64,000 nucleotides of DNA from Caulobacterales bacterium (GTDB lineage Bacteria; Pseudomonadota; Alphaproteobacteria; Caulobacterales; Caulobacteraceae): contig CANJID010000005.1 in assembly GCA_947474395.1 (NCBI GenBank), forward strand, positions 1 through 64,000, written 5' to 3'. How positions within the stretch are numbered: position 1 is the first letter of the stretch; every line of letters begins with the position of its first letter. A model generated the notes under the pieces. The model was not told the origin of the DNA. It did no database searches and saw only the letters and a list, made by a program, of their open reading frames with translations. Positions 1 through 64,000 of the stretch are shown here, piece by piece. Position numbers and translations under genes: made by a program.

Positions 1-1545
1 CGCGCGAGGCCTTGAACACCAGAGCCTCGAAGCCCGGCGTGATCGGGGTTCCGAGTTCGGCGCTCAGTGCTTCGGCGCGCGCGATCAGTTCCTGCGGGTC
101 GGAGATGTCAGCCGGCGTGATCTTGTTCATCACCTCGGCGGCCGTGTAGCCGAGCATCTGTTCGGCGCCGACGTTGAAAATCTGGATGACGCCCTTGGCG
201 TCGGTGGCGATGCTCGAGAAGTTGGCGCTGTTGAAGATCGCGCTCTGCAGCGCTCCAGCCTTGAGCAGGGCTTCTTCCGCCTCCTTCCGTGCCGTGTTGT
301 CGGTGCCGATCAACAGGTACCCGATAATGGTGTCCTGCGCGTCGCGGAGCGCCGTGACGGACACCACCGCCGGAAACCGGGTCCCGTCCTTGCGGATGTA
401 GGTCAGCTCGTAGATGTCCTCGATCCCGCGCGAGGCCTTGAACACCAGAGCCTCGAAGCCCGGCGTGATCGAGGTTCCGAGTTCGAGGCTCAATGCTTCG
501 GCGCGCGCGATCACTTCCTGGGGATCGGAAATGTCAGCCGGCGTGATCTTGTTCATCACTTCGGCGGCGGTGTAGCCCAGCATCCGCTCGGCGCCGACGT
601 TGAAGATCTGGATGACGCCCTTGGCGTCTGTGGCGATGCTGGAGAAGTTGGCGCTGTTGAAAATCGCGCTCTGCAGGGCGCCTGCCTTGAGCAACGCCTC
701 TTCCGCCTGCTTGCGCGCGGTGTTGTCGGTGCCGATGAGCAGATATCCGATGATGGCGTCCTGCGCGTCGCGCAGCGCGGTGACGGACACCACGGCGGGA
801 AACCGGCTGCCGTCCTTGCGGATGTAGGTCAGCTCGTAGATGTCCTCGATCCCGCGCGAGGCCTTGAACACCAGGGCCTCGAAGCCTGGCGTGATCGGGG
901 TCGCGAGCTCGGCGCTCAAGGCCTGAGCGCGCGCGATCAGCTCCTGGGGATCGGAGATGTCAGCCGGGGTGATGGTGTTCATCACTTCGGCAGCCGTGTA
1001 GCCCAGCATCTGTTCGGCGCCGACGTTGAAGATCTGGATGACACCCTTGGCGTCGGTGGCGATGCTGGAGAAGTTGGCGCTGTTGAAGATGGCGCTCTGC
1101 AGAGCGCCGGCCTTGAGCAGGGCCGCTTCCGCCTCCTTGCGCGCGGTGTTGTCGGTGCCAATGAGCAGATATCCGATGATGGCGTCCTGCGCGTCGCGCA
1201 GCGCGGTGACGGACACCACCGCCGGGAACCGGGTCCCGTCCTTGCGGATGTAGGTCAGCTCGTAGATGTCCTCGATCCCGCGCGAGGCCTTGAACACCAG
1301 AGCTTCGAAGCCTGGCGTGATCGGGGTCGCGAGCTCGGCGCTCAAGGCCTGAGCGCGCGCGATCAGCTCCTGGGGATCGGAAATGTCCGCCGGAGTGATG
1401 GTGTTCATCACCTCGGCGGCCGTGTAGCCCAGCATCCGCTCGGCGCCGACGTTGAAGATCTGGATCACGCCCTTGGCGTCGGTGGCGATGCTGGAGAAGT
1501 TGGCGCTGTTGAAGATCGCGCTTTGCAGCGCTCCGGCTTTGACGA
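1..1545. repeat. 426-bp tandem repeat array (3.6 copies) encoding PAS modules
   Basis: The same sequence recurs with a period of exactly 426 bp, starting at 1, 427, 853 and 1279. The last unit loses similarity near 1545. 426 is a multiple of three, so copy-number change keeps the reading frame. Units differ by scattered single bases; units 1 and 2 differ at two of their first 60 bases. Confidence 0.92.
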
Positions 1546-1657
1546 TCGACTCTTCGGTCTGGCCATGCGCGGCGGTGTCAGCGCCAGGAGCCTTTGGGCT
1601 CTTAAAACTAGAGATTGTGTGTCCTAATTCGAATTTGCGGGCCGTGAATTTGCTATT
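1..1657 (-). CDS. Multi-PAS sensor protein, partial (runs off left edge)
   Basis: The minus-strand frame stays open from an in-frame stop at 1658-1660 to the window edge. It encodes successive PAS/PAC modules of 142 residues each. Each module has the PAS core (SAIFNSANFSSIATDAKG, then FNVGAEQMLGYTAAEVMN), the beta-strand segment YIRKDGTRFPAVVSVTAL and a PAC-like end GYLLIGTDNTARK followed by a short helix EAEEALLKAGALQ. Proteins of this type are usually sensor histidine kinases, often hybrid, and the kinase part would lie beyond the edge. No ATG, GTG or TTG codon occurs in frame between the stop and the first module, so the true start is unclear: the 5' end may be truncated, or translation may start at an ATG inside the first PAS (near 1437). 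It lies just downstream of a receiver protein on the same strand, so the two may form a signalling pair. The kinase identity is inferred. Confidence 0.7.
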
Positions 1658-1680
1658 CTAGAAGCCACAAAAGTCGTCGT

Positions 1681-2043
1681 TTAGTTCAGAAGTTCCTCGA
1701 CGGAAGATTCCAGTTGCGCTGGGGAATAAGGTTTCTGAAGGAATTGTCCGCCTCCGACGAACAATTCAGTCATGGCGGCGGTGAGGCCGGTTCCAGATGT
1801 ATATAGCACCCGCAGACCCGGTCGAAGTTCGATAGCCCGATTTGCAACGTCGTATCCGCCAAACGCCAGCGCGCTGAGGCGTATGTCGACAAAAAGCGCG
1901 TCAATGTGCTGAGCGGCCGATAGGTGCACAAGCGCGCCTGCTAGGTCCCCGGCCAAAAGTGTATTGTGACCAAGGTCTTCCATCATCCATTCGGCGCTAC
2001 ACCGAATAAATACCTCATCTTCGACGATAAGAATTACCGCCAT
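1681..2043 (-). CDS. Single-domain response regulator (receiver protein)
   Basis: This 120-residue protein is a lone CheY-like receiver domain with no output domain. The acidic pocket is E8-D9-E10 (LIVEDE), the phosphoacceptor is D53 (LFVDIRL), the switch residue is T82/S83 (LYTSG) and the conserved lysine is K104 (FLQKPY). Such proteins pass or drain phosphoryl groups in phosphorelays. The ATG at 2043 follows a GAGGG ribosome site. A strong match to the EcfG/SigT promoter consensus lies about 80 bases upstream, so it is probably induced by the general stress response. Alphaproteobacterial stress-response receivers often carry a PFxFATG[G/Y] motif; that motif is not present here. The neighbouring PAS-repeat protein is a plausible kinase partner, which is an inference from position. 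Confidence 0.88.
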   Translation of the reverse strand: MAVILIVEDEVFIRCSAEWMMEDLGHNTLLAGDLAGALVHLSAAQHIDALFVDIRLSALAFGGYDVANRAIELRPGLRVLYTSGTGLTAAMTELFVGGGQFLQKPYSPAQLESSVEELLN

Positions 2044-2125
2044 CAGGTCACCCTCGTCGGTGAATGCTGCATAATGAAAGAATCCCCCTAGCGCCGCCGC
2101 GGACGGTTCCCGGCACTTCTGAAGA

Positions 2126-2150
2126 AACGCTAATGTGTAAAAATGGTTCC
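2126..2150 (-). promoter_or_regulatory. EcfG/SigT-type general stress promoter
   Basis: On the minus strand GGAAC (2146-2150) and CGTT (2126-2129) are separated by exactly 16 bases, which is the consensus for the alphaproteobacterial general-stress sigma factor EcfG (SigT in Caulobacter). It points at the receiver gene, whose start codon is at 2043. The rest of the 2044-2280 gap is AT-richer than its surroundings and shows no gene. Confidence 0.7.
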
Positions 2151-2280
2151 GAAAGCTACAAACTATTTTTCAGGGACTAGGGAGCGCGGGGTAAATTATT
2201 AAATGAAAACCGACAGTTCCGATTGAAATCGGGAAGCTGCGCCCCCGTAATCTTGTAAAGATATCCCGGCTCCGCAATCC

Positions 2281-3057
2281 CTATACCCTCTCCCCATCGG
2301 GGAGAGGTGTTTTCAGCGCTGCCCTCGCCAGCGGCGTGCGGGTCCAGGCCAGCACCTTGCCGGTCTCCACCCCGACCCGGGCGCAGGAATCGCGCAAAGG
2401 ACAGAGGCCGCAGCGGGGCGCCTCGTGGGTGCAGGCCGATTGGCCGAGGCCCTTGATCAGCCAGTGCAGTTCATAGAGCACTTCCGCGTCCCAGGCCGGG
2501 TCGGCCTGCTCCATCATGGCGTGATAGGCCTCGGTCGGGCTGGTCGAGCGGCCGACGATGCCGAGGCGCTTGGCGACCCGGTGCACGTGGGTGTCCACCA
2601 CCAGGGACCGCATCCGCAGGTTCGAGAAGTTCAGCACCGCAGCCGCCGCCTTGGCCCCGACGCCGGGCAGGCCCTGCAGCCAGTTCATGGCCTGGTCCAC
2701 CGGCTGGGCCGCCAGGAACGACAGGTCGAGCCCGCCGGTCCGCTGGCGGATCACCCGCAGGGCGTGGGGGATCTGGCGGGCCTTCACCTCGGCGAAGACG
2801 ACGCCGGCGATCACCGGCTCCACCTGGACTTGCGTGGCGTCGGCCAGCCCCGCCCAGTCGGGATAGGCGTTGCGCAGCTTCAGGAACGCCGTGAAGGCCG
2901 CCTCGTCGTAGGTGCGCGCGCTGACCATCGACTTGATCAGTTGCGAGAGGGGATCGAGCCGGTGCGCCGCCCGTTGCAGGCCGAAGGCGCTGCGCAGGCG
3001 GTCGCGGAACCTGGGCAGATCCAGGCAGCCGGGGAAGTCGAAGGGAAGCTGCTGCAT
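2281..3057 (-). CDS. Endonuclease III-like HhH-GPD DNA glycosylase
   Basis: This is a base-excision repair glycosylase of the Nth/HhH-GPD superfamily, expected to remove damaged pyrimidines from DNA. The helix-hairpin-helix LPGVGAKAAAAVLNF carries the catalytic-type lysine and VDTHVHRVAKRLG the catalytic aspartate. A C-terminal iron-sulphur loop has spacing C-x6-C-x2-C-x5-C (CTHEAPRCGLCPLRDSC), as in endonuclease III. I chose the ATG at 3057 (MQQLPFDF), giving 258 residues; an upstream ATG at 3114 would add 19 residues that do not resemble the family. The last residues (LPDGERV) are encoded by a dispersed palindromic repeat, so the C-terminus has been extended by a repeat. The family is certain, the exact substrate (Nth versus another HhH-GPD member) is not. 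Confidence 0.88.
   Translation of the reverse strand: MQQLPFDFPGCLDLPRFRDRLRSAFGLQRAAHRLDPLSQLIKSMVSARTYDEAAFTAFLKLRNAYPDWAGLADATQVQVEPVIAGVVFAEVKARQIPHALRVIRQRTGGLDLSFLAAQPVDQAMNWLQGLPGVGAKAAAAVLNFSNLRMRSLVVDTHVHRVAKRLGIVGRSTSPTEAYHAMMEQADPAWDAEVLYELHWLIKGLGQSACTHEAPRCGLCPLRDSCARVGVETGKVLAWTRTPLARAALKTPLPDGERV
2287..2307. repeat. CTCTCCCC palindromic repeat, single hairpin
   Basis: CCTCTCCCC-ATC-GGGGAGAGG forms a perfect stem of nine base pairs with a three-base loop. It overlaps the 3' end of the glycosylase gene and can also act as a terminator. It belongs to the same family as the copies near 8720, 20455, 27834, 34588, 40631 and 45158. Confidence 0.85.
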
Positions 3058-3215
3058 TTTGCACGCGCTCCGAAAGGGGGCGAGCAACCTAGAACAAATG
3101 CGGAACAAATGCAACGGTCGCGGGCGGCTGCAACGAGCTGAGCCGTTTACCTCGTTCCTTTTCGAGGCCTTAACGCAGCGGCGCCTAGGCTCTGCGGATC
3201 ATCGGGGGGCCTCAC

Positions 3216-3581
3216 ATGCCGAACCATGCCTTGGCGCAAGACCACCGCCGCATCACCCGCCACGCCGCCGAATTTCCTGGCCTGCTCGTCTACGGAGCGA
3301 GCGAAGCCGCCCAGTGCTGGGGCGCCGACCTGACGCCGAACGGGGTCCGGGTGCGGATGTCCCCGGCCGTCGATCTGCCGGCCAGGGTCCACTTCATCGA
3401 CGCCCTGTCGGGCCTGGCCTACGAGGCGCGGGTCACCTGGACCGCGCGCAGCGTCTGCGCGGAGGCGGGCCTGGAGTTCGCCGACGTGCTGGATCTGAGC
3501 GAGGCGGCGGCGAACAGCTTCCTCAAGTCCGTCTGGCAGGCCCACCTCGACGACCTCGACGAGGACGCCGTCGAGGCCTGA
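3216..3581 (+). CDS. PilZ-domain protein
   Basis: A 121-residue single-domain protein that fits the PilZ fold, the main bacterial c-di-GMP receptor. The paired-arginine region RRITRH near residue 11 and the loop DLTPNGVRV near residue 38 match the two PilZ motifs (RxxxR and [D/N]xSxxG), although the serine is replaced by threonine. A hydrophobic beta-strand region and LEFADV follow. The ATG at 3216 has a GGGG-rich ribosome site. It is transcribed alone, convergent with the amidohydrolase. A role in c-di-GMP signalling of motility or surface attachment is inferred from the family. Confidence 0.75.
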   Translation: MPNHALAQDHRRITRHAAEFPGLLVYGASEAAQCWGADLTPNGVRVRMSPAVDLPARVHFIDALSGLAYEARVTWTARSVCAEAGLEFADVLDLSEAAANSFLKSVWQAHLDDLDEDAVEA

Positions 3582-3652
3582 CTTCTTAGCTGAGAGCGCG
3601 CGTTCGAGCGGCGAAACCGCTCCCACTTTCGCCTAACGCGCTCCGGGCGCGC

Positions 3653-4942
3653 TCAGCTCTGCGGCTTGTCCATCGGCTTGCCCGCGTTGGGCGAGCCGCG
3701 CTTGTCCAGGACGATCTCGCCGCCCTTGATCACCACCTCGGCGGTCATGAAGTTCCAGAAGCCGACCAGGGGGTTGCCGCCCAGCACCACGAGGTCGGCC
3801 AGCTTGCCCGCCTCCACCGTGCCGAGGTCCTTCTCGCGGCCGAGGAACCTGGCCGAGTTCGGCCCCATGATCTTGATGATGTCCGGGATCGAGAACGCCA
3901 GGTTGAGCGTCTTCAGTTCCTGGTTCAGGGATTCTGTCGCGTTGTAGGTCGTGTCGGTGCAGTAGGCGTAATTGACGCCGTGGTCGAACAGCATGCGACC
4001 GTTGATGGGTAGCAGCCCGCCTTCCCGGCCCTGGCCCTCGTTGGAGACGATCCCCTGCGGCCAGGGCTTGCCGTCGCGGAAGGTCGGCTTGTTGTCCTTG
4101 TTGAAGACGTCGAAGACGGGCGGGCCGAAGCCCGTGCACGAGGCCACCTGGGCGCCCGCGTCACGGATCACGTCGGCTTCGCTCTCCTTGAGCCAGTCGA
4201 AGTGCGGGGTGTGGATCAGCATCTTGCCGCCCATGACCGCGACCTCGACCGTGGAGGCGGGACTGACGGCGTGGATCTGCATGGGGATGCCGACCTTCCG
4301 CGACTCGTCCAGGGCGGCGAGGAAGTTGCGGGTCTCCACGAAGGTCGGCGGGTTGGGCGGCTCCTTGGCGGGATAGTGCACCTCGGCGATGGAGTCGGCG
4401 CCGGAGTCCTTGGCGGCGCGGACGGCCGCGCGGACCTCGGCCTCGGTCTTCATGTCGGAGATGTTCCAGCGGGAGGAGGCCAGGATGCGGGGGCCCTTGA
4501 TCTCGCCGCTGGCGACCCGCTTCTTCAGCTCCAGGCTGAGCGCGTTGTCGCCGCCGCCTTCCTGCACGGTGGTGAAGCCGGCTTCCAGCAGCTCCTTCAT
4601 CCGGGCCTGCGCCGGGCCGTTGAAGAACTGGGCCGCCGGGCCGCCCACCAGGTGGCGGTGGGCGTCGATGAAGCCGGCCATGACGGTCAGGCCGGTCCCG
4701 TCGATGCGGGTCTGGCCCGCAGGCACGACAACCTTCGGCGCGCGCCTGCCGGGCGTGGGGGCGGGGGCGGCGTCGGCGGCGACCGAGACGATGCGCTCGC
4801 CCTGGATGGTCACCGTCCCGTGCTCGATCACCTTGCCGTCGCCGACGATGATACGGGCGTTTGAGATCACCACATCCGCCGAGGCCTGGCCCGCGAGCCC
4901 CGCGAGCAGCGCCGCGACCGCAGCGCCCATCAACAGCTTCAT
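3653..4942 (-). CDS. Secreted amidohydrolase (imidazolonepropionase-like)
   Basis: A 429-residue metal-dependent hydrolase of the amidohydrolase superfamily. It starts at the ATG at 4942, which has a strong GGGGGAG site and a classical signal peptide (MKLLMGAAVAALLAGLAGQASA), so it is exported to the periplasm. An upstream in-frame start at 5032 would bury this signal. The metal-binding HxH motif is in IDAHRHLVGG, further ligands are likely in QIHAVS and HTPHFDW, and the C-terminal beta-sandwich motif GTVEAGKLADLVVLGGNPL is typical. Superfamily members open cyclic amides or cleave peptides and other small amides; the substrate is not visible here. It stands alone, upstream of no obvious operon partner. 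Confidence 0.85.
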   Translation of the reverse strand: MKLLMGAAVAALLAGLAGQASADVVISNARIIVGDGKVIEHGTVTIQGERIVSVAADAAPAPTPGRRAPKVVVPAGQTRIDGTGLTVMAGFIDAHRHLVGGPAAQFFNGPAQARMKELLEAGFTTVQEGGGDNALSLELKKRVASGEIKGPRILASSRWNISDMKTEAEVRAAVRAAKDSGADSIAEVHYPAKEPPNPPTFVETRNFLAALDESRKVGIPMQIHAVSPASTVEVAVMGGKMLIHTPHFDWLKESEADVIRDAGAQVASCTGFGPPVFDVFNKDNKPTFRDGKPWPQGIVSNEGQGREGGLLPINGRMLFDHGVNYAYCTDTTYNATESLNQELKTLNLAFSIPDIIKIMGPNSARFLGREKDLGTVEAGKLADLVVLGGNPLVGFWNFMTAEVVIKGGEIVLDKRGSPNAGKPMDKPQS

Positions 4943-5056
4943 CTGAACTCCCCCGAACTTGCTGGCCGCTCCTTGGCGGAGCGTTGCAGGGGAGCATATC
5001 GCCGTCCCGCGACACGGCCCAGCCGTTTGCATGCGTGAACCAACCGGGGTTTCGAG

Positions 5057-7042
5057 CTAGCTCTCGATCTCGAAAGCCGCGGGCGCCTGCCCCTCACAAT
5101 AGCGCTTCCACATAGTGCGCAGCGCGCCCTCGAAGCGGCGGGCGAAGGCGGGGGCGTCGCACAGGGGTGAGGCGAGGAGGAGGGGCCGCAGCGTTCCGCG
5201 CAGCTGGGCCAGCCGCGCGGAGTCGGCGGCGAGGCGGGCGGCGATCTCGATATACTGGTTCGCATCCTCGGCCACGAGGTCGGCGAGGCCGAGGCGGGTG
5301 AGCAGGCTCGCGCCGACCCGGCCCGCGTGACTGCGGCCGCTGAGGGTGATGACCGGCACGCCCATGGAGACCGCCTCGAAGGTGGTGGTCGTGCCGTTGT
5401 AGGGGAAGGGGTCCAGGCCGATGTCGATGTCGGCGTAGGCGGCCAGATGCCCGGCGGGCTCGCGGATGATGGGGCGCAGGATCAGCCGGTCGGCGGTCAC
5501 GCCATGGGCGGCGAAGGCGGCCTCGAACAGGGCGCGGGATTCCGCATCCTCGAAGGCGCGGCCCTTCAGCAGCAGCTTCGAGCCGGGGACGGCGGCGAGC
5601 ACGGCGGCCCAGACCGGCAGGGCGGCGTCGGACAGTTTGGACGGGTTGTTGAAGGAGCCGAAGGTGACGAAGCCGCCTGCGAGGTGCGGCGACGGGGCCG
5701 GCTCCGGAACGTCTGCGGGGGGCGCGTAGCAGAGGAAGCCCTCCTGCATCCGCACCAGCTTCTCCGTGGCGAAGGCGTCGGCGCCGGCCGGATCGGTGAT
5801 GGGATCGACCAGGCGGTAGTCGATGGCCCTGATCCCGGTGGTGTTGGGATAGCCGAGCCAGGTCGCCTGCACCGGAGCGGGCTTGAGGGCGAAGACCGGG
5901 AGGCGGTTGTGCTCGGTGTAGCCGGCCAGATCGATCAGGATGTCGATCCGGTCCGCAGCGATGCGCGCCGCGACGTCGGGGTCGCTCATGCCGACGGTGA
6001 ACAGCCAGTGGTCGGCCAGGGCCTTGAGGCGATCGGTGACGGCGTCCGGGTGGGGCGTCTCGGCGTAGCAGAACACCTCGACCGCGGTCCTGTCGTGAGC
6101 CTTCAGCAGGGGCTCGAGGAAGCTGGCGACGGCGTGGTGGCGGAAGTCGCCGGAGACGTATCCGACCTTCAGACGGCGGTCCGGATCGCGGTCGCGGGCG
6201 GGTGGGGCCGGGGGCGCCGGATAGCGCGCGCCCCAGTGCCGGTGCGCCTCGAACACCGCCTCGGGCGTCAGGTCGGAGCGGTAGTTCAGACCCATGGTGA
6301 TGTTGTCGCGGGCGTTCGCCAGCTCGGGTTGCAGGGCCAGGGCGCGGCGGTAGACGGCCTCGGCTTCCGCGGGCTTGCCCTGGTTCAGGAGCACGTTGCC
6401 GAGGTTGATGTGGGCCTGCACGAAGTCGGGCTTGAGGGCGATGGTGCGCCGGAAGGCGGCCGCCGCCTCCTTCAGCCGGTTCTGGTCCAGGAGGGTCGAG
6501 CCGAGGTTGTAGTGGGCGTCCGGCAGGTTGGGATTGAGCGCCACCGCCTTCTCGTAGGCGGTCACGGCCTCGTCCAGCCGACCCTGGTGACGCAGGGCGT
6601 AGCCGAGGTTGACCCAGGCGCCGTCGAGGTCGGGCTTGAGGGCGAGGGACTTGCGGAAAGCCTTTTCGGCCTCGTCGAGGTCCCCCTGCTGCAACAGGGC
6701 GCCGCCGAGGTTGAACAGGGCCACGTAGTCGCCTGAGCGCAGGGCGAGGCCCCTTTGGTAGGCTTCCACCGCCTGGTCCAGCTTGCCCTGAGCCTGCAGC
6801 ACCAGGCCGAGATTGCTGTGGAAGACAGGGTTGCTACCGTCCAGGCCGATGGCGCGTTGGAAGAGGGTCTCGGCCACGTCCGGCCGAGCCGCCTGGTAGG
6901 CCAGGAGGCCGAGCTGGTGCAGGGCCTCCACATGGCCCGGGTCGGCGGCCAGGATCTGGCGGTACAGGGTCTGCGCCTCGCCCAGACGCCCGGCGTTGTG
7001 GGCCTGTGCGGCGGCCCGGAAGGTGTCTTCGATTCCGGACAA
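5057..7042 (-). CDS. TPR-containing O-linked GlcNAc transferase-like glycosyltransferase
   Basis: This 661-residue protein has about eight tetratricopeptide repeats in residues 1-270 (for example AVEAYQRGLALRSGDYVALFN, ending in a run up to AEAVYRRALALQPELANAR). A SPINDLY/OGT-type catalytic region (glycosyltransferase family 41) follows, with GYVSGDFRHHAVASFLEPLL, IDLAGYTEHNRLPVFALKPA, WLGYPNTTG and DPFPYNGTTTTFEAVSMGVP. Family members attach a sugar from a nucleotide donor to Ser/Thr of target proteins; in Caulobacterales related TPR-glycosyltransferases modify surface proteins such as flagellin. The start codon is TTG with no clear ribosome site, 10 bases after the hydrolase stop, so translation may be coupled. 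Donor and target are unknown. Confidence 0.86.
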   Translation of the reverse strand: MSGIEDTFRAAAQAHNAGRLGEAQTLYRQILAADPGHVEALHQLGLLAYQAARPDVAETLFQRAIGLDGSNPVFHSNLGLVLQAQGKLDQAVEAYQRGLALRSGDYVALFNLGGALLQQGDLDEAEKAFRKSLALKPDLDGAWVNLGYALRHQGRLDEAVTAYEKAVALNPNLPDAHYNLGSTLLDQNRLKEAAAAFRRTIALKPDFVQAHINLGNVLLNQGKPAEAEAVYRRALALQPELANARDNITMGLNYRSDLTPEAVFEAHRHWGARYPAPPAPPARDRDPDRRLKVGYVSGDFRHHAVASFLEPLLKAHDRTAVEVFCYAETPHPDAVTDRLKALADHWLFTVGMSDPDVAARIAADRIDILIDLAGYTEHNRLPVFALKPAPVQATWLGYPNTTGIRAIDYRLVDPITDPAGADAFATEKLVRMQEGFLCYAPPADVPEPAPSPHLAGGFVTFGSFNNPSKLSDAALPVWAAVLAAVPGSKLLLKGRAFEDAESRALFEAAFAAHGVTADRLILRPIIREPAGHLAAYADIDIGLDPFPYNGTTTTFEAVSMGVPVITLSGRSHAGRVGASLLTRLGLADLVAEDANQYIEIAARLAADSARLAQLRGTLRPLLLASPLCDAPAFARRFEGALRTMWKRYCEGQAPAAFEIES

Positions 7043-7052
7043 AGGCGGCGCG

Positions 7053-7823
7053 CTAGGCCGAGGCTTCCAAGAGGGCGGTCAGCTCGTCCGGCTTGTCGAC
7101 CATGACGTCATGGCCGCTCTCGACCTTGTGGATAATCCAGGCCCGGTCGGCGGCGAGACCTCTGACCGCGCCGTCGAACTGGCCGCGGCCGTTCCGCACC
7201 GCCTGGATATAGACCCGCTTGGGGATGCGCTTGTAGGCGCCGGTCACCCGCAGCTTTTCGGTCATGCAGGCCGTCGGCTGGGGCGTCAGCTTGGAGTCCA
7301 CCCAGGCCTGGTCGGCGGCGTTGACGTTGAAGCCGGAGGCCTTGGGCGCGGGCACAGAGAGGCCCGTGAAGCTGAAGGTGGCGGGCGCCGTGTCGGCGAC
7401 CGACTGGCCGTCGGCCGGAATGAAGGCGTCGAGGTAGACGATGCTGGCGATGCGGTCGCCGACCTGCTCGGCCACGCCCGTGATCACCGGGCCGCCGTAG
7501 GAGTGGCCGACCAGGACGACCTTATCGAGGTCCTTCCAGCGGATCTCGTTCACGACATCCGTGACGTGGGTGGTGAGGTTCACGGCGGGGGTCAGCAGGT
7601 GGGAGCGTTCGCACAGGCCCGTGAGGGTGGGGGCGTAGACTCGATGCCCCTTGGCCTGGAGGCGCTGGACCACACGCTCCCAGCACCAGCCGCCGTGCCA
7701 GGCGCCGTGGACCAGGACGAAGGTGGCGGGCCGCGTTGGTTGGGCGGCCCTGGCCGCGCCGGCGGCGGCGAGGGCGGGTGCGGCCGCCAGGATGGTGCGG
7801 CGGGTGGCGGCGGCCTTGCTCAT
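7053..7823 (-). CDS. Exported alpha/beta hydrolase
   Basis: A 256-residue alpha/beta-hydrolase of the EstC/salicylate-esterase-like branch. The oxyanion segment VLVHGAWHGGWCWE, nucleophile elbow GHSYGG and terminal histidine SGHDVMVDKPDEL are all present. The N-terminus ATRRTILAAAPALAAAGAARA looks like a twin-arginine signal, so it is probably exported folded. It ends 10 bases before the glycosyltransferase and lies 16 bases after the glutathione transferase, so the three may be co-transcribed. It probably cleaves a small ester; the substrate is unknown. Confidence 0.82.
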   Translation of the reverse strand: MSKAAATRRTILAAAPALAAAGAARAAQPTRPATFVLVHGAWHGGWCWERVVQRLQAKGHRVYAPTLTGLCERSHLLTPAVNLTTHVTDVVNEIRWKDLDKVVLVGHSYGGPVITGVAEQVGDRIASIVYLDAFIPADGQSVADTAPATFSFTGLSVPAPKASGFNVNAADQAWVDSKLTPQPTACMTEKLRVTGAYKRIPKRVYIQAVRNGRGQFDGAVRGLAADRAWIIHKVESGHDVMVDKPDELTALLEASA

Positions 7824-7839
7824 GGGTTCCTCAGCGGGC

Positions 7840-8607
7840 TCAGCGCAGGGTCGAGGAGATCCCGGCCCGGGCGGCCTCCAGAGTTTCGCGCACCGGATTG
7901 GGCATGGCCATAGCCGCCTTGGTCCCTTCGCGCTCGCTCATCGCCTTGTGCCAGCGCGTGACGCCCGGCTTGTCGGCCAGGAGCTGGGGCGAGCGGGTCG
8001 GCATGGCGTAGGCCATGGCGTAACAGGAGACGTCGGCGAGGGTGAACTGGTCGCCCACCAGCCATTCGGTCCGGGCCAGCTGCTTCTCCATCCGCTCGAC
8101 CGAGGTCTTCACCTGGCGGCCCCAGTTGTCGAGCTGCTCCTGCGTGTAGCCCTGCTTCGCCGAGGTGCGCCACTTGTCCTGCTGCTCCTTCAGCGGGATG
8201 CGGGCCAGCTTCTCCTCGAACTCCTCAGGGGTCAGCTTGTCGGTGATGTTCTTGATCATGTGGTGCCAGCCGATGAAGCTGAGCGCCGGGCAGAAGTACT
8301 CGTCCACGAACTTGGTCCAGATGCGCATTTTCGCCCGGCCGTAGGGGTCGGCGGGGCGCAGCGCCGGACCGTCGAAAGCCTCGTCCAGGTACTCGTTGAT
8401 GACGGTGGATTCGTTGATGACCATGCCGTCGTGGATCAGCACCGGCACCTGGCCCATGGGGTTGATCGCCTGGAACCAGGGCTCGTGCTGCTCGAACTTG
8501 TGCAGGTTCATCAGCTTGCTCTCGAAGGGCACGCCCTTCTCCTTGATCCCGAGCAGGACCTTCAGGGAATTGGCGGCGGGCTCGCCGTGATAGAGCGTCA
8601 GGGCCAT
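7840..8607 (-). CDS. Glutathione S-transferase family protein
   Basis: A 255-residue cytosolic protein with an N-terminal thioredoxin-like GST domain (LYHGEPAANSLKVLLGIKEKGVPF, then NPMGQVPVLIHDG and the glutathione-binding turn INESTVINEYL) and a C-terminal all-helical domain with FTLADVSCYAMA. It is longer than a typical GST because of an insert around residues 110-170. A GGAGGA ribosome site precedes the ATG. In aromatic catabolic regions GSTs often act as ether-cleaving or isomerising enzymes, but nothing in this sequence fixes the substrate. Confidence 0.85.
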   Translation of the reverse strand: MALTLYHGEPAANSLKVLLGIKEKGVPFESKLMNLHKFEQHEPWFQAINPMGQVPVLIHDGMVINESTVINEYLDEAFDGPALRPADPYGRAKMRIWTKFVDEYFCPALSFIGWHHMIKNITDKLTPEEFEEKLARIPLKEQQDKWRTSAKQGYTQEQLDNWGRQVKTSVERMEKQLARTEWLVGDQFTLADVSCYAMAYAMPTRSPQLLADKPGVTRWHKAMSEREGTKAAMAMPNPVRETLEAARAGISSTLR

Positions 8608-8719
8608 GGCTTCCTCCGGGTACGCTGGTCTTGTTGGTTTGGCCGCACTCTAGCCAGGGCGGCGGATGGCTAACCAGCGATAAGTGAGGCGGCGCTGTCA
8701 GACGCGGCTGCTCGCCATT

Positions 8720-8864
8720 CCCCCTCACCCGGAGCGCTGGCGCGCTCTCGACCTCTCCCCACCCGGGAGAGGAATAACAGACGCCGCCGCCCAAACACCT
8801 CTCCCCGGTGGGGAGAGGGAGGGGCCCGCGCGACGAAGGCGCGTGGGAGGGTGAGGGGGACTGG
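8720..8864. repeat. Composite inverted palindromic repeat (two CTCTCCCC units)
   Basis: Two hairpin units, CCTCTCCCC-ACCC-GGGAGAGG and CCTCTCCCC-GGT-GGGGAGAGG, lie between outward CCCCTCACC and GGTGAGGGG arms that pair with each other. The whole block could fold into one large cruciform in the divergent gap between the GST and FAH-family genes. Right-hand parts of the block match the copies at 27834 and 45158. Confidence 0.8.
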
Positions 8865-8930
8865 CGTGGGCGGCCCTGTACGCTGGCCCAGCCCTCGGGC
8901 TATGGAATTCAAAACCCAGGGGGACCGCCG

Positions 8931-9941
8931 ATGCATCTCGCCAGCTTCACCTACGAGGGCCGCGACCGGATCGGGTTCCGGGTCGGCGAGGACCACCTGG
9001 TCGACCTGGCGGACGCCGCGAAGCTGGCGGGCAAGGCGGCCCCGGCGGACATGGTTACGCTGATCGAGGGCGGGGAGGCGGCGCTCGCCGACGCCAGGGC
9101 GGCCTATGCGGCGGTTAAGGCCAATCCGTCGGCCGTCACCCTGATCCCGCTCGACAAGGTGCGTTGGCTGCCCCCCGTGCGAAAGCCCGGCAAGGTGCTG
9201 GGCATCGCCCTGAACAACTCGGCCTCCGACGCCCGACGCATCTCGGGGCCCAGCCACCCGATGTTCTTCACCAAGCCGCGCACCTGCCTGCTGGGCCACC
9301 TGGAGGACATCGAGGCGCGGCCCTACTACGGCGGTTTCCACCCGGAGCCGGAACTGGCGGTGATCATCGGCAAGCGGGCCAAGGACCTGGACCCGGCCAA
9401 GGCGATGGACGTGGTGTTCGGCTACACCATCCACAACGACATGACCGGCAACGCCATGCGCGCCGAGGACATGGTCCACTACTGGGCGCTCTACGCGAAG
9501 CCGGACAATCCGAGCGAGGTGGAAAAGCGCGAGCAGCACCTGTCCTACGCCGGCCGCTACAAGGGCGCGGACGGCTTCGGGCCCATGGGGCCGTGGCTGG
9601 CGACCAAGGACGAGATCCCCGACCCCCACGCGCTCGACGTGACCTGCACCCTGGGGGGCGTGGTCCTGGCCGAGGATTCCACCCGCTACCTGACCTACAC
9701 CGTGCCCGAGGTCTTGGCCTTCATCTCGCGCTTTCAGACCCTGGAGCCGGGGGACATCATCTCCATGGGCACCGCCTTCCGCCCGCAGCCGGGCCAGACC
9801 CGCTCGCTCCATACCGGCGACCTGCAGAAGTTCGACGGCCCGCTGGAGGTGACCATCACGGGCCTCGGAAAGCTCAGCAACGGCGTGCGCCGTGTCGACC
9901 CCAAGCTGCCGGACTGGCGACTGCCGAAAGAGCCGACCTAG
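8931..9941 (+). CDS. Fumarylacetoacetate hydrolase (FAH) family protein
   Basis: A 336-residue member of the FAH superfamily, which cleaves or decarboxylates beta-keto-acid-type products of aromatic degradation with a bound Mg2+. The conserved core GFHPEPELAVIIGKRAKDL carries the two metal-binding glutamates (ExE), and VFGYTIHNDMTGNAM and EPGDIISMGTAFRPQPGQ follow as in the family. I used the ATG at 8931 after GGGGGACC; an upstream start at 8808 would lie in repeat sequence. It may act on a ring-cleavage product made by other enzymes of this region, but the exact reaction (hydrolase, isomerase or decarboxylase) cannot be read from the sequence. Confidence 0.83.
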   Translation: MHLASFTYEGRDRIGFRVGEDHLVDLADAAKLAGKAAPADMVTLIEGGEAALADARAAYAAVKANPSAVTLIPLDKVRWLPPVRKPGKVLGIALNNSASDARRISGPSHPMFFTKPRTCLLGHLEDIEARPYYGGFHPEPELAVIIGKRAKDLDPAKAMDVVFGYTIHNDMTGNAMRAEDMVHYWALYAKPDNPSEVEKREQHLSYAGRYKGADGFGPMGPWLATKDEIPDPHALDVTCTLGGVVLAEDSTRYLTYTVPEVLAFISRFQTLEPGDIISMGTAFRPQPGQTRSLHTGDLQKFDGPLEVTITGLGKLSNGVRRVDPKLPDWRLPKEPT

Positions 9942-9965
9942 CCGGAAACTCGAACGAAATCGGTG

Positions 9966-10382
9966 ATGATCTCCTTCGCGAACGTCACGTCCCACCGGGC
10001 CATTTTCGGCGACCAGCCGGACGTGGGGGATATTCTGAGGTTCGTGGAGGTTGATCTGACGATCGCCGTTCCGCCGGTCACACTTTGTGGTCGCGACCTG
10101 GGCTTGGTCGATACGCTTACGGGCTTCAGTTCCGCGCGGTTGCTTCGCCGGGAAGGCGAAACCGATCTCGGCGAGATCACGGACGGATTGCGTTTCAGAT
10201 GGACGGCGGCCGACGACATGTTCGTCATCCGGAGTCCCTTGGCTTCGAGCCCAATAACCGTACCCGCCATCGAATTCCTGGAAGAACTCTACGATCAGGC
10301 GAGGTCGCTCTGCCGGGATATGAAAGAGGCCGGGCTGCATGCTGAAGCGACCATGCTGATCCAGCTTCTTGCGTTGGGCTGA
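9966..10382 (+). CDS. Hypothetical protein, 138 aa
   Basis: This small protein was not recognised. It has no signal peptide or membrane segment. Residues 1-90 look beta-rich (ISFANVTSHRAIFGDQPDVG, then LRFVEVDLTIAVPPV) and the C-terminal 35 residues are helical. Its composition is less GC-biased than the neighbouring catabolic genes. The ATG at 9966 overlaps a GTG at 9963 and lies 24 bases after the FAH-family stop. It is convergent with pobA. An immunity-like or accessory gene acquired separately is possible, but that is a guess. Confidence 0.5.
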   Translation: MISFANVTSHRAIFGDQPDVGDILRFVEVDLTIAVPPVTLCGRDLGLVDTLTGFSSARLLRREGETDLGEITDGLRFRWTAADDMFVIRSPLASSPITVPAIEFLEELYDQARSLCRDMKEAGLHAEATMLIQLLALG

Positions 10383-10407
10383 TTACGCTTGGCTTCGCAG
10401 CCCCGCC

Positions 10408-12569
<2,162 letters not shown>

Positions 12570-12573
<4 letters not shown>

Positions 12574-13022
12574 GTCCTGACCGTTCCCGGCGGGGGGACG
12601 TCGGGGTTCAGGAAGGCGGAGCGGATGTGGCGTTCGGCGATCCGCCAGCGGCCGTCCTCGAGGCGGTAGAGGTCCTCGAAGTCGGCGACGTTGAAGGGGT
12701 CGGCCATCTGGATCGGCGCGACGCCCGGCGAGGCGAAGGCCAGCCAGTTGGAAAAGCCCTTTGCCTCGGTCTCGGACACGAAGGTCACGCGCAGGCCCGA
12801 GTAGAAGTGGCGCGACGTGCGCGGCCCCCCCGCCAGGCGCTTGTGGAAGAAGGCCTCGATCTCGTCCCGGCCTTGGCTGATGCGCGGGCCATTGGTGTAG
12901 AGGGCGTCCTCGGTGAAGAGCGCCGTCAGCGCCGCCACCTCCCCGTGGTCGAGGAAATAGCCGTAGTCGTCGTTGAGCTGGCGCAGGGCGAAGCGGTCGC
13001 CGAGCCGATCGGGAAGGTCCAT
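12570..13022 (-). CDS. SnoaL/NTF2-like protein
   Basis: A 150-residue single-domain protein of the SnoaL-like polyketide-cyclase / NTF2 fold. The N-terminal helix (ALRQLNDDYGYFLDHGE) is followed by the typical ALTALFTEDALYTNGP and later by YRLEDGRWRIAERHIRSAF. These proteins act as small-molecule isomerases, lyases or dehydratases, or as subunits of ring-hydroxylating oxygenases. It overlaps the 3' end of pobR tail to tail by four bases and lies 19 bases before the following transporter on the same strand, so the two may be co-transcribed. The function is not determined. Confidence 0.75.
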
Positions 13023-13041
13023 CCCGCTTCCTACAGGCCGA

Positions 13042-14355
13042 TCACCGTTCCAGCCACGCCTTGCGGATCAGGACCGACGCCCCAGCTGCGATCAGGGCCG
13101 GGATGATCATCAGGCCAAGCGCCTGGACGGGGGTGAAATGCTGGATGATCATCGCGCCGACCGGAGGCGCGGAGATGGCGCCGATGCGGCCGATGGTGAC
13201 GGCCCAGCCCACCCCGGTGGCGCGGATGGTCAGGGGATAGAGGGCGGCGGATATGGCCACCACCATGTTCTGGGCCCCGGCTATGCCGACGCCGACCAGC
13301 AGGATCAGACCGGCCCAGTTGACGAAGCTCGTCGGGGTGATGACCAGGCCGAGCAGGGCGACCGCGCCCAGGCTGTAGCCGATGGTCAGGCCCAGGTTCG
13401 GGCGCCCCCGGTCGATCTGGCCGGAGAGGGCGAAGGCGCCGACCACGCCCCCGAGCTGGAACATGCCCGTGGCGGTCAGGGCCTGGGGGCTGGTCCAGTG
13501 GGCGGCGCGCAGGATGGTCGGCAGCCAGCTGGTCAGGAGGTAGATGATGAAGATGTTGAACACATAGATGACCCAGATCAGGGCAGTGCGGGCGCGATAT
13601 TCGCGGCTGAGGAGGTCCAGCACCGAATAACGGCGGGCGATTTCGGGGGCGATGGTCAGGCTGGCCGGGTCGAGGCCGGGGAACAGCCCCGCCGCGATCC
13701 TTGGTATGCGTGGGTCGCCGGGCCGCTTGGCCATCAGGAACTTGATCGATTCCGGGGTGAAGACGGCGACTGCGGCCGCCGCGATCAGCGAGCCGACGCC
13801 GCCGAAGATGAACAGGCCCCGCCAGTCGGCGATCCCCAGCTTCACCGCCGCGGCCATCACCGGGGTGGCGATGATCCCGGCCAGGAAGCCGCCGACGCCG
13901 ACGCTGCAATACATGATGGTGACCAACCAGCTGCGTTTGCGCAGCGGCATGTATTCGGCGGTCAGGGTGGTGGCGTTGGGCACCATGCCGCCGATGCCCA
14001 GGCCCGTCAGCAGGCGCCAGATGAAGAAGTCGGTGGTGGTCCCGGAGAAGGCGGTCGCCAGGGTCGCTAGGGCCGCGATGGTCAGGCTCCAGGCCATCAC
14101 CCGCTTGCGTCCCAGCCGGTCGCCGAGCGGCCCGCCGAAGCCGGCGCCCAGGCCCAGCCCCACTAGGGAGGCGGTGAGCGCCAGGGTGAAGGCCGCGGGC
14201 GGCAGGTGCAGGGCCGCGCCCACCGAGGGGACGGCCAAGCCCATAACCGTGATGTCGTAGCCGTCGAACAGCATGACCAGGCCGCAGAAGGCCATGACCC
14301 GGAAATGGAAACCGCCGACGCGCTTGTCGTCGATCAGCTGGGTGATTTCGGTCAT
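13042..14355 (-). CDS. MFS aromatic acid:H+ symporter (AAHS family), copy 1
   Basis: A 437-residue inner-membrane carrier with 12 predicted helices. The helix-1 motif VMLFDGYDITVMGLAVPSVG has the DGxD-type signature of the AAHS family (PcaK, BenK, VanK), and LGRKRVMA follows helix 2. LLTGLGIGGMVPNATTLTAEYMP is the family's helix-4 region. Family members import benzoate, 4-hydroxybenzoate, protocatechuate or vanillate with protons. It sits near pobA and is paralogous to the next gene along, so import of a PobA-pathway acid is likely; the exact substrate is not readable. Confidence 0.86.
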   Translation of the reverse strand: MTEITQLIDDKRVGGFHFRVMAFCGLVMLFDGYDITVMGLAVPSVGAALHLPPAAFTLALTASLVGLGLGAGFGGPLGDRLGRKRVMAWSLTIAALATLATAFSGTTTDFFIWRLLTGLGIGGMVPNATTLTAEYMPLRKRSWLVTIMYCSVGVGGFLAGIIATPVMAAAVKLGIADWRGLFIFGGVGSLIAAAAVAVFTPESIKFLMAKRPGDPRIPRIAAGLFPGLDPASLTIAPEIARRYSVLDLLSREYRARTALIWVIYVFNIFIIYLLTSWLPTILRAAHWTSPQALTATGMFQLGGVVGAFALSGQIDRGRPNLGLTIGYSLGAVALLGLVITPTSFVNWAGLILLVGVGIAGAQNMVVAISAALYPLTIRATGVGWAVTIGRIGAISAPPVGAMIIQHFTPVQALGLMIIPALIAAGASVLIRKAWLER

Positions 14356-14501
14356 GGATCGCCCCTGCGCGATGAGGCCATAAGCCCGGCGCGCGTCCCT
14401 GTGTTTCTTCCCGATGCGCCCGGCTTCAGCCGGGTCTGTCTGGTTCGGCCCCGACAGTCCGGTGGGCGGCTGTCCAAGTCAATCGCGGCCTGGAAGCGGG
14501 G

Positions 14502-15797
14502 TCAGCGCTCCATCCAGGCCTTGCGGACCAGGAGCGAGGCCGCCACGCAGACCAGGGCCGGGATCACCAGGAGGCCGACGGCCTCTGCGGGCGCGGCGCG
14601 CTGGATGATGACTCCGCCGATCAGCGGCGCGGAGATGGCGCCGATCCGGCCGACGGTCACGGCGACGCCGACCCCCGTGGCGCGGATGGTCAGGGGATAG
14701 AAGGCCGCCGCTATCGCCACCAGCACCGCCTGGGCGCCGGAGAGGCCGAAGCCGACCAGCAACAGCAGCGCCGCCCAGTTGGCGAAGCTGGAGGGGATCA
14801 CCAGCAGCAGGCCCAAGGCTACGGCGCAGATGGCGTAGCCGGCCGCGAGCGAGAGCTTGGGGCTGTATTTGTCGACGATGAGGGACAGCAACACCCCGCC
14901 GACGACCCCGCCGATCTGGTTCAGCACCGCCCCGACCAGAACCTGATCCCTTGGCCAGCCGGCCGCGGTCAGCACGGTCGGCAGCCAGCTGGTCAGCATG
15001 TAGATGATGAAGATGTTGAACACGTAGATCAGCCATAGGAGGAGGGTGCGGGCGACGTACTCATTGCTCAGCAGGTCCAGCACCGAGCGCTTGCGGGCGA
15101 TCTCGGGCTCGATGAACACCCCGCCGGGATCGACCTCGGGCGCCAGGCCCTTGAGGATCGCCGCGATGCGGGGATCGCCGGGGCGCTTGGCCAGCATGAA
15201 CTTCAGCGATTCCGGGGTCCCCGCCCAGCTGATGAGAGCCGCCAGGAGGCTGCCCGCGCCGCCGAAGTAGAACAGCCCGCGCCAGTCGGTGTGGTTCAGC
15301 AGGGCCGGGGCCGCGATACCGGCGCTGAAGGCGCCGAGCGGCACGCCGACGTACATCACCGTCACCAGCCAGGTGCGCTTGCGCTGGGGCATGTACTCCG
15401 AGGTCAGGGTGGTGGCGTTGGCGATCACCCCCCCGATGCCGAGGCCGGTGACGAAGCGCCAGAGGGCGAGGTCGGTGAGGCTGTTCGACCAGGCGGTGGC
15501 GACGGCGCCGATCCCCGCCAGGGCGAGGCTGGCGACCATGATCCGCTTGCGCCCCAGCCTGTCCCCTAAGGGGGCGATGAAGCCCGAGCCGAGCCCCATG
15601 CCGGCGAGGGAGGCGGCGAGGGCCCAGCTGAAGCTGGAGGGCTTGATCCCCCAGGCGCCGGCGATCGAGGGCACGGCCAGGGCCATGACCTGAATGTCGT
15701 AGCCGTCGAACAGCATCGCCAGGGTGCAGACCGCCAGGACCCGAAGCTGCAGCCCGCTGATGCGCCGCTGGTCGATCAGTTGGGTGACTTCGGTCAT
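14502..15797 (-). CDS. MFS aromatic acid:H+ symporter (AAHS family), copy 2
   Basis: A 431-residue paralogue of the neighbouring carrier, with the same N-terminus (MTEVTQLIDQRRISGLQLRV), the same AMLFDGYDIQVMALAVPSIAG motif and the same VTGLGIGGVIANATTLTSEYMP segment. The ATG at 15797 was chosen by alignment with copy 1; the longer frame to 15890 adds unrelated residues. The two genes lie in tandem on the same strand, 146 bases apart, and probably arose by duplication. Divergence between them suggests different aromatic-acid substrates. It is divergent from the NAD(P)-binding protein gene at 15980. Confidence 0.86.
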   Translation of the reverse strand: MTEVTQLIDQRRISGLQLRVLAVCTLAMLFDGYDIQVMALAVPSIAGAWGIKPSSFSWALAASLAGMGLGSGFIAPLGDRLGRKRIMVASLALAGIGAVATAWSNSLTDLALWRFVTGLGIGGVIANATTLTSEYMPQRKRTWLVTVMYVGVPLGAFSAGIAAPALLNHTDWRGLFYFGGAGSLLAALISWAGTPESLKFMLAKRPGDPRIAAILKGLAPEVDPGGVFIEPEIARKRSVLDLLSNEYVARTLLLWLIYVFNIFIIYMLTSWLPTVLTAAGWPRDQVLVGAVLNQIGGVVGGVLLSLIVDKYSPKLSLAAGYAICAVALGLLLVIPSSFANWAALLLLVGFGLSGAQAVLVAIAAAFYPLTIRATGVGVAVTVGRIGAISAPLIGGVIIQRAAPAEAVGLLVIPALVCVAASLLVRKAWMER

Positions 15798-15979
15798 TTC
15801 GCCCCCGGTGCGGGCGCGGAAGGCTTCACGCCCGGCCGTCCCCGCGTTTCCCACCCCGCGCCCGGCTTCAGCCGGATCTTGCGGCGACACTCCGGCCCGG
15901 GGAGGCCCCTGTCAATCGGACCGCCTTGACGCCCCCGAGGCCGCGGTGATTGGTACGCGCCGCAAAAAGGGAGACGGGC

Positions 15980-16636
15980 ATGAAGGTCGCGCTGATCGGA
16001 GCCACCGGGTTCGTCGGGGCCAAGGTCCTGGCGGAGCTGCTGTCGCGGGGACACACGGTGACGGCGGTCGGCCGCAAGCTCGACGGCCTGCACGAACATC
16101 CGGCCCTGACCGCCCGGATGATGGACATCCTCGACAGTGTGGCGCTCGCCAAGGTGCTGGAAGGCCACGACGCGGTGATCAGCGCCTTCAACCCCGGCCG
16201 CATGACCGCGGGCGAGGACGTTTACCGGCAGCACGTGGCCGGCCACCGGGCCATCATCGACGCGGTGAAGGCCTCCGGCGTCACCCGCTTCATCGCCGTC
16301 GGCGGGGCCGCGAGCCTGAAGACCGCGAGCGGGCAGGAGTTCCTGGATTCCCCCGAATTCCCCGCCGAGTACGAGCCCTACAAGGGCGCCATCCGCGGCA
16401 CCCGCGAGCAGTTCTACATGCTGAAGGAGGAGCCCTCCCTCGACTGGGTGTTCCTGGCGCCGTCCGTCTATCTGCTGCCCGGCGAGCGGACGGCCAAGTA
16501 CCGGGTCGGGGGCGAATCCATCCTCTACGGCGAGGACGGCCAGAGCCGCATCAGCCTGGAGGACTACGCCGTGGCGCTGGCGGACGAGCTGGAGACGCCC
16601 GCCCACCACAGGCAGCGTTTCACCGTCGGGTATTAA
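15980..16636 (+). CDS. NAD(P)-binding Rossmann-fold protein (atypical SDR)
   Basis: A 218-residue protein starting MKVALIGATGFVGAKVLAEL, with the GxxGxxG dinucleotide motif of NAD(P)H-binding atypical short-chain dehydrogenases (NmrA/YwnB-like). No YxxxK catalytic pair is visible, and FIAVGGAASLKT, DWVFLAPSVYL and the C-terminal YAVALADELE fit the YwnB-like group. A GGGAGA site precedes the ATG at 15980. It may be a redox sensor or quinone-type reductase; the substrate is unknown. It is followed by a repeat-rich gap and then the MTHFR-like gene. Confidence 0.78.
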   Translation: MKVALIGATGFVGAKVLAELLSRGHTVTAVGRKLDGLHEHPALTARMMDILDSVALAKVLEGHDAVISAFNPGRMTAGEDVYRQHVAGHRAIIDAVKASGVTRFIAVGGAASLKTASGQEFLDSPEFPAEYEPYKGAIRGTREQFYMLKEEPSLDWVFLAPSVYLLPGERTAKYRVGGESILYGEDGQSRISLEDYAVALADELETPAHHRQRFTVGY

Positions 16637-16643
16637 GCGGCCT

Positions 16644-16795
16644 GACTCTTCCCCTTTTGGGGGAAGGACCCGCGAAGCGGGGGAAGGGGGCTGAAGGGCG
16701 GAGAGGCTGGCGGGCTGTACGATCGCGTTGCTCCCGACAGCCCCCATCGGCCCGAGGCGAGCTCGGGCCACTTCCTCCTGTGGGGGAAGAGTTAT
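16644..16795. repeat. CTTCCCC-type inverted repeat block
   Basis: CTCTTCCCCTTTTGGGGGAAG is a hairpin at the left end; a matching CTTCCTCCTGTGGGGGAAGAG hairpin is at the right end, and the arms also pair with each other. GGGGGAAGGGGGCT and AGCCCCC pair within the block. The same element type occurs at 25727 and 57463. No gene is present between 16637 and 16884. Confidence 0.7.
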
Positions 16796-16884
16796 GTCGC
16801 CGTCGGCTTGACTCTTTGCGTCGCCGAACCACGAAGATGCGCTCCCCAATTTGCCGGTTATCGCCGGAAAGGAGCCGTCAAGTC

Positions 16885-17799
16885 GTGAGCTCGAATCTTC
16901 AGAGGGCCATCGAGGCCGGTCAATTCGTGATGACCGCCGAAGTCACGCCGCCGCTTTCGGTGGATCCCAAGGACCTGCTCGAAAAGGCCATGCCGCTCAA
17001 GGGCTTCGCCGACGCGGTGAACGTCACCGACGGCGCCAGCGCGAAAACCCACCTGGATGCGACCATCGCGGCGATCATCCTGAAGGAAAACGGCATCGAG
17101 CCGATCCTCCAGCTCACCTGCCGCGACAAGAACCGCATCGCCCTGCAGAGCCAGCTTGTGGGCGCCTCGGCCATGGGGCTGCACAACATCCTGATCCTGG
17201 GCGGGGACGATCCCAAGAAGGGCGACCAGCCGGAAGCCAAGGCGGTGTTCGACCTCGATTCCACCACCCTGATTCAGACGGCCGCCACTATCCGCGACAA
17301 GCACGAGCTGCTGCACGGCCGAAAGGTCGGCGGGGACCCGCACTTCTTCATCGGCGCCGCCGACGCTCCGGTCGATCCGAAGGAGGGCTGGGAGCCCAAG
17401 GGCCTGCTGAAAAAGGTCGAGGCCGGCGCCCAGTTCGCCCAGACCCAGTTCTGCATGGATGCCGATGTGGTCGCCCGCTACATGGCGCGGCTGGCTGAAT
17501 TCGGCATCACCGACAAGCTCAGCTTCCTGATCGGCGTCGCGCCTCTGGCCTCGGCCAAGTCCGGCCGCTGGATGAAGGAGAACCTGTTCGGCACGGTGAT
17601 CCCCGACTGGATCATCGACCGCATGGACGCCGCCGCCGATCCCAAGGCGGAAGGCAAGGCCATCGCCGTAGAGGTCATCGAGCAGCTGGCGCAGATCCCG
17701 GGCGTTCGCGGGGTGCACCTGATGGCGCCGCTGAACGAGCACGCCATCCCCGACGTGATCACCGAGGTGCGCAAGCGGGTGAAGAAGGCGGCTCGGTAG
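16885..17799 (+). CDS. Methylenetetrahydrofolate reductase family protein
   Basis: A 304-residue TIM-barrel flavoprotein of the MTHFR family, which reduces 5,10-methylene- to 5-methyl-tetrahydrofolate. The start is a GTG at 16885 preceded by AAAGGAG. Family regions include the N-terminal MTAEVTPPLSVDPKDLLEKA, the folate/FAD region DAVNVTDGASAKTHLDAT, ILQLTCRDKNRIALQSQLVG, NILILGGDDPKKGDQPEAKA and QTQFCMDADVVARYMARL. It is slightly longer than E. coli MetF and resembles the versions found with tetrahydrofolate-dependent O-demethylation (LigM/MetF systems), where the reductase recycles the methyl group from vanillate or syringate. No demethylase is in the window, so that link is an inference. 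Confidence 0.85.
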   Translation: MSSNLQRAIEAGQFVMTAEVTPPLSVDPKDLLEKAMPLKGFADAVNVTDGASAKTHLDATIAAIILKENGIEPILQLTCRDKNRIALQSQLVGASAMGLHNILILGGDDPKKGDQPEAKAVFDLDSTTLIQTAATIRDKHELLHGRKVGGDPHFFIGAADAPVDPKEGWEPKGLLKKVEAGAQFAQTQFCMDADVVARYMARLAEFGITDKLSFLIGVAPLASAKSGRWMKENLFGTVIPDWIIDRMDAAADPKAEGKAIAVEVIEQLAQIPGVRGVHLMAPLNEHAIPDVITEVRKRVKKAAR

Positions 17800-17800
17800 G

Positions 17801-18139
17801 ATGGAAATCCAGGGCCTGACGCCGGTCTTCCCGGTCGACAATCTGGAGTCCGCGGTCAAGAGCTGGTCGGCGCTGCTGGGGGTCACGCCCACCTTCGTCG
17901 ACGGCGACCGCTGGGCCCAGTTCGACGTGGCCGGCAAGCGCGTGGCCCTGGCCGGGACCGACCGGGTCGCCGACGTGCCCGGCCTTATGGTCAAGGTCGC
18001 CGACGTCGCCGCCGCCCGCGACCAGGCGGTGCGCCTGGGCCTGGAAGTCACCGACCTGCAGGAAGGCGGCCACGAAACCCGCTGCACCGTCACCGCCGCC
18101 GGCGGCTGGCCGGTGGTGCTGTACAGCCCGCGGAAATGA
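17801..18139 (+). CDS. VOC/glyoxalase-fold protein
   Basis: A 112-residue single vicinal-oxygen-chelate domain with the beta-alpha-beta-beta-beta pattern (LTPVFPVDNLESAVKSWSALLG, then GLMVKVADVAAARDQAVRLG and a final GGWPVVLYSPRK). The metal-ligand histidine and glutamate at the usual positions are not obvious, so it may bind rather than convert its ligand. It starts one base after the MTHFR stop, so the two are translationally linked. The ligand is unknown. Confidence 0.75.
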   Translation: MEIQGLTPVFPVDNLESAVKSWSALLGVTPTFVDGDRWAQFDVAGKRVALAGTDRVADVPGLMVKVADVAAARDQAVRLGLEVTDLQEGGHETRCTVTAAGGWPVVLYSPRK

Positions 18140-18310
18140 TCCCCTCTCCCCTCGTGGGAGAGGGAGGGGCCCATGCGCAGCATGGGAAGGAGAGGGGCCG
18201 CGACACCTTTCCGGCAAAGGCTTCGACGCGGTGCTGAGGGCGGTGCGGCCCCTCTCCTTCCCACGCCTCCGGCGCGTGCCCCTTCCTCCCCCGCGAGGGG
18301 GGAGGGGGTG
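18140..18310. repeat. Composite palindromic repeat block
   Basis: The gap 18140-18426 holds paired CCCCTCTCCC-type units: CCCTCTCCC-CTCGT-GGGAGAGGG at the left, and CCTTCCTCCCCCGCGAGGGGGGAGG at the right, with GGAAGGAGAGGGGCCGC and GCGGCCCCTCTCCTTCC facing each other as perfect inverted arms around 18184-18260. No gene is seen here apart from the N-terminus of the next carrier. Confidence 0.7.
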
Positions 18311-18426
18311 AAACCTGCCCCCACCGTCCATTGTTGGACTTTGCGTTGGACTCTCCGTGCGGGGGGCCTATCAGCGAAGGGCTGCGCGGGCCTTCCGCCT
18401 GCGCCCCAGAGTTGAGTCGCTCCCAC

Positions 18427-19965
18427 GTGAGCCTGGCTTCGAGCTTTCCCGCCGCGCGGCGGGACGAGATCAACCGGCCCATGATCACCCTGTCGATCAT
18501 GACGGCGACGGTGATGATCGCGCTCGACACCACCATCGCCAACGTCGCCCTGCCGCACATGCAGGGCAGCGTCTCGGCGGGCGCCGACCAGATCACCTGG
18601 GTCCTGACCTCCTACATCGTGGCGGCGGCGATCCTGACGCCGCTGACCGGATGGCTGACCGGGCGGTTCGGGCGCAAGAACGTGTTCCTGGTCAGCGTGG
18701 CGGGCTTCACCGTGGCCTCGGCCCTCTGCGGCATCGCCAGTTCGCTGGTGGAGCTGGTGCTGTTCCGGCTGGTCCAGGGGATGTTCGGGGCGGCGCTGCT
18801 GCCCCTGTCCCAGGCGGTGCTGCTGGACATCAATCCGCGCGAGAAGCACGGCCAGGCCATGGCGGTCTGGGGCATGGGCGCCATGCTCGGGCCGATCATG
18901 GGCCCGGCCCTGGGCGGCTGGCTGACCGAGAACCTGAACTGGCGCTGGTGCTTCTATATCAACGTGCCGTTCGGCATGCTGGCGCTGGCGGGAATCTGGT
19001 TCTTCATCCACGGGGAGAAGCAGGACCGGCCTCAGAAGCTCGACTTCACCGGCTTCCTGTCCCTGACCCTCTGCCTCGGGGCCCTGCAGATGATGCTGGA
19101 TCGGGGGGAACTGCTGGACTGGTTCTCTTCGCCGGAGATCTGGATCGAGGCGATCCTGGCCTTCATCGGCTTCTCGATCTGCACCATCCACACCCTGACG
19201 GCGGACCACCCGTTCCTGCCGCGGGCCCTGTTCAAGGACCGCAACTTCGCCACCAGCCTGCTGTTCGGTTTCCTGCTGGGGGTGCTGATCTTCGCCACCA
19301 TGGCGCTGCTGCCCCAGCTCGCCCAGAACCTCCTGGGCTATCCAGTCCTGACCACGGGCCTGACCATGGTCCCGCGGGGGTTTGGGACCCTGATCGCCAT
19401 GTTCGTGGTCGGGCGCATGGTGGGGCGGATGGACTCCCGGCTGATCCTGGCGATCGGCTTTTCCCTGTCGGCCTTCGCCATGTGGCAGATGAGCCATTTC
19501 GCCCTGAACATGACGCCGATGGCCATGGTGACGGCGGGCTTCATCCAGGGGGTCGGGACGGGGATGCTGTTCGTGCCCCTGACGACGGTCGCCTTCTCGA
19601 CCCTGGACCCGGCGTGCCGGCCGGACGGCGCCAGCCTCTACACCCTGATCCGCAACATCGGCGCGGCCGTCGGCATCTCGGCCATGCAGGCCCTGCAGAT
19701 CGGCAAGACCGCGACCCTGCACTCCAACCTCGCCGAAAAGATCCTGCCGGGCTCGCCCTCCCTGGTCGGGACGGGGATCGATCTGGCCACGACGCCGGGC
19801 CTGGCCTCGATCAACGCCGAGGTCACGCGCCAGGCGCAGATGGTCGCCTACATCAATGTCTTCCACCTGATGACCCTGCTCTGCCTCGCCGCCATGCCCC
19901 TGCTGTTCCTGCTGCGCGCCCCGCCCAGGCAGCCGGCCAAGGAGGTGCATCTGGCGGTCGAGTAG
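18427..19965 (+). CDS. EmrB/QacA-type MFS multidrug exporter (DHA2)
   Basis: A 512-residue inner-membrane protein with about 14 predicted helices, as expected for DHA2 drug:H+ antiporters of the EmrB group. The helix-1 signature TATVMIALDTTIANVALPHMQG, WVLTSYIVAAAILTPLTGWLTGRFGRKN and GAMLGPIMGPALGGWLTENLNWRWCFYINVPFG (motif C region and the WRW-FxINxP motif) are diagnostic. A GTG at 18427 gives the usual short cytoplasmic tail; an ATG at 18481 would begin right at helix 1. EmrB normally works with an EmrA adaptor, which is not found here. It may export toxic aromatic intermediates; the substrate is unknown. Confidence 0.88.
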   Translation: MSLASSFPAARRDEINRPMITLSIMTATVMIALDTTIANVALPHMQGSVSAGADQITWVLTSYIVAAAILTPLTGWLTGRFGRKNVFLVSVAGFTVASALCGIASSLVELVLFRLVQGMFGAALLPLSQAVLLDINPREKHGQAMAVWGMGAMLGPIMGPALGGWLTENLNWRWCFYINVPFGMLALAGIWFFIHGEKQDRPQKLDFTGFLSLTLCLGALQMMLDRGELLDWFSSPEIWIEAILAFIGFSICTIHTLTADHPFLPRALFKDRNFATSLLFGFLLGVLIFATMALLPQLAQNLLGYPVLTTGLTMVPRGFGTLIAMFVVGRMVGRMDSRLILAIGFSLSAFAMWQMSHFALNMTPMAMVTAGFIQGVGTGMLFVPLTTVAFSTLDPACRPDGASLYTLIRNIGAAVGISAMQALQIGKTATLHSNLAEKILPGSPSLVGTGIDLATTPGLASINAEVTRQAQMVAYINVFHLMTLLCLAAMPLLFLLRAPPRQPAKEVHLAVE

Positions 19966-20023
19966 GGGCGTTGCCCCGCCGCGGCGGGCGGCGCAGGATG
20001 GCGAAAAGCGAGGGAGCATCGGT

Positions 20024-20434
20024 ATGCGGTTTGGGGCGGCGATCGCGGGGATGAGCCTCCTCATGGCGGCCTCGTCCGTCCAGGCCGCCGCGCCGTCCGC
20101 GGGGGTCGCCGAGGCGCGCCGCTGGGCCGGCCTGATGGACAGGGGCGCCTACGAGCAGAGCTGGCTGGAGGCCAGCGAGGTCTTCCGCCAGCAGACCACC
20201 AAGGACGCCTGGGTCGGGACCGTCGGTCCCATCCGCGACCGGTTCGGCGCGATGAGCGAGCGCAACCTGATCGGCGAGGTCGACGCCGACACCCTCTCGG
20301 GCGTGCCGGGGCGCGGCTTCAAGATCGTCAACTTCTACTCGAAGTTCGCCGGCGAGCCGGAGCGTGTGCTGGAGTCCGTGGTCCTGATGCGCGACCACGG
20401 CGCCTGGAAGGTGCAGGACTACTACGTGAAGTAG
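20024..20434 (+). CDS. Exported DUF4019-like protein
   Basis: A 136-residue protein with a signal peptide (MRFGAAIAGMSLLMAASSVQA) and a DUF4019-like domain. That domain is recognisable from RRWAGLMDRGAYEQSWLEAS, the WVGTVGPIRDRFGAMSERN stretch and the closing MRDHGAWKVQDYYVK. It is expected in the periplasm. A GAGGGAGC site precedes the ATG. The function of the family is not known; the fold probably resembles NTF2/cystatin. The gene ends at a strong hairpin shared with the convergent GFA gene. Confidence 0.78.
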   Translation: MRFGAAIAGMSLLMAASSVQAAAPSAGVAEARRWAGLMDRGAYEQSWLEASEVFRQQTTKDAWVGTVGPIRDRFGAMSERNLIGEVDADTLSGVPGRGFKIVNFYSKFAGEPERVLESVVLMRDHGAWKVQDYYVK

Positions 20435-20454
20435 GGGCGGGGACTTGGCCCCTA

Positions 20455-20483
20455 AACACCTCTCCCCGGCGGGGAGAGGTGTT
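20455..20483. terminator. Bidirectional hairpin terminator from a CTCTCCCC repeat
   Basis: AACACCTCTCCCC-GGC-GGGGAGAGGTGTT is a perfect 13-bp stem with a three-base loop between two convergent genes. It overlaps the stop codon of the minus-strand gene. It is a repeat-family copy that could terminate transcription from both sides. Confidence 0.7.
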
Positions 20484-20931
20484 AGGTTAGATAGGGCTTG
20501 CCGCCGTCCGGCTGGGCGAGGGCGGCCGGCGCGGGTTGGCCCGGCTGGCTAGGGATGGTTTCGTCGATGCAGGCCCAGGTCGGCGCCTGGGCGGTCCAGA
20601 TGGTCATCTCGGGGCGCGTCAGGTTCGGGTCGTCGAAGGTCCCGACGCGGATGAAGAGCTGGTGGCGGCGCACCTCGGCCTGGCTGAACAGGTGAACGCC
20701 GCAGCTGGGGCAGAACAGGCGGTGCATGACGTTGCCGCTATCGGCCACGGCGGCGAAGTCCCGCGTCTCGCCCTCGACCGTTACAGCCTCGGAGGGGAAG
20801 CCGGCATTGACCGTGCCGCTGCCCGCCCCGATCGACTGGCAAAGACGGCACCAGCAGGCCCGCGTGACGAAGGGCTCCGCCGTCGCGGTCCACCGCACCT
20901 GGCCGCAGAGACACCCGCCGGTGATGGTCAT
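20482..20931 (-). CDS. GFA-domain (glutathione-dependent formaldehyde-activating-like) protein
   Basis: A 149-residue zinc protein of the GFA/CENP-V family. The zinc ligands are visible as CLCGQVRW near residue 7, CWCRLCQ near residue 27 and FCPSCGVHLF near residue 74, with GGxxFxLF-like spacing at the end. The ATG at 20931 has a GGAGGGG site; the longer upstream frame is only the shadow of the divergent gene. Gfa of Paracoccus was proposed to assist formaldehyde-glutathione adduct formation. Demethylation of lignin aromatics yields C1 units, so a role in formaldehyde handling is possible but unproven. Confidence 0.82.
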   Translation of the reverse strand: MTITGGCLCGQVRWTATAEPFVTRACWCRLCQSIGAGSGTVNAGFPSEAVTVEGETRDFAAVADSGNVMHRLFCPSCGVHLFSQAEVRRHQLFIRVGTFDDPNLTRPEMTIWTAQAPTWACIDETIPSQPGQPAPAALAQPDGGKPYLT

Positions 20932-20994
20932 TTGCCCCTCCGAAAAAGAACGGGATACTGACGCCGAAGGGCCGTGCAGAGAAACAGGACGGCG

Positions 20995-21966
20995 ATGCCG
21001 AACCACCCGGGCGACCCGCCCACGCCTTACCACAAGAACGTCCCAGGCCCGTTCTATGTCGAGGACTGGTGCTGCCTCACCTGTGGCATCCCTGATGGAG
21101 TCGCGCCCAACAACTTCGCCTGGGACGAGGATTGGGTGCAGGGCCAGTGTTACGTCATCAAGCAGCCGGAAACGCCGGATGAGTTGGATCGTGTCATCGA
21201 GGCCGTGGGCAACGCCGAGATCGACTGCATCCGCTATCGCGGCTCGGACCCCGAGATTCAACGCCGGATCAGGGATGTCAGCGGCGAGTGCGACACGCCG
21301 GAGCAGGCGGCTCTCTCCGTCGTCATGCACAAGCGCGCGCAACGGGTCGAGCGGGAGAAGCGGAAGCGCGAGCCGCGGGAGGTGGCGCGCTTCACTTGCT
21401 CGGATGGTTTGCATGCGGTTGTCATCCGCGAATGGGCCAAGGACCAGCACGATTTCCGCGAGCTTCAGTTGCGGGATGTAGGTGGGGGGCGCAACGCGTG
21501 GCTCCCTCTGCGGACCTCGCGCTTCTATTACGGCGCCGATACCGCGGAAGGCGCCGCGAAAGCGGAAATCGAGTGGATGGGCCGCGAAGTCGGGCCCGGA
21601 AGCTGGGATCACCAGATGCGCATCTCGGCCAGGGTGACGGCCCCGGACGCGGTATTGTTCCTCCACGACCCCGGAGCGGTTCCCGCGCTCAGGCCATCGG
21701 TCGAACGCGAACCGATCGCTGCCTCACCCGCTTGCGTTTCCATGCGGACGGCTCGTGCCGAAACCTTGGTCGACCTCGGGCGGAGCTTCCGGATGGTGGA
21801 CGGGGACATCGTGCTTCGCACCGTCATCGAGACGCCCACCAAGAACGTCGCAGTTACCGACGCGCTCGGGACGGTAATCCTCAGCCGGGAAGTCTATTCC
21901 GCGCGAACGAAGGTGACGATCTGGGCCAACGGAGACGCGCCCGACCACATCATGATCAGCACCTGA
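20995..21966 (+). CDS. Ferredoxin-like N-terminal domain protein, 323 aa
   Basis: I do not recognise this protein as a whole. Residues 1-75 resemble a one-cluster ferredoxin (PGPFYVEDWCCLTCGIPDGV, then GQCYVIKQPETPDELDRVIEA and AEIDCIRYRG), with four or five cysteines that could hold a degenerate Fe-S cluster. Residues 90-140 are charged and helical (RAQRVEREKRKREPREVARF), and the C-terminal 130 residues are beta-rich with no known motif. The ATG at 20995 follows ACAGGAC; a GTG at 20974 is also open. It is divergent from the GFA gene with 63 bases between. Codon use is less biased than its neighbours, which could mean recent acquisition. Confidence 0.6.
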   Translation: MPNHPGDPPTPYHKNVPGPFYVEDWCCLTCGIPDGVAPNNFAWDEDWVQGQCYVIKQPETPDELDRVIEAVGNAEIDCIRYRGSDPEIQRRIRDVSGECDTPEQAALSVVMHKRAQRVEREKRKREPREVARFTCSDGLHAVVIREWAKDQHDFRELQLRDVGGGRNAWLPLRTSRFYYGADTAEGAAKAEIEWMGREVGPGSWDHQMRISARVTAPDAVLFLHDPGAVPALRPSVEREPIAASPACVSMRTARAETLVDLGRSFRMVDGDIVLRTVIETPTKNVAVTDALGTVILSREVYSARTKVTIWANGDAPDHIMIST

Positions 21967-21979
21967 GGCCCTCGCACGC

Positions 21980-23134
21980 TCACGCCTCCGGCCACGCGCC
22001 GGGCGCCTTGGCCAGCGCCTCGCGGATCGCCTGATCCTGCTGGCCCAGGAGCGGGGCGGCGTGGCTTTCGGTGGCGCGCTGGTGGTTGAAGGTGAAGGGG
22101 GTGCGCACCGCCTCCCTGGCGCCCTCGATGGCGTCGACGACTGGCACGATCATGCCGAGGTGGCGGGCCTGCGGGTCGTTGGCGGCCTCCTCGATGTTGT
22201 TGAGGGGAGCGTAGGGCAGGTCGAAGCCTTCGAAGCGGGCGAGCCACTCGGGGCGCGTCTTGGTGGCGAAGATCTTGTTCAGCTCGCCAAGCAGTTCCTC
22301 GTAGTTGTCGATCCGCTTGGGGCGGGTCTCGAAGCGCGGGTCGGCGGTCAGGGCCTGGCCGCCGATGGCCTGCACCAGCGCTTCCCAGAACTTGTCGATG
22401 GAGGACAGGTGCACGCCTAAGTGCCGGCCGTCCTTGCAGGTCAGGATGAAGGCCTGGGCCAGGCGTGGGCGGTCCAGGGCGTTGGGGATTTCGCCCAGCG
22501 CGAAGTAGCCGGTGAAGGGCTCGACGGCGAAGTGCATCATCGCCTCGAGCATGGAAATCTCCATCAGCTTGCCCTTGCCGGTGCGCCCGCGCTCGACCAG
22601 GGCGCCGCAGATGCCCAGCGCCGAATAGATGCCGGTCTGGGCGTCGGCCAGGGCGGGGCCGAGGAGCCGCGGATTGTCCGGGTTGGTGGCCACCCCGAGG
22701 AAGCCCGACAGGGCCTGGGTGACGCTGTCGTAGGACGGCCGGGCGACGTAGGGGCCCTCCGAACCGAAGCCGGAGATGGAGCAGTAGACCAGGCGCGGAT
22801 TGATCGCCGACAGGGCCTCGTAGTCGGCGCCCATGCGCCCCGCCGCGCCCGGGCGGAAGTTCTGGATATAGACGTCGGCCTGGGCGATCAGATCGCGGAA
22901 CACCTCCTTGTCGGCGGCTTCCTTGAGGTTGAGGGTCAGGCTGCGCTTGCCGCGGTTATAGGCCTGGAAGTGCGCGCTATAGAGGCCGCCTTTGAAGTTG
23001 CGGTAGGGATCGCCCACATCCGGGCTCTCGACCTTGATCACGTCCGCGCCCAGGTCGGCCAGCATCATGGCGCAGCAGGGCCCGGTGATGAAGGTGCCCT
23101 GCTCGACGACGCGGATGCCCTTGAGAACGCTCAT
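21980..23134 (-). CDS. Type III (CaiB/BaiF) CoA-transferase
   Basis: A 384-residue family III CoA-transferase, which moves CoA between carboxylic acids through an aspartyl-CoA intermediate. MSVLKGIRVVEQGTFITGPCC and LADLGADVIKVESPDVGDPYR form the CoA-binding N-terminus. NRGKRSLTLNLK and FRPGAAGRMGADYEAL follow, and GPALADAQTGIYSALGI contains the likely catalytic aspartate. The gene lies 65 bases after the citryl-CoA lyase-like gene on the same strand, which suggests that CoA activation and C-C cleavage of the thioester are coupled. The acid is not identifiable from the sequence. Confidence 0.88.
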   Translation of the reverse strand: MSVLKGIRVVEQGTFITGPCCAMMLADLGADVIKVESPDVGDPYRNFKGGLYSAHFQAYNRGKRSLTLNLKEAADKEVFRDLIAQADVYIQNFRPGAAGRMGADYEALSAINPRLVYCSISGFGSEGPYVARPSYDSVTQALSGFLGVATNPDNPRLLGPALADAQTGIYSALGICGALVERGRTGKGKLMEISMLEAMMHFAVEPFTGYFALGEIPNALDRPRLAQAFILTCKDGRHLGVHLSSIDKFWEALVQAIGGQALTADPRFETRPKRIDNYEELLGELNKIFATKTRPEWLARFEGFDLPYAPLNNIEEAANDPQARHLGMIVPVVDAIEGAREAVRTPFTFNHQRATESHAAPLLGQQDQAIREALAKAPGAWPEA

Positions 23135-23199
23135 GCCCTGGTTTCCTCGTTATGCATTGGGGCCTTTGGGGCCCTGGCCCGCTTACTTGATTTCGAAAG

Positions 23200-24009
23200 T
23201 CAGTTCTCGTCGGGCACGAAGCCGTCGGGGGCAGGGCCGTCGTAGGTAATGGCGGCCGAGCCGGCGCCGGCCATGATGAAGCCGATGGCGTGGGTCTGCT
23301 CTTCCAGCAGGTGGCCCACCAGGCTGGCGGTGCGGGCCAGGATCGGCACACCCTTCAGCGCCAGCAGCGGATAGCCCGCGTCCAGCAGCACGGCGGGGAT
23401 GGCGCCGGAGACGTTCAGAGCCAGCGACCGGCCGGTGATCTCCGGCAACAGGCGGTCCACGGCCCAGGCGATCTCGATGCAGCGGCCGGCGAGCCCCGCC
23501 TCCTTGCAGACCTCGATCAGGCGGTGGGCGCGGGGGTCGTGCCCCTTGTGCAGGGGATGGCCGTAACCGGGGATGGCGCGCTTCACCGCCCGGTACTTGC
23601 CGACGGTTTCGCGGACGGCGTCGTCGAGGCCGGAGCCGGCCTCTTGCGCCTGCAGCACCTCGTTGAAGAACAGGCCCGCATTGGCCGAGGCGCCGAGGAT
23701 CACGCTGCCGCAGCCGAGGATGCCGGCGGCGACCGCCCCCTGCAGGGCCTCCGGCGCGGCGGCCAGGGTCATCCGGCTGGCCACAACACTCGGCACCAGG
23801 CCGTGCTCGGCGATGGCGACGAGGGTGGAGTCCAGCACCGTGCGCTGGGCCTCGCTGGGCAGGGTCCCGGCCACCAGCAGCCAGATGTGGTCGGTGAAGC
23901 TGATCTTGCCGACAAGGTCGTTCACCAGGTCGTGCCCGCGGACGATGATCGTCTCCGGATTGGAGGTGCAGATGGCGCTGGTGGGCGCGTTGTCGGGACC
24001 GATCTTCAT
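23200..24009 (-). CDS. Citryl-CoA lyase / citrate synthase-like protein
   Basis: A 269-residue protein, shorter than citrate synthase (about 430), similar to the stand-alone citryl-CoA lyase (CCL) group and the C-terminal part of ATP-citrate lyase. HDLVNDLVGKISFTDHIWLL, SRMTLAAAPEALQGAVAAGI, the catalytic-type histidine region AIPGYGHPLHKGHDPRA and SGAIPAVLLDAGYPLLALKG fit the family. It would split a beta-hydroxyacyl-CoA into two parts or condense them. Paired with the CoA-transferase downstream, a role in cleaving a CoA-activated tricarboxylic-like or beta-hydroxy acid is plausible. A GAGG site precedes the ATG. Confidence 0.78.
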   Translation of the reverse strand: MKIGPDNAPTSAICTSNPETIIVRGHDLVNDLVGKISFTDHIWLLVAGTLPSEAQRTVLDSTLVAIAEHGLVPSVVASRMTLAAAPEALQGAVAAGILGCGSVILGASANAGLFFNEVLQAQEAGSGLDDAVRETVGKYRAVKRAIPGYGHPLHKGHDPRAHRLIEVCKEAGLAGRCIEIAWAVDRLLPEITGRSLALNVSGAIPAVLLDAGYPLLALKGVPILARTASLVGHLLEEQTHAIGFIMAGAGSAAITYDGPAPDGFVPDEN

Positions 24010-24174
24010 GGGCGGGCCTCAGGGGTGGGCGAGGGTCAACATAACGCCGGTAAGTTTGGCTTGACTCGGCGGCCGATCTTTCTAGCCTTCCTGCAACTGC
24101 TAACATAGTCAGCGACTTAAATCGTGGATAGCACCACGGTACGCTAAATAATGGTCGCGCGTTCGGAGGAATTC

Positions 24175-24663
24175 ATGGCGGTTCAGACAAGGTTCGGCTC
24201 GCTAGGCTCGTATGAAAAGGGCAGCATCGAGCTCAACGACGACCTCAAGCACTACGCATTTTCCAATATGTTCGAGGTCGCATCCAAGTCCAAGCCGTTT
24301 GAACGGGTGGCGGTGGCGAAGAATATTGAATATGTCGCCGAGGTCACCAAGGTCGACGGCGCCTCGCCCTGGTATGTCGCCCCCCACGACGAATTCGCCA
24401 TCGTCATGGACGGCGAGATCGAGTTCAACTTCGTGAAGCTGGACCCCTCCGCCGCCCCCGCGGGCGGGCAGGGCGCCAAGCAGCTCGCCGGCGCCCCCAA
24501 CGGCCAGAAGATGGGCAAGGTGCGCGGCCGGCGCGGCCACCAGGTGCTGCTGCCCGCGGGCGCCGCCTACCAGTTCGTCTCCAAGAGCCCTTCCGTCGCC
24601 GTCATCCAGACCCTGCTCGGACCCGTCACCGTCGAGCGGTGGTCCGACATCTGCACCCTCTAG
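24175..24663 (+). CDS. Hydroquinone 1,2-dioxygenase, small subunit
   Basis: A 162-residue protein starting at the ATG at 24175, which has GGAGG six bases upstream. Its cupin-like core (SPWYVAPHDEFAIVMDGEIEFNF, then GHQVLLPAGAAYQFVSKSPSV) and the gene directly downstream match the small subunit of two-component hydroquinone dioxygenases (HapC, PnpC, HqdA type). The heterotetramer opens hydroquinone with oxygen to 4-hydroxymuconic semialdehyde, using Fe(II) in the large subunit. The gap upstream (24010-24174) carries a short palindrome CGTGG-N6-CCACG at 24123-24138 that may be an operator. Assignment is by family memory and operon order. Confidence 0.8.
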   Translation: MAVQTRFGSLGSYEKGSIELNDDLKHYAFSNMFEVASKSKPFERVAVAKNIEYVAEVTKVDGASPWYVAPHDEFAIVMDGEIEFNFVKLDPSAAPAGGQGAKQLAGAPNGQKMGKVRGRRGHQVLLPAGAAYQFVSKSPSVAVIQTLLGPVTVERWSDICTL

Positions 24664-24676
24664 GGAGATCGCACCC

Positions 24677-25666
24677 ATGACCGAAGAGGCCAAGAACGTC
24701 GACATCGTCGTCGGCCCCGCCAATCACCTCGGCTATTCGAGCTTCCAGCTCGGCGGCTTCGAATTCAGCCGGGACGAATATTTCGTCCACATCAAGTGGC
24801 CCAAGGGCAAGCACGTGATGGAGATCGACCGGTTCCTGCGCGCCATGGTGCGGGACATCGGCTGGGGCTTCTTCTACGGCTGGATCTTCTTCGACGACGT
24901 GTTCGGCACCCACAACCACTACGGCACGGTGGACATCTTCGCCGGCGCCTATGACGAGGGCTGCAAGGCCGCCGGGATCGACTACCTGGAGACCTTCACC
25001 TCGGACTCGGTGTCCAAGGGCTTCGAGACCATCTCCAAGAACTGGATCAACGAGGGCTACGATCCCCTCAACGCGCCGATGGAGACCGGCTCGCCCATGG
25101 GCGAGAAGACCAGGGAATCCGACAAGCCTCTCTTGCGCAACTTCATCGCCGCCAAGCGGATGCTGGGCCTGAAGGGCGACGTGGCGGTGCGTTCCGACGA
25201 GACGGGTCACCCGATCAACCGCGCCTTCGCCGACGTGCCGGTGGACAATCCGGACATCGAGGTCGAGCCCGGCTTCGAGGGGCAGCTGCACGCCATCAAC
25301 CTGTTCGACCACATCGCCCGCTCGGACGTGACCTGGAACCCCTCCATCAGCTCGGCGACGCGCAACTCGCTCTGCTGCGTGACGTCGGAGGAGCACATGC
25401 TGCCGGTGATCCACGGCAACGACCGCAACGAGTGGTTCTTCCAGCTCTCCGACGAGATTCACTGGAAGGTGCAGGACAAGAACACCGGCAGGCCGCGCGG
25501 CATCATCGTGATGAAGGCGGGCGACGTCTGCGCCATGCCGGCCGACATCCGCCACCAGGGCTTCTCGCCCAAGCGCTCCATGCTGATGGTGATGGAGAAC
25601 GCCTCGCCCGACCTGCCGGAGCTCTACGCCTCCGGCAAGCTGGCGCCCTATCCGATCGAGTTCTGA
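24677..25666 (+). CDS. Hydroquinone 1,2-dioxygenase, large subunit
   Basis: A 329-residue protein 13 bases after the small subunit, with an AGGGAG site. It resembles the large subunit of HapD/PnpD/HqdB dioxygenases: NHLGYSSFQLGGFEFSRDEYF, MVRDIGWGFFYGWIFFDDVF, FGTHNHYGTVDIFAG and the C-terminal cupin-like region DEIHWKVQDKNTGRP through MPADIRHQGFSPKRSM. Histidines in HNHYG, EEHMLPVIHG and RHQGF are candidate Fe(II) ligands. With the small subunit it forms the ring-cleaving enzyme for hydroquinone. Hydroquinone could come from Baeyer-Villiger cleavage of 4-hydroxyacetophenone or from other para-substituted phenols, but no monooxygenase for that is in the window. Confidence 0.82.
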   Translation: MTEEAKNVDIVVGPANHLGYSSFQLGGFEFSRDEYFVHIKWPKGKHVMEIDRFLRAMVRDIGWGFFYGWIFFDDVFGTHNHYGTVDIFAGAYDEGCKAAGIDYLETFTSDSVSKGFETISKNWINEGYDPLNAPMETGSPMGEKTRESDKPLLRNFIAAKRMLGLKGDVAVRSDETGHPINRAFADVPVDNPDIEVEPGFEGQLHAINLFDHIARSDVTWNPSISSATRNSLCCVTSEEHMLPVIHGNDRNEWFFQLSDEIHWKVQDKNTGRPRGIIVMKAGDVCAMPADIRHQGFSPKRSMLMVMENASPDLPELYASGKLAPYPIEF

Positions 25667-25726
25667 TCACCCGTCGTCGGGCGGGAAGGGGAGCGCACTT
25701 AAGCCCCTATCCCGCCCTTCGGGCGG

Positions 25727-25792
25727 ACTTCCCCCAGAGGGGGAAGGACTAGAAAGAAACGCCGCCTCAGTCCTTCCCCCTCTGGGGGAAGT
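25727..25792. repeat. Perfect 24-bp inverted repeat of the CTTCCCCC family
   Basis: The arms 25727-25750 and 25769-25792 are exact reverse complements, each itself a small hairpin (CTTCCCCC-AGA-GGGGGAAG type). Outer arms GCCCCTATC near 25703 and GATAGGGGC near 25813 extend the pairing. It lies in the 183-base gap between the dioxygenase large subunit and the dehydrogenase gene and could attenuate or stabilise the operon mRNA. Confidence 0.82.
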
Positions 25793-25849
25793 GTCGGCCC
25801 GAACGGGACGACGATAGGGGCTGCGCTGTCGTTTGAGAGGACCACAGCC

Positions 25850-27343
25850 ATGCCCGACGGCGCCGTCGCCTTGCCGACCTTCCAGACCAACCTCTTCATC
25901 GGCGGCGAGTTCGTGCCTGCCGCCAGCGGGGCGACCTTCGAGGTCCTGAACCCGCACGACAATTCGCTTCTGGCCAATGTCTCGGAAGCCGGCGCCGAGG
26001 ACATCGACCGCGCGGTCGTGGCGGCCCAGAAAGCCTTCAAGGTCTGGTCGAAGATGTCCGCCACCGAGCGCGGGCGGATGATCTACAAGCTGGCCGACGC
26101 CATCGAGGCGGACGGGCCGAACCTGGCCATGATCGAGACCCTGGATACGGGCCACCCGATCCGCGACACCCGCAACCTCGACATCATGCGGACGGTGCAG
26201 ACCTTCCGCTATTTCGCCGGCATGGCCGACAAGTACGAGGGCTCGGTGATCCCCGTGGACACCGGCTTCCTCAACTACATCCTGCGGGTGCCGCTCGGGG
26301 TGGTGGGGCTGATCTCGCCCTGGAACTTCCCCCTGATGTTCACCAGCTGGAAGATGGGCCCGGCGCTGGCGGCCGGGAACACCATCGTCTTCAAACCGGC
26401 CGAGCTGACCCCGCTCTCGACCATGCGCATCGCCGAGCTGGCGGCCCAGGTGGGCTTCCCGGCGGGCGTGATCAATGTGGTGCCGGGCTTCGGGAACAAG
26501 GCGGGCCAGCGGCTGGCCGAGCACCCGGACGTGGCCAAGATCGGCTTCACCGGCTCCACCGCCACGGGGCGCAGGATCGTCCAGGCATCGGCGGGCAACC
26601 TGAAGCGCGTGCAGCTCGAGCTCGGGGGCAAGGGCGCCAACATCGTCTTCGACGACGCCAACCTGACGGCGGCGGTGAACGGCTCTGCCTTCGCCATCTT
26701 CCACAACCAGGGCCAGGCCTGCATCGCCGGTTCGCGCTTGCTGCTGCAGGAGACCATCGCGGACGAGTTCCTGGATAAGTTCCTGACGCTGGCGGCCTCG
26801 ATTCGGATCGGCGACCCCCGCGATCCGACCACCGAGATGGGCCCGCTCACCTCGCGCATGCACCAGGAGAAGGTGCTGAGCTACTGCGCCATCGCTCACC
26901 AGGAAGGCGGCGAGATCCTGCTCGGCGGCAAGGCGCCCGACGGCGCGGTGTTCAAGGACGGCTGCTACGTCCTGCCCACGGTGGTGAAGGCCCAACCGCA
27001 GGACCGCGTCTGCATGGAGGAGGTGTTCGGCCCCTTCGTCTCGGTCACGACCTTCCGCGACGAAGAGGAGGTGCTGACCATGGCCAACGGCACGTCCTAT
27101 GGCCTGGGCGGAGGCCTCTGGACCCAGAACCTGACCCGCGCCCACAAGATCGCCGGAGCGATGGACACCGGCATGGCCTGGATCAACTGCTACAAGCGCT
27201 TCCACCCCGGCTCGCCCTTCGGCGGGGTGAAGGATAGCGGCTACGGCCGCGAAATGGGCTTCGACGCCATGCACGAATACACCGAGCCCAAGTCGGTCTG
27301 GGTGAACGTCGACGCCAACATCCCGAACTTCTATCCGCGGTAG
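25850..27343 (+). CDS. Aldehyde dehydrogenase, likely 4-hydroxymuconic semialdehyde dehydrogenase
   Basis: A 497-residue NAD(P)-dependent aldehyde dehydrogenase. The conserved elements are GLISPWNFPLMFTSWKMGPA, FTGSTATGRRIVQ, the general-base glutamate in LELGGKGANIVF and the nucleophilic cysteine near residue 290 in NQGQACIAGSR. It follows the hydroquinone dioxygenase genes, where HapE/PnpE/HqdC-type dehydrogenases oxidise 4-hydroxymuconic semialdehyde to maleylacetate. The expected maleylacetate reductase is missing from the window. The assigned substrate rests on position. Confidence 0.84.
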   Translation: MPDGAVALPTFQTNLFIGGEFVPAASGATFEVLNPHDNSLLANVSEAGAEDIDRAVVAAQKAFKVWSKMSATERGRMIYKLADAIEADGPNLAMIETLDTGHPIRDTRNLDIMRTVQTFRYFAGMADKYEGSVIPVDTGFLNYILRVPLGVVGLISPWNFPLMFTSWKMGPALAAGNTIVFKPAELTPLSTMRIAELAAQVGFPAGVINVVPGFGNKAGQRLAEHPDVAKIGFTGSTATGRRIVQASAGNLKRVQLELGGKGANIVFDDANLTAAVNGSAFAIFHNQGQACIAGSRLLLQETIADEFLDKFLTLAASIRIGDPRDPTTEMGPLTSRMHQEKVLSYCAIAHQEGGEILLGGKAPDGAVFKDGCYVLPTVVKAQPQDRVCMEEVFGPFVSVTTFRDEEEVLTMANGTSYGLGGGLWTQNLTRAHKIAGAMDTGMAWINCYKRFHPGSPFGGVKDSGYGREMGFDAMHEYTEPKSVWVNVDANIPNFYPR

Positions 27344-27430
27344 CCGGCCCAAAATAAAATGTCGGGGCGGCGGGCGGCCGCCCGTCCTTCGGCCGCGGGC
27401 GTTCACGTCCCGAGCTCGAGGGAGGATTCC

Positions 27431-27805
27431 ATGCGGTTCATGTTCATCATCAAGACTGACGCCAAGGCCGCGCCCACACCGGCGCTGATGGAGGCCGTGC
27501 ACAAGATGGCCGAGCGCGAGATCGCCGCCGGCCGCATGATCCAGGACGGCGGCCTGGCGCCCCGCGACAGCGGCATGGAGATCAGGCTCAAGAGCGGCAA
27601 GCTGGTGGTCACGGACGGCCCGTTCGCCGAGACCAAGGAGCTGATCGGCGGCTTCGCCCTGTTCGAGCTGCCCGACATGGACGCCGCGGTGGCGAGCGGC
27701 CGCGAGTTCATGAAGCTCCACCAGGACTTCATGCCCGGGTGGGAAGGGACCATGGAAATCCGCCAGGTCGCCGGATCGATGGTGCAGATGATCCGCGGCG
27801 GATGA
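27431..27805 (+). CDS. YCII/DGPF-family protein
   Basis: A 124-residue small protein of the YCII-related (DGPF) family: MRFMFIIKTDAKAA at the start, EREIAAGRMIQDGG, then VTDGPFAETKELIGGFALFELPD. A GGAGGA site lies before the ATG at 27431. Such ferredoxin-fold proteins often occur beside sigma-factor or catabolic genes; the biochemical role is generally unproven. It follows the dehydrogenase by 87 bases on the same strand. A second family member is at 49369. Confidence 0.82.
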   Translation: MRFMFIIKTDAKAAPTPALMEAVHKMAEREIAAGRMIQDGGLAPRDSGMEIRLKSGKLVVTDGPFAETKELIGGFALFELPDMDAAVASGREFMKLHQDFMPGWEGTMEIRQVAGSMVQMIRGG

Positions 27806-27833
27806 TCGTAGCCCCGCCGGGGTGGCCGCTTTG

Positions 27834-27980
27834 CCCCTCTCCCCGGTGGGGAGAGGGAGGGGCCCGTTCGGCGCAGCCGAATGGGACGGTGAGGGGGACT
27901 GGCCTAGTGCAGTTTCACCCTTGGCCCCCTCACCCGGCAGGCTGACGCCTGCTCGACCTCTCCCCACCGGGGAGAGGGGT
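27834..27980. repeat. Composite inverted palindromic repeat
   Basis: Two CCTCTCCCC-x3-GGGGAGAGG hairpins lie at the two ends. Between them GGTGAGGGGGACTGG and GGCCCCCTCACC face each other and can pair. The block fills most of the 27806-28085 gap, in which I see no gene. Confidence 0.82.
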
Positions 27981-28085
27981 TTCGGCGCTAGCCCAAGCGA
28001 GCGTTTCCGCTAAGCTGCCGGCCATGGGGAAGGCCCCGCGCGAGACGGCGACACGCCGCCGCCGGGGAAGGGCAGGGAGGCGTTC

Positions 28086-29066
28086 ATGCGGGCAGGTTTG
28101 TGGTGCGCTGGGCTTGCGCTCAGCGCAGGTCTCGCGAGCGGGGCCGGGGCGGCGACGCCCATGGTCGCCAGGGCGGTCGCGGGCGGAGCGGCTTGCGACG
28201 AGGCCTGCCTGACCACCATGGTCGACCGCTATCTGGCGGGCCAGATCGGGCACCTGCGCAACCACGCGCCGATCGCCAAGAGCGCGCGCTACACCGAGAA
28301 CGCGGTGCGCATCCCCTTCGACCGGGGACTGTGGAAGACCCTCACCGCCGTCGGCGCCTACCGCCACATCGTCGCCGACCCGACCACCGGCTCGGTCGCC
28401 CTGTTCGGGACGATCGAGGAGGGCGGCACGCCGGGGCTGGTCCTGCTGCGGCTGAAGGTGGTGAACCACGAGATCGTCGAGGCCGAGGCCCTGGTTCCGC
28501 GGGGCGCCGTGGGCGCGCTCGGCGGCAAGGACGCGGCGCCCAAGCCCGTCTGGAACACCATGCTGGGGGCCGGCGATCGCTCGCCCCGGGCGAAGATGAT
28601 CGAGATCGCCAATTCCTACTTCGACGCCCTGATCAAGGGCGACGGGAGCCTCGCCCCCTTCGACCCCTCCTGCACGCGGGTCGAGAACGGGGTGCAGCAG
28701 ACCAATGTGGCCGACGCCAAGACGCCGGTCGATCCGGCCAAGCCCGGGCTGGTCCTCAACGCCCTGGGCTGCAGCGCCCAGATTTCCACGGGTGTGACCC
28801 GCCACATCCAGTCGGTCACCCCCCGGCGCATCTATGCGGTGGACGAGGCGCGCGGCGTGGTCTTCGGTATGTTCCGCCTGCGCGTGCCCGGCGACATCAC
28901 CGAGTTCGACGCCCCCGGCTTCGGCAAGGTGAAGATGCCGGTCGCCGACATCCATCCCTTCGACGCCGAGGTGGGGATGGCCTTCAAGATCAGGAACGGG
29001 CGGATCGTGGAGACCGAAGCCGTTTCCATGAGCCTGCTCTACGGCTCCAAGACGGGGTGGGAATGA
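28086..29066 (+). CDS. Secreted NTF2-like family protein, 326 aa (copy 1)
   Basis: A 326-residue exported protein with a signal peptide (MRAGLWCAGLALSAGLASGAGA), then a conserved start CDEACLTTMVDRYLAGQIGHL. NTF2-like features repeat through the protein (ARYTENAVRIPFDRGLWKTL, RAKMIEIANSYFDALIKGDG, FDPSCTRVENG), and the C-terminus includes VDEARGVVFGMFRLRVPG and DIHPFDAEVGMAFKIRNGRI. Two cysteine pairs suggest disulphides in the periplasm. It is paralogous to the next gene and overlaps it by four bases (ATGA), so they are probably co-translated. I know of no demonstrated activity; lyase- or hydrolase-like steroid/aromatic enzymes with this fold exist, so a catalytic role is possible. Confidence 0.7.
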   Translation: MRAGLWCAGLALSAGLASGAGAATPMVARAVAGGAACDEACLTTMVDRYLAGQIGHLRNHAPIAKSARYTENAVRIPFDRGLWKTLTAVGAYRHIVADPTTGSVALFGTIEEGGTPGLVLLRLKVVNHEIVEAEALVPRGAVGALGGKDAAPKPVWNTMLGAGDRSPRAKMIEIANSYFDALIKGDGSLAPFDPSCTRVENGVQQTNVADAKTPVDPAKPGLVLNALGCSAQISTGVTRHIQSVTPRRIYAVDEARGVVFGMFRLRVPGDITEFDAPGFGKVKMPVADIHPFDAEVGMAFKIRNGRIVETEAVSMSLLYGSKTGWE

Positions 29067-30043
29067 TGAGCAAGTCCGTCGCCCTGGCCGCCGCCGCGGC
29101 CCTGACCATTGTGGGCCTCGCCGGCCCGTCCGTCGCCGCCGACAAGGCCGCGCCGGCAGCCTGCAACCGCGCCTGCCTCGAAGGCTTCATGACGCGCTAC
29201 CTCGACGCCATGTTCGCCCATGACGCCAAGCGCGTGCCGGTCACGGCGAACTTCCGGCGCACCGAGAACACCATCCCCCTGAAGCTCGGCGACGGCGCCT
29301 GGCGCACCATGAGCGGGCGGGGGGACTACGCCTTCACCATCGCCGATCCGAAGACCGGCCAGGTCGGCACCATCGCGACGCTGCGCGAGAACGGCCGTCC
29401 GGTCCTGGCCTCGATCCGGCTGCGCGTGACCGGCGGCAAGATCTCGGAAGCCGAGGAGCAGATCCTCCGCAACGAGGGCTCTGCCACCTCCGAGGAGGCG
29501 CTGAAGGTCTCGGCCGTCTGGAACACGGCCCTCACCGCCGGCCAGCGGGTCTCGCGCGAGCGGATGATCTACGCCGCCAACCAGTACTTCTCCGGCATCG
29601 TGGCCATGGACGGCAATATCGTGCCCTTCGACGAGCGCTGCCGCCGGATCGAGAACGGCAATATCACCGCCAACAATCCCAACCGGCGCCCGACCACCAC
29701 GGGCGGCTTCAACGTCGGCCCGCTGAACTGCACCGGCAATATCTCGGCCAAGCTCTGGACCTACATCACCGACGTCACCCACCGCCGCCACAACTTCGTG
29801 GACGAGGAGCGGGGCGTGGTGTGGTCGCAGGTCATCTTCCCGCATGAGGGCGGGATCATGAGCTACTACCAGCCGGGCTACGGGACGCTGGACATGTCGG
29901 CGGCGGCAAAGCGGCCCTTCGACACCCACATCGCCGAGCTGTTCAAGGTCGAGAGCGGCAAGATCACCCAGATCGAGGCGGTGATCCTCTCCACCCCCTA
30001 CGGCATGGACGACGGGGGCTGGACCAAGGCGCCGGCGAAGTAG
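29063..30043 (+). CDS. Secreted NTF2-like family protein, 326 aa (copy 2)
   Basis: A paralogue of the preceding gene with the same length and layout: signal peptide (MSKSVALAAAAALTIVGLAGPSVA), CNRACLEGFMTRYLDAMFAHD, FRRTENTIPLKLGDGAWRTM, RERMIYAANQYFSGIVAMDG, CRRIENG and a closing HIAELFKVESGKITQIEAV. Middle and C-terminal regions differ strongly (more polar, HRRHNFVDEERGVVWSQVIF), which suggests the pair act on different substrates or as a heteromer. Either ATG at 29063 or 29066 can start it, both overlapping the upstream stop. The function is not established. Confidence 0.7.
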   Translation: MMSKSVALAAAAALTIVGLAGPSVAADKAAPAACNRACLEGFMTRYLDAMFAHDAKRVPVTANFRRTENTIPLKLGDGAWRTMSGRGDYAFTIADPKTGQVGTIATLRENGRPVLASIRLRVTGGKISEAEEQILRNEGSATSEEALKVSAVWNTALTAGQRVSRERMIYAANQYFSGIVAMDGNIVPFDERCRRIENGNITANNPNRRPTTTGGFNVGPLNCTGNISAKLWTYITDVTHRRHNFVDEERGVVWSQVIFPHEGGIMSYYQPGYGTLDMSAAAKRPFDTHIAELFKVESGKITQIEAVILSTPYGMDDGGWTKAPAK

Positions 30044-30045
30044 CG

Positions 30046-30435
30046 GTGGGAGGCCTCGACGTCTTCGCGCTTCGGCCCTTCCTGCCGGCCAAGGACTTCG
30101 AGCTGTCGAAGCGCTTCTACCAGGCGCTGGGGTTCAAGACCGTGCTGGACGGGGACGTGGCCATCTTCGGCACGGGCCCGCATTCCTTCATCCTGCAGAA
30201 CTACTTCGAGAAGACCTGGGCCGAGAACACCATGATGCAGCTCATGGTCGAGGACCTCGACGCCTGGTGGGCGCACATCGAGAGCCTCGACCTCGCCGGC
30301 AAGTTCGGCGTCCAGCCGCCACGCCCGCCCGCCGTCCAGCCGTGGGGGCTGACGGTCGCCTACGTGTTCGACCCCGCCGGCGTCCTCTGGCACGTGGCCC
30401 AGAAGCCGCCGACGGGGCGAGAAGGACCTACTTGA
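30046..30435 (+). CDS. VOC/glyoxalase-fold protein
   Basis: A 129-residue cytosolic VOC-fold protein starting at a GTG two bases after the preceding stop, so it shares the operon. [21 protein letters not shown] and the C-terminal [19 protein letters not shown] carry the fold pattern, with a histidine but no full ligand set visible. Members include glyoxalases, extradiol dioxygenase relatives and bleomycin-resistance proteins. The role alongside two exported proteins is unclear. Confidence 0.75.
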
Positions 30436-31720
30436 ACAGGTCTTCGATGTCCTTGGGCAGGGCGTCCTGCTTGGGACGGTCCCAGCCCTTCTCGAAATAC
30501 TTCTCCCAGACCTTGGCCCAGGGGCGGTTGAAGAAATCGACGTAGTTCGGATCGTCGTTGAGAAGCCGTGTGGGCCGCCCGTTCACGTTCTTGATGTTGT
30601 CGACGCACTCGAATGTGCTCACCCGGAGCGCCGGGTCGCCGAGCGTTCCACGCCGCAGGTAACGATCGTTGATCCGAAGCGGCGCTGCGAACGCGACCGG
30701 ATCGTAGAACACCACCTCGCTGTCGAGGCCCAGATACTTGCCGGCCGCGTCGTAGGCCGCCTTGTAGGTCTCCACCGCTTCCAGCTTGTCGCTGAACTCG
30801 AAGCCGCCGTGGTTCGTCCAGGCCTGGACGTTGGCGGTCCAGACAACCATCGCATCGCCGTCCCAGAAGGCGACGGACTCTCCCAGCCACTGCGGCAGCC
30901 TTTCGACGTGGCGGCCGCCGATGTGGAAAGCGCGGAAGAAGTCGGGGAAGCCGATGGCGCCCGAAAAGAGCGAGACCATCTCCGGCGCGACCATCATCTG
31001 GAACTTGTCGGTCTGAGAGGGATAGGCCCACAACCGCAGGAAGCCTTCCGGCTGGCAGAGCGCCCCGGGCCACTGGTGCGAGTTGTCGATCGCCTCGTGG
31101 TACATCTGCTGCACGAAGCGCTGCTGGTACTCAGGCGTGAGCAGCGAGAGGGTGGTGGGGATCTGGGTGATCCCGCCCCAGAACCACCGCTCTCCCTTCG
31201 GGCCGAACAGGGTGACATCGTAGGCGTGGTCCTCGGGGAGCGGGCTCTCGTCCATCGCGTCGTAGTCGCGGATGTAGAAGCCGTTCCAGTCCGGCGCGGT
31301 GGCCTTGGTGTAGACCGTCGGCCCGCCCCTGGCCCTGGCGGCCGCCAGCAGGGCCTCGTAGTGCTCCCTGGCGGTCTTGTAGGGGTAGGGGCTGACGATC
31401 TTGGCCCTGGGATAGCTCAAGGCGCAGTTGCCCCAGGAGGCGGTGGTGGGGGGTTTAGGCCCCATCCGGCCGAATTCCCAGATGCCCTCGGTCAACTCGC
31501 GCGAGGTGTTGCAGCGCCAGTAGCGGGGATCGGACCAGAGGTCCTTGTCCTTGTAGAAGTTCTTCGAGGTGAAGAGGTCGGTCTTGAGGGGCGCTACGCC
31601 CGCGGGCGGCCCCTTCAGCGGCAGCGGCGCCCTGGCGGCGGCGGCGGCGGGACCGGCGATGGCGGCGAAAATCCACGACGCCAGGCACGCGGCAAGCAAT
31701 CCCAGTCGGCTGACGGTCAA
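30428..31720 (-). CDS. Secreted uncharacterised protein, 430 aa
   Basis: A 430-residue exported protein starting at a TTG at 31720 with GGGAGGGG just upstream. The signal peptide is [20 protein letters not shown]. The segment [22 protein letters not shown] near residue 282 resembles a widespread uncharacterised periplasmic family (GxSxGxWxGDTLVVxTxG) found in Acidobacteria and sphingomonads. Conserved tryptophans and histidines are scattered through the N-terminal half ([31 protein letters not shown]). No catalytic motif was recognised. It overlaps the tail of the VOC gene by eight bases, convergently. Confidence 0.65.
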
Positions 31721-31832
31721 GCACCCCTCCCATTGTTGTTTTTATTGAACTATTCGGGCGGACTTCACGCTTACTGACCCAGCATATCCAGGTTCTTCCG
31801 CCATGGCCAAGCCTCGACGGGAGCGGGCGGCT

Positions 31833-33212
<1,380 letters not shown>

Positions 33213-33306
33213 GGACCCCAAGGGACTCGAAGGTTGAGTAGCGAGTCTAACCGCACCGGGCCGCAAGCCGACATGGATAGGGCGGCGCCTGTTTGAGAGG
33301 CGTTTC

Positions 33307-34092
33307 TCAGGCCATGAAGTCCGCGACCAGCTTCACCGCCTCGGGGCTTTCGGTCAGGACCAGGTGGCCGACCCTGGGCATCAGCTTCAGGGTGGCGTTG
33401 GGCAGGCCGGCCATCCACAGGGGCGCGGCCTTGGCGGAGACGATCTGGTCGTCCTCGCCCCAGACCACCAGGGTCGGAACGGTGACCCGGTGCAGCCAGT
33501 TGGCGATGCTGCGGCCCTGGGCCTGGGCCATGAAGACCTTGCCGGCCGAGCCGCCTTCGCGGGCGCGGGCGGCGTACCAGTCCGGGTCCTCTCCTTTGGG
33601 CAGGAAGGGCTCCAGCACCGCCGAGTTGACCACCATGGTTTCGTGGAAGCGCTTGGGGTTCAGCCGCTCCGGGTCCGGCGGCGGCGCGCCGGGGCCGACG
33701 AGGCCGCCCGCGCCCACCAGGGCCAGTTTCTCGATCCGGTGCGAATGGCTGACGGCGAACTCGGCGGCCATCCAGCCGCCGAAGGACAGGCCGACCAGCC
33801 GGAAGCGGTCGATCTTCAGGGCGTCCAGGAAGTCGAGGTAGTGCAGGACGTAGTCGCCCATGCCGACGATGGCGGGGTTGTCCTCCGACTCCCCCCAGCC
33901 GGGGTGGTAGGGGAAGACCACATGGAAGCGCTTGGCCCAGTCGGCCGCGAAGTCGATCCCCTCCCAGGTGCCGCCCCCGTGGAAGAACACCAGGGTCGGC
34001 CCCGTCCCGCCTTCGTAGTAGACGACGGTCTTGCCGTTCAGCACGACCTCGCGCCGGGTCAGGCCCGTGCGCGCCGCCACCGGCTGGGCCAT
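33307..34092 (-). CDS. Alpha/beta hydrolase, C-C bond hydrolase-like
   Basis: A 261-residue cytosolic alpha/beta hydrolase with the oxyanion strand [26 protein letters not shown], nucleophile elbow [13 protein letters not shown], the acid in VWGEDDQIV and the catalytic histidine in [17 protein letters not shown]. The pattern is close to meta-cleavage-product and related C-C bond hydrolases that split 1,3-diketone-like compounds. It starts four bases after the EthD-domain gene, so the two form an operon. It is a candidate for breaking a beta-keto acid such as 4-hydroxybenzoylacetate, but that is an inference. Confidence 0.82.
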
Positions 34093-34096
34093 ATGG

Positions 34097-34405
34097 CTAG
34101 CCTTCCTTGGCGTCGTAGCGGAGCAGGGTGACGCCGCCGGTGGCGTAGTTGGCGGTGTCGGCCGCCACCTTGCCGCCGATCTCCGAGCCGATGGAGGCGT
34201 CGGCGGCCGCTCGGTCGGCGAAATCGCCTTCCCAGATACAGAAATAGGGCGAGCCGCCCGGCGTCATGGCCTCGACGTCGAAGGTGTGCCGGCTGGCCTT
34301 CAGCCCAGGAAGCTGGCGGGCGATGGGCAGGTGGGTGCCCTCATAGTAGGTGCGGAAATGGTCCGGGTCGGTCGGAGCCGGATAGAGCGCCACGATCTTG
34401 TGCAA
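34097..34405 (-). CDS. EthD-domain protein
   Basis: A 102-residue dimeric alpha-beta-barrel protein of the EthD family, with MHKIVALYPAPTDPDHFRTYYEGTHLPIARQLPGL at the start and PYFCIWEGDFADRAAADAS following. The start codon is TTG at 34405 with GGGAGG upstream. EthD proteins are needed with monooxygenase systems, or act as small decarboxylases or isomerases in other members. Directly upstream of the hydrolase, it probably works with it. The gap 34406-34616 holds only a palindromic repeat. Confidence 0.8.
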   Translation of the reverse strand: MHKIVALYPAPTDPDHFRTYYEGTHLPIARQLPGLKASRHTFDVEAMTPGGSPYFCIWEGDFADRAAADASIGSEIGGKVAADTANYATGGVTLLRYDAKEG

Positions 34406-34587
34406 GGTTCGCCTCCCATGGTTTTCGCCACCTTAGGCGGAAGGCCGCGACGGTGGCTAGGGGAGGGAGAGATCGGGCCGGGAGGAAGTGGCGACTTCAA
34501 CCCGGCCCTGACCTGGCCGTGGATAACCGCATCCAGCAGGCCGGGCTGCGGCCTGCCTACCACGTCGGAGCGGGATCGCCCCATGCT

Positions 34588-34610
34588 CCCTCTCCCCGGC
34601 GGGGAGAGGG
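34588..34610. repeat. CTCTCCCC palindromic repeat, single hairpin
   Basis: CCCTCTCCCC-GGC-GGGGAGAGGG is a perfect 10-bp stem between the 3' end of the reductase gene (34617) and the EthD gene, where it could terminate the reductase transcript. Confidence 0.8.
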
Positions 34611-34616
34611 ATGAGG

Positions 34617-35492
34617 TCAGAACTCCGGGTCCCAGGCGAGCACGGATTCCGAAGCGTCCTTGTCGGCGCCGAGGGTGTCGCGGGCCTCGATCCAGCGCTG
34701 GCTGACGAGTTGGGCCACCGGCGCCTCCATGCCCATCTGCTTGGCCAGGTCGGCGGCGATCTTCACGTCCTTGGCCATGAGCCCGACCGCGAAGCCGCCC
34801 GCGAACTTGCGGGTCAGGACCTGGGAGGGGATCACCACCTCGGTGGCGAAGTTCTTGCCCGTGGAGACGTTGAGGATGTCGACCATCACCGCAGGGTCGA
34901 GGCCGAAGCGCTTGCCGACCGACAGCGCCTCGGCCGCCGCCGCCAGCCCCGCCGCCCCGACGTAGTTGTTCAGGGCCTTCATGGCGTGGCCGGACCCGAG
35001 GGGGCCGGTCTCGAAGATCTTCTTGCCCATGCAGGACAGGATCGGCTTGGCCTTCTCCTTGGCCGCCGCGTCGTCGCCGCCGAGCATGATGGCGAGGTCG
35101 CCGGTGATGGCCCGCGGCACGGCGCCCGAGACAGGGCCGTCGAGGAACACCGCGCCGGTCTTGGCGATGATCGGGCCCATCTCGCGACTGTCGCCGGGCT
35201 CGGAGGAGCTCATGTCGACGATCACCGTCCCGGGCTTGAGGGCCTTGATGAAGGCGCCGCCGTCGGCCTCGGTCAGGGCCGCGCGGACGTGCTTGGAGGT
35301 CGGCAGCATGGTGATGACCACCTCGCAGGCGGCCACCTCCGCCAGGCTGCCCGCCTTGGCCCCGTGCTCGGCGGCGAACTTCTCGCAGCGCGCCTTGTCG
35401 AGGTCGAAGGCCACGACCTGGTGGCCCGCCTTGGCGATGTGGCCGGCCATGGGCCAGCCCATGTTGCCGACACCAATGAATCCGACTTTCAT
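34617..35492 (-). CDS. Beta-hydroxyacid dehydrogenase (3-hydroxyisobutyrate dehydrogenase family)
   Basis: A 291-residue NAD(P)-dependent dehydrogenase. The Rossmann motif is GFIGVGNMGWPMAGHI, the substrate-binding loop DGPVSGAVPRAITGDLAIMLGG, and the catalytic lysine lies in GHAMKALNNYVGAAGL (K of KxxNN). The family oxidises 3-hydroxyisobutyrate, tartronate semialdehyde or related beta-hydroxy acids. The ATG at 35492 follows two bases after the AhpD-like gene, so translation is coupled. The two-gene unit probably handles one metabolite; its identity is not visible. Confidence 0.87.
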   Translation of the reverse strand: MKVGFIGVGNMGWPMAGHIAKAGHQVVAFDLDKARCEKFAAEHGAKAGSLAEVAACEVVITMLPTSKHVRAALTEADGGAFIKALKPGTVIVDMSSSEPGDSREMGPIIAKTGAVFLDGPVSGAVPRAITGDLAIMLGGDDAAAKEKAKPILSCMGKKIFETGPLGSGHAMKALNNYVGAAGLAAAAEALSVGKRFGLDPAVMVDILNVSTGKNFATEVVIPSQVLTRKFAGGFAVGLMAKDVKIAADLAKQMGMEAPVAQLVSQRWIEARDTLGADKDASESVLAWDPEF

Positions 35493-35494
35493 AT

Positions 35495-35878
35495 CTATTC
35501 GAGCCCCATGTCTTTGAGCACTTCCACGGCGGTCTGCATGGCGGCGACCGAGGCGGGCACGCCGCAGTAGATCATGCCGTGCAGCAGCACCTCGAGGATC
35601 TCGTCCTTGGTCACGCCGTTGGCGATGGCGCCGCGCACGTGATTGGCCATCTGGTTCGGCTTGGAGAGCGCCATCAGCATGGAAAGGGTCAGCATGGAGC
35701 GGGTCTTGCGGTCCAGGCCCGGGCGGTCCCAGACCTCGCCGAAGCAGTAGCGGGTGACCATGTCCTCGATCGGGGCGGTGAAGGCGCTCGCGCCCTTGAC
35801 CCGTTCGATCGCCGCCTCGCCCCACATGTCGGCGCGAATCTTCAGTCCCGCTGCCGCGGTCTCTTCCTTGGTGGACAT
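35495..35878 (-). CDS. Carboxymuconolactone decarboxylase-like (AhpD-fold) protein
   Basis: A 127-residue all-helical protein with the CMD domain: RYCFGEVWDRPGLDRKTRSMLTLSML, NQMANHVRGAIANGVTKDEILEVLLHGMIYCGVPAS. This is the PcaC-type arrangement, where EVLLHxxxYxGxP is the conserved signature, rather than the AhpD CxxC disulphide. PcaC decarboxylates 4-carboxymuconolactone in protocatechuate breakdown, so the gene could serve that pathway; other CMD proteins do different jobs. The ATG at 35878 has GGAGG upstream. It is the first gene of a pair with the dehydrogenase. Confidence 0.82.
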   Translation of the reverse strand: MSTKEETAAAGLKIRADMWGEAAIERVKGASAFTAPIEDMVTRYCFGEVWDRPGLDRKTRSMLTLSMLMALSKPNQMANHVRGAIANGVTKDEILEVLLHGMIYCGVPASVAAMQTAVEVLKDMGLE

Positions 35879-35966
35879 GGTTCCTCCCTCGCCCTGAACG
35901 GTGCTTGGGAGCGATCTAGCCGATATGAGCGCGGCTTGTCCCCTGGCTTGGGAGCCAAATTCCGCG

Positions 35967-36782
35967 TTAGCCCTGCCAAGCCTGAAGCGCCGCGACGCGA
36001 GTCCTGAACCACCGCTCAAGGCATGTCTTGCTGTCGCAGCTGTTGCGTTCGGCGAGCGCCGCCTGCTGTTCCCGTTTCACCTGACCTGTCACGTCACGTT
36101 CGATGGCATTCTGGTACAGCGTCGCCAATTCTCTTTCCCTGGCCGCCAAGGACGGATCGTCACGCAGCATTTCGGCGACGGTCGGCAACCGGGGTTGAGC
36201 TGCCGGGCTCGCAACTCCGTTGCCGGCCGGATCGGGATCCCGGCTTCCTTGGTCTTCGCTAGCGGCAGATGCTTCGGCTTGAGGAGGAGCGTCTAGCCGA
36301 GCCGCCCATTTGCTCAAGTCGGCAGAAGCGATGCCCTGGAGCAAGTCGTCCGCGCCGTACACCGTGAACACTGTCCCACTGCCGTCGGCGGCCGGCTGGG
36401 CGGTATACTTGATGTCCAGGGAAGTCTGGCTTGCGCCTCCCAGCGCGCTCGCCGCCCCATCCGGGAAGGTAATTTCGACCCTGCCGGAACAGCTGACCTT
36501 TTTCGTATCCTTGTTGTATTCATCAAGGAGCGGAAGAGAAATTTTCACTACGGATTGCTTGGCGAGCTCCGGAATAGCGAGCTTGGTCGCGGATGAAGCA
36601 AGCTTCCTCGCATTGTCGAAAATGATGGCTTTGACTTGCTCTATGGTCTGAGCATCGGCGCAAGTTTGAGCAGGCCCGCCCGCTTTGGCTAAGCCCAGGC
36701 CGGATTGCGCGACGCGATCACACCCGGCCGACAGGAATGAGGCTGCCATCACTAAGGCGCCCAGTTTGAAGAGAGCGCCCAT
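35967..36782 (-). CDS. Lipoprotein with LprI-like C-terminus
   Basis: A 271-residue lipoprotein. The signal is MGALFKLGALVMAASFLSAGC, with cysteine 21 as the lipidation site. The middle (residues 30-150) is a domain with no match that I know of. The C-terminal 60 residues (SLAARERELATLYQNAIERDV, then CDSKTCLERWFRTRVAAL) match the LprI/lysozyme-inhibitor-like pattern with a cysteine pair. This suggests an outer-membrane or periplasmic envelope protein. A poly-alanine and proline-rich linker joins the domains. It is 41 bases downstream of the SH3 protein, same strand, and probably forms an operon with it. The actual ligand is unknown. Confidence 0.7.
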   Translation of the reverse strand: MGALFKLGALVMAASFLSAGCDRVAQSGLGLAKAGGPAQTCADAQTIEQVKAIIFDNARKLASSATKLAIPELAKQSVVKISLPLLDEYNKDTKKVSCSGRVEITFPDGAASALGGASQTSLDIKYTAQPAADGSGTVFTVYGADDLLQGIASADLSKWAARLDAPPQAEASAASEDQGSRDPDPAGNGVASPAAQPRLPTVAEMLRDDPSLAARERELATLYQNAIERDVTGQVKREQQAALAERNSCDSKTCLERWFRTRVAALQAWQG

Positions 36783-36823
36783 AGTTGTTTCCCCGATGCG
36801 ACGTTGTTTGGGTCGAAAGCCGC

Positions 36824-37747
36824 CTATTTCGGGCCGATCATCACCGATGAAACCCAGCCGCGATTGCCGGTTTCGTCGTCGACTTCCCACCAGACGCCGT
36901 TCTTTTGCCCGGTTGGGAAAACGCTGTCGCCGACGTTGAAGCTGCGGACCATCTTCGCGGCCGGTGAAGGCGTTTCACGCATCTGTACAGCCGTCTTCAC
37001 CACGTAGGTCTGGATCGGCGCGGACGCCTGGGCCTGACCCGGCTGCATGTTCTGCATGTAACCGATCAGGTCGATGAAGGCGTTGAGGTAGGCTGCGGCG
37101 ATCACCTGGCCGATCTCGGTGTTGCCGTAGCCGCCGCCAGCGCCCGCCACGAGGCCGCCGAAGCCGCCGCCGCCGAAGGAGATGTCGGTCTTCTGGGCCG
37201 TGCCCTCGGACACGTGCTCCTGCACCGTGGTGCGGATGTTCACCAGGGTCAGCAAGGTGTTGGCCTCGGACCGCTGGGTGCGGATGCCGCCGATCAGGCC
37301 GCCGACGGGGCCGCCGATCAGGCCGCCGATCACAGCGGCGTTGCCGCCGGCGTTGCGGTTGGCGTTGGCGATGTCCGGGATGATCGCATAGTCGGCAGCC
37401 AGCACCTGGCCGGCGCCGACGTTGGAGCCGCGCTGCAGGTCGGCGCCGAGGTCTCGTTCGGCGTTGCGCATCTGAAGGCCGCCATTTCGGTCGACGACCC
37501 GCAGGCAGTTGGACCGGGAAGCCATGAGCTTAATCAGGGCTTCGGGGCTGCCAAGATTATATTGCCGCCACCACTGTTGTTGCGGCTCCTGGATGGAAAC
37601 GGTGCCGATCGGCTGGGCGCATTGGGGAAGCTGCGGCGTGCCGGCCGGGCGCTTGTTGTTGTCCTGGCGGATCTGGGCCGAGACGGGCGCGACAACCGCG
37701 CTGGCCATGGCGGCCATGGCGATACAGGCGAATAGGCGACGGCGCAT
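36824..37747 (-). CDS. Exported CsgG-like protein with C-terminal SH3 domain
   Basis: A 307-residue exported protein. A signal peptide (MRRRLFACIAMAAMASAVVAPVSA) is followed by a central region with CsgG-like features (LMASRSNCLRVVDRN, NVGAGQVLAADYAIIPDIAN, a glycine-rich GGLIGGPVGGLIGGI and a beta-rich NIRTTVQEHVSEGTAQKTDI). A bacterial SH3 domain (YVVKTAVQMRETPSPAAKMV, ending with GNRGWVSSVMIG) closes the protein. CsgG-type proteins form outer-membrane secretion pores, and SH3 domains bind peptidoglycan. The central assignment is tentative; the SH3 is clear. The ATG at 37747 was chosen over a GTG 12 bases upstream. It pairs with the lipoprotein gene downstream. Confidence 0.65.
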   Translation of the reverse strand: MRRRLFACIAMAAMASAVVAPVSAQIRQDNNKRPAGTPQLPQCAQPIGTVSIQEPQQQWWRQYNLGSPEALIKLMASRSNCLRVVDRNGGLQMRNAERDLGADLQRGSNVGAGQVLAADYAIIPDIANANRNAGGNAAVIGGLIGGPVGGLIGGIRTQRSEANTLLTLVNIRTTVQEHVSEGTAQKTDISFGGGGFGGLVAGAGGGYGNTEIGQVIAAAYLNAFIDLIGYMQNMQPGQAQASAPIQTYVVKTAVQMRETPSPAAKMVRSFNVGDSVFPTGQKNGVWWEVDDETGNRGWVSSVMIGPK

Positions 37748-37822
37748 ACAAACCCCCACGGTGAAACCTTGGCCGTGACCCTACGCCTGCGGTGGGGGCC
37801 GTCAACCGCGCGAACAAGGGGG

Positions 37823-38623
37823 TCAGGCCATCCCTAACGCCACCTCGGCGGCCGCTTCGCGCAGGTCGCCGAGGCAGGTTTCTATGACGTGCTCGGCGGT
37901 CGCCGCGCGGCGGGTCCAGGTGAGATTGATCGCCGCGATCACCTGCCCGCCGACGATGATGGGCGTGGCGATGGACGCCCGCCCGTCGTCGATCACCGGG
38001 CCTGCGCCGGCCTCGGTCTCGCCCAGGAAACGGGCGTCGCGCATCCCGTAGCCCCGGGCCTGGGTCTCGCGCACCATCCGCGCCAGCCAGGCGGTGTCGG
38101 CGGCCATCTCCTCGCCGGGACGGGCGTGCAGGCGCATGCGGGCGACGATCTCGGCCCGCTCCTCCGGTCCGCAGAAGGCGAAGTAGGCTCGCCCCACCGC
38201 CGACAGCAGCATGTTCACCCGCACCCCCACCGGCCCCAGCGGCAGGTGGGGCACGTGGCTGCGGGGGCGGTTGGTTTCGATCACCTCGATCTGGTCGTCG
38301 ATCCGCACGCCAAGGATCGAGGGCCAGTTCACCCGTTCGCACAGCCGCGCCATCACCGGCGAGGCGATCTCCACCAGCCGGTCGTTCTCCGCTGGGGCGG
38401 GCAGGCGGTCGCGCATCCGGCTGGAGGGCAGGTAGGCGCCGTCGGCCATCCGCTGCCAGACCAGGTTCCGCTCGGTCAGGGTCTTGAGGATGCGCAGCAG
38501 GGTGGCCTTGGGCAGGCCGGTGATCTGGTGCAACTCGCGCAGGCTCGCGCCCGGCACGGTCTGCAGCGCCTGCAGCACGTCGAGCCCGCGCTCCAGCGCC
38601 CTTATGGACTTCACCCCTGGCAT
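37823..38623 (-). CDS. IclR-family transcriptional regulator
   Basis: A 266-residue regulator with a winged helix-turn-helix (SIRALERGLDVLQALQTVPG, LRELHQITGLPKATLLRILKTL) and a C-terminal effector-binding domain with PSILGVRIDDQIEVI and ATPIIVGGQVIAAINLTWTRR. It is divergent from the dikinase-carboxylase operon, and the 153-base gap holds a palindrome typical of IclR sites. IclR regulators of aromatic catabolism (PcaR, PobR of Acinetobacter, CatR) respond to pathway acids and may activate or repress. The likely effector is a phenolic acid or its phosphate, by context only. Confidence 0.87.
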   Translation of the reverse strand: MPGVKSIRALERGLDVLQALQTVPGASLRELHQITGLPKATLLRILKTLTERNLVWQRMADGAYLPSSRMRDRLPAPAENDRLVEIASPVMARLCERVNWPSILGVRIDDQIEVIETNRPRSHVPHLPLGPVGVRVNMLLSAVGRAYFAFCGPEERAEIVARMRLHARPGEEMAADTAWLARMVRETQARGYGMRDARFLGETEAGAGPVIDDGRASIATPIIVGGQVIAAINLTWTRRAATAEHVIETCLGDLREAAAEVALGMA

Positions 38624-38661
38624 GGCCAGGGAGAGGAAACGACTTAGCGCCGCTCAGTCAA

Positions 38662-38680
38662 CGTTTCATGCCGTGAAACG
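38662..38680. promoter_or_regulatory. Predicted IclR operator
   Basis: CGTTTCA-TGCCG-TGAAACG is a perfect 7-bp inverted repeat with a 5-base spacer. IclR-family operators often contain TTTCA-N-TGAAA-type half-sites (KdgR is an example). It lies 39 bases from the regulator start and 96 bases from the dikinase start, so it could control both divergent promoters. Confidence 0.65.
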
Positions 38681-38776
38681 CTCAGGGCCGTCGGCGTCTC
38701 GACTCGCGGGGGGCGGAGGGGCCAAAGTGAGGACCATAAGCGGCGGGGTTTTAGCGCCCGCCCGGAGGAAAAGCCG

Positions 38777-40591
38777 ATGAACGCGCCGGTCAAGCCTGTG
38801 GGCTTTCCGCTGCCCAGCTCTGTGAAGGTCATCCCGGGGACGGAGGCGGCCCAGGCCAGCTACCCCTACTTCATGCAGTTCGCGAAGGGGGATGACGAGC
38901 GGTTCTGGTTCTACAACTCGATGCACTTCCCCGAGCCGATGTCGGCCTTCGACACGGTGACGGGGGAGGCGGCCTACATCGCCCTGGGCGCCGCCAACAC
39001 CCGCGTCCACGTCCTGCCGACCGTGCTCGGCATCGACCAGCGCATCATCAACGGGCGCATCTACATCGGCGGCAACGCCGTCACCGACCCGGTCCAGATC
39101 GGCCGGCGCGTCGAGGAGTTCCAGCAGCGCGGGCTCTACTACTACGCCAACTGGGAGCAGCTCTACGCCCAGTGGAAGGTGAAGATGCTCGCCCTGATCA
39201 AGGACGCCGAGGACATCAAGATCCCCGAGCTTCCCGAGTTCGACGACCTCGCCTCGGTCCACGCGGGACGCGGCATCGCCCAGAACCACTTCGTCCTCAC
39301 GGCCTATCACAAGACCATCGAGGGCTACTTCCGGATGTGGCACCACCACTTCGAGTTTCTTCTGCTCGGATATGGGGCCTACATGGTTTTCTTCGAGTTC
39401 TGCAAGAAGGCCTTCCCGGAGATCACCGACCAGACCGTCTCGCGCATGGTGGCCGGGATGAGCCCGGAATTCTTCCGTCCCGACGATGAGCTGAAGGGCC
39501 TGGCGCGGCTCGCGGTCGAGCTCGATATCGACCACAAGTTCCCCGAGGACGGCAAGGCGGATGAGGTCCTGAAGTCCCTCGAGCAGATGGGCGAGCCGGG
39601 CAGGAAGTGGCTGGAGGCCTTCGAGAAGGCGCGCCATCCCTGGTTCAACGTCGGGGTCGGCGACGGCTTCTACCACTATCACCGCAGCTGGAACGACGAC
39701 CTGTCGATCCCCTTCTCGGCCATGCCCGGCTACATGCGCCAGGTCCGCGAGGGCAAGACCCTGGACCGTCCGATCGAGCGGCTGAAGGCCGAGCGCGAGC
39801 GGATCATCGCCGAGTACCGGGACCTCCTGAACACCGACGACGACCGCGCCGCTTTCGACCAGATGATCGGCCTGTCGCACCGGGTGTTCCCCTACGTCGA
39901 GGATCACAAGTTCTACTGCGAGCATTGGTACACCACCCTGTTCTTCAACAAGATCAGGGAGTTTGGCGGACTTCTTGCGCGTCACGACTTCTTCGCGTCC
40001 CCGGAGGACATCTTCCACCTGACCCGCTTCGAGGTGGACGCGGCCCTGTCCGACCTGATGACCTCCTGGTCCACAGGCTCGGCGCCGCGAGGGCCGGACC
40101 ACTGGCCGCCGATCATCGCCATGCGCAAGGCCGCCATCGCCGAATGGGCCAAGCATCCCACTTCGCCGGCGCTGGGCGCCGTGCCGGACGTGATCGACGA
40201 CCCGGCCATCGTCATGCTCTGGGGCATCACCTCGGAGAGCCTGAACGCCTGGCTGAACGAGGATGTGACCTCTAGCGAGATCAAGGGCTTCGCGGCTTCC
40301 CCGGGCGTGGTCGAGGGGATCGCCCGGGTGGTCAAGTCGGTGGATGAGATCGGCCGGCTGCAGGAGGGCGACATCCTGGTCTGCCCGGTCACCAACCCCA
40401 CCTGGGCCCCGATCTTCCGCAAGATCGCCGCCACGGTCTCCGACATCGGCGGCTCCATGAGCCACGCCGCCATCGTCTGCCGCGAGTACGGCCTGCCCGC
40501 CGTGGTCGGCACCGGCACCGCCACCCAGCGGATCAAGGACGGCCAGCGCATCCGGGTCGACGGCTCGCGGGGCGTGGTGACGATTCTCTGA
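38777..40591 (+). CDS. PEP-synthase-like aryl phosphotransferase, substrate/His-domain subunit
   Basis: A 604-residue protein. Residues 1-500 have no standard match and probably bind the phenolic substrate, as in phenylphosphate synthase PpsA or rifampicin phosphotransferase. Residues 510-604 form the swivelling PEP-utilising mobile domain; GGSMSHAAIVCREYG near residue 563 carries the catalytic histidine. The separate next gene supplies the missing ATP-grasp domain. Together they match HpeHI and AcvAB, which phosphorylate the phenol hydroxyl of 4-hydroxyacetophenone or acetovanillone with ATP, giving AMP and phosphate. A GGAGGA site precedes the ATG. It is the first gene of the operon, divergent from the IclR gene. 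Substrate assignment rests on the cluster. Confidence 0.85.
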   Translation: MNAPVKPVGFPLPSSVKVIPGTEAAQASYPYFMQFAKGDDERFWFYNSMHFPEPMSAFDTVTGEAAYIALGAANTRVHVLPTVLGIDQRIINGRIYIGGNAVTDPVQIGRRVEEFQQRGLYYYANWEQLYAQWKVKMLALIKDAEDIKIPELPEFDDLASVHAGRGIAQNHFVLTAYHKTIEGYFRMWHHHFEFLLLGYGAYMVFFEFCKKAFPEITDQTVSRMVAGMSPEFFRPDDELKGLARLAVELDIDHKFPEDGKADEVLKSLEQMGEPGRKWLEAFEKARHPWFNVGVGDGFYHYHRSWNDDLSIPFSAMPGYMRQVREGKTLDRPIERLKAERERIIAEYRDLLNTDDDRAAFDQMIGLSHRVFPYVEDHKFYCEHWYTTLFFNKIREFGGLLARHDFFASPEDIFHLTRFEVDAALSDLMTSWSTGSAPRGPDHWPPIIAMRKAAIAEWAKHPTSPALGAVPDVIDDPAIVMLWGITSESLNAWLNEDVTSSEIKGFAASPGVVEGIARVVKSVDEIGRLQEGDILVCPVTNPTWAPIFRKIAATVSDIGGSMSHAAIVCREYGLPAVVGTGTATQRIKDGQRIRVDGSRGVVTIL

Positions 40592-40630
40592 GGTTGTTCA
40601 TGTTCAAAGTGACTGGTTTCGCGCCTTCAT

Positions 40631-40763
40631 CCCTCTCCCCGTCGGGGAGAGGTCGAGCAGGCGTCAGCCTGCCGGGTGAGGGGGGCTGGCATAATGCGGC
40701 TTCACCCTTAGCCCCCTCACCCGCAGCGCTGCGCGCTGTCGCCTCTCCCCACCGGGGAGAGGG
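40631..40763. repeat. Composite palindromic repeat inside the dikinase operon
   Basis: Two CTCTCCCC hairpins (40631-40652 and 40743-40763) flank facing GGTGAGGGGGGCTGG and GCCCCCTCACC arms. It separates the two dikinase subunit genes. The right hairpin ends in GAGAGGG nine bases before the downstream ATG, so the repeat appears to supply that gene's ribosome site. Confidence 0.82.
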
Positions 40764-40772
40764 ATTAGAGTG

Positions 40773-41816
40773 ATGACCTCCACCGAAACCATCGGCTGGT
40801 TCGCCGACATCGGCCTCGTCGACCGCCCGAGCGTGGGCGGCAAGGGCGGGAGCCTGGGCGAGCTGACCCGCGCCGGCATCGCCGTGCCCCCGGGCTTCGT
40901 CGTCCGCACCGCCGCCTTCGAGCGGTTCATCGAGGCGCTGGAAGCAAGTGCGCCCCTGCGAGCCGAGGTCGAGGCGTTGGACCCGTCCGACCTCGACGCC
41001 GTGACCGCCTGCTCGAAGAAGCTGCGCGCGCGGCTGGAAGCCTCGGACATGCCCGACGCGCTGCGGGCCGAGATCGCGGGCGCCTACGCCGAGCTCGCCG
41101 GCGCGGACCGGCCGGTCGCCGTGCGCTCCTCGGCCACGACGGAAGACGCCGAGGACGCCAGCTTCGCCGGCCTGCAGGACACTTTCCTCTGGGTGATGGG
41201 GGCTGACGAGGTCCTGCACCGGATCCGCACCTGCTGGGCCAGTCTCTATTCAGTGGAGTCCCTCAGCTATCGCCTGAAGCACGGGCTGCCTGAGACCGGC
41301 GTCGCCATGGCGGTGGTGGTGCAGACCATGGTCGACGCCCGCACCGCAGGCGTCATGTTCACCCGCAGCCCCCTGACCGGCGACCGTTCGGTGGTGGCGA
41401 TCGAGGGAAGCTGGGGCCTCGGCTCCTCCGTGGTCGGCGGGGAGGTGACCCCCGACCGCTTCGTGGTCTCAAAGATCACCGGCGAGATCTCGGTGCGCGA
41501 CATCTCGAAAAAGCTGATCCAGCACGTCCCCGCCGCGGCCGGGGGCGTTGACGAGCTCGACGTGCCCACCGAGCGCCAGACCATCCCCTGCCTGTCCGAC
41601 GAGGAGATTTCCGCCCTGACCGACACCGCCAAGAAGGTCGAGCGCCACTACGGCCGGCCCCAGGACATCGAGTGGGCCGTGGACCAGGGCGGGGCCCTGA
41701 TGCTGCTGCAGAGCCGGCCCGAGACGGTCTGGTCGCAGAAGGAGGCCGCCCCCGTCGCCAAGCCCCAGGCCGATCCCCTGATGCATGTGCTGTCGATCTT
41801 CGGAGGCAAGCGGTGA
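40773..41816 (+). CDS. PEP-synthase-like aryl phosphotransferase, ATP-grasp subunit
   Basis: A 347-residue protein equal to the N-terminal ATP-binding domain of PEP synthase/PPDK. The markers are GGKGGSLGELTRAGIAVPPGF (residues 23-43), AVRSSATTEDAEDASFAGLQD, IEGSWGLGSSVVGGEVTP and the closing QDIEWAVDQGGALMLLQSRPE. It has no histidine domain, which the preceding gene carries. As in phenylphosphate synthase, CreHI and HpeHI, ATP would phosphorylate the partner's histidine, which passes the phosphate to a phenol. The ATG at 40773 relies on a purine stretch within the repeat. Its stop overlaps the GTG of the BCCP gene. Confidence 0.87.
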   Translation: MTSTETIGWFADIGLVDRPSVGGKGGSLGELTRAGIAVPPGFVVRTAAFERFIEALEASAPLRAEVEALDPSDLDAVTACSKKLRARLEASDMPDALRAEIAGAYAELAGADRPVAVRSSATTEDAEDASFAGLQDTFLWVMGADEVLHRIRTCWASLYSVESLSYRLKHGLPETGVAMAVVVQTMVDARTAGVMFTRSPLTGDRSVVAIEGSWGLGSSVVGGEVTPDRFVVSKITGEISVRDISKKLIQHVPAAAGGVDELDVPTERQTIPCLSDEEISALTDTAKKVERHYGRPQDIEWAVDQGGALMLLQSRPETVWSQKEAAPVAKPQADPLMHVLSIFGGKR

Positions 41817-42280
41817 GCCTGAAGCCCGACGACATCCGCGAGATCATGGCCCTGCTCGAGGGCTCCAGCTTCGACGAGCTGACCCTGGAGACCGGCGGCG
41901 AGAAGCTGACCCTGCGGCGCGGCAGCCCCGTCGCCCGCGCCGACTACGCCCCGTCGCAGGCGCCGACCGCGACCCAGGCCGCGCCGGCGCCGGCGAAATC
42001 CGGTCCGACCGCCGCGGCGGCCTCCACCGATCCCAATGTGACGGACGTGCCGGCGCCGCTGCTGGGCGACTTCTACTGGGCCCCCAAGCCGGGCGCCGAG
42101 CCCTTCGTGACGGTGGGCCAGAAGGTCGAGCCCGACACGGTGGTCGGCATCATCGAGGTGATGAAGCTGATGAACTCCATCCGCGCCGGGGTGGCCGGGG
42201 TGGTGGAGGAGGTCTGCGCCCCCAACGGCCGGCTGGTGGAATACGGCCAGGTCCTGATGCGGGTCAGGACCGGCGCGTGA
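41813..42280 (+). CDS. Biotin carboxyl carrier protein of a biotin-dependent carboxylase
   Basis: A 155-residue AccB-type carrier. An N-terminal helical region (LKPDDIREIMALLEGSSFDEL), an Ala/Pro-rich linker (residues 45-75) and a biotinyl domain lead to the acceptor lysine K118 in IEVMKLMNSI (canonical EAMKLMN, here with Val before Met). The GTG start at 41813 overlaps the upstream stop (GTGA), with GGAGG before it. It swings CO2-biotin between the biotin carboxylase and carboxyltransferase subunits encoded just downstream. Role in the Hpe-type carboxylase is by operon context; the fatty-acid synthesis AccB is normally elsewhere. Confidence 0.88.
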   Translation: MSLKPDDIREIMALLEGSSFDELTLETGGEKLTLRRGSPVARADYAPSQAPTATQAAPAPAKSGPTAAAASTDPNVTDVPAPLLGDFYWAPKPGAEPFVTVGQKVEPDTVVGIIEVMKLMNSIRAGVAGVVEEVCAPNGRLVEYGQVLMRVRTGA

Positions 42281-43650
42281 GCGACCGGACCATCCGCAGG
42301 ATCCTGATCGCCAACCGCGGCGAGATCGCCCTGCGCGTCATCCGCACCTGCCATCGGCTGGGGATCGAGACCGTGCTGGCGGCCTCCGAGGCCGACATGG
42401 AGAGCCTGCCCGCGCGCATCGCGGGGCGGACCGTCTGCATCGGCCCGGCGCGACCCGGCGAAAGCTACCTGAAGCCTGAGACCATCGTGCAGGCGGCCCT
42501 CGGCGTGGAGGCCGACGCCGTCCATCCCGGCTACGGCTTCCTGTCGGAGAACCCCAGGCTCGCGCGCCTGTGCGAGCAGGAGAAGATCGCCTTCATCGGC
42601 CCGACCGCCGAACAGATCGAGGCGGTGGGGGACAAGCTTTCCGCCCGCGCCCTGGCCGAGGCGGCCGGCGTGCCGGTCGCGCCCGGCGGGCCGGTCGAAA
42701 CACCTGAGGCCGCCCGCGCCATGGCGGAACGGATCGGCGCGCCCCTGCTGATCAAGGCGGTCGGCGGCGGCGGCGGGCGCGGCATGAAGCGGGTGGACGA
42801 CCTGTCGCTCCTCGACGAAGCCATGTCCCTGGCGGCGTCCGAGGCGGGCTCGGCCTTCGGCGACGCGCGGGTCTATCTGGAACGCTACGTCGAGCGCGGC
42901 CGCCACGTCGAGGTCCAGGTCCTGGGCGACGGGGAGCGGGTGATCCACCTCGGCGACCGGGACTGCTCGGTGCAGCGCCGCTACCAGAAGATGATCGAGG
43001 AGGCGCCCGCGCCGTCCCTGCCCGACGCCATGCGGGCCGGACTGCACCAGGCCGCCGTCCGTTTCGGGGAGCGCATCGGCTACCGCGGCGCCGGCACGGT
43101 GGAGTTCCTGGTCGATACGGTGCGGGGCGAATTCTACTTCCTGGAGATGAACGCCCGCATCCAGGTCGAGCATCCGGTCACCGAGGCCATCACCGGCATC
43201 GACCTGGTGGCCGAGCAGATCGCGGTGGCGGAGGGCCGGCCCCTGCGCCTGGCCCAACATGATGTGCCGTTCCTGGGCCACGCCGTCGAATGCCGCGTCA
43301 ACGCCGAGGACCCGGCCCGCGACTTCCAGCCGTCGCCCGGGACCATCACCCACGTCCGCTGGCCGACGGGGGAGGGCATCCGCGTCGACACCCACATCGG
43401 CCCGGGCAGCAAGGTGCCGCCGTACTACGACTCCATGGTCGCCAAGATCATCGCCCACGGCCCTGACCGGGCGACGGCGCTGGCCCGCCTGCGCCAGGCC
43501 CTGGCGGCGACGGAGCTCGAGGGCATCAGGACCAACATCGGCTTCCAGGCGTCCATCCTGGCGGACGCCGAGTTCAACGGGGGCGGGGTCGACACCGGAT
43601 TCCTGCCCCGCTTCATGGCGCGGACGGCGCCCGTCACGGCGGAGGCCTGA
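42277..43650 (+). CDS. Biotin carboxylase subunit
   Basis: A 457-residue AccC-family protein that uses ATP and bicarbonate to carboxylate biotin on the carrier. ILIANRGEIALRVIRTCHRLG, HPGYGFLSEN, the ATP-loop AVGGGGGRGMKRV and the catalytic stretch EMNARIQVEHPVTE are all present. The start is a GTG at 42277 overlapping the BCCP stop; three successive four-base overlaps in this operon signal tight coupling. It is a second AccC-type enzyme, dedicated to the catabolic carboxylase, as the carboxyltransferase directly downstream is not of acetyl-CoA type. Confidence 0.9.
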   Translation: MSDRTIRRILIANRGEIALRVIRTCHRLGIETVLAASEADMESLPARIAGRTVCIGPARPGESYLKPETIVQAALGVEADAVHPGYGFLSENPRLARLCEQEKIAFIGPTAEQIEAVGDKLSARALAEAAGVPVAPGGPVETPEAARAMAERIGAPLLIKAVGGGGGRGMKRVDDLSLLDEAMSLAASEAGSAFGDARVYLERYVERGRHVEVQVLGDGERVIHLGDRDCSVQRRYQKMIEEAPAPSLPDAMRAGLHQAAVRFGERIGYRGAGTVEFLVDTVRGEFYFLEMNARIQVEHPVTEAITGIDLVAEQIAVAEGRPLRLAQHDVPFLGHAVECRVNAEDPARDFQPSPGTITHVRWPTGEGIRVDTHIGPGSKVPPYYDSMVAKIIAHGPDRATALARLRQALAATELEGIRTNIGFQASILADAEFNGGGVDTGFLPRFMARTAPVTAEA

Positions 43651-43652
43651 GC

Positions 43653-45140
43653 ATGGCCAATATCGGACTGGTCGAGACATCCCTGCGGGACGGTAACCAG
43701 AGCCTCTGGGGCGCCACCGGCATGAATACGGCGATGATGCTGTCGGCCGCGCCGATCATGGAGCGGGTCGGCTTCAAGGCCATCGACTTCACCACCTCGA
43801 CCCACATGGCGGTGGCGGCGCGGTTCACCAAGGAAGACCCCTGGCAGCGCATCCGCGCCATGGCCGCCCTGACGCCCAACACCCCGCTGCAGTTCCTGAC
43901 CACGGGGTTCCGCTTCATCTCCTGGGAGACGGCGAGCCCGGAGTTCATGGACCTCGTCTACGCCACGCTCATCAAGAACGGCATCCGCCGCTTCGCCGTC
44001 GCCGACCCGATGAACGACATGGCCGCCCAGCTCGCGGGCGCGCGGATGATCAAGGCCCATGGCGGGGAGCATGTGATCTGCGCCCTGACCTATTCGATCA
44101 GCCCGGTCCATGACGACGCCCACTACATCGAGCGGGCGCGGGGGCTGGCGGCCTCCAGGGATGTGGACGCCCTCTACATCAAGGACCCCGGCGGTCTGCT
44201 GACACCGATCCGCGCCCAGACCCTGATCCCGGCGATCAAGCAGGCGATGGGCCCCAAGCCGCTGGAGCTGCACGCCCACTGCACCATCGGCCTGGCGGAC
44301 CTCGTCTACATGGACGCCCCCAACTACGGGGTGACGACGCTCCAGTGCGCCACCGGCGCGGCGGCGGACGGGACCTCCAATCCCCCGGTCGAGCGGACGG
44401 TCTCCAATCTCCGGGCCCTCGGCCACACGGTGGAGATCGACGACAAGGCCTTAGGGGAACTCAGCCGCTACATGAACGCCTTGGCCGAGGCCGAAGGCCT
44501 GCCCGCCGGCAAGCCGCAGGGATTCAACGCCGCCTACCTGCGCCACCAGCTTCCCGGCGGCGTGGTCGGCACCATGCGGCGGCACCTGGCCGAAGCGCGC
44601 CTGGCCGACAAGGAGCAGGCGGTGATCGAGGAGCTGGCCCGCGTGCGCGAGGAGCTCGGCTGGCCCATCGTCATGACGCCCTTCGCCCAGATGGTCGTCA
44701 CCCAGGCGACCATGAACGTGATGAGCCCCGAGCGGTACGCTGTGATCCCCGACGAGGTGATCCGCTACGCCATCGGCCGATTCGGGCGGCCCAACGTGCC
44801 CCTCGACCCCGATGTCATGGACCGCATCGACAGCCTGCCGCGCACCAAAGAGCTGCGCGCGGAAGCCGAGATGGCGCCCCTGTCGGACCTGCGCCGCCGC
44901 ATCGGCCCCAACCTGTCGGACGAGGAGTTCCTGCTCCGCGCCACCATGCCCGGCGGCCAGATCGACGCCATGATGGCCAACGGGCCTGCAGCCCAGGTCT
45001 ACGACCCCTCCATGGCGGCCGTGCTGAACGCCGTGCGCGAAGCCGTCGGCCGAACCGATATCTCCGAGCTCGTGCTGGAGAAGCCCGGCTTCAAGTTGCA
45101 GCTCAACGGCCGCCCCCGCTCCAACCTGGCCATGGCATGA
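43653..45140 (+). CDS. Carboxyltransferase subunit (PYC/OadA-like) of a biotin-dependent aryl-ketone carboxylase
   Basis: A 495-residue TIM-barrel carboxyltransferase related to pyruvate carboxylase and oxaloacetate decarboxylase alpha. Key features are VETSLRDGNQSLWGATGM, the carbamylated-lysine region ALYIKDPGGLL, the metal-site LHAHCTIGLADLVYM (pyruvate carboxylase has HTHDTSG) and CATGAAADGTSNPPVERTV. It has no attached biotin domain because the carrier is separate. With the kinase genes upstream it matches HpeA-type subunits that carboxylate the methyl of 4-phospho-acetophenones to a beta-keto acid. Other keto substrates cannot be excluded. GGAGG precedes the ATG. Confidence 0.84.
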   Translation: MANIGLVETSLRDGNQSLWGATGMNTAMMLSAAPIMERVGFKAIDFTTSTHMAVAARFTKEDPWQRIRAMAALTPNTPLQFLTTGFRFISWETASPEFMDLVYATLIKNGIRRFAVADPMNDMAAQLAGARMIKAHGGEHVICALTYSISPVHDDAHYIERARGLAASRDVDALYIKDPGGLLTPIRAQTLIPAIKQAMGPKPLELHAHCTIGLADLVYMDAPNYGVTTLQCATGAAADGTSNPPVERTVSNLRALGHTVEIDDKALGELSRYMNALAEAEGLPAGKPQGFNAAYLRHQLPGGVVGTMRRHLAEARLADKEQAVIEELARVREELGWPIVMTPFAQMVVTQATMNVMSPERYAVIPDEVIRYAIGRFGRPNVPLDPDVMDRIDSLPRTKELRAEAEMAPLSDLRRRIGPNLSDEEFLLRATMPGGQIDAMMANGPAAQVYDPSMAAVLNAVREAVGRTDISELVLEKPGFKLQLNGRPRSNLAMA

Positions 45141-45157
45141 GTGCGCTTCCCTCTTAC

Positions 45158-45304
45158 CCCTCTCCCCGGCGGGGAGAGGTCGAGCAGGCGTCAGCCTGCC
45201 GGGTGAGGGGGCCAAGGATAAAGCCGCACCACGCCAGTCCCCCTCACCCTCCCACACCGCTTCGCGGCGCGGGCCCCTCCCTCTCCCCACCGGGGAGAGG
45301 TGTT
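45158..45304. repeat. Composite palindromic repeat inside the carboxylase operon
   Basis: CCTCTCCCC-GGC-GGGGAGAGG at 45160-45180 and CCTCTCCCC-ACC-GGGGAGAGG at 45280-45300 flank a core that contains GGTGAGGGGGCC and GTCCCCCTCACC as facing arms. The left half shares GTCGAGCAGGCGTCAGCCTG with the copies near 27834 and 40631. It separates the carboxyltransferase and phosphatase genes. Confidence 0.83.
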
Positions 45305-45318
45305 CAGAGACCAGCTCC

Positions 45319-46146
45319 ATGACCCAACCCGTTCGCGGTTTCATGTTCGACGTCGACGGCACCCTGGTGCTCGGCGATCGCAGCGGGGCGGGCCAGTACA
45401 AGGTCCTGCCCGGCGCCGGCGAGGTGCTGGAGACGCTGAGGACGCGGGGCATCCCCTACGTCCTGCTGACCAACGGCAGCGGCTACAATCCGCCGGTGGT
45501 GGCTGCGCGCCTGAGGGGCGTGGGCCTGGCGGTCGAGGACGCCCAGATGCTGACGCCGTCGAGCGTCACGGCCGACTACCTCTCCCGCAAAGGCGTGAAG
45601 CGCTGCCTCATCCTCGGCACGCCCGGGGTGGGACAGCCCCTGGCGGACGCCGGCGTCGAGGCGGTCCACCCCGAGCACCCCGGCGATCACAACGTCCAGG
45701 CGGTCTACGTGGGCTGGCATCCGGACTGCAACATGCGCGACATCGAGGCCGCCTGTCAGTCGATCTGGGCGGGGGCGGGGTTCTACGTCGCCTCCGACGT
45801 GCCTTTCTTCGCCACCCAGGCGGGGCGCTCCATCGGCTATTCCCACGCCATCGTCGCGGCGATCCGCAGTCTGACCAAGAAGCGCGCCATCGTGCTGGGC
45901 AAGCCCTCCACCCACGCCATGCGCTTCGTCGCCCGCAAGCTCGGCGTCCGCGTCGCCGAGGTGGGCGTGGTCGGCGATGACCCGCAGCTGGAATCCGCCA
46001 TGGCCATTGCGACGGGGGCGACGGCGTTCGCGGTCGCCACGGGGCTCACGCCTTACGAGGCGTGGATCGCCATGCCGAAAGGCCGCCGTCCGCACCATGC
46101 CCTGCACGCCGTCGGAGACCTGCTGAAGAACGGGCTGATCCCATGA
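45319..46146 (+). CDS. HAD-superfamily phosphatase (NagD-like)
   Basis: A 275-residue HAD phosphatase of the NagD/PGPase-like group with a C2-type cap. Motif I is FMFDVDGTL (nucleophile D11, acid D13), motif II is LTNGSG, the lysine is in LGKPSTHAM and motif IV is VVGDDPQLE. Placed after the aryl-phosphotransferase and carboxylase genes, it is the natural candidate for removing the phosphate from the carboxylated product, the step done by HpeD or AcvF. It overlaps the SRPBCC gene by four bases (ATGA). The substrate is inferred. Confidence 0.82.
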   Translation: MTQPVRGFMFDVDGTLVLGDRSGAGQYKVLPGAGEVLETLRTRGIPYVLLTNGSGYNPPVVAARLRGVGLAVEDAQMLTPSSVTADYLSRKGVKRCLILGTPGVGQPLADAGVEAVHPEHPGDHNVQAVYVGWHPDCNMRDIEAACQSIWAGAGFYVASDVPFFATQAGRSIGYSHAIVAAIRSLTKKRAIVLGKPSTHAMRFVARKLGVRVAEVGVVGDDPQLESAMAIATGATAFAVATGLTPYEAWIAMPKGRRPHHALHAVGDLLKNGLIP

Positions 46147-46562
46147 CCGACGCCATCGTCGTTTCGCGCCGTTACGACCTTCCCGCCGAGCAGGTGTTCG
46201 ACGCCTGGATCACGCCGGAGACGGCCAAGCGGTTCCTGTTCGCCACCCCGACCGGGACCATGGTCCGCACCGACATCGACGCCCGCGTCGGCGGCCGTTT
46301 CACCTTCACCGACCGGCGGAACGGGGACGACATCGACCACGTCGGCGAATATCTCGAGGTCGACCGGCCGCGGCGCCTGGTCTTCAGCTTCGCCGTGCCG
46401 AAGTTCTCGGCCGACTACACCACCGTCGCCATCGACATCGCCCCGACTTCCGGCGGCTGCGACCTCACCCTGACCCACACCGGCGTCCTGCCCGAATGGA
46501 CCGAGCGCACCAGGCAGGGCTGGACCAAGATTCTCGACGCCCTGGCCGCCTCGCTGGCCTGA
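46143..46562 (+). CDS. SRPBCC/AHSA1-domain protein
   Basis: A 139-residue START-like helix-grip protein of the AHSA1 group: VVSRRYDLPAEQVFDAWITPE, then RVGGRFTFTDRRNGDD, EYLEVDRPRRLVFSFAVP and CDLTLTHTGVLPEWTERTRQGW. The fold has a deep hydrophobic pocket suited to aromatic or polyketide ligands. It overlaps the phosphatase stop by four bases and is thus the last gene of the operon. It could bind or cleave the carboxylated product, for example by promoting beta-keto-acid cleavage, but no evidence beyond position exists. Confidence 0.75.
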   Translation: MTDAIVVSRRYDLPAEQVFDAWITPETAKRFLFATPTGTMVRTDIDARVGGRFTFTDRRNGDDIDHVGEYLEVDRPRRLVFSFAVPKFSADYTTVAIDIAPTSGGCDLTLTHTGVLPEWTERTRQGWTKILDALAASLA

Positions 46563-46574
46563 GCCAACCCAATC

Positions 46575-46694
46575 CCGCTCATCCCGGCGAAAGCCGCGAT
46601 CCAGGTTTTGGCCGCGCGCGGCAAGATCGGCCGCTGATCCACTGTGCGGATTTACAAAAAAAGCCTGGGCCCCGGCCCTCGCCGGGATGAGCGG
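46575..46694. repeat. 16-bp inverted repeat pair
   Basis: The arms CCGCTCATCCCGGCGA (46575-46590) and TCGCCGGGATGAGCGG (46679-46694) are exact reverse complements with an 88-base spacer that includes a seven-A run (46656-46662). It lies in the gap between the SRPBCC and ThDP genes, possibly as a terminator or a mobile repeat of another family. No gene is seen in this gap. Confidence 0.75.
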
Positions 46695-46753
46695 ATCTAA
46701 TGGGATGGATGTCGGGCTGGCTTAGCCCCGTTTCCGAACGCTATACCGCTCCC

Positions 46754-48385
46754 ATGAAAACCGAGATCATGACGGGCGGCGAGGCGATCGTCGCGGCGCT
46801 GCAGGACCACAAGGTCGACACCCTGTTCGGCCTGCCCGGCGCCCAGATCTACGGCCTGTTCGACGGGCTGGCCAAGGCGGCGAACGGCATCCGCACCATC
46901 GGGGCCCGCCATGAGCAGGGCGTGGCCTACATGGCCTTCGGCTACGCCAAGGCGACGGGCAAGCCGGGCGTCTACGCGGTGGTGCCGGGGCCTGGGATGT
47001 TGAACACCTCGGCGGCCCTGCTGACCGCCTACGGGGCGACGGCGCCGGTCCTCTGCCTGACGGGCCAGGTCTCCTCCAACTTCATCAACCGCGAGCGCGG
47101 CGCCCTGCACGAGATGCGCGACCAGCTCGGGGTCATGCAGCGCCTGACCAAGTGGGCGGGACGCATGGAGCACCCGTCGGAGGCGCCGCATCTGGTCGCT
47201 CGCGCCTTCCAGGAAATGACGTCCGGCCGTCAGGGCCCCGCCGCGATCGAGGCGCCCTGGGACTTCTTCACCAAGACCGCGCCGGTCACCCGCATGCATC
47301 CCCTGGCGCCCATCCCCAAGCCGGAGCCCGATCCGGACGCGGTCAAGGCCGCCGCCGCCCTGCTGAAGGACGCGCGCGCGCCGATGATCTTCGTCGGCGG
47401 CGGGGCGCTGGAGGCGGGCGAGAGCATCACGCTGCTGGCCGAGGCCCTGGAGGCCCCGGTGGTCTCCTTCCGCTCGGGCCGAGGGATCGTCGACGACCGC
47501 CACCCCCTGGGCTTCTCCATCGCGCCGGGCGGTCAGCTCTGGCCTGAGACCGATGCGGCGGTGGTGATCGGCACCCGCTTCGAGCTCCTGGACATGCGCT
47601 GGCGCTGGGCGCCGCCGGGGCTGAAGATCATCCGCATCGACATCGATCCGGGCGAGATGCGCCGCCTTTCCTCCGATGTCGCCATCGTCGCCGACTCCGA
47701 CGACGGGACCCGCGCCCTCCTGGCCGCCGTGCTGAAGGCGGGGGGCCAGCGCACGGGCCGCGCCGACCATATCGCCCAGGCCAAGGCCAAGGGCCTCAAG
47801 GCCGTGGAGGCGATCCAGCCCCAGGCCGCCTATCTGCAGGTGATCCGCGACGTCCTGCCCGACGACGGCCTGGTGGTGGACGAGATCAGCCAGGTGGGCT
47901 TCACCTCCTGGTACGGCTTTCCCGTCTATGCGCCCCGCACCTTCATCGCCTCGGGCTTCCAGGGGACGCTCGGCTCGGGCTTCCCGACGGCGCTCGGGGT
48001 CAAGGCGGCCTGGCCGGACCGGGCGGTGGTCTCCATCACCGGCGACGGCGGCTTCATGTTCGGGGTGCAGGAGCTGGCGACGGCGGTGCAGTACGGGCTG
48101 AACCTCGTCACCATCGTCTTCAACAACAACGCCTTCGGCAATGTCCGCCGCGACCAGATCCAGGGCTTCGACGGCCGGCTGATCGGCTCGGAGCTGGTCA
48201 ATCCGGACTTCATCAAGCTGGCGGAAGCCTTCGGCATGGCCGGTCATCGCGTGACCTCCCCGGAGGGCCTGCGGCCCGTGCTGGAGCACGCCCTGGCCGT
48301 CGGCGCCCCGTCCCTGATCGAGGTGGTGGTCGAACGCGGGTCCGAGACCAGCCCCTGGGCCTTCATCCATCCCAACTTCGGCTAG
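46754..48385 (+). CDS. Thiamine diphosphate-dependent enzyme (acetolactate synthase-like)
   Basis: A 543-residue ThDP enzyme of the acetolactate synthase/benzoylformate decarboxylase superfamily. GLPGAQIYGLFDGLAK, the activating glutamate in ARHEQGVAYMAFGYAKAT, PGPGMLNTSAALLTAY, the thiamine-binding GDGGFMFGVQELAT and its NNNAFGNVRRDQ are clear. The ATG at 46754 was chosen by family start (MTGGEAIVAAL), though no strong ribosome site is visible. It lacks the isoleucine-pathway partner gene, so it is likely a catabolic carboligase, benzoylformate-type decarboxylase or oxalyl-type enzyme rather than IlvB. The substrate is not determined. Confidence 0.82.
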   Translation: MKTEIMTGGEAIVAALQDHKVDTLFGLPGAQIYGLFDGLAKAANGIRTIGARHEQGVAYMAFGYAKATGKPGVYAVVPGPGMLNTSAALLTAYGATAPVLCLTGQVSSNFINRERGALHEMRDQLGVMQRLTKWAGRMEHPSEAPHLVARAFQEMTSGRQGPAAIEAPWDFFTKTAPVTRMHPLAPIPKPEPDPDAVKAAAALLKDARAPMIFVGGGALEAGESITLLAEALEAPVVSFRSGRGIVDDRHPLGFSIAPGGQLWPETDAAVVIGTRFELLDMRWRWAPPGLKIIRIDIDPGEMRRLSSDVAIVADSDDGTRALLAAVLKAGGQRTGRADHIAQAKAKGLKAVEAIQPQAAYLQVIRDVLPDDGLVVDEISQVGFTSWYGFPVYAPRTFIASGFQGTLGSGFPTALGVKAAWPDRAVVSITGDGGFMFGVQELATAVQYGLNLVTIVFNNNAFGNVRRDQIQGFDGRLIGSELVNPDFIKLAEAFGMAGHRVTSPEGLRPVLEHALAVGAPSLIEVVVERGSETSPWAFIHPNFG

Positions 48386-48389
48386 GACC

Positions 48390-49274
48390 ATGAGCGAGGG
48401 GCGGGCGGGGATCGGGGCGACCCTCCTGCCCGTCGCCGCCCTGGTCGGCAGCATCGTCAGCCTCTGCGTCGGCACCTCCTTCGCCAAGCACCTGTTCCCG
48501 GTGTTGGGCGCGCAAGGGACCGTCGCCCTGCGGGTCGGGTTCGCGGCCCTGATCCTCGTCGCCTTCTGGAGGCCCTGGCGCTGGGCGCTGAGCGGCCGCG
48601 ACGCCCGCGCCATCGCCCTCTATGGCGCAGTGCTCGGGAGCATGAACCTGATGTTCTACATGGCCTTGCGGACCCTGCCGCTCGGGGTCTGCATCGCCAT
48701 CGAGTTCACCGGCCCCCTCGCGGTGGCGATCCTCTCCTCGCGCCGCGCCCTGGACTTCCTGTGGATCGGCTTCGCGGTCCTGGGACTGGGTCTGCTGCTG
48801 CCCCTGCGGGAGGGCGCGGCGAGGCTCGATCCGGTGGGCGTCGCGTTCACCCTGGGCGCAGCGACCTGCTGGGCGCTCTACATCCTTCTCGGCAAGCGGA
48901 TCGGCCACCTGCATCCGGGCCAGTCGGTGAGCCTTGGGATGTGCACGGCGGCGGTGGTCGCCGCGCCCTTCGGCATCGCCCATGCAGGCATCCGGCTGCT
49001 CGACCCGTCGCTGATGCTCGCGGCCCTGGGCGTCGCGGTCTTCTCCAGCGCCGTGCCCTATACGCTGGAGATGGTCGCCCTGAAGCGCCTGCCCAAACAG
49101 GTTTTCGGCGTGCTGCTCAGCCTGGAGCCGGCGGTCGGCGCCCTGTCGGCCCTGGTGATCCTGGGCGAGCGGCCGACTGTGATGCAGTGGGCCGCCATCG
49201 CCGCCATCATCGCCGCCTCGGCCGGCGCGGCCCTGACCATCCGCCGCGCCGAGCCGGCCCCGCCCTTGCCCTGA
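48390..49274 (+). CDS. EamA/RhtA-type transporter
   Basis: A 294-residue inner-membrane protein with about ten predicted helices in two EamA (DMT) repeats: VGTSFAKHLFPVLGAQGTVALRV and later CWALYILLGKRIGHL, closing with SAVPYTLEMVALKRLPKQVF and SLEPAVGALSALVILGE. The group exports amino acids or small metabolites. It starts four bases after the ThDP gene stop, so they form an operon. Export of a keto- or amino-acid product is plausible, but the substrate is unknown. Confidence 0.84.
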   Translation: MSEGRAGIGATLLPVAALVGSIVSLCVGTSFAKHLFPVLGAQGTVALRVGFAALILVAFWRPWRWALSGRDARAIALYGAVLGSMNLMFYMALRTLPLGVCIAIEFTGPLAVAILSSRRALDFLWIGFAVLGLGLLLPLREGAARLDPVGVAFTLGAATCWALYILLGKRIGHLHPGQSVSLGMCTAAVVAAPFGIAHAGIRLLDPSLMLAALGVAVFSSAVPYTLEMVALKRLPKQVFGVLLSLEPAVGALSALVILGERPTVMQWAAIAAIIAASAGAALTIRRAEPAPPLP

Positions 49275-49368
49275 AAAAGTTTTGCGCGAATGTCGGCGGG
49301 GACGGAGCCCGCCCGTCATTGAGACAGAGGCTGGCCGCGGGGCCCGCACCCCAGAGGGAGACGAAGCG

Positions 49369-49791
49369 ATGCGCGTCATGGTGATGGTGAAGGCGACCAA
49401 GGACAGCGAGGCGAGCGTGATGCCCAGCCACGAGCTGCTCATGGCCATGGGCAAGTTCAACGAGGAGCTGATCGCCGCCGGGATCATGCAGGGCGGCGAT
49501 GGCCTGAAGGCGTCCAGGAACGGCAAGCGCATCGCCTTCGACGGGCCGAACCGCACCGTCATCGACGGCCCCTTCGCCGAGACCAAGGAACTGGTCGCCG
49601 GCTACTGGCTGTGGGAAGTGAAGGACATGGCCGAGGCCGTGGAATGGGTGAAGCGTTGTCCAAATCCGATGCCGGGACCCAGCGAGATCGAGATCCGGCC
49701 GATCCTGGGCATGGAGGATTTCGCCGAGGTGATGACTCCCGAGTCCACCGAGCTGCACGACAGGAACCGCGAGGCGCTCGGCGGCTCGTGA
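49369..49791 (+). CDS. YCII/DGPF-family protein
   Basis: A 140-residue YCII-related (DGPF) protein, longer than usual, with MRVMVMVKATKDSEAS, FNEELIAAGIMQGGDGLK, VIDGPFAETKELVAGYWLWE and a C-terminal extension PTPGPSEIE-like RCPNPMPGPSEIEIRPIL. Its ATG at 49369 has AGGGAG upstream. Its stop overlaps the next GTG (GTGA), so the serine hydrolase is co-translated. Such proteins are commonly annotated near PhnB-like stress genes; the function is unproven. Confidence 0.8.
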   Translation: MRVMVMVKATKDSEASVMPSHELLMAMGKFNEELIAAGIMQGGDGLKASRNGKRIAFDGPNRTVIDGPFAETKELVAGYWLWEVKDMAEAVEWVKRCPNPMPGPSEIEIRPILGMEDFAEVMTPESTELHDRNREALGGS

Positions 49792-51236
49792 CCAGGGCGC
49801 TCGCCGGGCTGGCGGTCCTGACCCTTAGCGTCGCGGGGCCGCGCCCGGCGTCCGTCGCCGCCCAGACCATCTCGGCGGCGCAGGTCCAGGCGGTGGACAG
49901 GCTGTTCGAGGACCCCGACCGGGACGAGGCGCCGGGCTGCACCATAGAGGTGCGCCGCGACGGCCAGCCGGTGATCGGCCGCTCCTTCGGCCTGGCCAAC
50001 CTCGAATGGCGGATGCCGGTCCGGCGCTTCACCCTGTTCGAGGTGGGGTCGGTCGCCAAGCAGTTCACCGCCGCCGCCGTTGCGGTCCTCGCCGTCCAGG
50101 GCAAGCTCTCCCTGGACGACGACGTGCATCGCTTCCTGCCGGAGCTGCCGGATTACGGGACCCCGGTCACCCTGCGCCAGATGCTGACCCACACCAGCGG
50201 CCTGCGCGACTGGACCGACATCGAGGAGATGAACAACCGGCCCCGCGCCCTGCACGTCCACAGCCAGGCCGACGTGCTCAGGATCATGTCCCGGCAGAAG
50301 ACGCTCAACTTCAGGCCGGGGACCGAATTCCTCTACTCGAACTCCAACTACAACCTCCTGGCCATGGTGGTGGAGCGGGCGAGCGGGATGTCCTTCGCGG
50401 ACTTCACCACCAAGACCCTGTTCGAGCCCCTGAACATGTCCGACACCCAGTGGCGGACCGACGCCTCCGCCGTGGTCGAGCAACGGGCGGAGGCCTACGC
50501 CAGGAAGGGCGAGGGCGACTGGCGCAAGGACATGTGGGCCGAGACCGTGGTGGGGGCAGGAGGCCTGATCTCCAGCGTTCCCGACCTGATGCTGTGGAAC
50601 GAGGCCCTCACCGATCCCGGCCCCGCGAACGCCGCCTGGGTCGCCATGATCCAGCAGCCCGGGCGCCTCGCCGACGGCAGGGCGATCACCTACGCCCTCG
50701 GCCTCTTCGTGCTGTCCGTGGACGGGACCGCCATCGTCGCTCACTCCGGCGCGGCGGGGGGCTACCGCGCCTTCCTCGGGCGCATTCCATCGCGGAAGAT
50801 TTCCGCGGGCATCCTTTGCAACGGATCAGGCTTCGACACCGCGACCCTGGGCATGAAGGTCCTCCACGCCTTCATCGACCCGCCCCCGACCGAGCCCACG
50901 CCGGCGCTTCCCTCCGACGTCGCGGTGTTTTCGGCCAAGGCGCCGTCCGGCCCGCCTTGGACGCCCGTCGCCAGGGACCTCGCCGGCTTTGCCGGGGCCT
51001 ATGCCGGCGCCGAGGCCGAGACGGTGTTCCGGGCCACCGTCCGCGGCGACAAGCTGGTGCTGACCGACGACCAGGGCAATGCGGCGGAGCTGACGCCGCT
51101 CTCGCAGGACGTCTTTCAGTATCCCGGCTCGTCGTGGGTGATGACCTTCACGCGCAACGGGGCAGGGGAGATCACCGGCTTCGGCGCCTCGACCGCCCGC
51201 ACGCGGAACCTGCGCTTCGAGCGCGTCAGAGGCTGA
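49788..51236 (+). CDS. Exported serine hydrolase (beta-lactamase/AmpC fold)
   Basis: A 482-residue penicillin-binding-protein-like serine hydrolase. A signal-peptide-like N-terminus (TRALAGLAVLTLSVAG) starts at a GTG at 49788, followed by the beta-lactamase domain with the nucleophile SxxK (GSVAKQF) near residue 86, the YxN motif (YSNSNYN) and HxG (HSGAAGG). The C-terminal 130 residues form a separate beta domain. It is more like an esterase or D-amino-peptidase than a penicillinase, since it lacks the strict AmpC loop pattern. The stop lies 11 bases past the stop of the convergent SapA-like gene. The substrate is unknown. Confidence 0.82.
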   Translation: MTRALAGLAVLTLSVAGPRPASVAAQTISAAQVQAVDRLFEDPDRDEAPGCTIEVRRDGQPVIGRSFGLANLEWRMPVRRFTLFEVGSVAKQFTAAAVAVLAVQGKLSLDDDVHRFLPELPDYGTPVTLRQMLTHTSGLRDWTDIEEMNNRPRALHVHSQADVLRIMSRQKTLNFRPGTEFLYSNSNYNLLAMVVERASGMSFADFTTKTLFEPLNMSDTQWRTDASAVVEQRAEAYARKGEGDWRKDMWAETVVGAGGLISSVPDLMLWNEALTDPGPANAAWVAMIQQPGRLADGRAITYALGLFVLSVDGTAIVAHSGAAGGYRAFLGRIPSRKISAGILCNGSGFDTATLGMKVLHAFIDPPPTEPTPALPSDVAVFSAKAPSGPPWTPVARDLAGFAGAYAGAEAETVFRATVRGDKLVLTDDQGNAAELTPLSQDVFQYPGSSWVMTFTRNGAGEITGFGASTARTRNLRFERVRG

Positions 51237-51840
51237 AGAGGTCGAACCCCGTCGTGGTGGGCCCCAGGCCCGCGATGGTGGATCCGTTCTGGACCACGGA
51301 GGCGTAGACGCCGGTCAGGTCGACGTTGAACTGGGCGTTCCCGTCGACGAGATCGACCAGGAAGTGGTCCTCGGCGCGGGCGTAGGAGCCAATGTCCGCC
51401 TTCACCGCCTCGGCCAGCAGCCAGCCCACAGCCGCCGCCTTGGTGCCCTGTCCGTTCAGTCCGTCGAGGCCGTAGGAGGCGAAGTACTGGCCCCGGGTCA
51501 TGGTCACCCCGTTCAGCACCAGCAGGGTATCGACGATGCTCGAGACCTTGGCCGCGTCGGGATCGGTCCCGAAGATCTTGGCATAGGCGGTCCTGACCGC
51601 CCCGTAGATGTCCAGCGACCCGTAGTCGGCCTGGAAGCGGGCCGCGCCCTCGCCGATCTTACCCAGGTTGGACGCGAAGTTTATGTACCGGTTTTCTATG
51701 TTGAATTTGACGTAGTAGGCGTCGTTCAGGTCGTTGGCGTTGGCGGCGCCGGCCACCAGGAAGTCCACCCCGGTCGCCCGGGGCGTCACGCCGGTGAAGA
51801 ACTGGTAGGCCAGCATCGCCACGCTGGTGGTGGTGTCGGC
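51226..51840 (-). pseudogene. RsaA-type S-layer anchoring domain, distal part of the SapA-like gene
   Basis: This stretch lies in the same frame as the protease gene just before it but after a TAA stop at 51841-51843. It encodes 204 residues with strong similarity to the N-terminal surface-anchoring region of Caulobacter RsaA and the C-terminal part of SapA (YQFFTGVTPRATGVDFLV, NANDLNDAYYVKFNIENRYINF, NLGKIGEGAARFQADYG). That region binds the S-layer to smooth LPS. Internal initiation at an ATG (51820-51822) is possible but would miss the start of the domain, which lies before the stop. Taken as written it is either a separate piece or the product of a nonsense mutation. Confidence 0.72.
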
Positions 51841-52965
51841 TTAGTGGGCCACCTGGGCCAGGGCTCCGGCCAGGGTCATCTGCCCGCTGTCGACCTGGGC
51901 GGCGAGGCTCGCCAGGGACAGGGCCTGGGCGCGGACGGGGTTGGCCACAGAGGTCCCGTCGGCCAGGGCGATGGTCGCCTGGGTCGCGGCCGTCGAGGTC
52001 GGGTCGATCCGCAGCATCTGGGCGAAGGCGGCGTTGAGCACCGTCAGGGTGGCGGTCCCCGGCTTCATCCTGTCGGTGAACTGCAGCCACTCGACGCTGG
52101 CGTCGACCTGCTTGGCGTAGGAGACGCCGGTGCGGTCCATGAGCCAGGTCAGGTCGAGGGTGTGCTCGACGAGATAGTTGGCCGCGGGCCCGCCGGCGGC
52201 GACCACGTCGATCCCGGTCGTGCCGGTGATCCGGTTCTGCGTTCCCGTCACCGTGTAGCCCAGGTCGGCCAGGACCCCGAGTTCGGTGGCGGTGAAATGG
52301 TCGCGCGCCCCGGCGGCGGTCAGGGTGTCGATGAAGCCCCCGACGAGGGGCGCCGGATTGCTGGTCGGCGGCGAGCCCCCGAGGTGGGCGTGATTGTTCT
52401 CCGGGTCCGCCGGAACAGGCCCGCCGAAGGCCGTGACCGCATTGACGCCGGTGAAGAAGGTCGCGGCGCCCGACCCGCTCAGGTAGGCCGAGTAGGTGGT
52501 GTAGTAGGCCCCGTCGTCGCCCGGCCCGTTGAAGCCGATGACGTGCAGGATCTCGTGGACCATCGACGAGAAGAAGTCGCGTTTGCCCGCCGCGATGTCG
52601 TTGGCGGTCGCCAGGATGGTGTCGAAGAAGAAGTAGTTGGCGGCGGCCGCGCCGCCGATGGTGATGCGCCCGTCCGCCGTCGTTCCGTTCTGGTCGCCGC
52701 CGCCGCGCCATTCGGCCTCGGCCCCCTGGGCGTACAGGGTCTTGCCGTTCAGGGTCCCGACCCTGGCCAGGGTCAGCGAGCCGCCGTTCGCTGTCAGGAT
52801 GGCGTCGTCGAAGCGGATCAGGAGATCGATCGATCCCGTCCCCTGGACGAAGGAGTTGATGTAGTAGGCGGCCGCCTTGACCAGGGCGGTGATGACGTTG
52901 AGGTCGTAGTCCGGTCGGGTGGAAGGGACCGCGTTCTCGAAGCTGACGGTCGCCTGAATCGCCAT
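51841..52965 (-). CDS. SapA-like secreted metalloprotease, truncated by an in-frame stop
   Basis: A 374-residue zinc protease with HEILHVIGF (H137, E138, H141; HExxHxxGF type, as in leishmanolysin-like metalloproteases). A later NNHAHLGGS is a candidate for the third zinc ligand. Residues 300-374 (NAAFAQMLRIDPTSTAATQA and following) are the first part of an RsaA-type anchoring domain, continued in frame after the TAA at 51841. In Caulobacter crescentus SapA cleaves S-layer protein and carries an anchor related to RsaA. With the stop, this protein would keep its protease but probably lose attachment. The ATG has GGGGGG upstream. Confidence 0.78.
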   Translation of the reverse strand: MAIQATVSFENAVPSTRPDYDLNVITALVKAAAYYINSFVQGTGSIDLLIRFDDAILTANGGSLTLARVGTLNGKTLYAQGAEAEWRGGGDQNGTTADGRITIGGAAAANYFFFDTILATANDIAAGKRDFFSSMVHEILHVIGFNGPGDDGAYYTTYSAYLSGSGAATFFTGVNAVTAFGGPVPADPENNHAHLGGSPPTSNPAPLVGGFIDTLTAAGARDHFTATELGVLADLGYTVTGTQNRITGTTGIDVVAAGGPAANYLVEHTLDLTWLMDRTGVSYAKQVDASVEWLQFTDRMKPGTATLTVLNAAFAQMLRIDPTSTAATQATIALADGTSVANPVRAQALSLASLAAQVDSGQMTLAGALAQVAH

Positions 52966-53055
52966 CGTACGCGCCCCCCGGGGCCAGTTCTGGCGTTACG
53001 CCTCGGCCTCAGCCCGGCCGCCCCCTCCCCCGGATAGGAGAGGGGGCGCCGTGAT

Positions 53056-54549
53056 TTACAGGGTCACGACGACCGACTTGGTCTCGAAGTACTCCTCGAC
53101 GCCCTCGCGGCCGTTCTCGCGGCCCCAGCCGGACTGCTTGTAGCCGCCCATGGGGAGCGAGGCCTCGATGCCCGCCCGGCCGTTCACCGACACCGTGCCG
53201 GCCTTGATCTTCTTGGCCATCTGGTGAGCGATGCTGATGTCGCGGGTCCAGACGTAGGCGGCCAGGCCGTAGGTGGTGTCGTTGGCGATGGCCGCGACCT
53301 TGTCCAGGTCGTCGTTGTCGATCGGCATGGCGCAGACCACGGGGCCGAAGATCTCCTCGCGGACCACCCGCATGTCGGCGCTGGTCTGGGCCAGCACCGT
53401 CGGCTTCATGAAGAAGCCCGCGCCGTCCACCGACCCGCCGCCGATCACCACTTCGCCGCCCTGCTCCTTGCCGGAGTTGATGTAGCCGGTGACGCGCTCG
53501 AGCTGGCCGGCCGAGACCAGGGGTCCCATCTGGGTGGTCGGGTCCTGCCCCGAGCCGATGGTGATATTGGAGGCGATCTCGGTGACGCCCTCGACCACCC
53601 GGTCGAACACGTCCTTGTGGACGTAGAGGCGGGAGCCGGCGACGCACACCTGGCCGGAGTTGCCGAAGATGCCCATGGCCGCTTCGGGGATGGCCTTCTC
53701 CAGGTCGGCGTCGGGGAACACGATCACCGGCGACTTGCCGCCGAGCTCGAGGCTCACGCGCTTCAGGGTCTTGGCGGCGGACTGGACGATCCACTTGCCG
53801 GTCGCGGTGGAGCCGGTGAAGGAGATCTTGTCCACGTCCGGGTGCTCGACCAGGGCCTTGCCGGCCGGGTCGCCGTAGCCGGTGACGATGTTGACCACGC
53901 CGGCGGGGAAGCCGCACTGCTCGATCAGCTCGGCCAGGCGCATGGCCGTCAGCGGGGTCAGTTCGGCGGGCTTCAGCACCACGGTGCAGCCGGCGGCGAG
54001 CGCCGGCGAGATCTTCGCCACTTCCATGCCGAGGGGGAAGTTCCAGGGCGTGATGGCGCCCACGACGCCGATCGGCTCCTTCAGGGTGTAGGCGTGGCGG
54101 TCCGGGGTGGCCAGGTTCGGCGTCTCGCCGGTGATCTTGCCCGCCCAGCCGGCGTTGTAGCGCAGGTTGTTGGCGCAGACGCCCGTGCCCCACATGGCCA
54201 TGCCCACCGGCATGCCGTTGTCGAGGCTTTCGATCCAGGCGAGGTTCTCGGCGTCGGCCTCGATCGCCTCGGCCAGCTTCCACAGCAGCTTGGCGCGATC
54301 CGTGGGGGTCATTTGCGGCCAGGGGCCGGTTTCGAACGCCTTGCGGGCGGCCTTGACCGCCTTGTCCACGTCCGCGGCGCCGCCGGCCGGGACCGAGGCG
54401 ATCACCTGGCCGGTGGCGGGGTTCACGACCTCGATGGTCTCGCCGGAGACGGCGTCGACGAACTTGCCGTCGATGTACAGCTTGTGGCTCTGGGCGAGGA
54501 AGCCGGAGGTGAGAATCTGCAGGCGATTGGGGGCGACGGGGGCGTTCAT
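53056..54549 (-). CDS. Aldehyde dehydrogenase (betaine/phenylacetaldehyde type)
   Basis: A 497-residue NAD-dependent aldehyde dehydrogenase with GVVGAITPWNFPLGMEVAKI, FTGSTATGKWIVQSAA, the base in LELGGKSPVIVFP and the catalytic cysteine near residue 300 in NSGQVCVAGSR. It closes with MGGYKQSGWGRENGREGVEEY, usual for broad-specificity aldehyde or betaine-aldehyde dehydrogenases. It could oxidise vanillin-type aldehydes from the lignostilbene dioxygenase, but phenolic-aldehyde dehydrogenases such as Vdh differ in detail. It is transcribed alone, after the GC-rich palindrome near 53022. Confidence 0.86.
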   Translation of the reverse strand: MNAPVAPNRLQILTSGFLAQSHKLYIDGKFVDAVSGETIEVVNPATGQVIASVPAGGAADVDKAVKAARKAFETGPWPQMTPTDRAKLLWKLAEAIEADAENLAWIESLDNGMPVGMAMWGTGVCANNLRYNAGWAGKITGETPNLATPDRHAYTLKEPIGVVGAITPWNFPLGMEVAKISPALAAGCTVVLKPAELTPLTAMRLAELIEQCGFPAGVVNIVTGYGDPAGKALVEHPDVDKISFTGSTATGKWIVQSAAKTLKRVSLELGGKSPVIVFPDADLEKAIPEAAMGIFGNSGQVCVAGSRLYVHKDVFDRVVEGVTEIASNITIGSGQDPTTQMGPLVSAGQLERVTGYINSGKEQGGEVVIGGGSVDGAGFFMKPTVLAQTSADMRVVREEIFGPVVCAMPIDNDDLDKVAAIANDTTYGLAAYVWTRDISIAHQMAKKIKAGTVSVNGRAGIEASLPMGGYKQSGWGRENGREGVEEYFETKSVVVTL

Positions 54550-54667
54550 GGATATTCTCGCGCAACTCTGGTCGGGGGGGGATGTAGGGAACCTTATGAT
54601 CCGGCTGCTGCAGGCGCAAGGCGAAGGGCTCTTGCGCCGGGCCCCAAGTTCATGCGCGATGCAACCC

Positions 54668-54719
54668 AGAGCGGGATGCGAAAAAGTGGGGACCGGTTTT
54701 TCGCCTCAAATCCCGCTCT
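54668..54719. repeat. Long palindrome GCGAAAAA/TTTTTCGC (alphaproteobacterial repeat)
   Basis: AGAGCGGGAT-GCGAAAAA and TTTTTCGC-CTCAA-ATCCCGCTCT pair over 18 bases on each side. Similar GCGAAAAAGTGG-ACCGGTTTTTCGC units are scattered in rhizobial and caulobacterial genomes. It lies in the gap 54550-54779 between the divergent dehydrogenase and MFS genes. Confidence 0.8.
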
Positions 54720-54779
54720 AAATGCTTAGAATCTAGGGGCAGTCCGCCGTCAGATGCGGGCGCTGAGGGAGTTTCGGGG

Positions 54780-56117
54780 ATGTCGAGCCCTGAGAGTCCG
54801 GCTTCGGCCGGACCGATCGCCGGGAGCGAGACGCTGGCGGACCCGCAGGCCGCCTCTGTCGGCGGCTGGTCGAAGAGCTCGATCTACGCCCTCGCCATCC
54901 TGACCCTGATCTCGACGCTGAACTATTTCGACCGCAACGCCATGGCCATGGTGCTGCCGGCGATCAAGAAGGAGATGGGCCTCTCCGACACCGTGCTCGG
55001 CTCGATCAACGGACTTATCGTGGTCTACGCCGTCGTCGGCATCCCGGTCGCGTGGCTGGCCGACCGCTGGAGCCGGCGCAATGTCGTGGCCATCGGCCTG
55101 GCGTTCTGGAGCGCCATGACCTTCGTCACGGGCTTCTCCGCCAATGTGTGGCAGCTGGCGGTGACGCGCCTTTTGATGGCGGCCGGGGAATCCTGCGGCG
55201 GGGCGCCGTCCAACGCCATGCTGTCGGACATCTTCTCCAAGGGCCGCCTGCCGGTGGCGGTGGCCATCTTCACCTGCGCCAGCTCCATCTCGTCGCTGGT
55301 GATGACCCCGATCGCGGGCTGGATCGCGGACCACTACGGCTGGCGCATGGTGTTCTTCGCCGCGGGCGCCCCCGGGGTTCTCCTGGCCCTGGTGTTCCTC
55401 TTCACGGTGAAGGAGCCGGTCCGCGGCGCCTCGACGGGGCAGGAGGCGGCCGCCCAGAAGACCTCGGCGGAGGGCGGGCTGAAGTTCCTGCTCGGCTCGA
55501 AGTCCTTCGTGCTGCTGGTGATCGGCAGCGCCTTCATGGGCACCTACCTCTACGGCATCGGCGCCTGGGTCCCGACCTTCCTGGTGCGCGTCCACCACAT
55601 GAACCTGACCAGCGTCGGCATCTACTTCGGGGCCATCCGGGGCCTGGTGGGCATGTTCGGCATCCTGCTGGGCGGCGTGCTGGCCATCTGGCTGTCCAAG
55701 CGGGACGAGCGCTGGCGGGCCTGGACCCCGGGCCTGGCCTGTCTGGTCCTGGCGCCCTGCGTGGCCCTGTTCGTCCTGTCCGACGAGACCTGGATGTGGG
55801 TCGCCGGGCTCACCGCCTCCAGCTTCTTCGGCATCATGCACCAGCCGCCGGTCTATGCCGGGCTGATGGCCGTGGCCAAGCCGCGGATGCGGGCCCTGGC
55901 CGTTTCGATAAACCTGCTCGGCGCCACGGTGATCGGCCAGCTCGTCGGCTCGATCCTGATCGGCGCCCTCAACGATCTCCTGGCCGCCGAGTTCGGCCAG
56001 ACGGCGATCCGCTACTCCATGCTGGTCATTGTCGCCTCCAGCGCCGCGGGCGGCCTCTGCTTCATGGCCGCGGGCAAGTTCATCGCCCGCGACATGGAAC
56101 GCGCCGGCGTGGTCTGA
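54780..56117 (+). CDS. MFS transporter (ACS/sugar-phosphate-like)
   Basis: A 445-residue carrier with 12 predicted helices after a 35-residue hydrophilic N-terminus. LISTLNYFDRNAMAMVLPAIKKEM is the helix-1 signature of the ACS-like/glycerol-phosphate-type MFS, and GIPVAWLADRWSRRNVVAIGL the loop-2 motif. Such carriers often take up organic anions in aromatic catabolic clusters (with proton). A GAGGGAG site precedes the ATG. The next carrier is 19 bases downstream on the same strand, so both are in one operon. The substrate is unknown. Confidence 0.84.
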   Translation: MSSPESPASAGPIAGSETLADPQAASVGGWSKSSIYALAILTLISTLNYFDRNAMAMVLPAIKKEMGLSDTVLGSINGLIVVYAVVGIPVAWLADRWSRRNVVAIGLAFWSAMTFVTGFSANVWQLAVTRLLMAAGESCGGAPSNAMLSDIFSKGRLPVAVAIFTCASSISSLVMTPIAGWIADHYGWRMVFFAAGAPGVLLALVFLFTVKEPVRGASTGQEAAAQKTSAEGGLKFLLGSKSFVLLVIGSAFMGTYLYGIGAWVPTFLVRVHHMNLTSVGIYFGAIRGLVGMFGILLGGVLAIWLSKRDERWRAWTPGLACLVLAPCVALFVLSDETWMWVAGLTASSFFGIMHQPPVYAGLMAVAKPRMRALAVSINLLGATVIGQLVGSILIGALNDLLAAEFGQTAIRYSMLVIVASSAAGGLCFMAAGKFIARDMERAGVV

Positions 56118-56136
56118 GGCAGGAGAGCGGGGGACG

Positions 56137-57453
56137 ATGGCGGGCACGATCGACATCGCGGCGGTCATGGACGAGCGGCCGTTCAGCGGCCTGCAGAGGC
56201 GCGTCGTGGCGCTCTGCGCCCTCGTGGCCCTGATCGAGGGCTTCGACACCCAGACTGTCGGCTTCGTCGCGCCGGCGCTGTCCAAGGCGTTTCATCTGGC
56301 GCCCGACACCCTGGGCCTTTTCTTCTCCGCCGGCCTCGTGGGTCTGATGCTCGGCACCCTGCTGATCGCGCCCCTGGCGGACCGGGTGGGCCGCAAGCCG
56401 GTGATCCTGGCCAGCGTCGGTCTGTTCGGCCTCTGCAGCCTGGGCGTCGCCAACGCCGGTTCGGTGGAGATACTGTTCGCCTTCCGCCTTCTGACGGGCC
56501 TGGGCATCGGCGGGGCCATGCCCAACCTGATCGCCCTGACCTCGGAGTATTGCCCTAGCCGTAGCCGCTCCTTCACCGTCATGCTGATGTTCTCAGGCTT
56601 CACCCTGGGGGCGCTGGTGGCGGGCCTCACCGCGGCGCGCCTGCTTGGGCCCTACGGCTGGTCGATCCTGTTCTGGATCGGCGGGATCGCGCCGCTCCTC
56701 TACCTGCCGGTCCTGGCTCTGGCCCTGCCGGAGTCGGTGCGCGTCCTGGCCCTAAGCGAGGGCGGACAGGCCAAGGCGGCCGCCATCCTCAAACGCATCG
56801 CCCCCGACCTGACCATCCCCGCGGGCGCGCGGCTGGCGGCGGAGGGAGAAGGGCCGCGCATGTCGGTGGCCGAGCTGTTCCGGCATGGCCGGGCGGTTCG
56901 CACGAGCCTCTTGTGGCTCCTCTTCTTCATGAGCCTGCTGGACGTCTATCTCCTGACCAACTGGCTCACGACCCTGATGCACCAGCGCGGCTTCACCGCT
57001 TCGACCGCCGCCCTGATCTCAATGGTCCAGCAGTTCGGCGGGGTGGTCGCCACCTTCCCGGTGGGTTGGCTCTCCGCCCGCCGCGCGCCGACCCAGGTGC
57101 TGGTCGGGGCCTATCTCTTCGGAGGACTGGCGGTGGCGGCGATCGGCTTCACCCCCGCCGATCCCGTGGTGATCGGGGCGGTGGTGTTTTGCGCCGGGCT
57201 GGGCGTGGTCGGCGGGCAGGGGGCGGCCAACGCCCTCGTCGCGGGCCTGCACCCCACGGCCGTCCGCTCCACCGCCGTCGGCTGGGCGCTGGGGATCGGC
57301 CGCATCGGGTCCATCGTCGGCCCGGCCATCGCCGGCGTCCTGATCGCGGCCAAGATGCCGACCCGCGACCTCTTCCTGTTCGCCGCCATCCCCACCCTGA
57401 TCGCTGCCGGGGCCGCCTTCGCCATCGGAAAGATCGGCAAGGCGGAGGGGTGA
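56137..57453 (+). CDS. MFS aromatic acid:H+ symporter (AAHS family), copy 3
   Basis: A 438-residue carrier of the AAHS group, with ALVALIEGFDTQTVGFVAPAL, DRVGRKPVILASVGLFGL, and LLTGLGIGGAMPNLIALTSEYCP (the AAHS helix-4 pattern). It differs from copies 1 and 2 at 13-16 kb more than these differ from each other. AGGAGA lies before the ATG at 56137. As it follows another MFS gene and precedes the convergent LSD gene, it may bring in phenylpropanoid-type acids such as ferulate. Substrate is inferred from family. Confidence 0.85.
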   Translation: MAGTIDIAAVMDERPFSGLQRRVVALCALVALIEGFDTQTVGFVAPALSKAFHLAPDTLGLFFSAGLVGLMLGTLLIAPLADRVGRKPVILASVGLFGLCSLGVANAGSVEILFAFRLLTGLGIGGAMPNLIALTSEYCPSRSRSFTVMLMFSGFTLGALVAGLTAARLLGPYGWSILFWIGGIAPLLYLPVLALALPESVRVLALSEGGQAKAAAILKRIAPDLTIPAGARLAAEGEGPRMSVAELFRHGRAVRTSLLWLLFFMSLLDVYLLTNWLTTLMHQRGFTASTAALISMVQQFGGVVATFPVGWLSARRAPTQVLVGAYLFGGLAVAAIGFTPADPVVIGAVVFCAGLGVVGGQGAANALVAGLHPTAVRSTAVGWALGIGRIGSIVGPAIAGVLIAAKMPTRDLFLFAAIPTLIAAGAAFAIGKIGKAEG

Positions 57454-57462
57454 CTCCGCCCC

Positions 57463-57526
57463 CTCTGGGGGAAGTACGGCGAAGGGCGGGCCGTTCGGTC
57501 TGACGGCTCCCCAAAAGGGGGCGCAG
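57463..57526. repeat. CTTCCCC-type palindrome between convergent genes
   Basis: CCCCCTCTGGGGGAAGTAC and the facing CTCCCCAAAAGGGGGCG block lie between the AAHS and carotenoid-oxygenase stops, as bidirectional terminator candidates related to the copies at 16644 and 25727. Confidence 0.65.
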
Positions 57527-57534
57527 TTAGACCT

Positions 57535-59010
57535 TCAGTTCGGCGCGACCGTGGGCACGCCGCCGAGGCTGGACTGGCCGGCCGCGGCGCGGTCCAGGTG
57601 GACCCCGTCGACCCAGTTGCCGTGCAGGCCGAAGCGCAGGCGCATGGGCACGCGGATGGTCGCGATCGGCCCTTCGCCCACCTTCAGGGCGTCGAAGAGC
57701 AGCAGGTCCGCGCGCTTCTCCTCGTTCCGCAGGGCCACCTGCACGATGTAGCCGTCGCCCTCGTCCGACTTGCCCGACTTCGGGAAGAAGGCCGGCTCCT
57801 GCAGGGTGGAGGCGCCCTCGGCGTGAAAGACGTCCTCCGTCCCCGTGGCGTGGTCGATGTGGGCCAGGCTCGCCCGCCCGTTCGGCCCCTGGGCGAACCC
57901 AAGCATCCAGCCGTGGCGGTAGGGGTTCATGGCGTAGCGGTCGTCGATGCGGGGGAACTCGCCGACGAACTGGGCCAGGGTCTCGCGCTTCTCGAACTCG
58001 CCGGAGTTGGAGTTCATGTCCACGGTCCAGCGGGTCAGCCGCGAGGCCGAGGCCGGGCCGTCGAAGGGCGCCCCGTGCACGTCCGGGAAGAAGGGGAACA
58101 TGTTGTTCCGGGCTTCCGGCGTGTCGAAGTGGATGCGCGTGCCGTCGTTGAAGGCGTTCATCACGTGGCTGGCGAAGCAGTTCGGCGCCGTGAAGATCTT
58201 CACGTCCTTGGCCTCGCCGTCGCGGGGCAGGATCACGAGGTGGATTTCCTTGGTGGTGTCGAAACCGAAGTGCGGCAGCCCCGCCTCCAGCCGCTCCCAG
58301 GAGGAGACGATCGGGACGACGTGGAAGATGGCGTAATCCTTGGTCACGCCGAAGTCGTGCATCATGCAGTAGTAGGGAATCTCGAACCACACCTCCTTGG
58401 TCTTCCGGCCTTCGGGTGTGAGCTCGTAATAGACCATGTCCTTGGTCAGGAGCCCCTTGGCCGCGTAGCCGAAGGCGCAGAGGTTGCCGGTTTCGGGGTC
58501 GATCTTGGGGTGGGCGGTGAAGGTCGGGCTGGTCACCTGGCCGTCCCAGTCGGTGTAGCCGAAGGTCTCCAGGGTGTTGGGGTCCATCGCCACGGCGGGC
58601 GAGTCCTCCTTCAGGCCGTAGAGCTTGCCGCCGTAGAAGAAGGCGTTGGTGTTGGCCGTGCCGCGATAGTGGCCCTTGGCCTTCGGGTCGTCGGTGAGCG
58701 GATTGCGATAGGCGCCGAAGAGGGCGTGGCCGGCCTCGCGCTCCATCTTCCACTTGTCGGTCTGGCACCAGCGCTGCTTGAAATTGACCTTGCCGTTCTT
58801 GAAGCGGAACTGGGTGATCATCCCGTCGCCGTTGAACATGATGTCGTCCTGCAGCAGCGGCGGCAGCTGCGGGTCCGGCGAGACGCGGAAGAAGGCGCCG
58901 TCGATGTCCGAGGGGATCTCGCCCTCGACCTCGAGGTCGAACACGTCGCCCTCGATGCGGACCGGGGTGTTCACGCCGGTGAACGCCATGGTGTCGGGAA
59001 ACTTGGCCAT
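57535..59010 (-). CDS. Carotenoid oxygenase, lignostilbene dioxygenase-like
   Basis: A 491-residue Fe(II) seven-bladed beta-propeller dioxygenase of the carotenoid-cleavage family. The four iron-ligand histidines are in TAHPKIDP, CMMHDFGVT, CFASHVMNAFNDG and FGLHGNWVD. AYRNPLTDDPK and GTANTNAFFYGGKLYGLKED match lignostilbene dioxygenases (LSD, NOV1), where a tyrosine and lysine in these stretches bind the phenolic hydroxyl. It would cleave a hydroxystilbene into two aromatic aldehydes. The ATG at 59010 has AGGGAG upstream. It is divergent from an MFS gene, which is followed by a SnoaL-like gene. Fine specificity is not readable. Confidence 0.84.
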   Translation of the reverse strand: MAKFPDTMAFTGVNTPVRIEGDVFDLEVEGEIPSDIDGAFFRVSPDPQLPPLLQDDIMFNGDGMITQFRFKNGKVNFKQRWCQTDKWKMEREAGHALFGAYRNPLTDDPKAKGHYRGTANTNAFFYGGKLYGLKEDSPAVAMDPNTLETFGYTDWDGQVTSPTFTAHPKIDPETGNLCAFGYAAKGLLTKDMVYYELTPEGRKTKEVWFEIPYYCMMHDFGVTKDYAIFHVVPIVSSWERLEAGLPHFGFDTTKEIHLVILPRDGEAKDVKIFTAPNCFASHVMNAFNDGTRIHFDTPEARNNMFPFFPDVHGAPFDGPASASRLTRWTVDMNSNSGEFEKRETLAQFVGEFPRIDDRYAMNPYRHGWMLGFAQGPNGRASLAHIDHATGTEDVFHAEGASTLQEPAFFPKSGKSDEGDGYIVQVALRNEEKRADLLLFDALKVGEGPIATIRVPMRLRFGLHGNWVDGVHLDRAAAGQSSLGGVPTVAPN

Positions 59011-59195
59011 ACGCTGGCTCCCTTGATGATCACTTATCGCCGTTCTGGCTTTGGGTGCTTTTGGCATGTTTGGCCCCGGCAATCGAGACGGCTTTGATCG
59101 AGCGCAAGGGTTGGCGGGAAGGACTAGCCGCCGCCGCAAGCTGGGCTATGGTCCCTTCCGAGACGCGCAACCAGAACGCGTCCGAAGGAGGAAAC

Positions 59196-60596
59196 GTGAG
59201 CGACGCCACGACGGGCGACGCCCGGCTGCTGAGCAAGGGCTATCGCGGCTGGCTGCTGACGGTCCTGCTGATCGTCTGCACCTTCAACTACGCCGACCGG
59301 GCGATCCTGGCGGTCCTGGCCCAGCCGATAAAGATGGACCTCAAGCTCACGGACGGCCAGCTCGGCTGGCTGCAGGGGCTGGCGTTCGCCACCCTCTATT
59401 CGGTCCTGGGCGTGCCGATCGGGCGGCTGGCCGAGCGCAAGAGCCGCATCGCCATCATTGGCGTCGCCACGGCCGTCTGGTCGGCGATGACGGCCCTCTG
59501 CGGCTTCGCCCACAGCTTCGTGAGCCTCTTCCTTTGCCGGGTCGGCGTCGGGGTCGGGGAGGCGGGCTTCCTCGCCCCGGCGACCTCGCTGCTGGGCGAC
59601 CACTATCCCCGCGAGAAGCGCGCGTCGGCCTTGGCCGTGGTCATGTTGGGCGTGCCGGCGGGCTACATGCTGGGCGCCATCGTCGGCGGCCAGATCGTGC
59701 AGCACTTCAACTGGCGGATGGGCTTCTTCGCCTTCGGCATTCCGGGGATCATCGGAGCTCTGCTCGCCTATTTCACCCTGCGTGAGCCGCCCCGGGGGAT
59801 GGTCGAGGGCGTCGCGAACGACGTGGTGGAGAAGACCTCGCTTCTGAGCATCATGAAGATCCTCTGGGCCAAGCCGAGCTTTCGCCAGATCCTGATCGGG
59901 GGCGCCATCGCCGGGTTCGGGCTGAACGCGGTGGGGCAATTCACCAATCCATACCTGATCCGGGTCCAGCACCTGGACTTCGCCAAGGCTGGACTGATTT
60001 TTGGACTGATCTCGGGTTTCGCCAACGGGGCGGGGACGCTGCTGGGCGGGTTCGGGTCCGACTACATGGCCAGGCGCGATCCGCGCTGGGCGGCCTGGTC
60101 CTGCTCGCTGGGCCTGCTTATCACCGCGCCGGTCTACGTCATCGCCTGGACCCGGCCCGATGTGGCGTCGCTGATCCCCTTCGTCTTCATCGGCAACATG
60201 ATGCTGATCACCTTCTACATGCCGACCTTCGCCATGGTGCAGAACCTGGTGGGGCCGCGCATGCGGGCGTCGGCGGTGGCGCTGTTCTCCCTGGTGTTCA
60301 GCATGGTGGGGGCGGGCCTGGGGCCCGTCGGGCTCGGATATCTGAGCGACACCTTCGCCGAAGCGGCCTTCGCCGCCGGTCATTTCGCGGCGACCTGCCC
60401 CGGCGGCATGGCCCCTGCGGGCTCGGAGGACGCGCTGAAGTCCGCCTGCGCGGCGGCCTCGGCCACGGGGCTGAAGAACGCCATGGTGGCGGTGAACCTC
60501 AGCTTCGTCTGGGCGGCGGTGCACTTCTTCCTGGCGGCCAGGACTCTCAAGGCGGACTTCTACCGGACGCCGGCCGAACAGGCCCAGGCGGCCTGA
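59196..60596 (+). CDS. MFS transporter (spinster-like)
   Basis: A 466-residue carrier starting at a GTG at 59196, preceded by an ideal AAGGAGGAAAC site. TFNYADRAILAVLAQPIKMDL, LGVPIGRLAERKSRIAIIGV and GVGEAGFLAPATSLLGDHYP are characteristic of spinster-like MFS carriers. Such carriers are common in sphingomonad and caulobacterial aromatic clusters. It lies between the divergent LSD gene and the SnoaL-like gene (25 bases away), so it may import or export the stilbene or its cleavage products. Substrate inferred. Confidence 0.85.
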   Translation: MSDATTGDARLLSKGYRGWLLTVLLIVCTFNYADRAILAVLAQPIKMDLKLTDGQLGWLQGLAFATLYSVLGVPIGRLAERKSRIAIIGVATAVWSAMTALCGFAHSFVSLFLCRVGVGVGEAGFLAPATSLLGDHYPREKRASALAVVMLGVPAGYMLGAIVGGQIVQHFNWRMGFFAFGIPGIIGALLAYFTLREPPRGMVEGVANDVVEKTSLLSIMKILWAKPSFRQILIGGAIAGFGLNAVGQFTNPYLIRVQHLDFAKAGLIFGLISGFANGAGTLLGGFGSDYMARRDPRWAAWSCSLGLLITAPVYVIAWTRPDVASLIPFVFIGNMMLITFYMPTFAMVQNLVGPRMRASAVALFSLVFSMVGAGLGPVGLGYLSDTFAEAAFAAGHFAATCPGGMAPAGSEDALKSACAAASATGLKNAMVAVNLSFVWAAVHFFLAARTLKADFYRTPAEQAQAA

Positions 60597-60621
60597 CTTT
60601 TTCAGCAAAGCGGGGGCGAGG

Positions 60622-61233
60622 ATGACGGGATCGGGACTGCGCAAGGCCGCGCTGGCGGCATGCGGCGCGGCGGCTCTGGCGGCCGCCTTCGGGCTTGGCG
60701 GGGCCGTCGCGGCCACGTCCAGGCCGACCCTGGAGCAGCGGCTGCAGAAGGTCGAGGACCGGATGGCGCTGGAGGAGCTGATCTTCGCTTACAACAAGGC
60801 GCTCGACGCCCGCGACTGGCACGCCTACGCGGCCGTCTTCTCCGAGGACGCGACGCTCGGGACCGGGCCCAACGCCCGCAAGGGGCGCAAGGCGATCGAG
60901 GACTCCATCACCGCCCTGATGAACCGGGCCTTCTCGCGCCCCGATGCGCCGGGCTTCCTGCAGCACAACTTCAACACGCTGCACTTCGAGATCAACGGCG
61001 ACACGGCCACCGGCTTCCACCACTGGCAGGTGGTCAGCACGACCGCGACCAAGGTCCCCATCGTCACCGAGGCCGGCCACTACGAGGACACCTACCGCCG
61101 GGTGAACGGCCGCTGGTTCATCCAGAGCCGCAACAATGTCGGCGACATCCCCCGCGCCCCGGCCGGCGCGGTCGCGATGGCGGGCGGGACGGCGGCGACG
61201 GTCCCGGCTCCGGCGCGGGCTGCGGCGCCGTAA
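60622..61233 (+). CDS. Exported SnoaL-like protein
   Basis: A 203-residue protein with a signal peptide (residues 1-30, ending in GGAVAA) and a SnoaL/NTF2-like domain (residues 40-180): EDRMALEELIFAYNKALDARDWHAYAAVFSEDATLG, then FNTLHFEINGDTATGFHHWQV and YRRVNGRWFIQSRNNV. The C-terminus is an Ala/Pro-rich tail. The diarylpropane lyase LdpA of sphingomonads has this fold and removes formaldehyde from a diguaiacylpropane-diol to give lignostilbene. The adjacent LSD-like gene makes a similar role attractive. LdpA identity is an inference only. Confidence 0.75.
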   Translation: MTGSGLRKAALAACGAAALAAAFGLGGAVAATSRPTLEQRLQKVEDRMALEELIFAYNKALDARDWHAYAAVFSEDATLGTGPNARKGRKAIEDSITALMNRAFSRPDAPGFLQHNFNTLHFEINGDTATGFHHWQVVSTTATKVPIVTEAGHYEDTYRRVNGRWFIQSRNNVGDIPRAPAGAVAMAGGTAATVPAPARAAAP

Positions 61234-61276
61234 GGTCCGTACTCAATACCGAGGGTTTGATTGTTGAGCGTCTGCC

Positions 61277-61741
61277 CTAGTCGAGGTGCAGCAGTTCGAT
61301 CTCGTGGCCTTCGGGATCGGTGACCATCGCCACGTGCGCGCCGTTTCCGCCCCTCGGCGCGTAGAGCGACTTGGCGCCGGCGGCGAGGGCTCTGGCGTAG
61401 GCGTCGTCGACTTCGGCGGCCTTCAGGTAGAAGCCGATCGGCCCGTTGGCGTTGCCCAGGGCGACCTTGCGGTTGTCCTTGTAATAGACCAGCGCCAGAT
61501 CGAGCCCGGCGGAGTTGGTCAGGATGACCTCGATGTTGGCGCCGTTATCCAGCCGCTTCTGCTGCGTCAGGCCGAAGGCCGTCTGGTAGAAATTCTGCAT
61601 CTTGGGCAGGTCGGCCACGGTGAACTTCAGGAACCCGAGGCTGTAGTGCGGCTGGGCCGGCGCGGCGCTGTGGGCGGCCGACGCGAGGGCCAGGCTGGCG
61701 GCCGCCAGGATCGACAGGCCGAGGCCATGGATCTTCTTCAT
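61277..61741 (-). CDS. Exported VOC/glyoxalase-fold protein
   Basis: A 154-residue protein with a signal peptide (MKKIHGLGLSILAAASLALASAAHS) and one VOC domain: GFLKFTVADLPKMQNFYQTAFG, then FYLKAAEVDDAYARALAAGAKS and the closing MVTDPEGHEIELLHLD with the usual glutamate ligand. Export of a glyoxalase-fold protein is uncommon. GGGGAG lies before the ATG at 61741; a GTG two codons upstream is less favoured. The ligand is unknown, perhaps a periplasmic aromatic. Confidence 0.78.
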   Translation of the reverse strand: MKKIHGLGLSILAAASLALASAAHSAAPAQPHYSLGFLKFTVADLPKMQNFYQTAFGLTQQKRLDNGANIEVILTNSAGLDLALVYYKDNRKVALGNANGPIGFYLKAAEVDDAYARALAAGAKSLYAPRGGNGAHVAMVTDPEGHEIELLHLD

Positions 61742-61813
61742 TTTCACTCCCCTTAACTTGCGCCGGGAGAGTGCGCGGGCGGGCCGGGGAGATCAACCGG
61801 GAGTGCAACCACC

Positions 61814-63460
61814 TCAAACCGCGTACGGCAGGTCTTCCGCCGGTAGCCGCCTGCCCAGCACCAGGTCGGCGGCCTTTTCGCCGACCATGATGGCGGCGGC
61901 GTTGGTGTTGGCGCCGGGGACGGTCGGCATGATCGAGGCGTCGGCGACGCGCAGGCCCTCGATCCCGCGCACGCGAAGCTGGGGATCGACCACGGACTCC
62001 GACCCGATGCCCATGGCGCAGGTGCCGACCGGGTGCTGGGTCACGCCCCCGGATTGGCGCAGGATCGCGTCGAGCTCGGCGTCGGTCTGGTGCTCGGCGC
62101 CCGGGAAGGTCTCGTCGCCGGTCAGGCTGGCCTGCGGTTCGGTGCGGTAGATGCGGCGGGCTTCGCGGATGCCCCGGCGCATGACCTCGTAGTCGGTGGG
62201 GTCGGAGTAGAGGTTGAAGCAGATGCGCGGCTTGTCCGCCGGGTCTGCCGACCGGAGCTTCACCCAGCCGCGGCTGTGCGGATGCAGCTGCACCACCCCG
62301 ACCTGGAAATGATGATGGTGGCGCTTGGTCAGCAAAGGGAACCACAGGTCCGCCGACATGGCGACCGGGTTGCACATGATCTGGATGTCGGGGGCGGCGA
62401 GCTCGGGCCGGGTGCGGATGACCACGTTGCAACTGTTGATCTGGGTCGCGAAGGCGCCGTTCCCGAACAGCCACCACTGGATCACGTGGCGGATGGCCCG
62501 GTCGTAGCGCAGCTCCCTGATGAAGGTGACGGGCTTGGTCGCCCTGAACTGCATCATCAGGTTGGGGTGTTCGGAGAGATTCCGGCCCACCCCGGGCAGG
62601 TCGGCCACCACCTCGATCCCGTGCTCGCGCAGCTCATCCGCCGGGCCGATCCCCGACAGCATCAGGAGCTGGGGCGAGTTGTAGGCGCCGCCGCAGAGGA
62701 TCACTTCGCGCATCGCGCGGACGCGGGTGGTCCGACCGTCCTTGGAATATTCGACCCCAACCGCGCGGCCGTTCTCGATGATGACCTTGTGGGTCAGGGC
62801 GTGGGTCTCGACCGTCAGATTGGGGCGGCCCATGACGGGGTGCAGATAGGCGCGGCTGGCGTTGGCGCGGTGGCCCTTGGGGTCGATGGTGACCTCGCCC
62901 TTGGAGAAACCCTCGGGGTGGAAGCCGCTGATGTCGTCGCTGACCGGATATCCAGCGTTCGCGGCTGTTTCCATAAGCGGGTCGTGCAGCAGGCGGCGGG
63001 TGTCGATGGGGGCCACGTGCAGGGGCCCGTCCCCGCCGTGGTAGGGCCCGGCGCCGCGCCAGCTCGTCTCCATCCGCTTGAAGTAGGGCAGGACGTCGGC
63101 GTAGCCCCAGCCCTCGCAGCCCATCTGGCGCCAGTCGTCGAAGTCGCGGGGGTGGCCGCGCATGTAGAACATGCCGTTGATGGTGGAGGAGCCGCCCAGC
63201 ACCTTGCCCCGAGGGACCATCAGCTGGCGCCCGTTCATCTGCGGCTCGGGCTCGGAGCGGTAGCCCCAGCTCATGGCCGGGTTGAACACCGCTTTGAGGA
63301 AGCCGAGCGGCATCTTGGTCAGCCAGTTGTCGTCGGCGCCGCCCGCCTCCAGCACCAGCACCCGATGCGTCGGGTCGGCGCTCAGTCGGTTGGCCACGGC
63401 GCAGCCGGCCGAGCCCGCGCCGACGACGATGAAGTCGACATCCCTGGAATATTCGCTCAA
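61814..63460 (-). CDS. GMC-family FAD oxidoreductase
   Basis: A 548-residue flavoprotein of the glucose-methanol-choline family. The FAD motif is DFIVVGAGSAGCAVANRLS, the GMC signature 1 is PRGKVLGGSSTINGMFYMRG, signature 2 is GGAYNSPQLLMLSGIGP and the active-site histidines lie in GVTQHPVGTCAMG and PGANTNAAAI. It would oxidise a primary alcohol, such as a polyethylene-glycol-type or aryl alcohol, with quinone or dye as acceptor. The TTG start overlaps the upstream stop (TTGA). Choline is unlikely to be the only substrate, since no betaine genes are near. Confidence 0.87.
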   Translation of the reverse strand: MSEYSRDVDFIVVGAGSAGCAVANRLSADPTHRVLVLEAGGADDNWLTKMPLGFLKAVFNPAMSWGYRSEPEPQMNGRQLMVPRGKVLGGSSTINGMFYMRGHPRDFDDWRQMGCEGWGYADVLPYFKRMETSWRGAGPYHGGDGPLHVAPIDTRRLLHDPLMETAANAGYPVSDDISGFHPEGFSKGEVTIDPKGHRANASRAYLHPVMGRPNLTVETHALTHKVIIENGRAVGVEYSKDGRTTRVRAMREVILCGGAYNSPQLLMLSGIGPADELREHGIEVVADLPGVGRNLSEHPNLMMQFRATKPVTFIRELRYDRAIRHVIQWWLFGNGAFATQINSCNVVIRTRPELAAPDIQIMCNPVAMSADLWFPLLTKRHHHHFQVGVVQLHPHSRGWVKLRSADPADKPRICFNLYSDPTDYEVMRRGIREARRIYRTEPQASLTGDETFPGAEHQTDAELDAILRQSGGVTQHPVGTCAMGIGSESVVDPQLRVRGIEGLRVADASIMPTVPGANTNAAAIMVGEKAADLVLGRRLPAEDLPYAV

Positions 63461-64000
63461 GCGACTTTCCCTGCGGCCGGGGCAAGCGCCCGGCTCATGA
63501 CGATCGGCGCGGCGGGCCTCGGCGGCGCGTCCTCGGGTCGTTCCAGGTCGCGGTCGAACACCCGGATCGGCGAGTTGCCGGCGAGGTCCTCCAGCATCGG
63601 CTCGACCACCAGGCTGTAGGGGCCCGCGCCCCAGGGGTTCTCGGGGTGGAAGCGCCAGACGGTCTCCTCGGGGGCGACCTCGACCCGGCCGGGCAGGGGC
63701 GCGCCGTCGGCATCCGTCACCCGCACCGCATGCTGCAGCATGGCGTGGTCGAGGGGGCGGTCGAAGCGGACCTCCAGCGGGTCGGACGCGCCCGCGGCGG
63801 GCCAGAGCTGGCGCCAGCGGACGGGATCGACGTGCTCTCGGATCGGGGCCGCCACCCGGTAGCGGCGGGACGCGGGGGCGGCGAGGGGGCGGCCCTCGGC
63901 GTCGCGGAAGCGGTCGGTGACGCGCACCTCGACGGTGGTCCCCTCCACCAGGGGATAGCCCATGGCCTCGTGCGGCCCGAGCCCCCGCTTGATGCGGCCG
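63457..64000 (-). CDS. Ig-like domain protein, partial (runs off right edge)
   Basis: The minus-strand frame is open to the window end (GLGPHEAMGYPLVEGTTVEV and upstream), so the true start lies outside. The visible 180 residues look beta-rich with alternating charged and hydrophobic residues (VRVTDRFRDAEGRPLAAPAS, RVTDADGAPLPGRVEVAPEE, YSLVVEPMLEDLAGNSPI). This fits bacterial Ig-like (SbsA-type) domains of surface or secreted proteins. Its stop overlaps the GMC gene start by four bases, so the two are co-translated. Function is not recognised. Confidence 0.68.
   Translation of the reverse strand, partial: GRIKRGLGPHEAMGYPLVEGTTVEVRVTDRFRDAEGRPLAAPASRRYRVAAPIREHVDPVRWRQLWPAAGASDPLEVRFDRPLDHAMLQHAVRVTDADGAPLPGRVEVAPEETVWRFHPENPWGAGPYSLVVEPMLEDLAGNSPIRVFDRDLERPEDAPPRPAAPIVMSRALAPAAGKVA

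Follow-up and report, generated by a model that had tools for sequence, protein, structure and literature searches.

The window, a 64,000-nucleotide stretch of a Caulobacterales genome, encodes what is on strong evidence a two-subunit hydroquinone 1,2-dioxygenase-family enzyme, predicted to cleave hydroquinone (24175–25666), followed by a gene that equally strongly resembles 4-hydroxymuconic semialdehyde dehydrogenase (25850–27343). Divergent to these genes lies a pair for a CoA-transferase and a citrate-synthase-fold protein (21980–24009). We put forward tentatively, short of calling it probable, the reading that a family-typical dioxygenase and dehydrogenase are followed here by the CoA pair instead of a maleylacetate reductase, the CoA step being one that we infer. 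Maleylacetate reductase is the textbook exit of the hydroquinone, hydroxyquinol, and many chlorophenol pathways.

The ring-cleavage enzyme and its dehydrogenase

The small subunit (24175–24663, forward strand; 162 aa) is HqdA/PnpC-like, scoring 168.6 bits against PnpC (4zxa_A) and 159.8 bits against HqdA (5m21_A), with no match to any Pfam or NCBIfam model; it is 85.8% identical to its counterpart in L004, the locus most closely related to the window. Its start is placed at the ATG at 24175 rather than that at 24151 because the GGAGGAAT box ahead of the former is conserved in L004. The large, catalytic subunit (24677–25666, forward strand; 329 aa) is HqdB/PnpD-like: PF18191 matches it at 150.5 bits (cut-off 25), and among solved structures HqdB of Sphingomonas sp. 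TTNP3 (5m21) gives 405.8 bits and PnpD of Pseudomonas sp. WBC-3 (4zxa) 400.3 bits. The residues H246, N248, E252, and H293 are intact at the positions of the iron ligands (His256, Asn258, Glu262, and His303 in PnpD numbering), and this H/N/E/H set is kept in all 50 aligned large-subunit rows. A PF18191 large subunit and a matching small subunit thus stand in one operon, as in HqdAB and PnpCD, with which the window shares subunit order, PF18191, and the four iron ligands. Twenty homologues from plasmid records are 52.0–59.7% identical to the large subunit; two of them, L142 and L147, are nearly identical in the tree to PnpD and HqdB, respectively.

The dehydrogenase gene (25850–27343, forward strand; 497 aa) is PnpE-like, with 758.6 bits against PnpE (4go3) and 761.1 bits against 4o6r, and the order small subunit, large subunit, semialdehyde dehydrogenase is that of the canonical pnpCDE-F operon. 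Twelve of 13 PnpE sites named in the available part of PMC4225490, which include the catalytic Cys281 and Glu247 as well as cofactor and docked-substrate residues, are identical in the window protein, the exception being I146, which is Ser156. The matches of all three proteins lie far beyond chance. Between large subunit and dehydrogenase is a 183 bp spacer with an inverted repeat (25667–25849), and DNA similarity to L004 ends about here. Further downstream, a tRNA-Thr (27809–27890) sits within repeat-like, GC-rich sequence; it was considered as an island boundary.

From these families, the dioxygenase would convert hydroquinone, or a substituted one, to 4-hydroxymuconic semialdehyde, which the dehydrogenase would oxidize to maleylacetate, a beta-keto acid. 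In these respects the first-pass annotation, which had proposed a two-subunit hydroquinone dioxygenase, a semialdehyde dehydrogenase, and maleylacetate as their likely product, agrees with what we find. The closest characterized relatives are hydroquinone dioxygenases and not, as that annotation had named as its potential undoing, another dioxygenase type; the closest relatives of all are uncharacterized, as far as the present comparisons show.

A separate clade and the place of maleylacetate reductase

What the first-pass annotation overlooked is that the window genome carries a further, canonical hydroquinone dioxygenase (contig C78), that the window copy is a member of a distinct clade, and that a CoA-transferase/lyase pair diverges from it; the earlier interpretation was in this sense only part of the picture. 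In the tree, the window large subunit falls into an uncharacterized clade of its own (clade A; 34 rows, with L121, the same stretch as L004, counted once), sister to the characterized enzymes with support of 100/100 and subtended by a branch of 1.24 changes per column; L035, on a long branch of 1.07, was placed on the canonical side after the tree. As the window copy stands outside the characterized group, we label it hydroquinone-dioxygenase-type. Ten positions are fixed in 34/34 clade-A rows and different in 14 or 15 of the 15 canonical rows, which include two nearly identical pairs (4zxa/L142 and 5m21/L147). Among the ten are A75G, N84F, and R169F (PnpD numbering); A75 is the first residue of the AWGFFYG segment, and N84 follows shortly after its end.

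Could clade A cleave, in place of hydroquinone itself, a different para-diphenol, for instance methoxyhydroquinone or a hydroquinone with some other substituent at position 2? The fixed positions and the retention of a canonical copy in the same genome would fit such a substrate, a MetF-like gene (16891–17799) may hint at methoxyl metabolism, and, according to the available part of PMC3222310, the rate of the TTNP3 enzyme on 2-methoxyhydroquinone is 59% of that on hydroquinone. However, the iron ligands and 86 alignment columns are invariant across the large-subunit rows, and the ten positions are known from alignment alone. We consider another substrate somewhat unlikely; it would be compatible with our preferred reading.

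The gene neighborhoods also differ. Maleylacetate reductase accompanies the canonical dioxygenase in 12/14 loci, mostly together with an intradiol (hydroxyquinol-type) dioxygenase, whereas in the flanks examined it stands beside the clade-A dioxygenase in 0/34 loci; at the window locus neither gene is present, so the reductase that marks a canonical hydroquinone operon is absent from this one. At the genome level, a reductase of at least 47% identity occurs in 7/33 clade-A genomes and was not found in the other 26, many of which are incomplete metagenome-assembled genomes; seven of the nine clade-A records with NZ_ accessions also yielded none. Cultured clade-A strains in which no reductase was detected include Altererythrobacter segetis YJ20 and Sphingobium xanthum NL9. 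The window genome does encode one. The first-pass annotation had listed the reductase as missing and called for a genome search; it is indeed missing from the window, but that search recovers it on contig C19, identified by solved structures (400.1 bits against 3hl0 and 396.6 bits against 3w5s), NCBIfam giving nothing above cut-off for the iron-alcohol dehydrogenase candidates.

This reductase opens the way to an ordinary pathway, in which the window enzymes make maleylacetate, the C19 enzyme reduces it to 3-oxoadipate, and the CoA pair is an unrelated neighbor. The PnpE-like gene immediately 3′ of the dioxygenase fits this alternative, and because the genome has its own reductase, the CoA pair is not required for want of one, which counts against our preferred reading. 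Nevertheless, the reductase could serve the canonical C78 dioxygenase, its distribution among clade-A loci and genomes is as described above, and the DNA block conserved between the window and L004 takes in the CoA pair and omits the dehydrogenase. We regard the ordinary pathway as unlikely.

The CoA-transferase and citrate-synthase-fold pair

The first member of the pair (21980–23134, reverse strand) is a class III (CaiB/BaiF) CoA-transferase with a full-length PF02515 match of 365 bits and 81% identity to its L004 counterpart. Its partner (23200–24009, reverse strand), annotated as citryl-CoA lyase, matches PF00285 and, at 300.9 bits (cut-off 193), NF004868 of the PRK06224 subfamily, and it scores 116.6 bits against the citryl-CoA lyase 6hxp. 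It shares the fold family and both catalytic His positions with 6hxp and with the citrate-synthase-like domain of ATP-citrate lyase (6qcl); in contrast to these, its GYGHR motif reads GYGHP, and the Asp of NVDG, the catalytic Asp of the citrate-synthase triad, is Ser201. The Asp is present in 6hxp, 6qcl, and L207–L209. Because of this replacement we reject a literal citryl-CoA lyase and do not class the window protein as one.

The divergent intergenic region (24010–24174) looks promoter-like by eye and has a CTTGACTCG box that is conserved in the alignment with L004. An operator between the divergent genes was considered and rejected, since inverted repeats of at least 8 bp are absent from the region.

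Window and L004 have DNA in common at 22038–24020 (79.4%) and 24052–25669 (81.4%) and elsewhere only two short repeat matches; in other words, the shared block consists of the CoA-transferase and lyase-like gene on one side and the two dioxygenase subunits on the other, with the dehydrogenase outside it. Adjacency of the CoA pair to the dioxygenase, in the window and in L004, sets these loci apart from HqdAB and PnpCD, as do the 34-row clade, the ten fixed differences, and the absence of a reductase alongside. A close dioxygenase and a close lyase-like gene co-occur in the same 2/299 family genomes. In L004 an intradiol dioxygenase adjoins the CoA-transferase, and its genome yielded no maleylacetate reductase and no PnpE-like dehydrogenase at E ≤ 1e-150.

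A survey of related lyase-like loci, with neighbor counts read by eye, extends the association. The plasmid sample covers 16 of the 100 records with a match, from the 40 listed: nine annotated hits spread over the identity range, one of which represents nine near-identical Burkholderia glumae records, and seven without annotation. Two pairs of loci, L216/L217 and L178/L219, are closely related. Counting the window, 19 loci are of the Ser type; in 15 of them a ring-cleavage dioxygenase belonging to any of three folds lies within 4 kb, and in the other four none was seen. Among Ser-type loci of at least 50% identity the count is 10/12, versus 1/27 for other family members (Fisher p 1.1e-6, with rows that are not independent; flanks fall below 4 kb on one side in 7/27 comparison loci and L004). 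Seven further plasmid Ser-type loci, chosen without neighbor annotation, gave 5/7. The folds beside the pair are the two-subunit hydroquinone type, intradiol, and LigB extradiol, in different alpha- and betaproteobacteria; the intradiol genes of L004, L179, and L181 fail to reach the cut-offs set for the catechol and chlorocatechol models. Maleylacetate reductase was found in the flanks examined of 0/19 Ser-type loci. Four of the 19 (L179, L181, L213, and L218; LeuC only in L181) have LeuC/LeuD-type hydratases 1.8 to 7.5 kb away, versus 0/27 other lyase-family loci, and such a hydratase is a plausible maleate hydratase candidate. The Asn-type relatives L116, L185, and L186 are also paired with a CoA-transferase, with no dioxygenase in the flanks examined, so the chemistry of the pair is broader.

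How might the pair stand in for maleylacetate reductase, as this comparative genomics suggests? The CaiB-type transferase would load CoA onto the beta-keto acid derived from ring fission, and the Ser-type citrate-synthase-fold protein would cleave the thioester to acetyl-CoA and a C4 diacid (maleate or fumarate). The two would form a module usable with ring-cleavage dioxygenases of unrelated folds. More generally, ring-fission products of para-diphenols and hydroxyquinol might be channeled through a lower pathway that depends on CoA and dispenses with the reductase, converting maleylacetate to acetyl-CoA and maleate and, at some loci, employing a LeuCD-type enzyme as maleate hydratase; we consider this possible but doubtful. 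The Ser-type enzyme would then have a new activity and be mis-annotated as citryl-CoA lyase. Several points weigh against a CoA step: the pair occurs in only 2/34 clade-A loci, with 32 lacking it in the flanks examined; the ring-fission product of catechol is not a beta-keto acid, which matters for the intradiol loci; the LigB extradiol product is not normally maleylacetate; and Ser at the Asp position sits awkwardly with retro-Claisen cleavage.

The neighboring aryl-ketone routes

The first-pass annotation had placed parts of two aryl-ketone routes in the window, one by carboxylation and one of the Hap type; the former is supported and the latter is not. At 38777–46146 (forward strand), a kinase pair, a three-part biotin carboxylase, and a phosphatase follow the hpeHICBAD (acvABCDEF) order given in the available part of PMC9618137, the same six-gene order as in Rhodococcus GD02 and Sphingobium SYK-6 and on contig C8 of genome G008. 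Unlike in those systems, the window gene past hpeD encodes a ThDP enzyme, not hpeE. A full-scoring 4-hydroxybenzoate 3-monooxygenase PobA (10408–11580, reverse strand; TIGR02360 647.5 bits, cut-off 538.7) means that 4-hydroxybenzoate from the carboxylation route can reach protocatechuate, bypassing hydroquinone. The carboxylase gene and the clade-A dioxygenase occur in the same 2/299 family genomes, and their adjacency may therefore be more than chance.

One could then imagine that the CoA pair serves the aryl-ketone route, replacing HpeE/HpeF and cleaving an aroylacetate to an aromatic acid and acetyl-CoA. The chemistry would be the same, again on a beta-keto acid; the ThDP enzyme after hpeD, the next similarity to window genes in G008 being MFS transporters, would leave room for it; the shared presence of the carboxylase gene in two genomes fits; and the Thr-type locus L199 has carboxylase-like genes (38–52% identity) around its lyase and transferase. 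Yet hpe genes occur in 0/10 Ser-type loci (L174–L181, L183, and L187) and are absent from the L004 contig, the G008 pair abuts the dioxygenase with the hpe genes on another contig, and Ser-type loci so commonly have a ring-cleavage dioxygenase alongside. We find this role quite improbable.

A Hap-type Baeyer–Villiger route would instead feed hydroquinone to the window dioxygenase. The Baeyer–Villiger fingerprint ends in W; the one FMO-like protein of the genome that passes PF00743 reads F-x-G-x3-H-x3-H, without the terminal W. At the other PF13738 matches, the fingerprint is missing from the best frames. As a DNA pattern it gave three matches, versus eight for a reversed control, none in a gene-like frame. 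Every candidate was thus unfit and this supply was rejected. Precedent exists in Pseudomonas fluorescens ACB, where, according to the available part of PMC3727088, 4-hydroxyacetophenone is converted via 4-hydroxyphenyl acetate to hydroquinone. The search for a HapE-like monooxygenase nonetheless found no HAPMO-like protein in the 99.65% complete draft genome, as the first-pass annotation had anticipated for the window, and the carboxylation route and PobA are present instead; we hold the Hap link to be extremely improbable.

Outlook

The recurrence of the CoA pair beside ring-cleavage enzymes hints at an undescribed finishing route for opened aromatic rings. Our claim to novelty extends as far as the open-licence literature, in which no title or abstract start among the matches listed describes a CoA pair with ring-cleavage dioxygenases. 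In their available parts, PMC2864759 (the Cupriavidus metallidurans genome) mentions citryl-CoA lyase only when excluding a reductive TCA cycle; PMC5805725 lists citryl-CoA lyase and dioxygenase only as gene abundances.

With no reductase detected in 26/33 clade-A genomes, carbon must exit by another way, and a CoA-dependent exit, if true, would be one answer for them. It would also assign a role to a citrate-synthase-fold family that is mis-annotated and has an altered catalytic residue, and it would aid in predicting and building pathways for the degradation of lignin and phenols.

Genes of the hydroquinone-dioxygenase type

The three genes that the first-pass annotation had read as a hydroquinone ring-cleavage operon exist, at nearly the coordinates it gave, and sequence comparison establishes what they are. 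The dioxygenase small subunit (24175-24663, + strand) matches those of 5m21 (TTNP3) and 4zxa (WBC-3); the large subunit (24677-25666, +) matches Pfam PF18191, the hydroquinone 1,2-dioxygenase large subunit, at 150.5 bits, HqdB of TTNP3 (5m21) at 405.8 bits over residues 15-329 and PnpD of WBC-3 (4zxa) at 400.3 bits; and the aldehyde dehydrogenase (25850-27343, +) matches PnpE (4go3) at 758.6 bits, with identity at 12 of the 13 PnpE cofactor or docked-substrate residues given in PMC4225490. The observation is confirmed, and its interpretation is partly supported. Going by these known families, the dioxygenase would convert hydroquinone to 4-hydroxymuconic semialdehyde, whose oxidation would yield maleylacetate. 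An inverted repeat between the large subunit and dehydrogenase genes (25700-25815) looks like a dispersed repeat, because a stretch 72% similar occurs at 12961-13069 of L004, the nearest relative. An ARAGORN call of tRNA-Thr (27809-27890) falls beyond the YCII gene, where the sequence is GC-rich and repeat-like, and is probably spurious.

A profile search with PF18191 found two members of the family in the genome, one in the window and the other on contig C78 (locus L042), where a second, canonical hydroquinone dioxygenase (8552-9070 and 9914-10912) has a DUF1801 gene between its subunit genes. That contig also carries genes for a carotenoid/lignostilbene-type oxygenase and a further aldehyde dehydrogenase, and ends 885 bp past the dioxygenase. 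In a tree of 50 large subunits, the window copy groups with 33 other loci in a 34-member clade A (L004, 15 gammaproteobacterial rows, one titled Klebsiella, and 17 Sphingomonadales or unclassed alphaproteobacterial rows), which is separate from the characterised enzymes and the C78 copy (support 100/100, stem 1.24 changes per column). The four Fe ligands are kept in all 50 rows, and ten positions, A75G, N84F and R169F among them, are invariant in 34/34 clade-A rows and different in 14 or 15 of the 15 canonical rows. The window enzyme is a variant of the known hydroquinone-dioxygenase type, with hydroquinone as its putative substrate. L028, a MAG titled Klebsiella pneumoniae, clusters with uncultured gammaproteobacterial MAGs, and its name is probably wrong. 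Nine gammaproteobacterial loci (L018, L021, L023, L026, L027, L028, L030, L031, L037) each carry, ∼2.5 kb upstream of the clade-A dioxygenase, a gene that belongs to one cluster, the L018 member of which is a PQQ-type dehydrogenase; a PnpE-like dehydrogenase follows in eight of them.

Maleylacetate reductase

Maleylacetate reductase, described in the first-pass annotation as missing, is encoded on another contig of the genome, C19 (400.1 bits to 3hl0, 396.6 to 3w5s). It lies beside the dioxygenase in 12 of 14 canonical loci (L035, L042, L117, L118, L120, L141-L149), the exceptions being L141 and L042, which stops at a contig end. Of the 34 clade-A loci, counting the window, not one shows it within the flanks examined, some of them short. 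Some match occurs in 18 of 34 whole genomes: eight that cover most of the protein at 47-64% identity, and ten at ≤35% apart from short pieces, which we take for other Fe-dehydrogenases. As one of the eight is the genome of L035, the reductase is present in 7/33 clade-A genomes. Nine of the clade-A records have NZ_ accessions (L007, L008, L009, L013, L015, L016, L020, L034, L036); it occurs in two of these, L015 and L016, and the L016 genome also carries a canonical operon adjoining its reductase (L120).

A CoA-transferase and a lyase-like gene

Divergent from the two subunit genes lie a CaiB-type CoA-transferase (21980-23134) and a gene (23200-24009) that carries the annotation citryl-CoA lyase; all four fall in a block common to the window and L004, which is titled Caulobacteraceae MAG and is the same stretch as contig C95 of genome G008. 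DNA similarity is 79.4% over 22038-24020 and 81.4% over 24052-25669; beyond the block only two short repeat matches were found (E ≤ 1e-5). The window dehydrogenase gene lies outside the block, and in the L004 genome neither a maleylacetate reductase nor, at E ≤ 1e-150, a PnpE-like dehydrogenase was found; an intradiol dioxygenase gene adjoins the CoA-transferase in L004. Among 299 Caulobacteraceae genomes (family taken from L004's title), dioxygenase matches occur in four: the window genome (both copies), G008 (82%), and G037 and G049, both of canonical type. At E ≤ 0.001 the lyase-like gene has matches in 191, most of them only as similar as citrate synthases are, and it exceeds 50% identity only in the window genome (100%), G008 (78%) and G031 (53%).

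The lyase-like protein belongs to the citrate-synthase fold family (116.6 bits to citryl-CoA lyase 6hxp). It shares with 6hxp the fold and both His positions but has lost the catalytic Asp: the Asp of 6hxp, 6qcl and L207-L209 is Ser201 in the window protein, and GYGHR has become GYGHP. The site is Ser, Asn, Thr or Gln in 36 of 39 family members compared, of which 12, window included, are Ser-type with ≥50% identity to the window protein. A ring-cleavage dioxygenase lies ≤4 kb away in 10 of these 12: two-subunit in the window and L004, intradiol in L004, L179, L181, L183 and L187, and LigB in L174, L175, L176 and L180, with none in L177 and L178. The other 27 members, seven of which are flanked on one side by <4 kb of sequence, show one (L184, LigB at 31%; Fisher p 1.1e-6, the rows being related to one another). 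Seven further plasmid records, chosen without neighbour annotation, are all Ser-type. A dioxygenase lies ≤4 kb away in five of them, LigB in L214 and L215 and intradiol in L216, L217 and L218, and in neither L213 nor L219; a CaiB-type gene lies ≤2.2 kb away in six. The lyase tree makes L180 and L187 sisters, yet their dioxygenases differ in fold; both carry an amidohydrolase gene (68% and 66% to that of L174). Apart from a 26% match in L183, no maleylacetate reductase was found in the 19 Ser-type loci, and four of them (L179, L181 with LeuC only, L213, L218) have LeuC/LeuD-type hydratase genes, against 0 of the 27 other members. In L116, L185 and L186 an Asn-type lyase-like gene and a CoA-transferase gene have MetE-like or UroD-like genes close by, with no dioxygenase within the flanks examined.

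The aryl-ketone route

The neighbouring carboxylation route for aryl ketones holds up: six genes (38777-46146) follow the order hpeHICBAD/acvABCDEF, as given in PMC9618137, and are predicted to serve hydroxyacetophenone phosphorylation and carboxylation toward 4-hydroxybenzoate or vanillate. PobA (10408-11580) scores 647.5 bits against a curated cut-off of 538.7, which gives 4-hydroxybenzoate a way on to protocatechuate. The ketone-carboxylase gene occurs in 2/299 family genomes at E ≤ 1e-120, the window genome and G008. Near pobA, an AraC-regulator-like reading (11598-13106) seems, by eye, to change frame partway, as a frameshifted gene would; a lignostilbene-alpha,beta-dioxygenase-like gene (57535-59139) scores 773.5 bits, below its cut-off of 800.

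The proposed Baeyer-Villiger (Hap) supply of hydroquinone found no support. In the genome, a 3.58 Mb assembly of 103 contigs (completeness 99.65%, contamination 1.13%), one FMO-like protein passes the PF00743 cut-off, and neither this protein nor the best frames at other PF13738 places carry the Baeyer-Villiger fingerprint; searched as DNA, the fingerprint gave 3 matches versus 8 for a reversed control, none in a gene-like frame.

A possible exit from maleylacetate

Maleylacetate, which hydroxyquinol intradiol cleavage also yields, is a beta-keto acid, and for this reason the CoA-transferase could convert it to its thioester. The substrate of the aryl-ketone route is likewise a beta-keto acid, and the CoA-transferase and lyase-like genes may serve that route instead: hpeE does not directly follow hpeD in the window, and a distant Thr-type relative, L199 (3853-10703), sits with a CoA-transferase amid genes that resemble biotin-dependent carboxylases (hpeC, hpeB and hpeA, at 38-52% identity). 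We disfavour this still-living alternative because the ten Ser-type loci tested lack hpe genes. An exit from maleylacetate has its own difficulties: a reductase exists in the window genome, the pair appears in just two clade-A loci, family models do not fix the substrate of the intradiol genes, LigB products differ, and Ser replaces the catalytic Asp. If maleylacetate is the substrate, a lyase of citrate-synthase fold could split its thioester to acetyl-CoA and maleate, which a LeuCD-type hydratase would carry onward. The CoA-transferase and lyase-like protein would then stand in for maleylacetate reductase, and it is this pair that a specialist would not expect.
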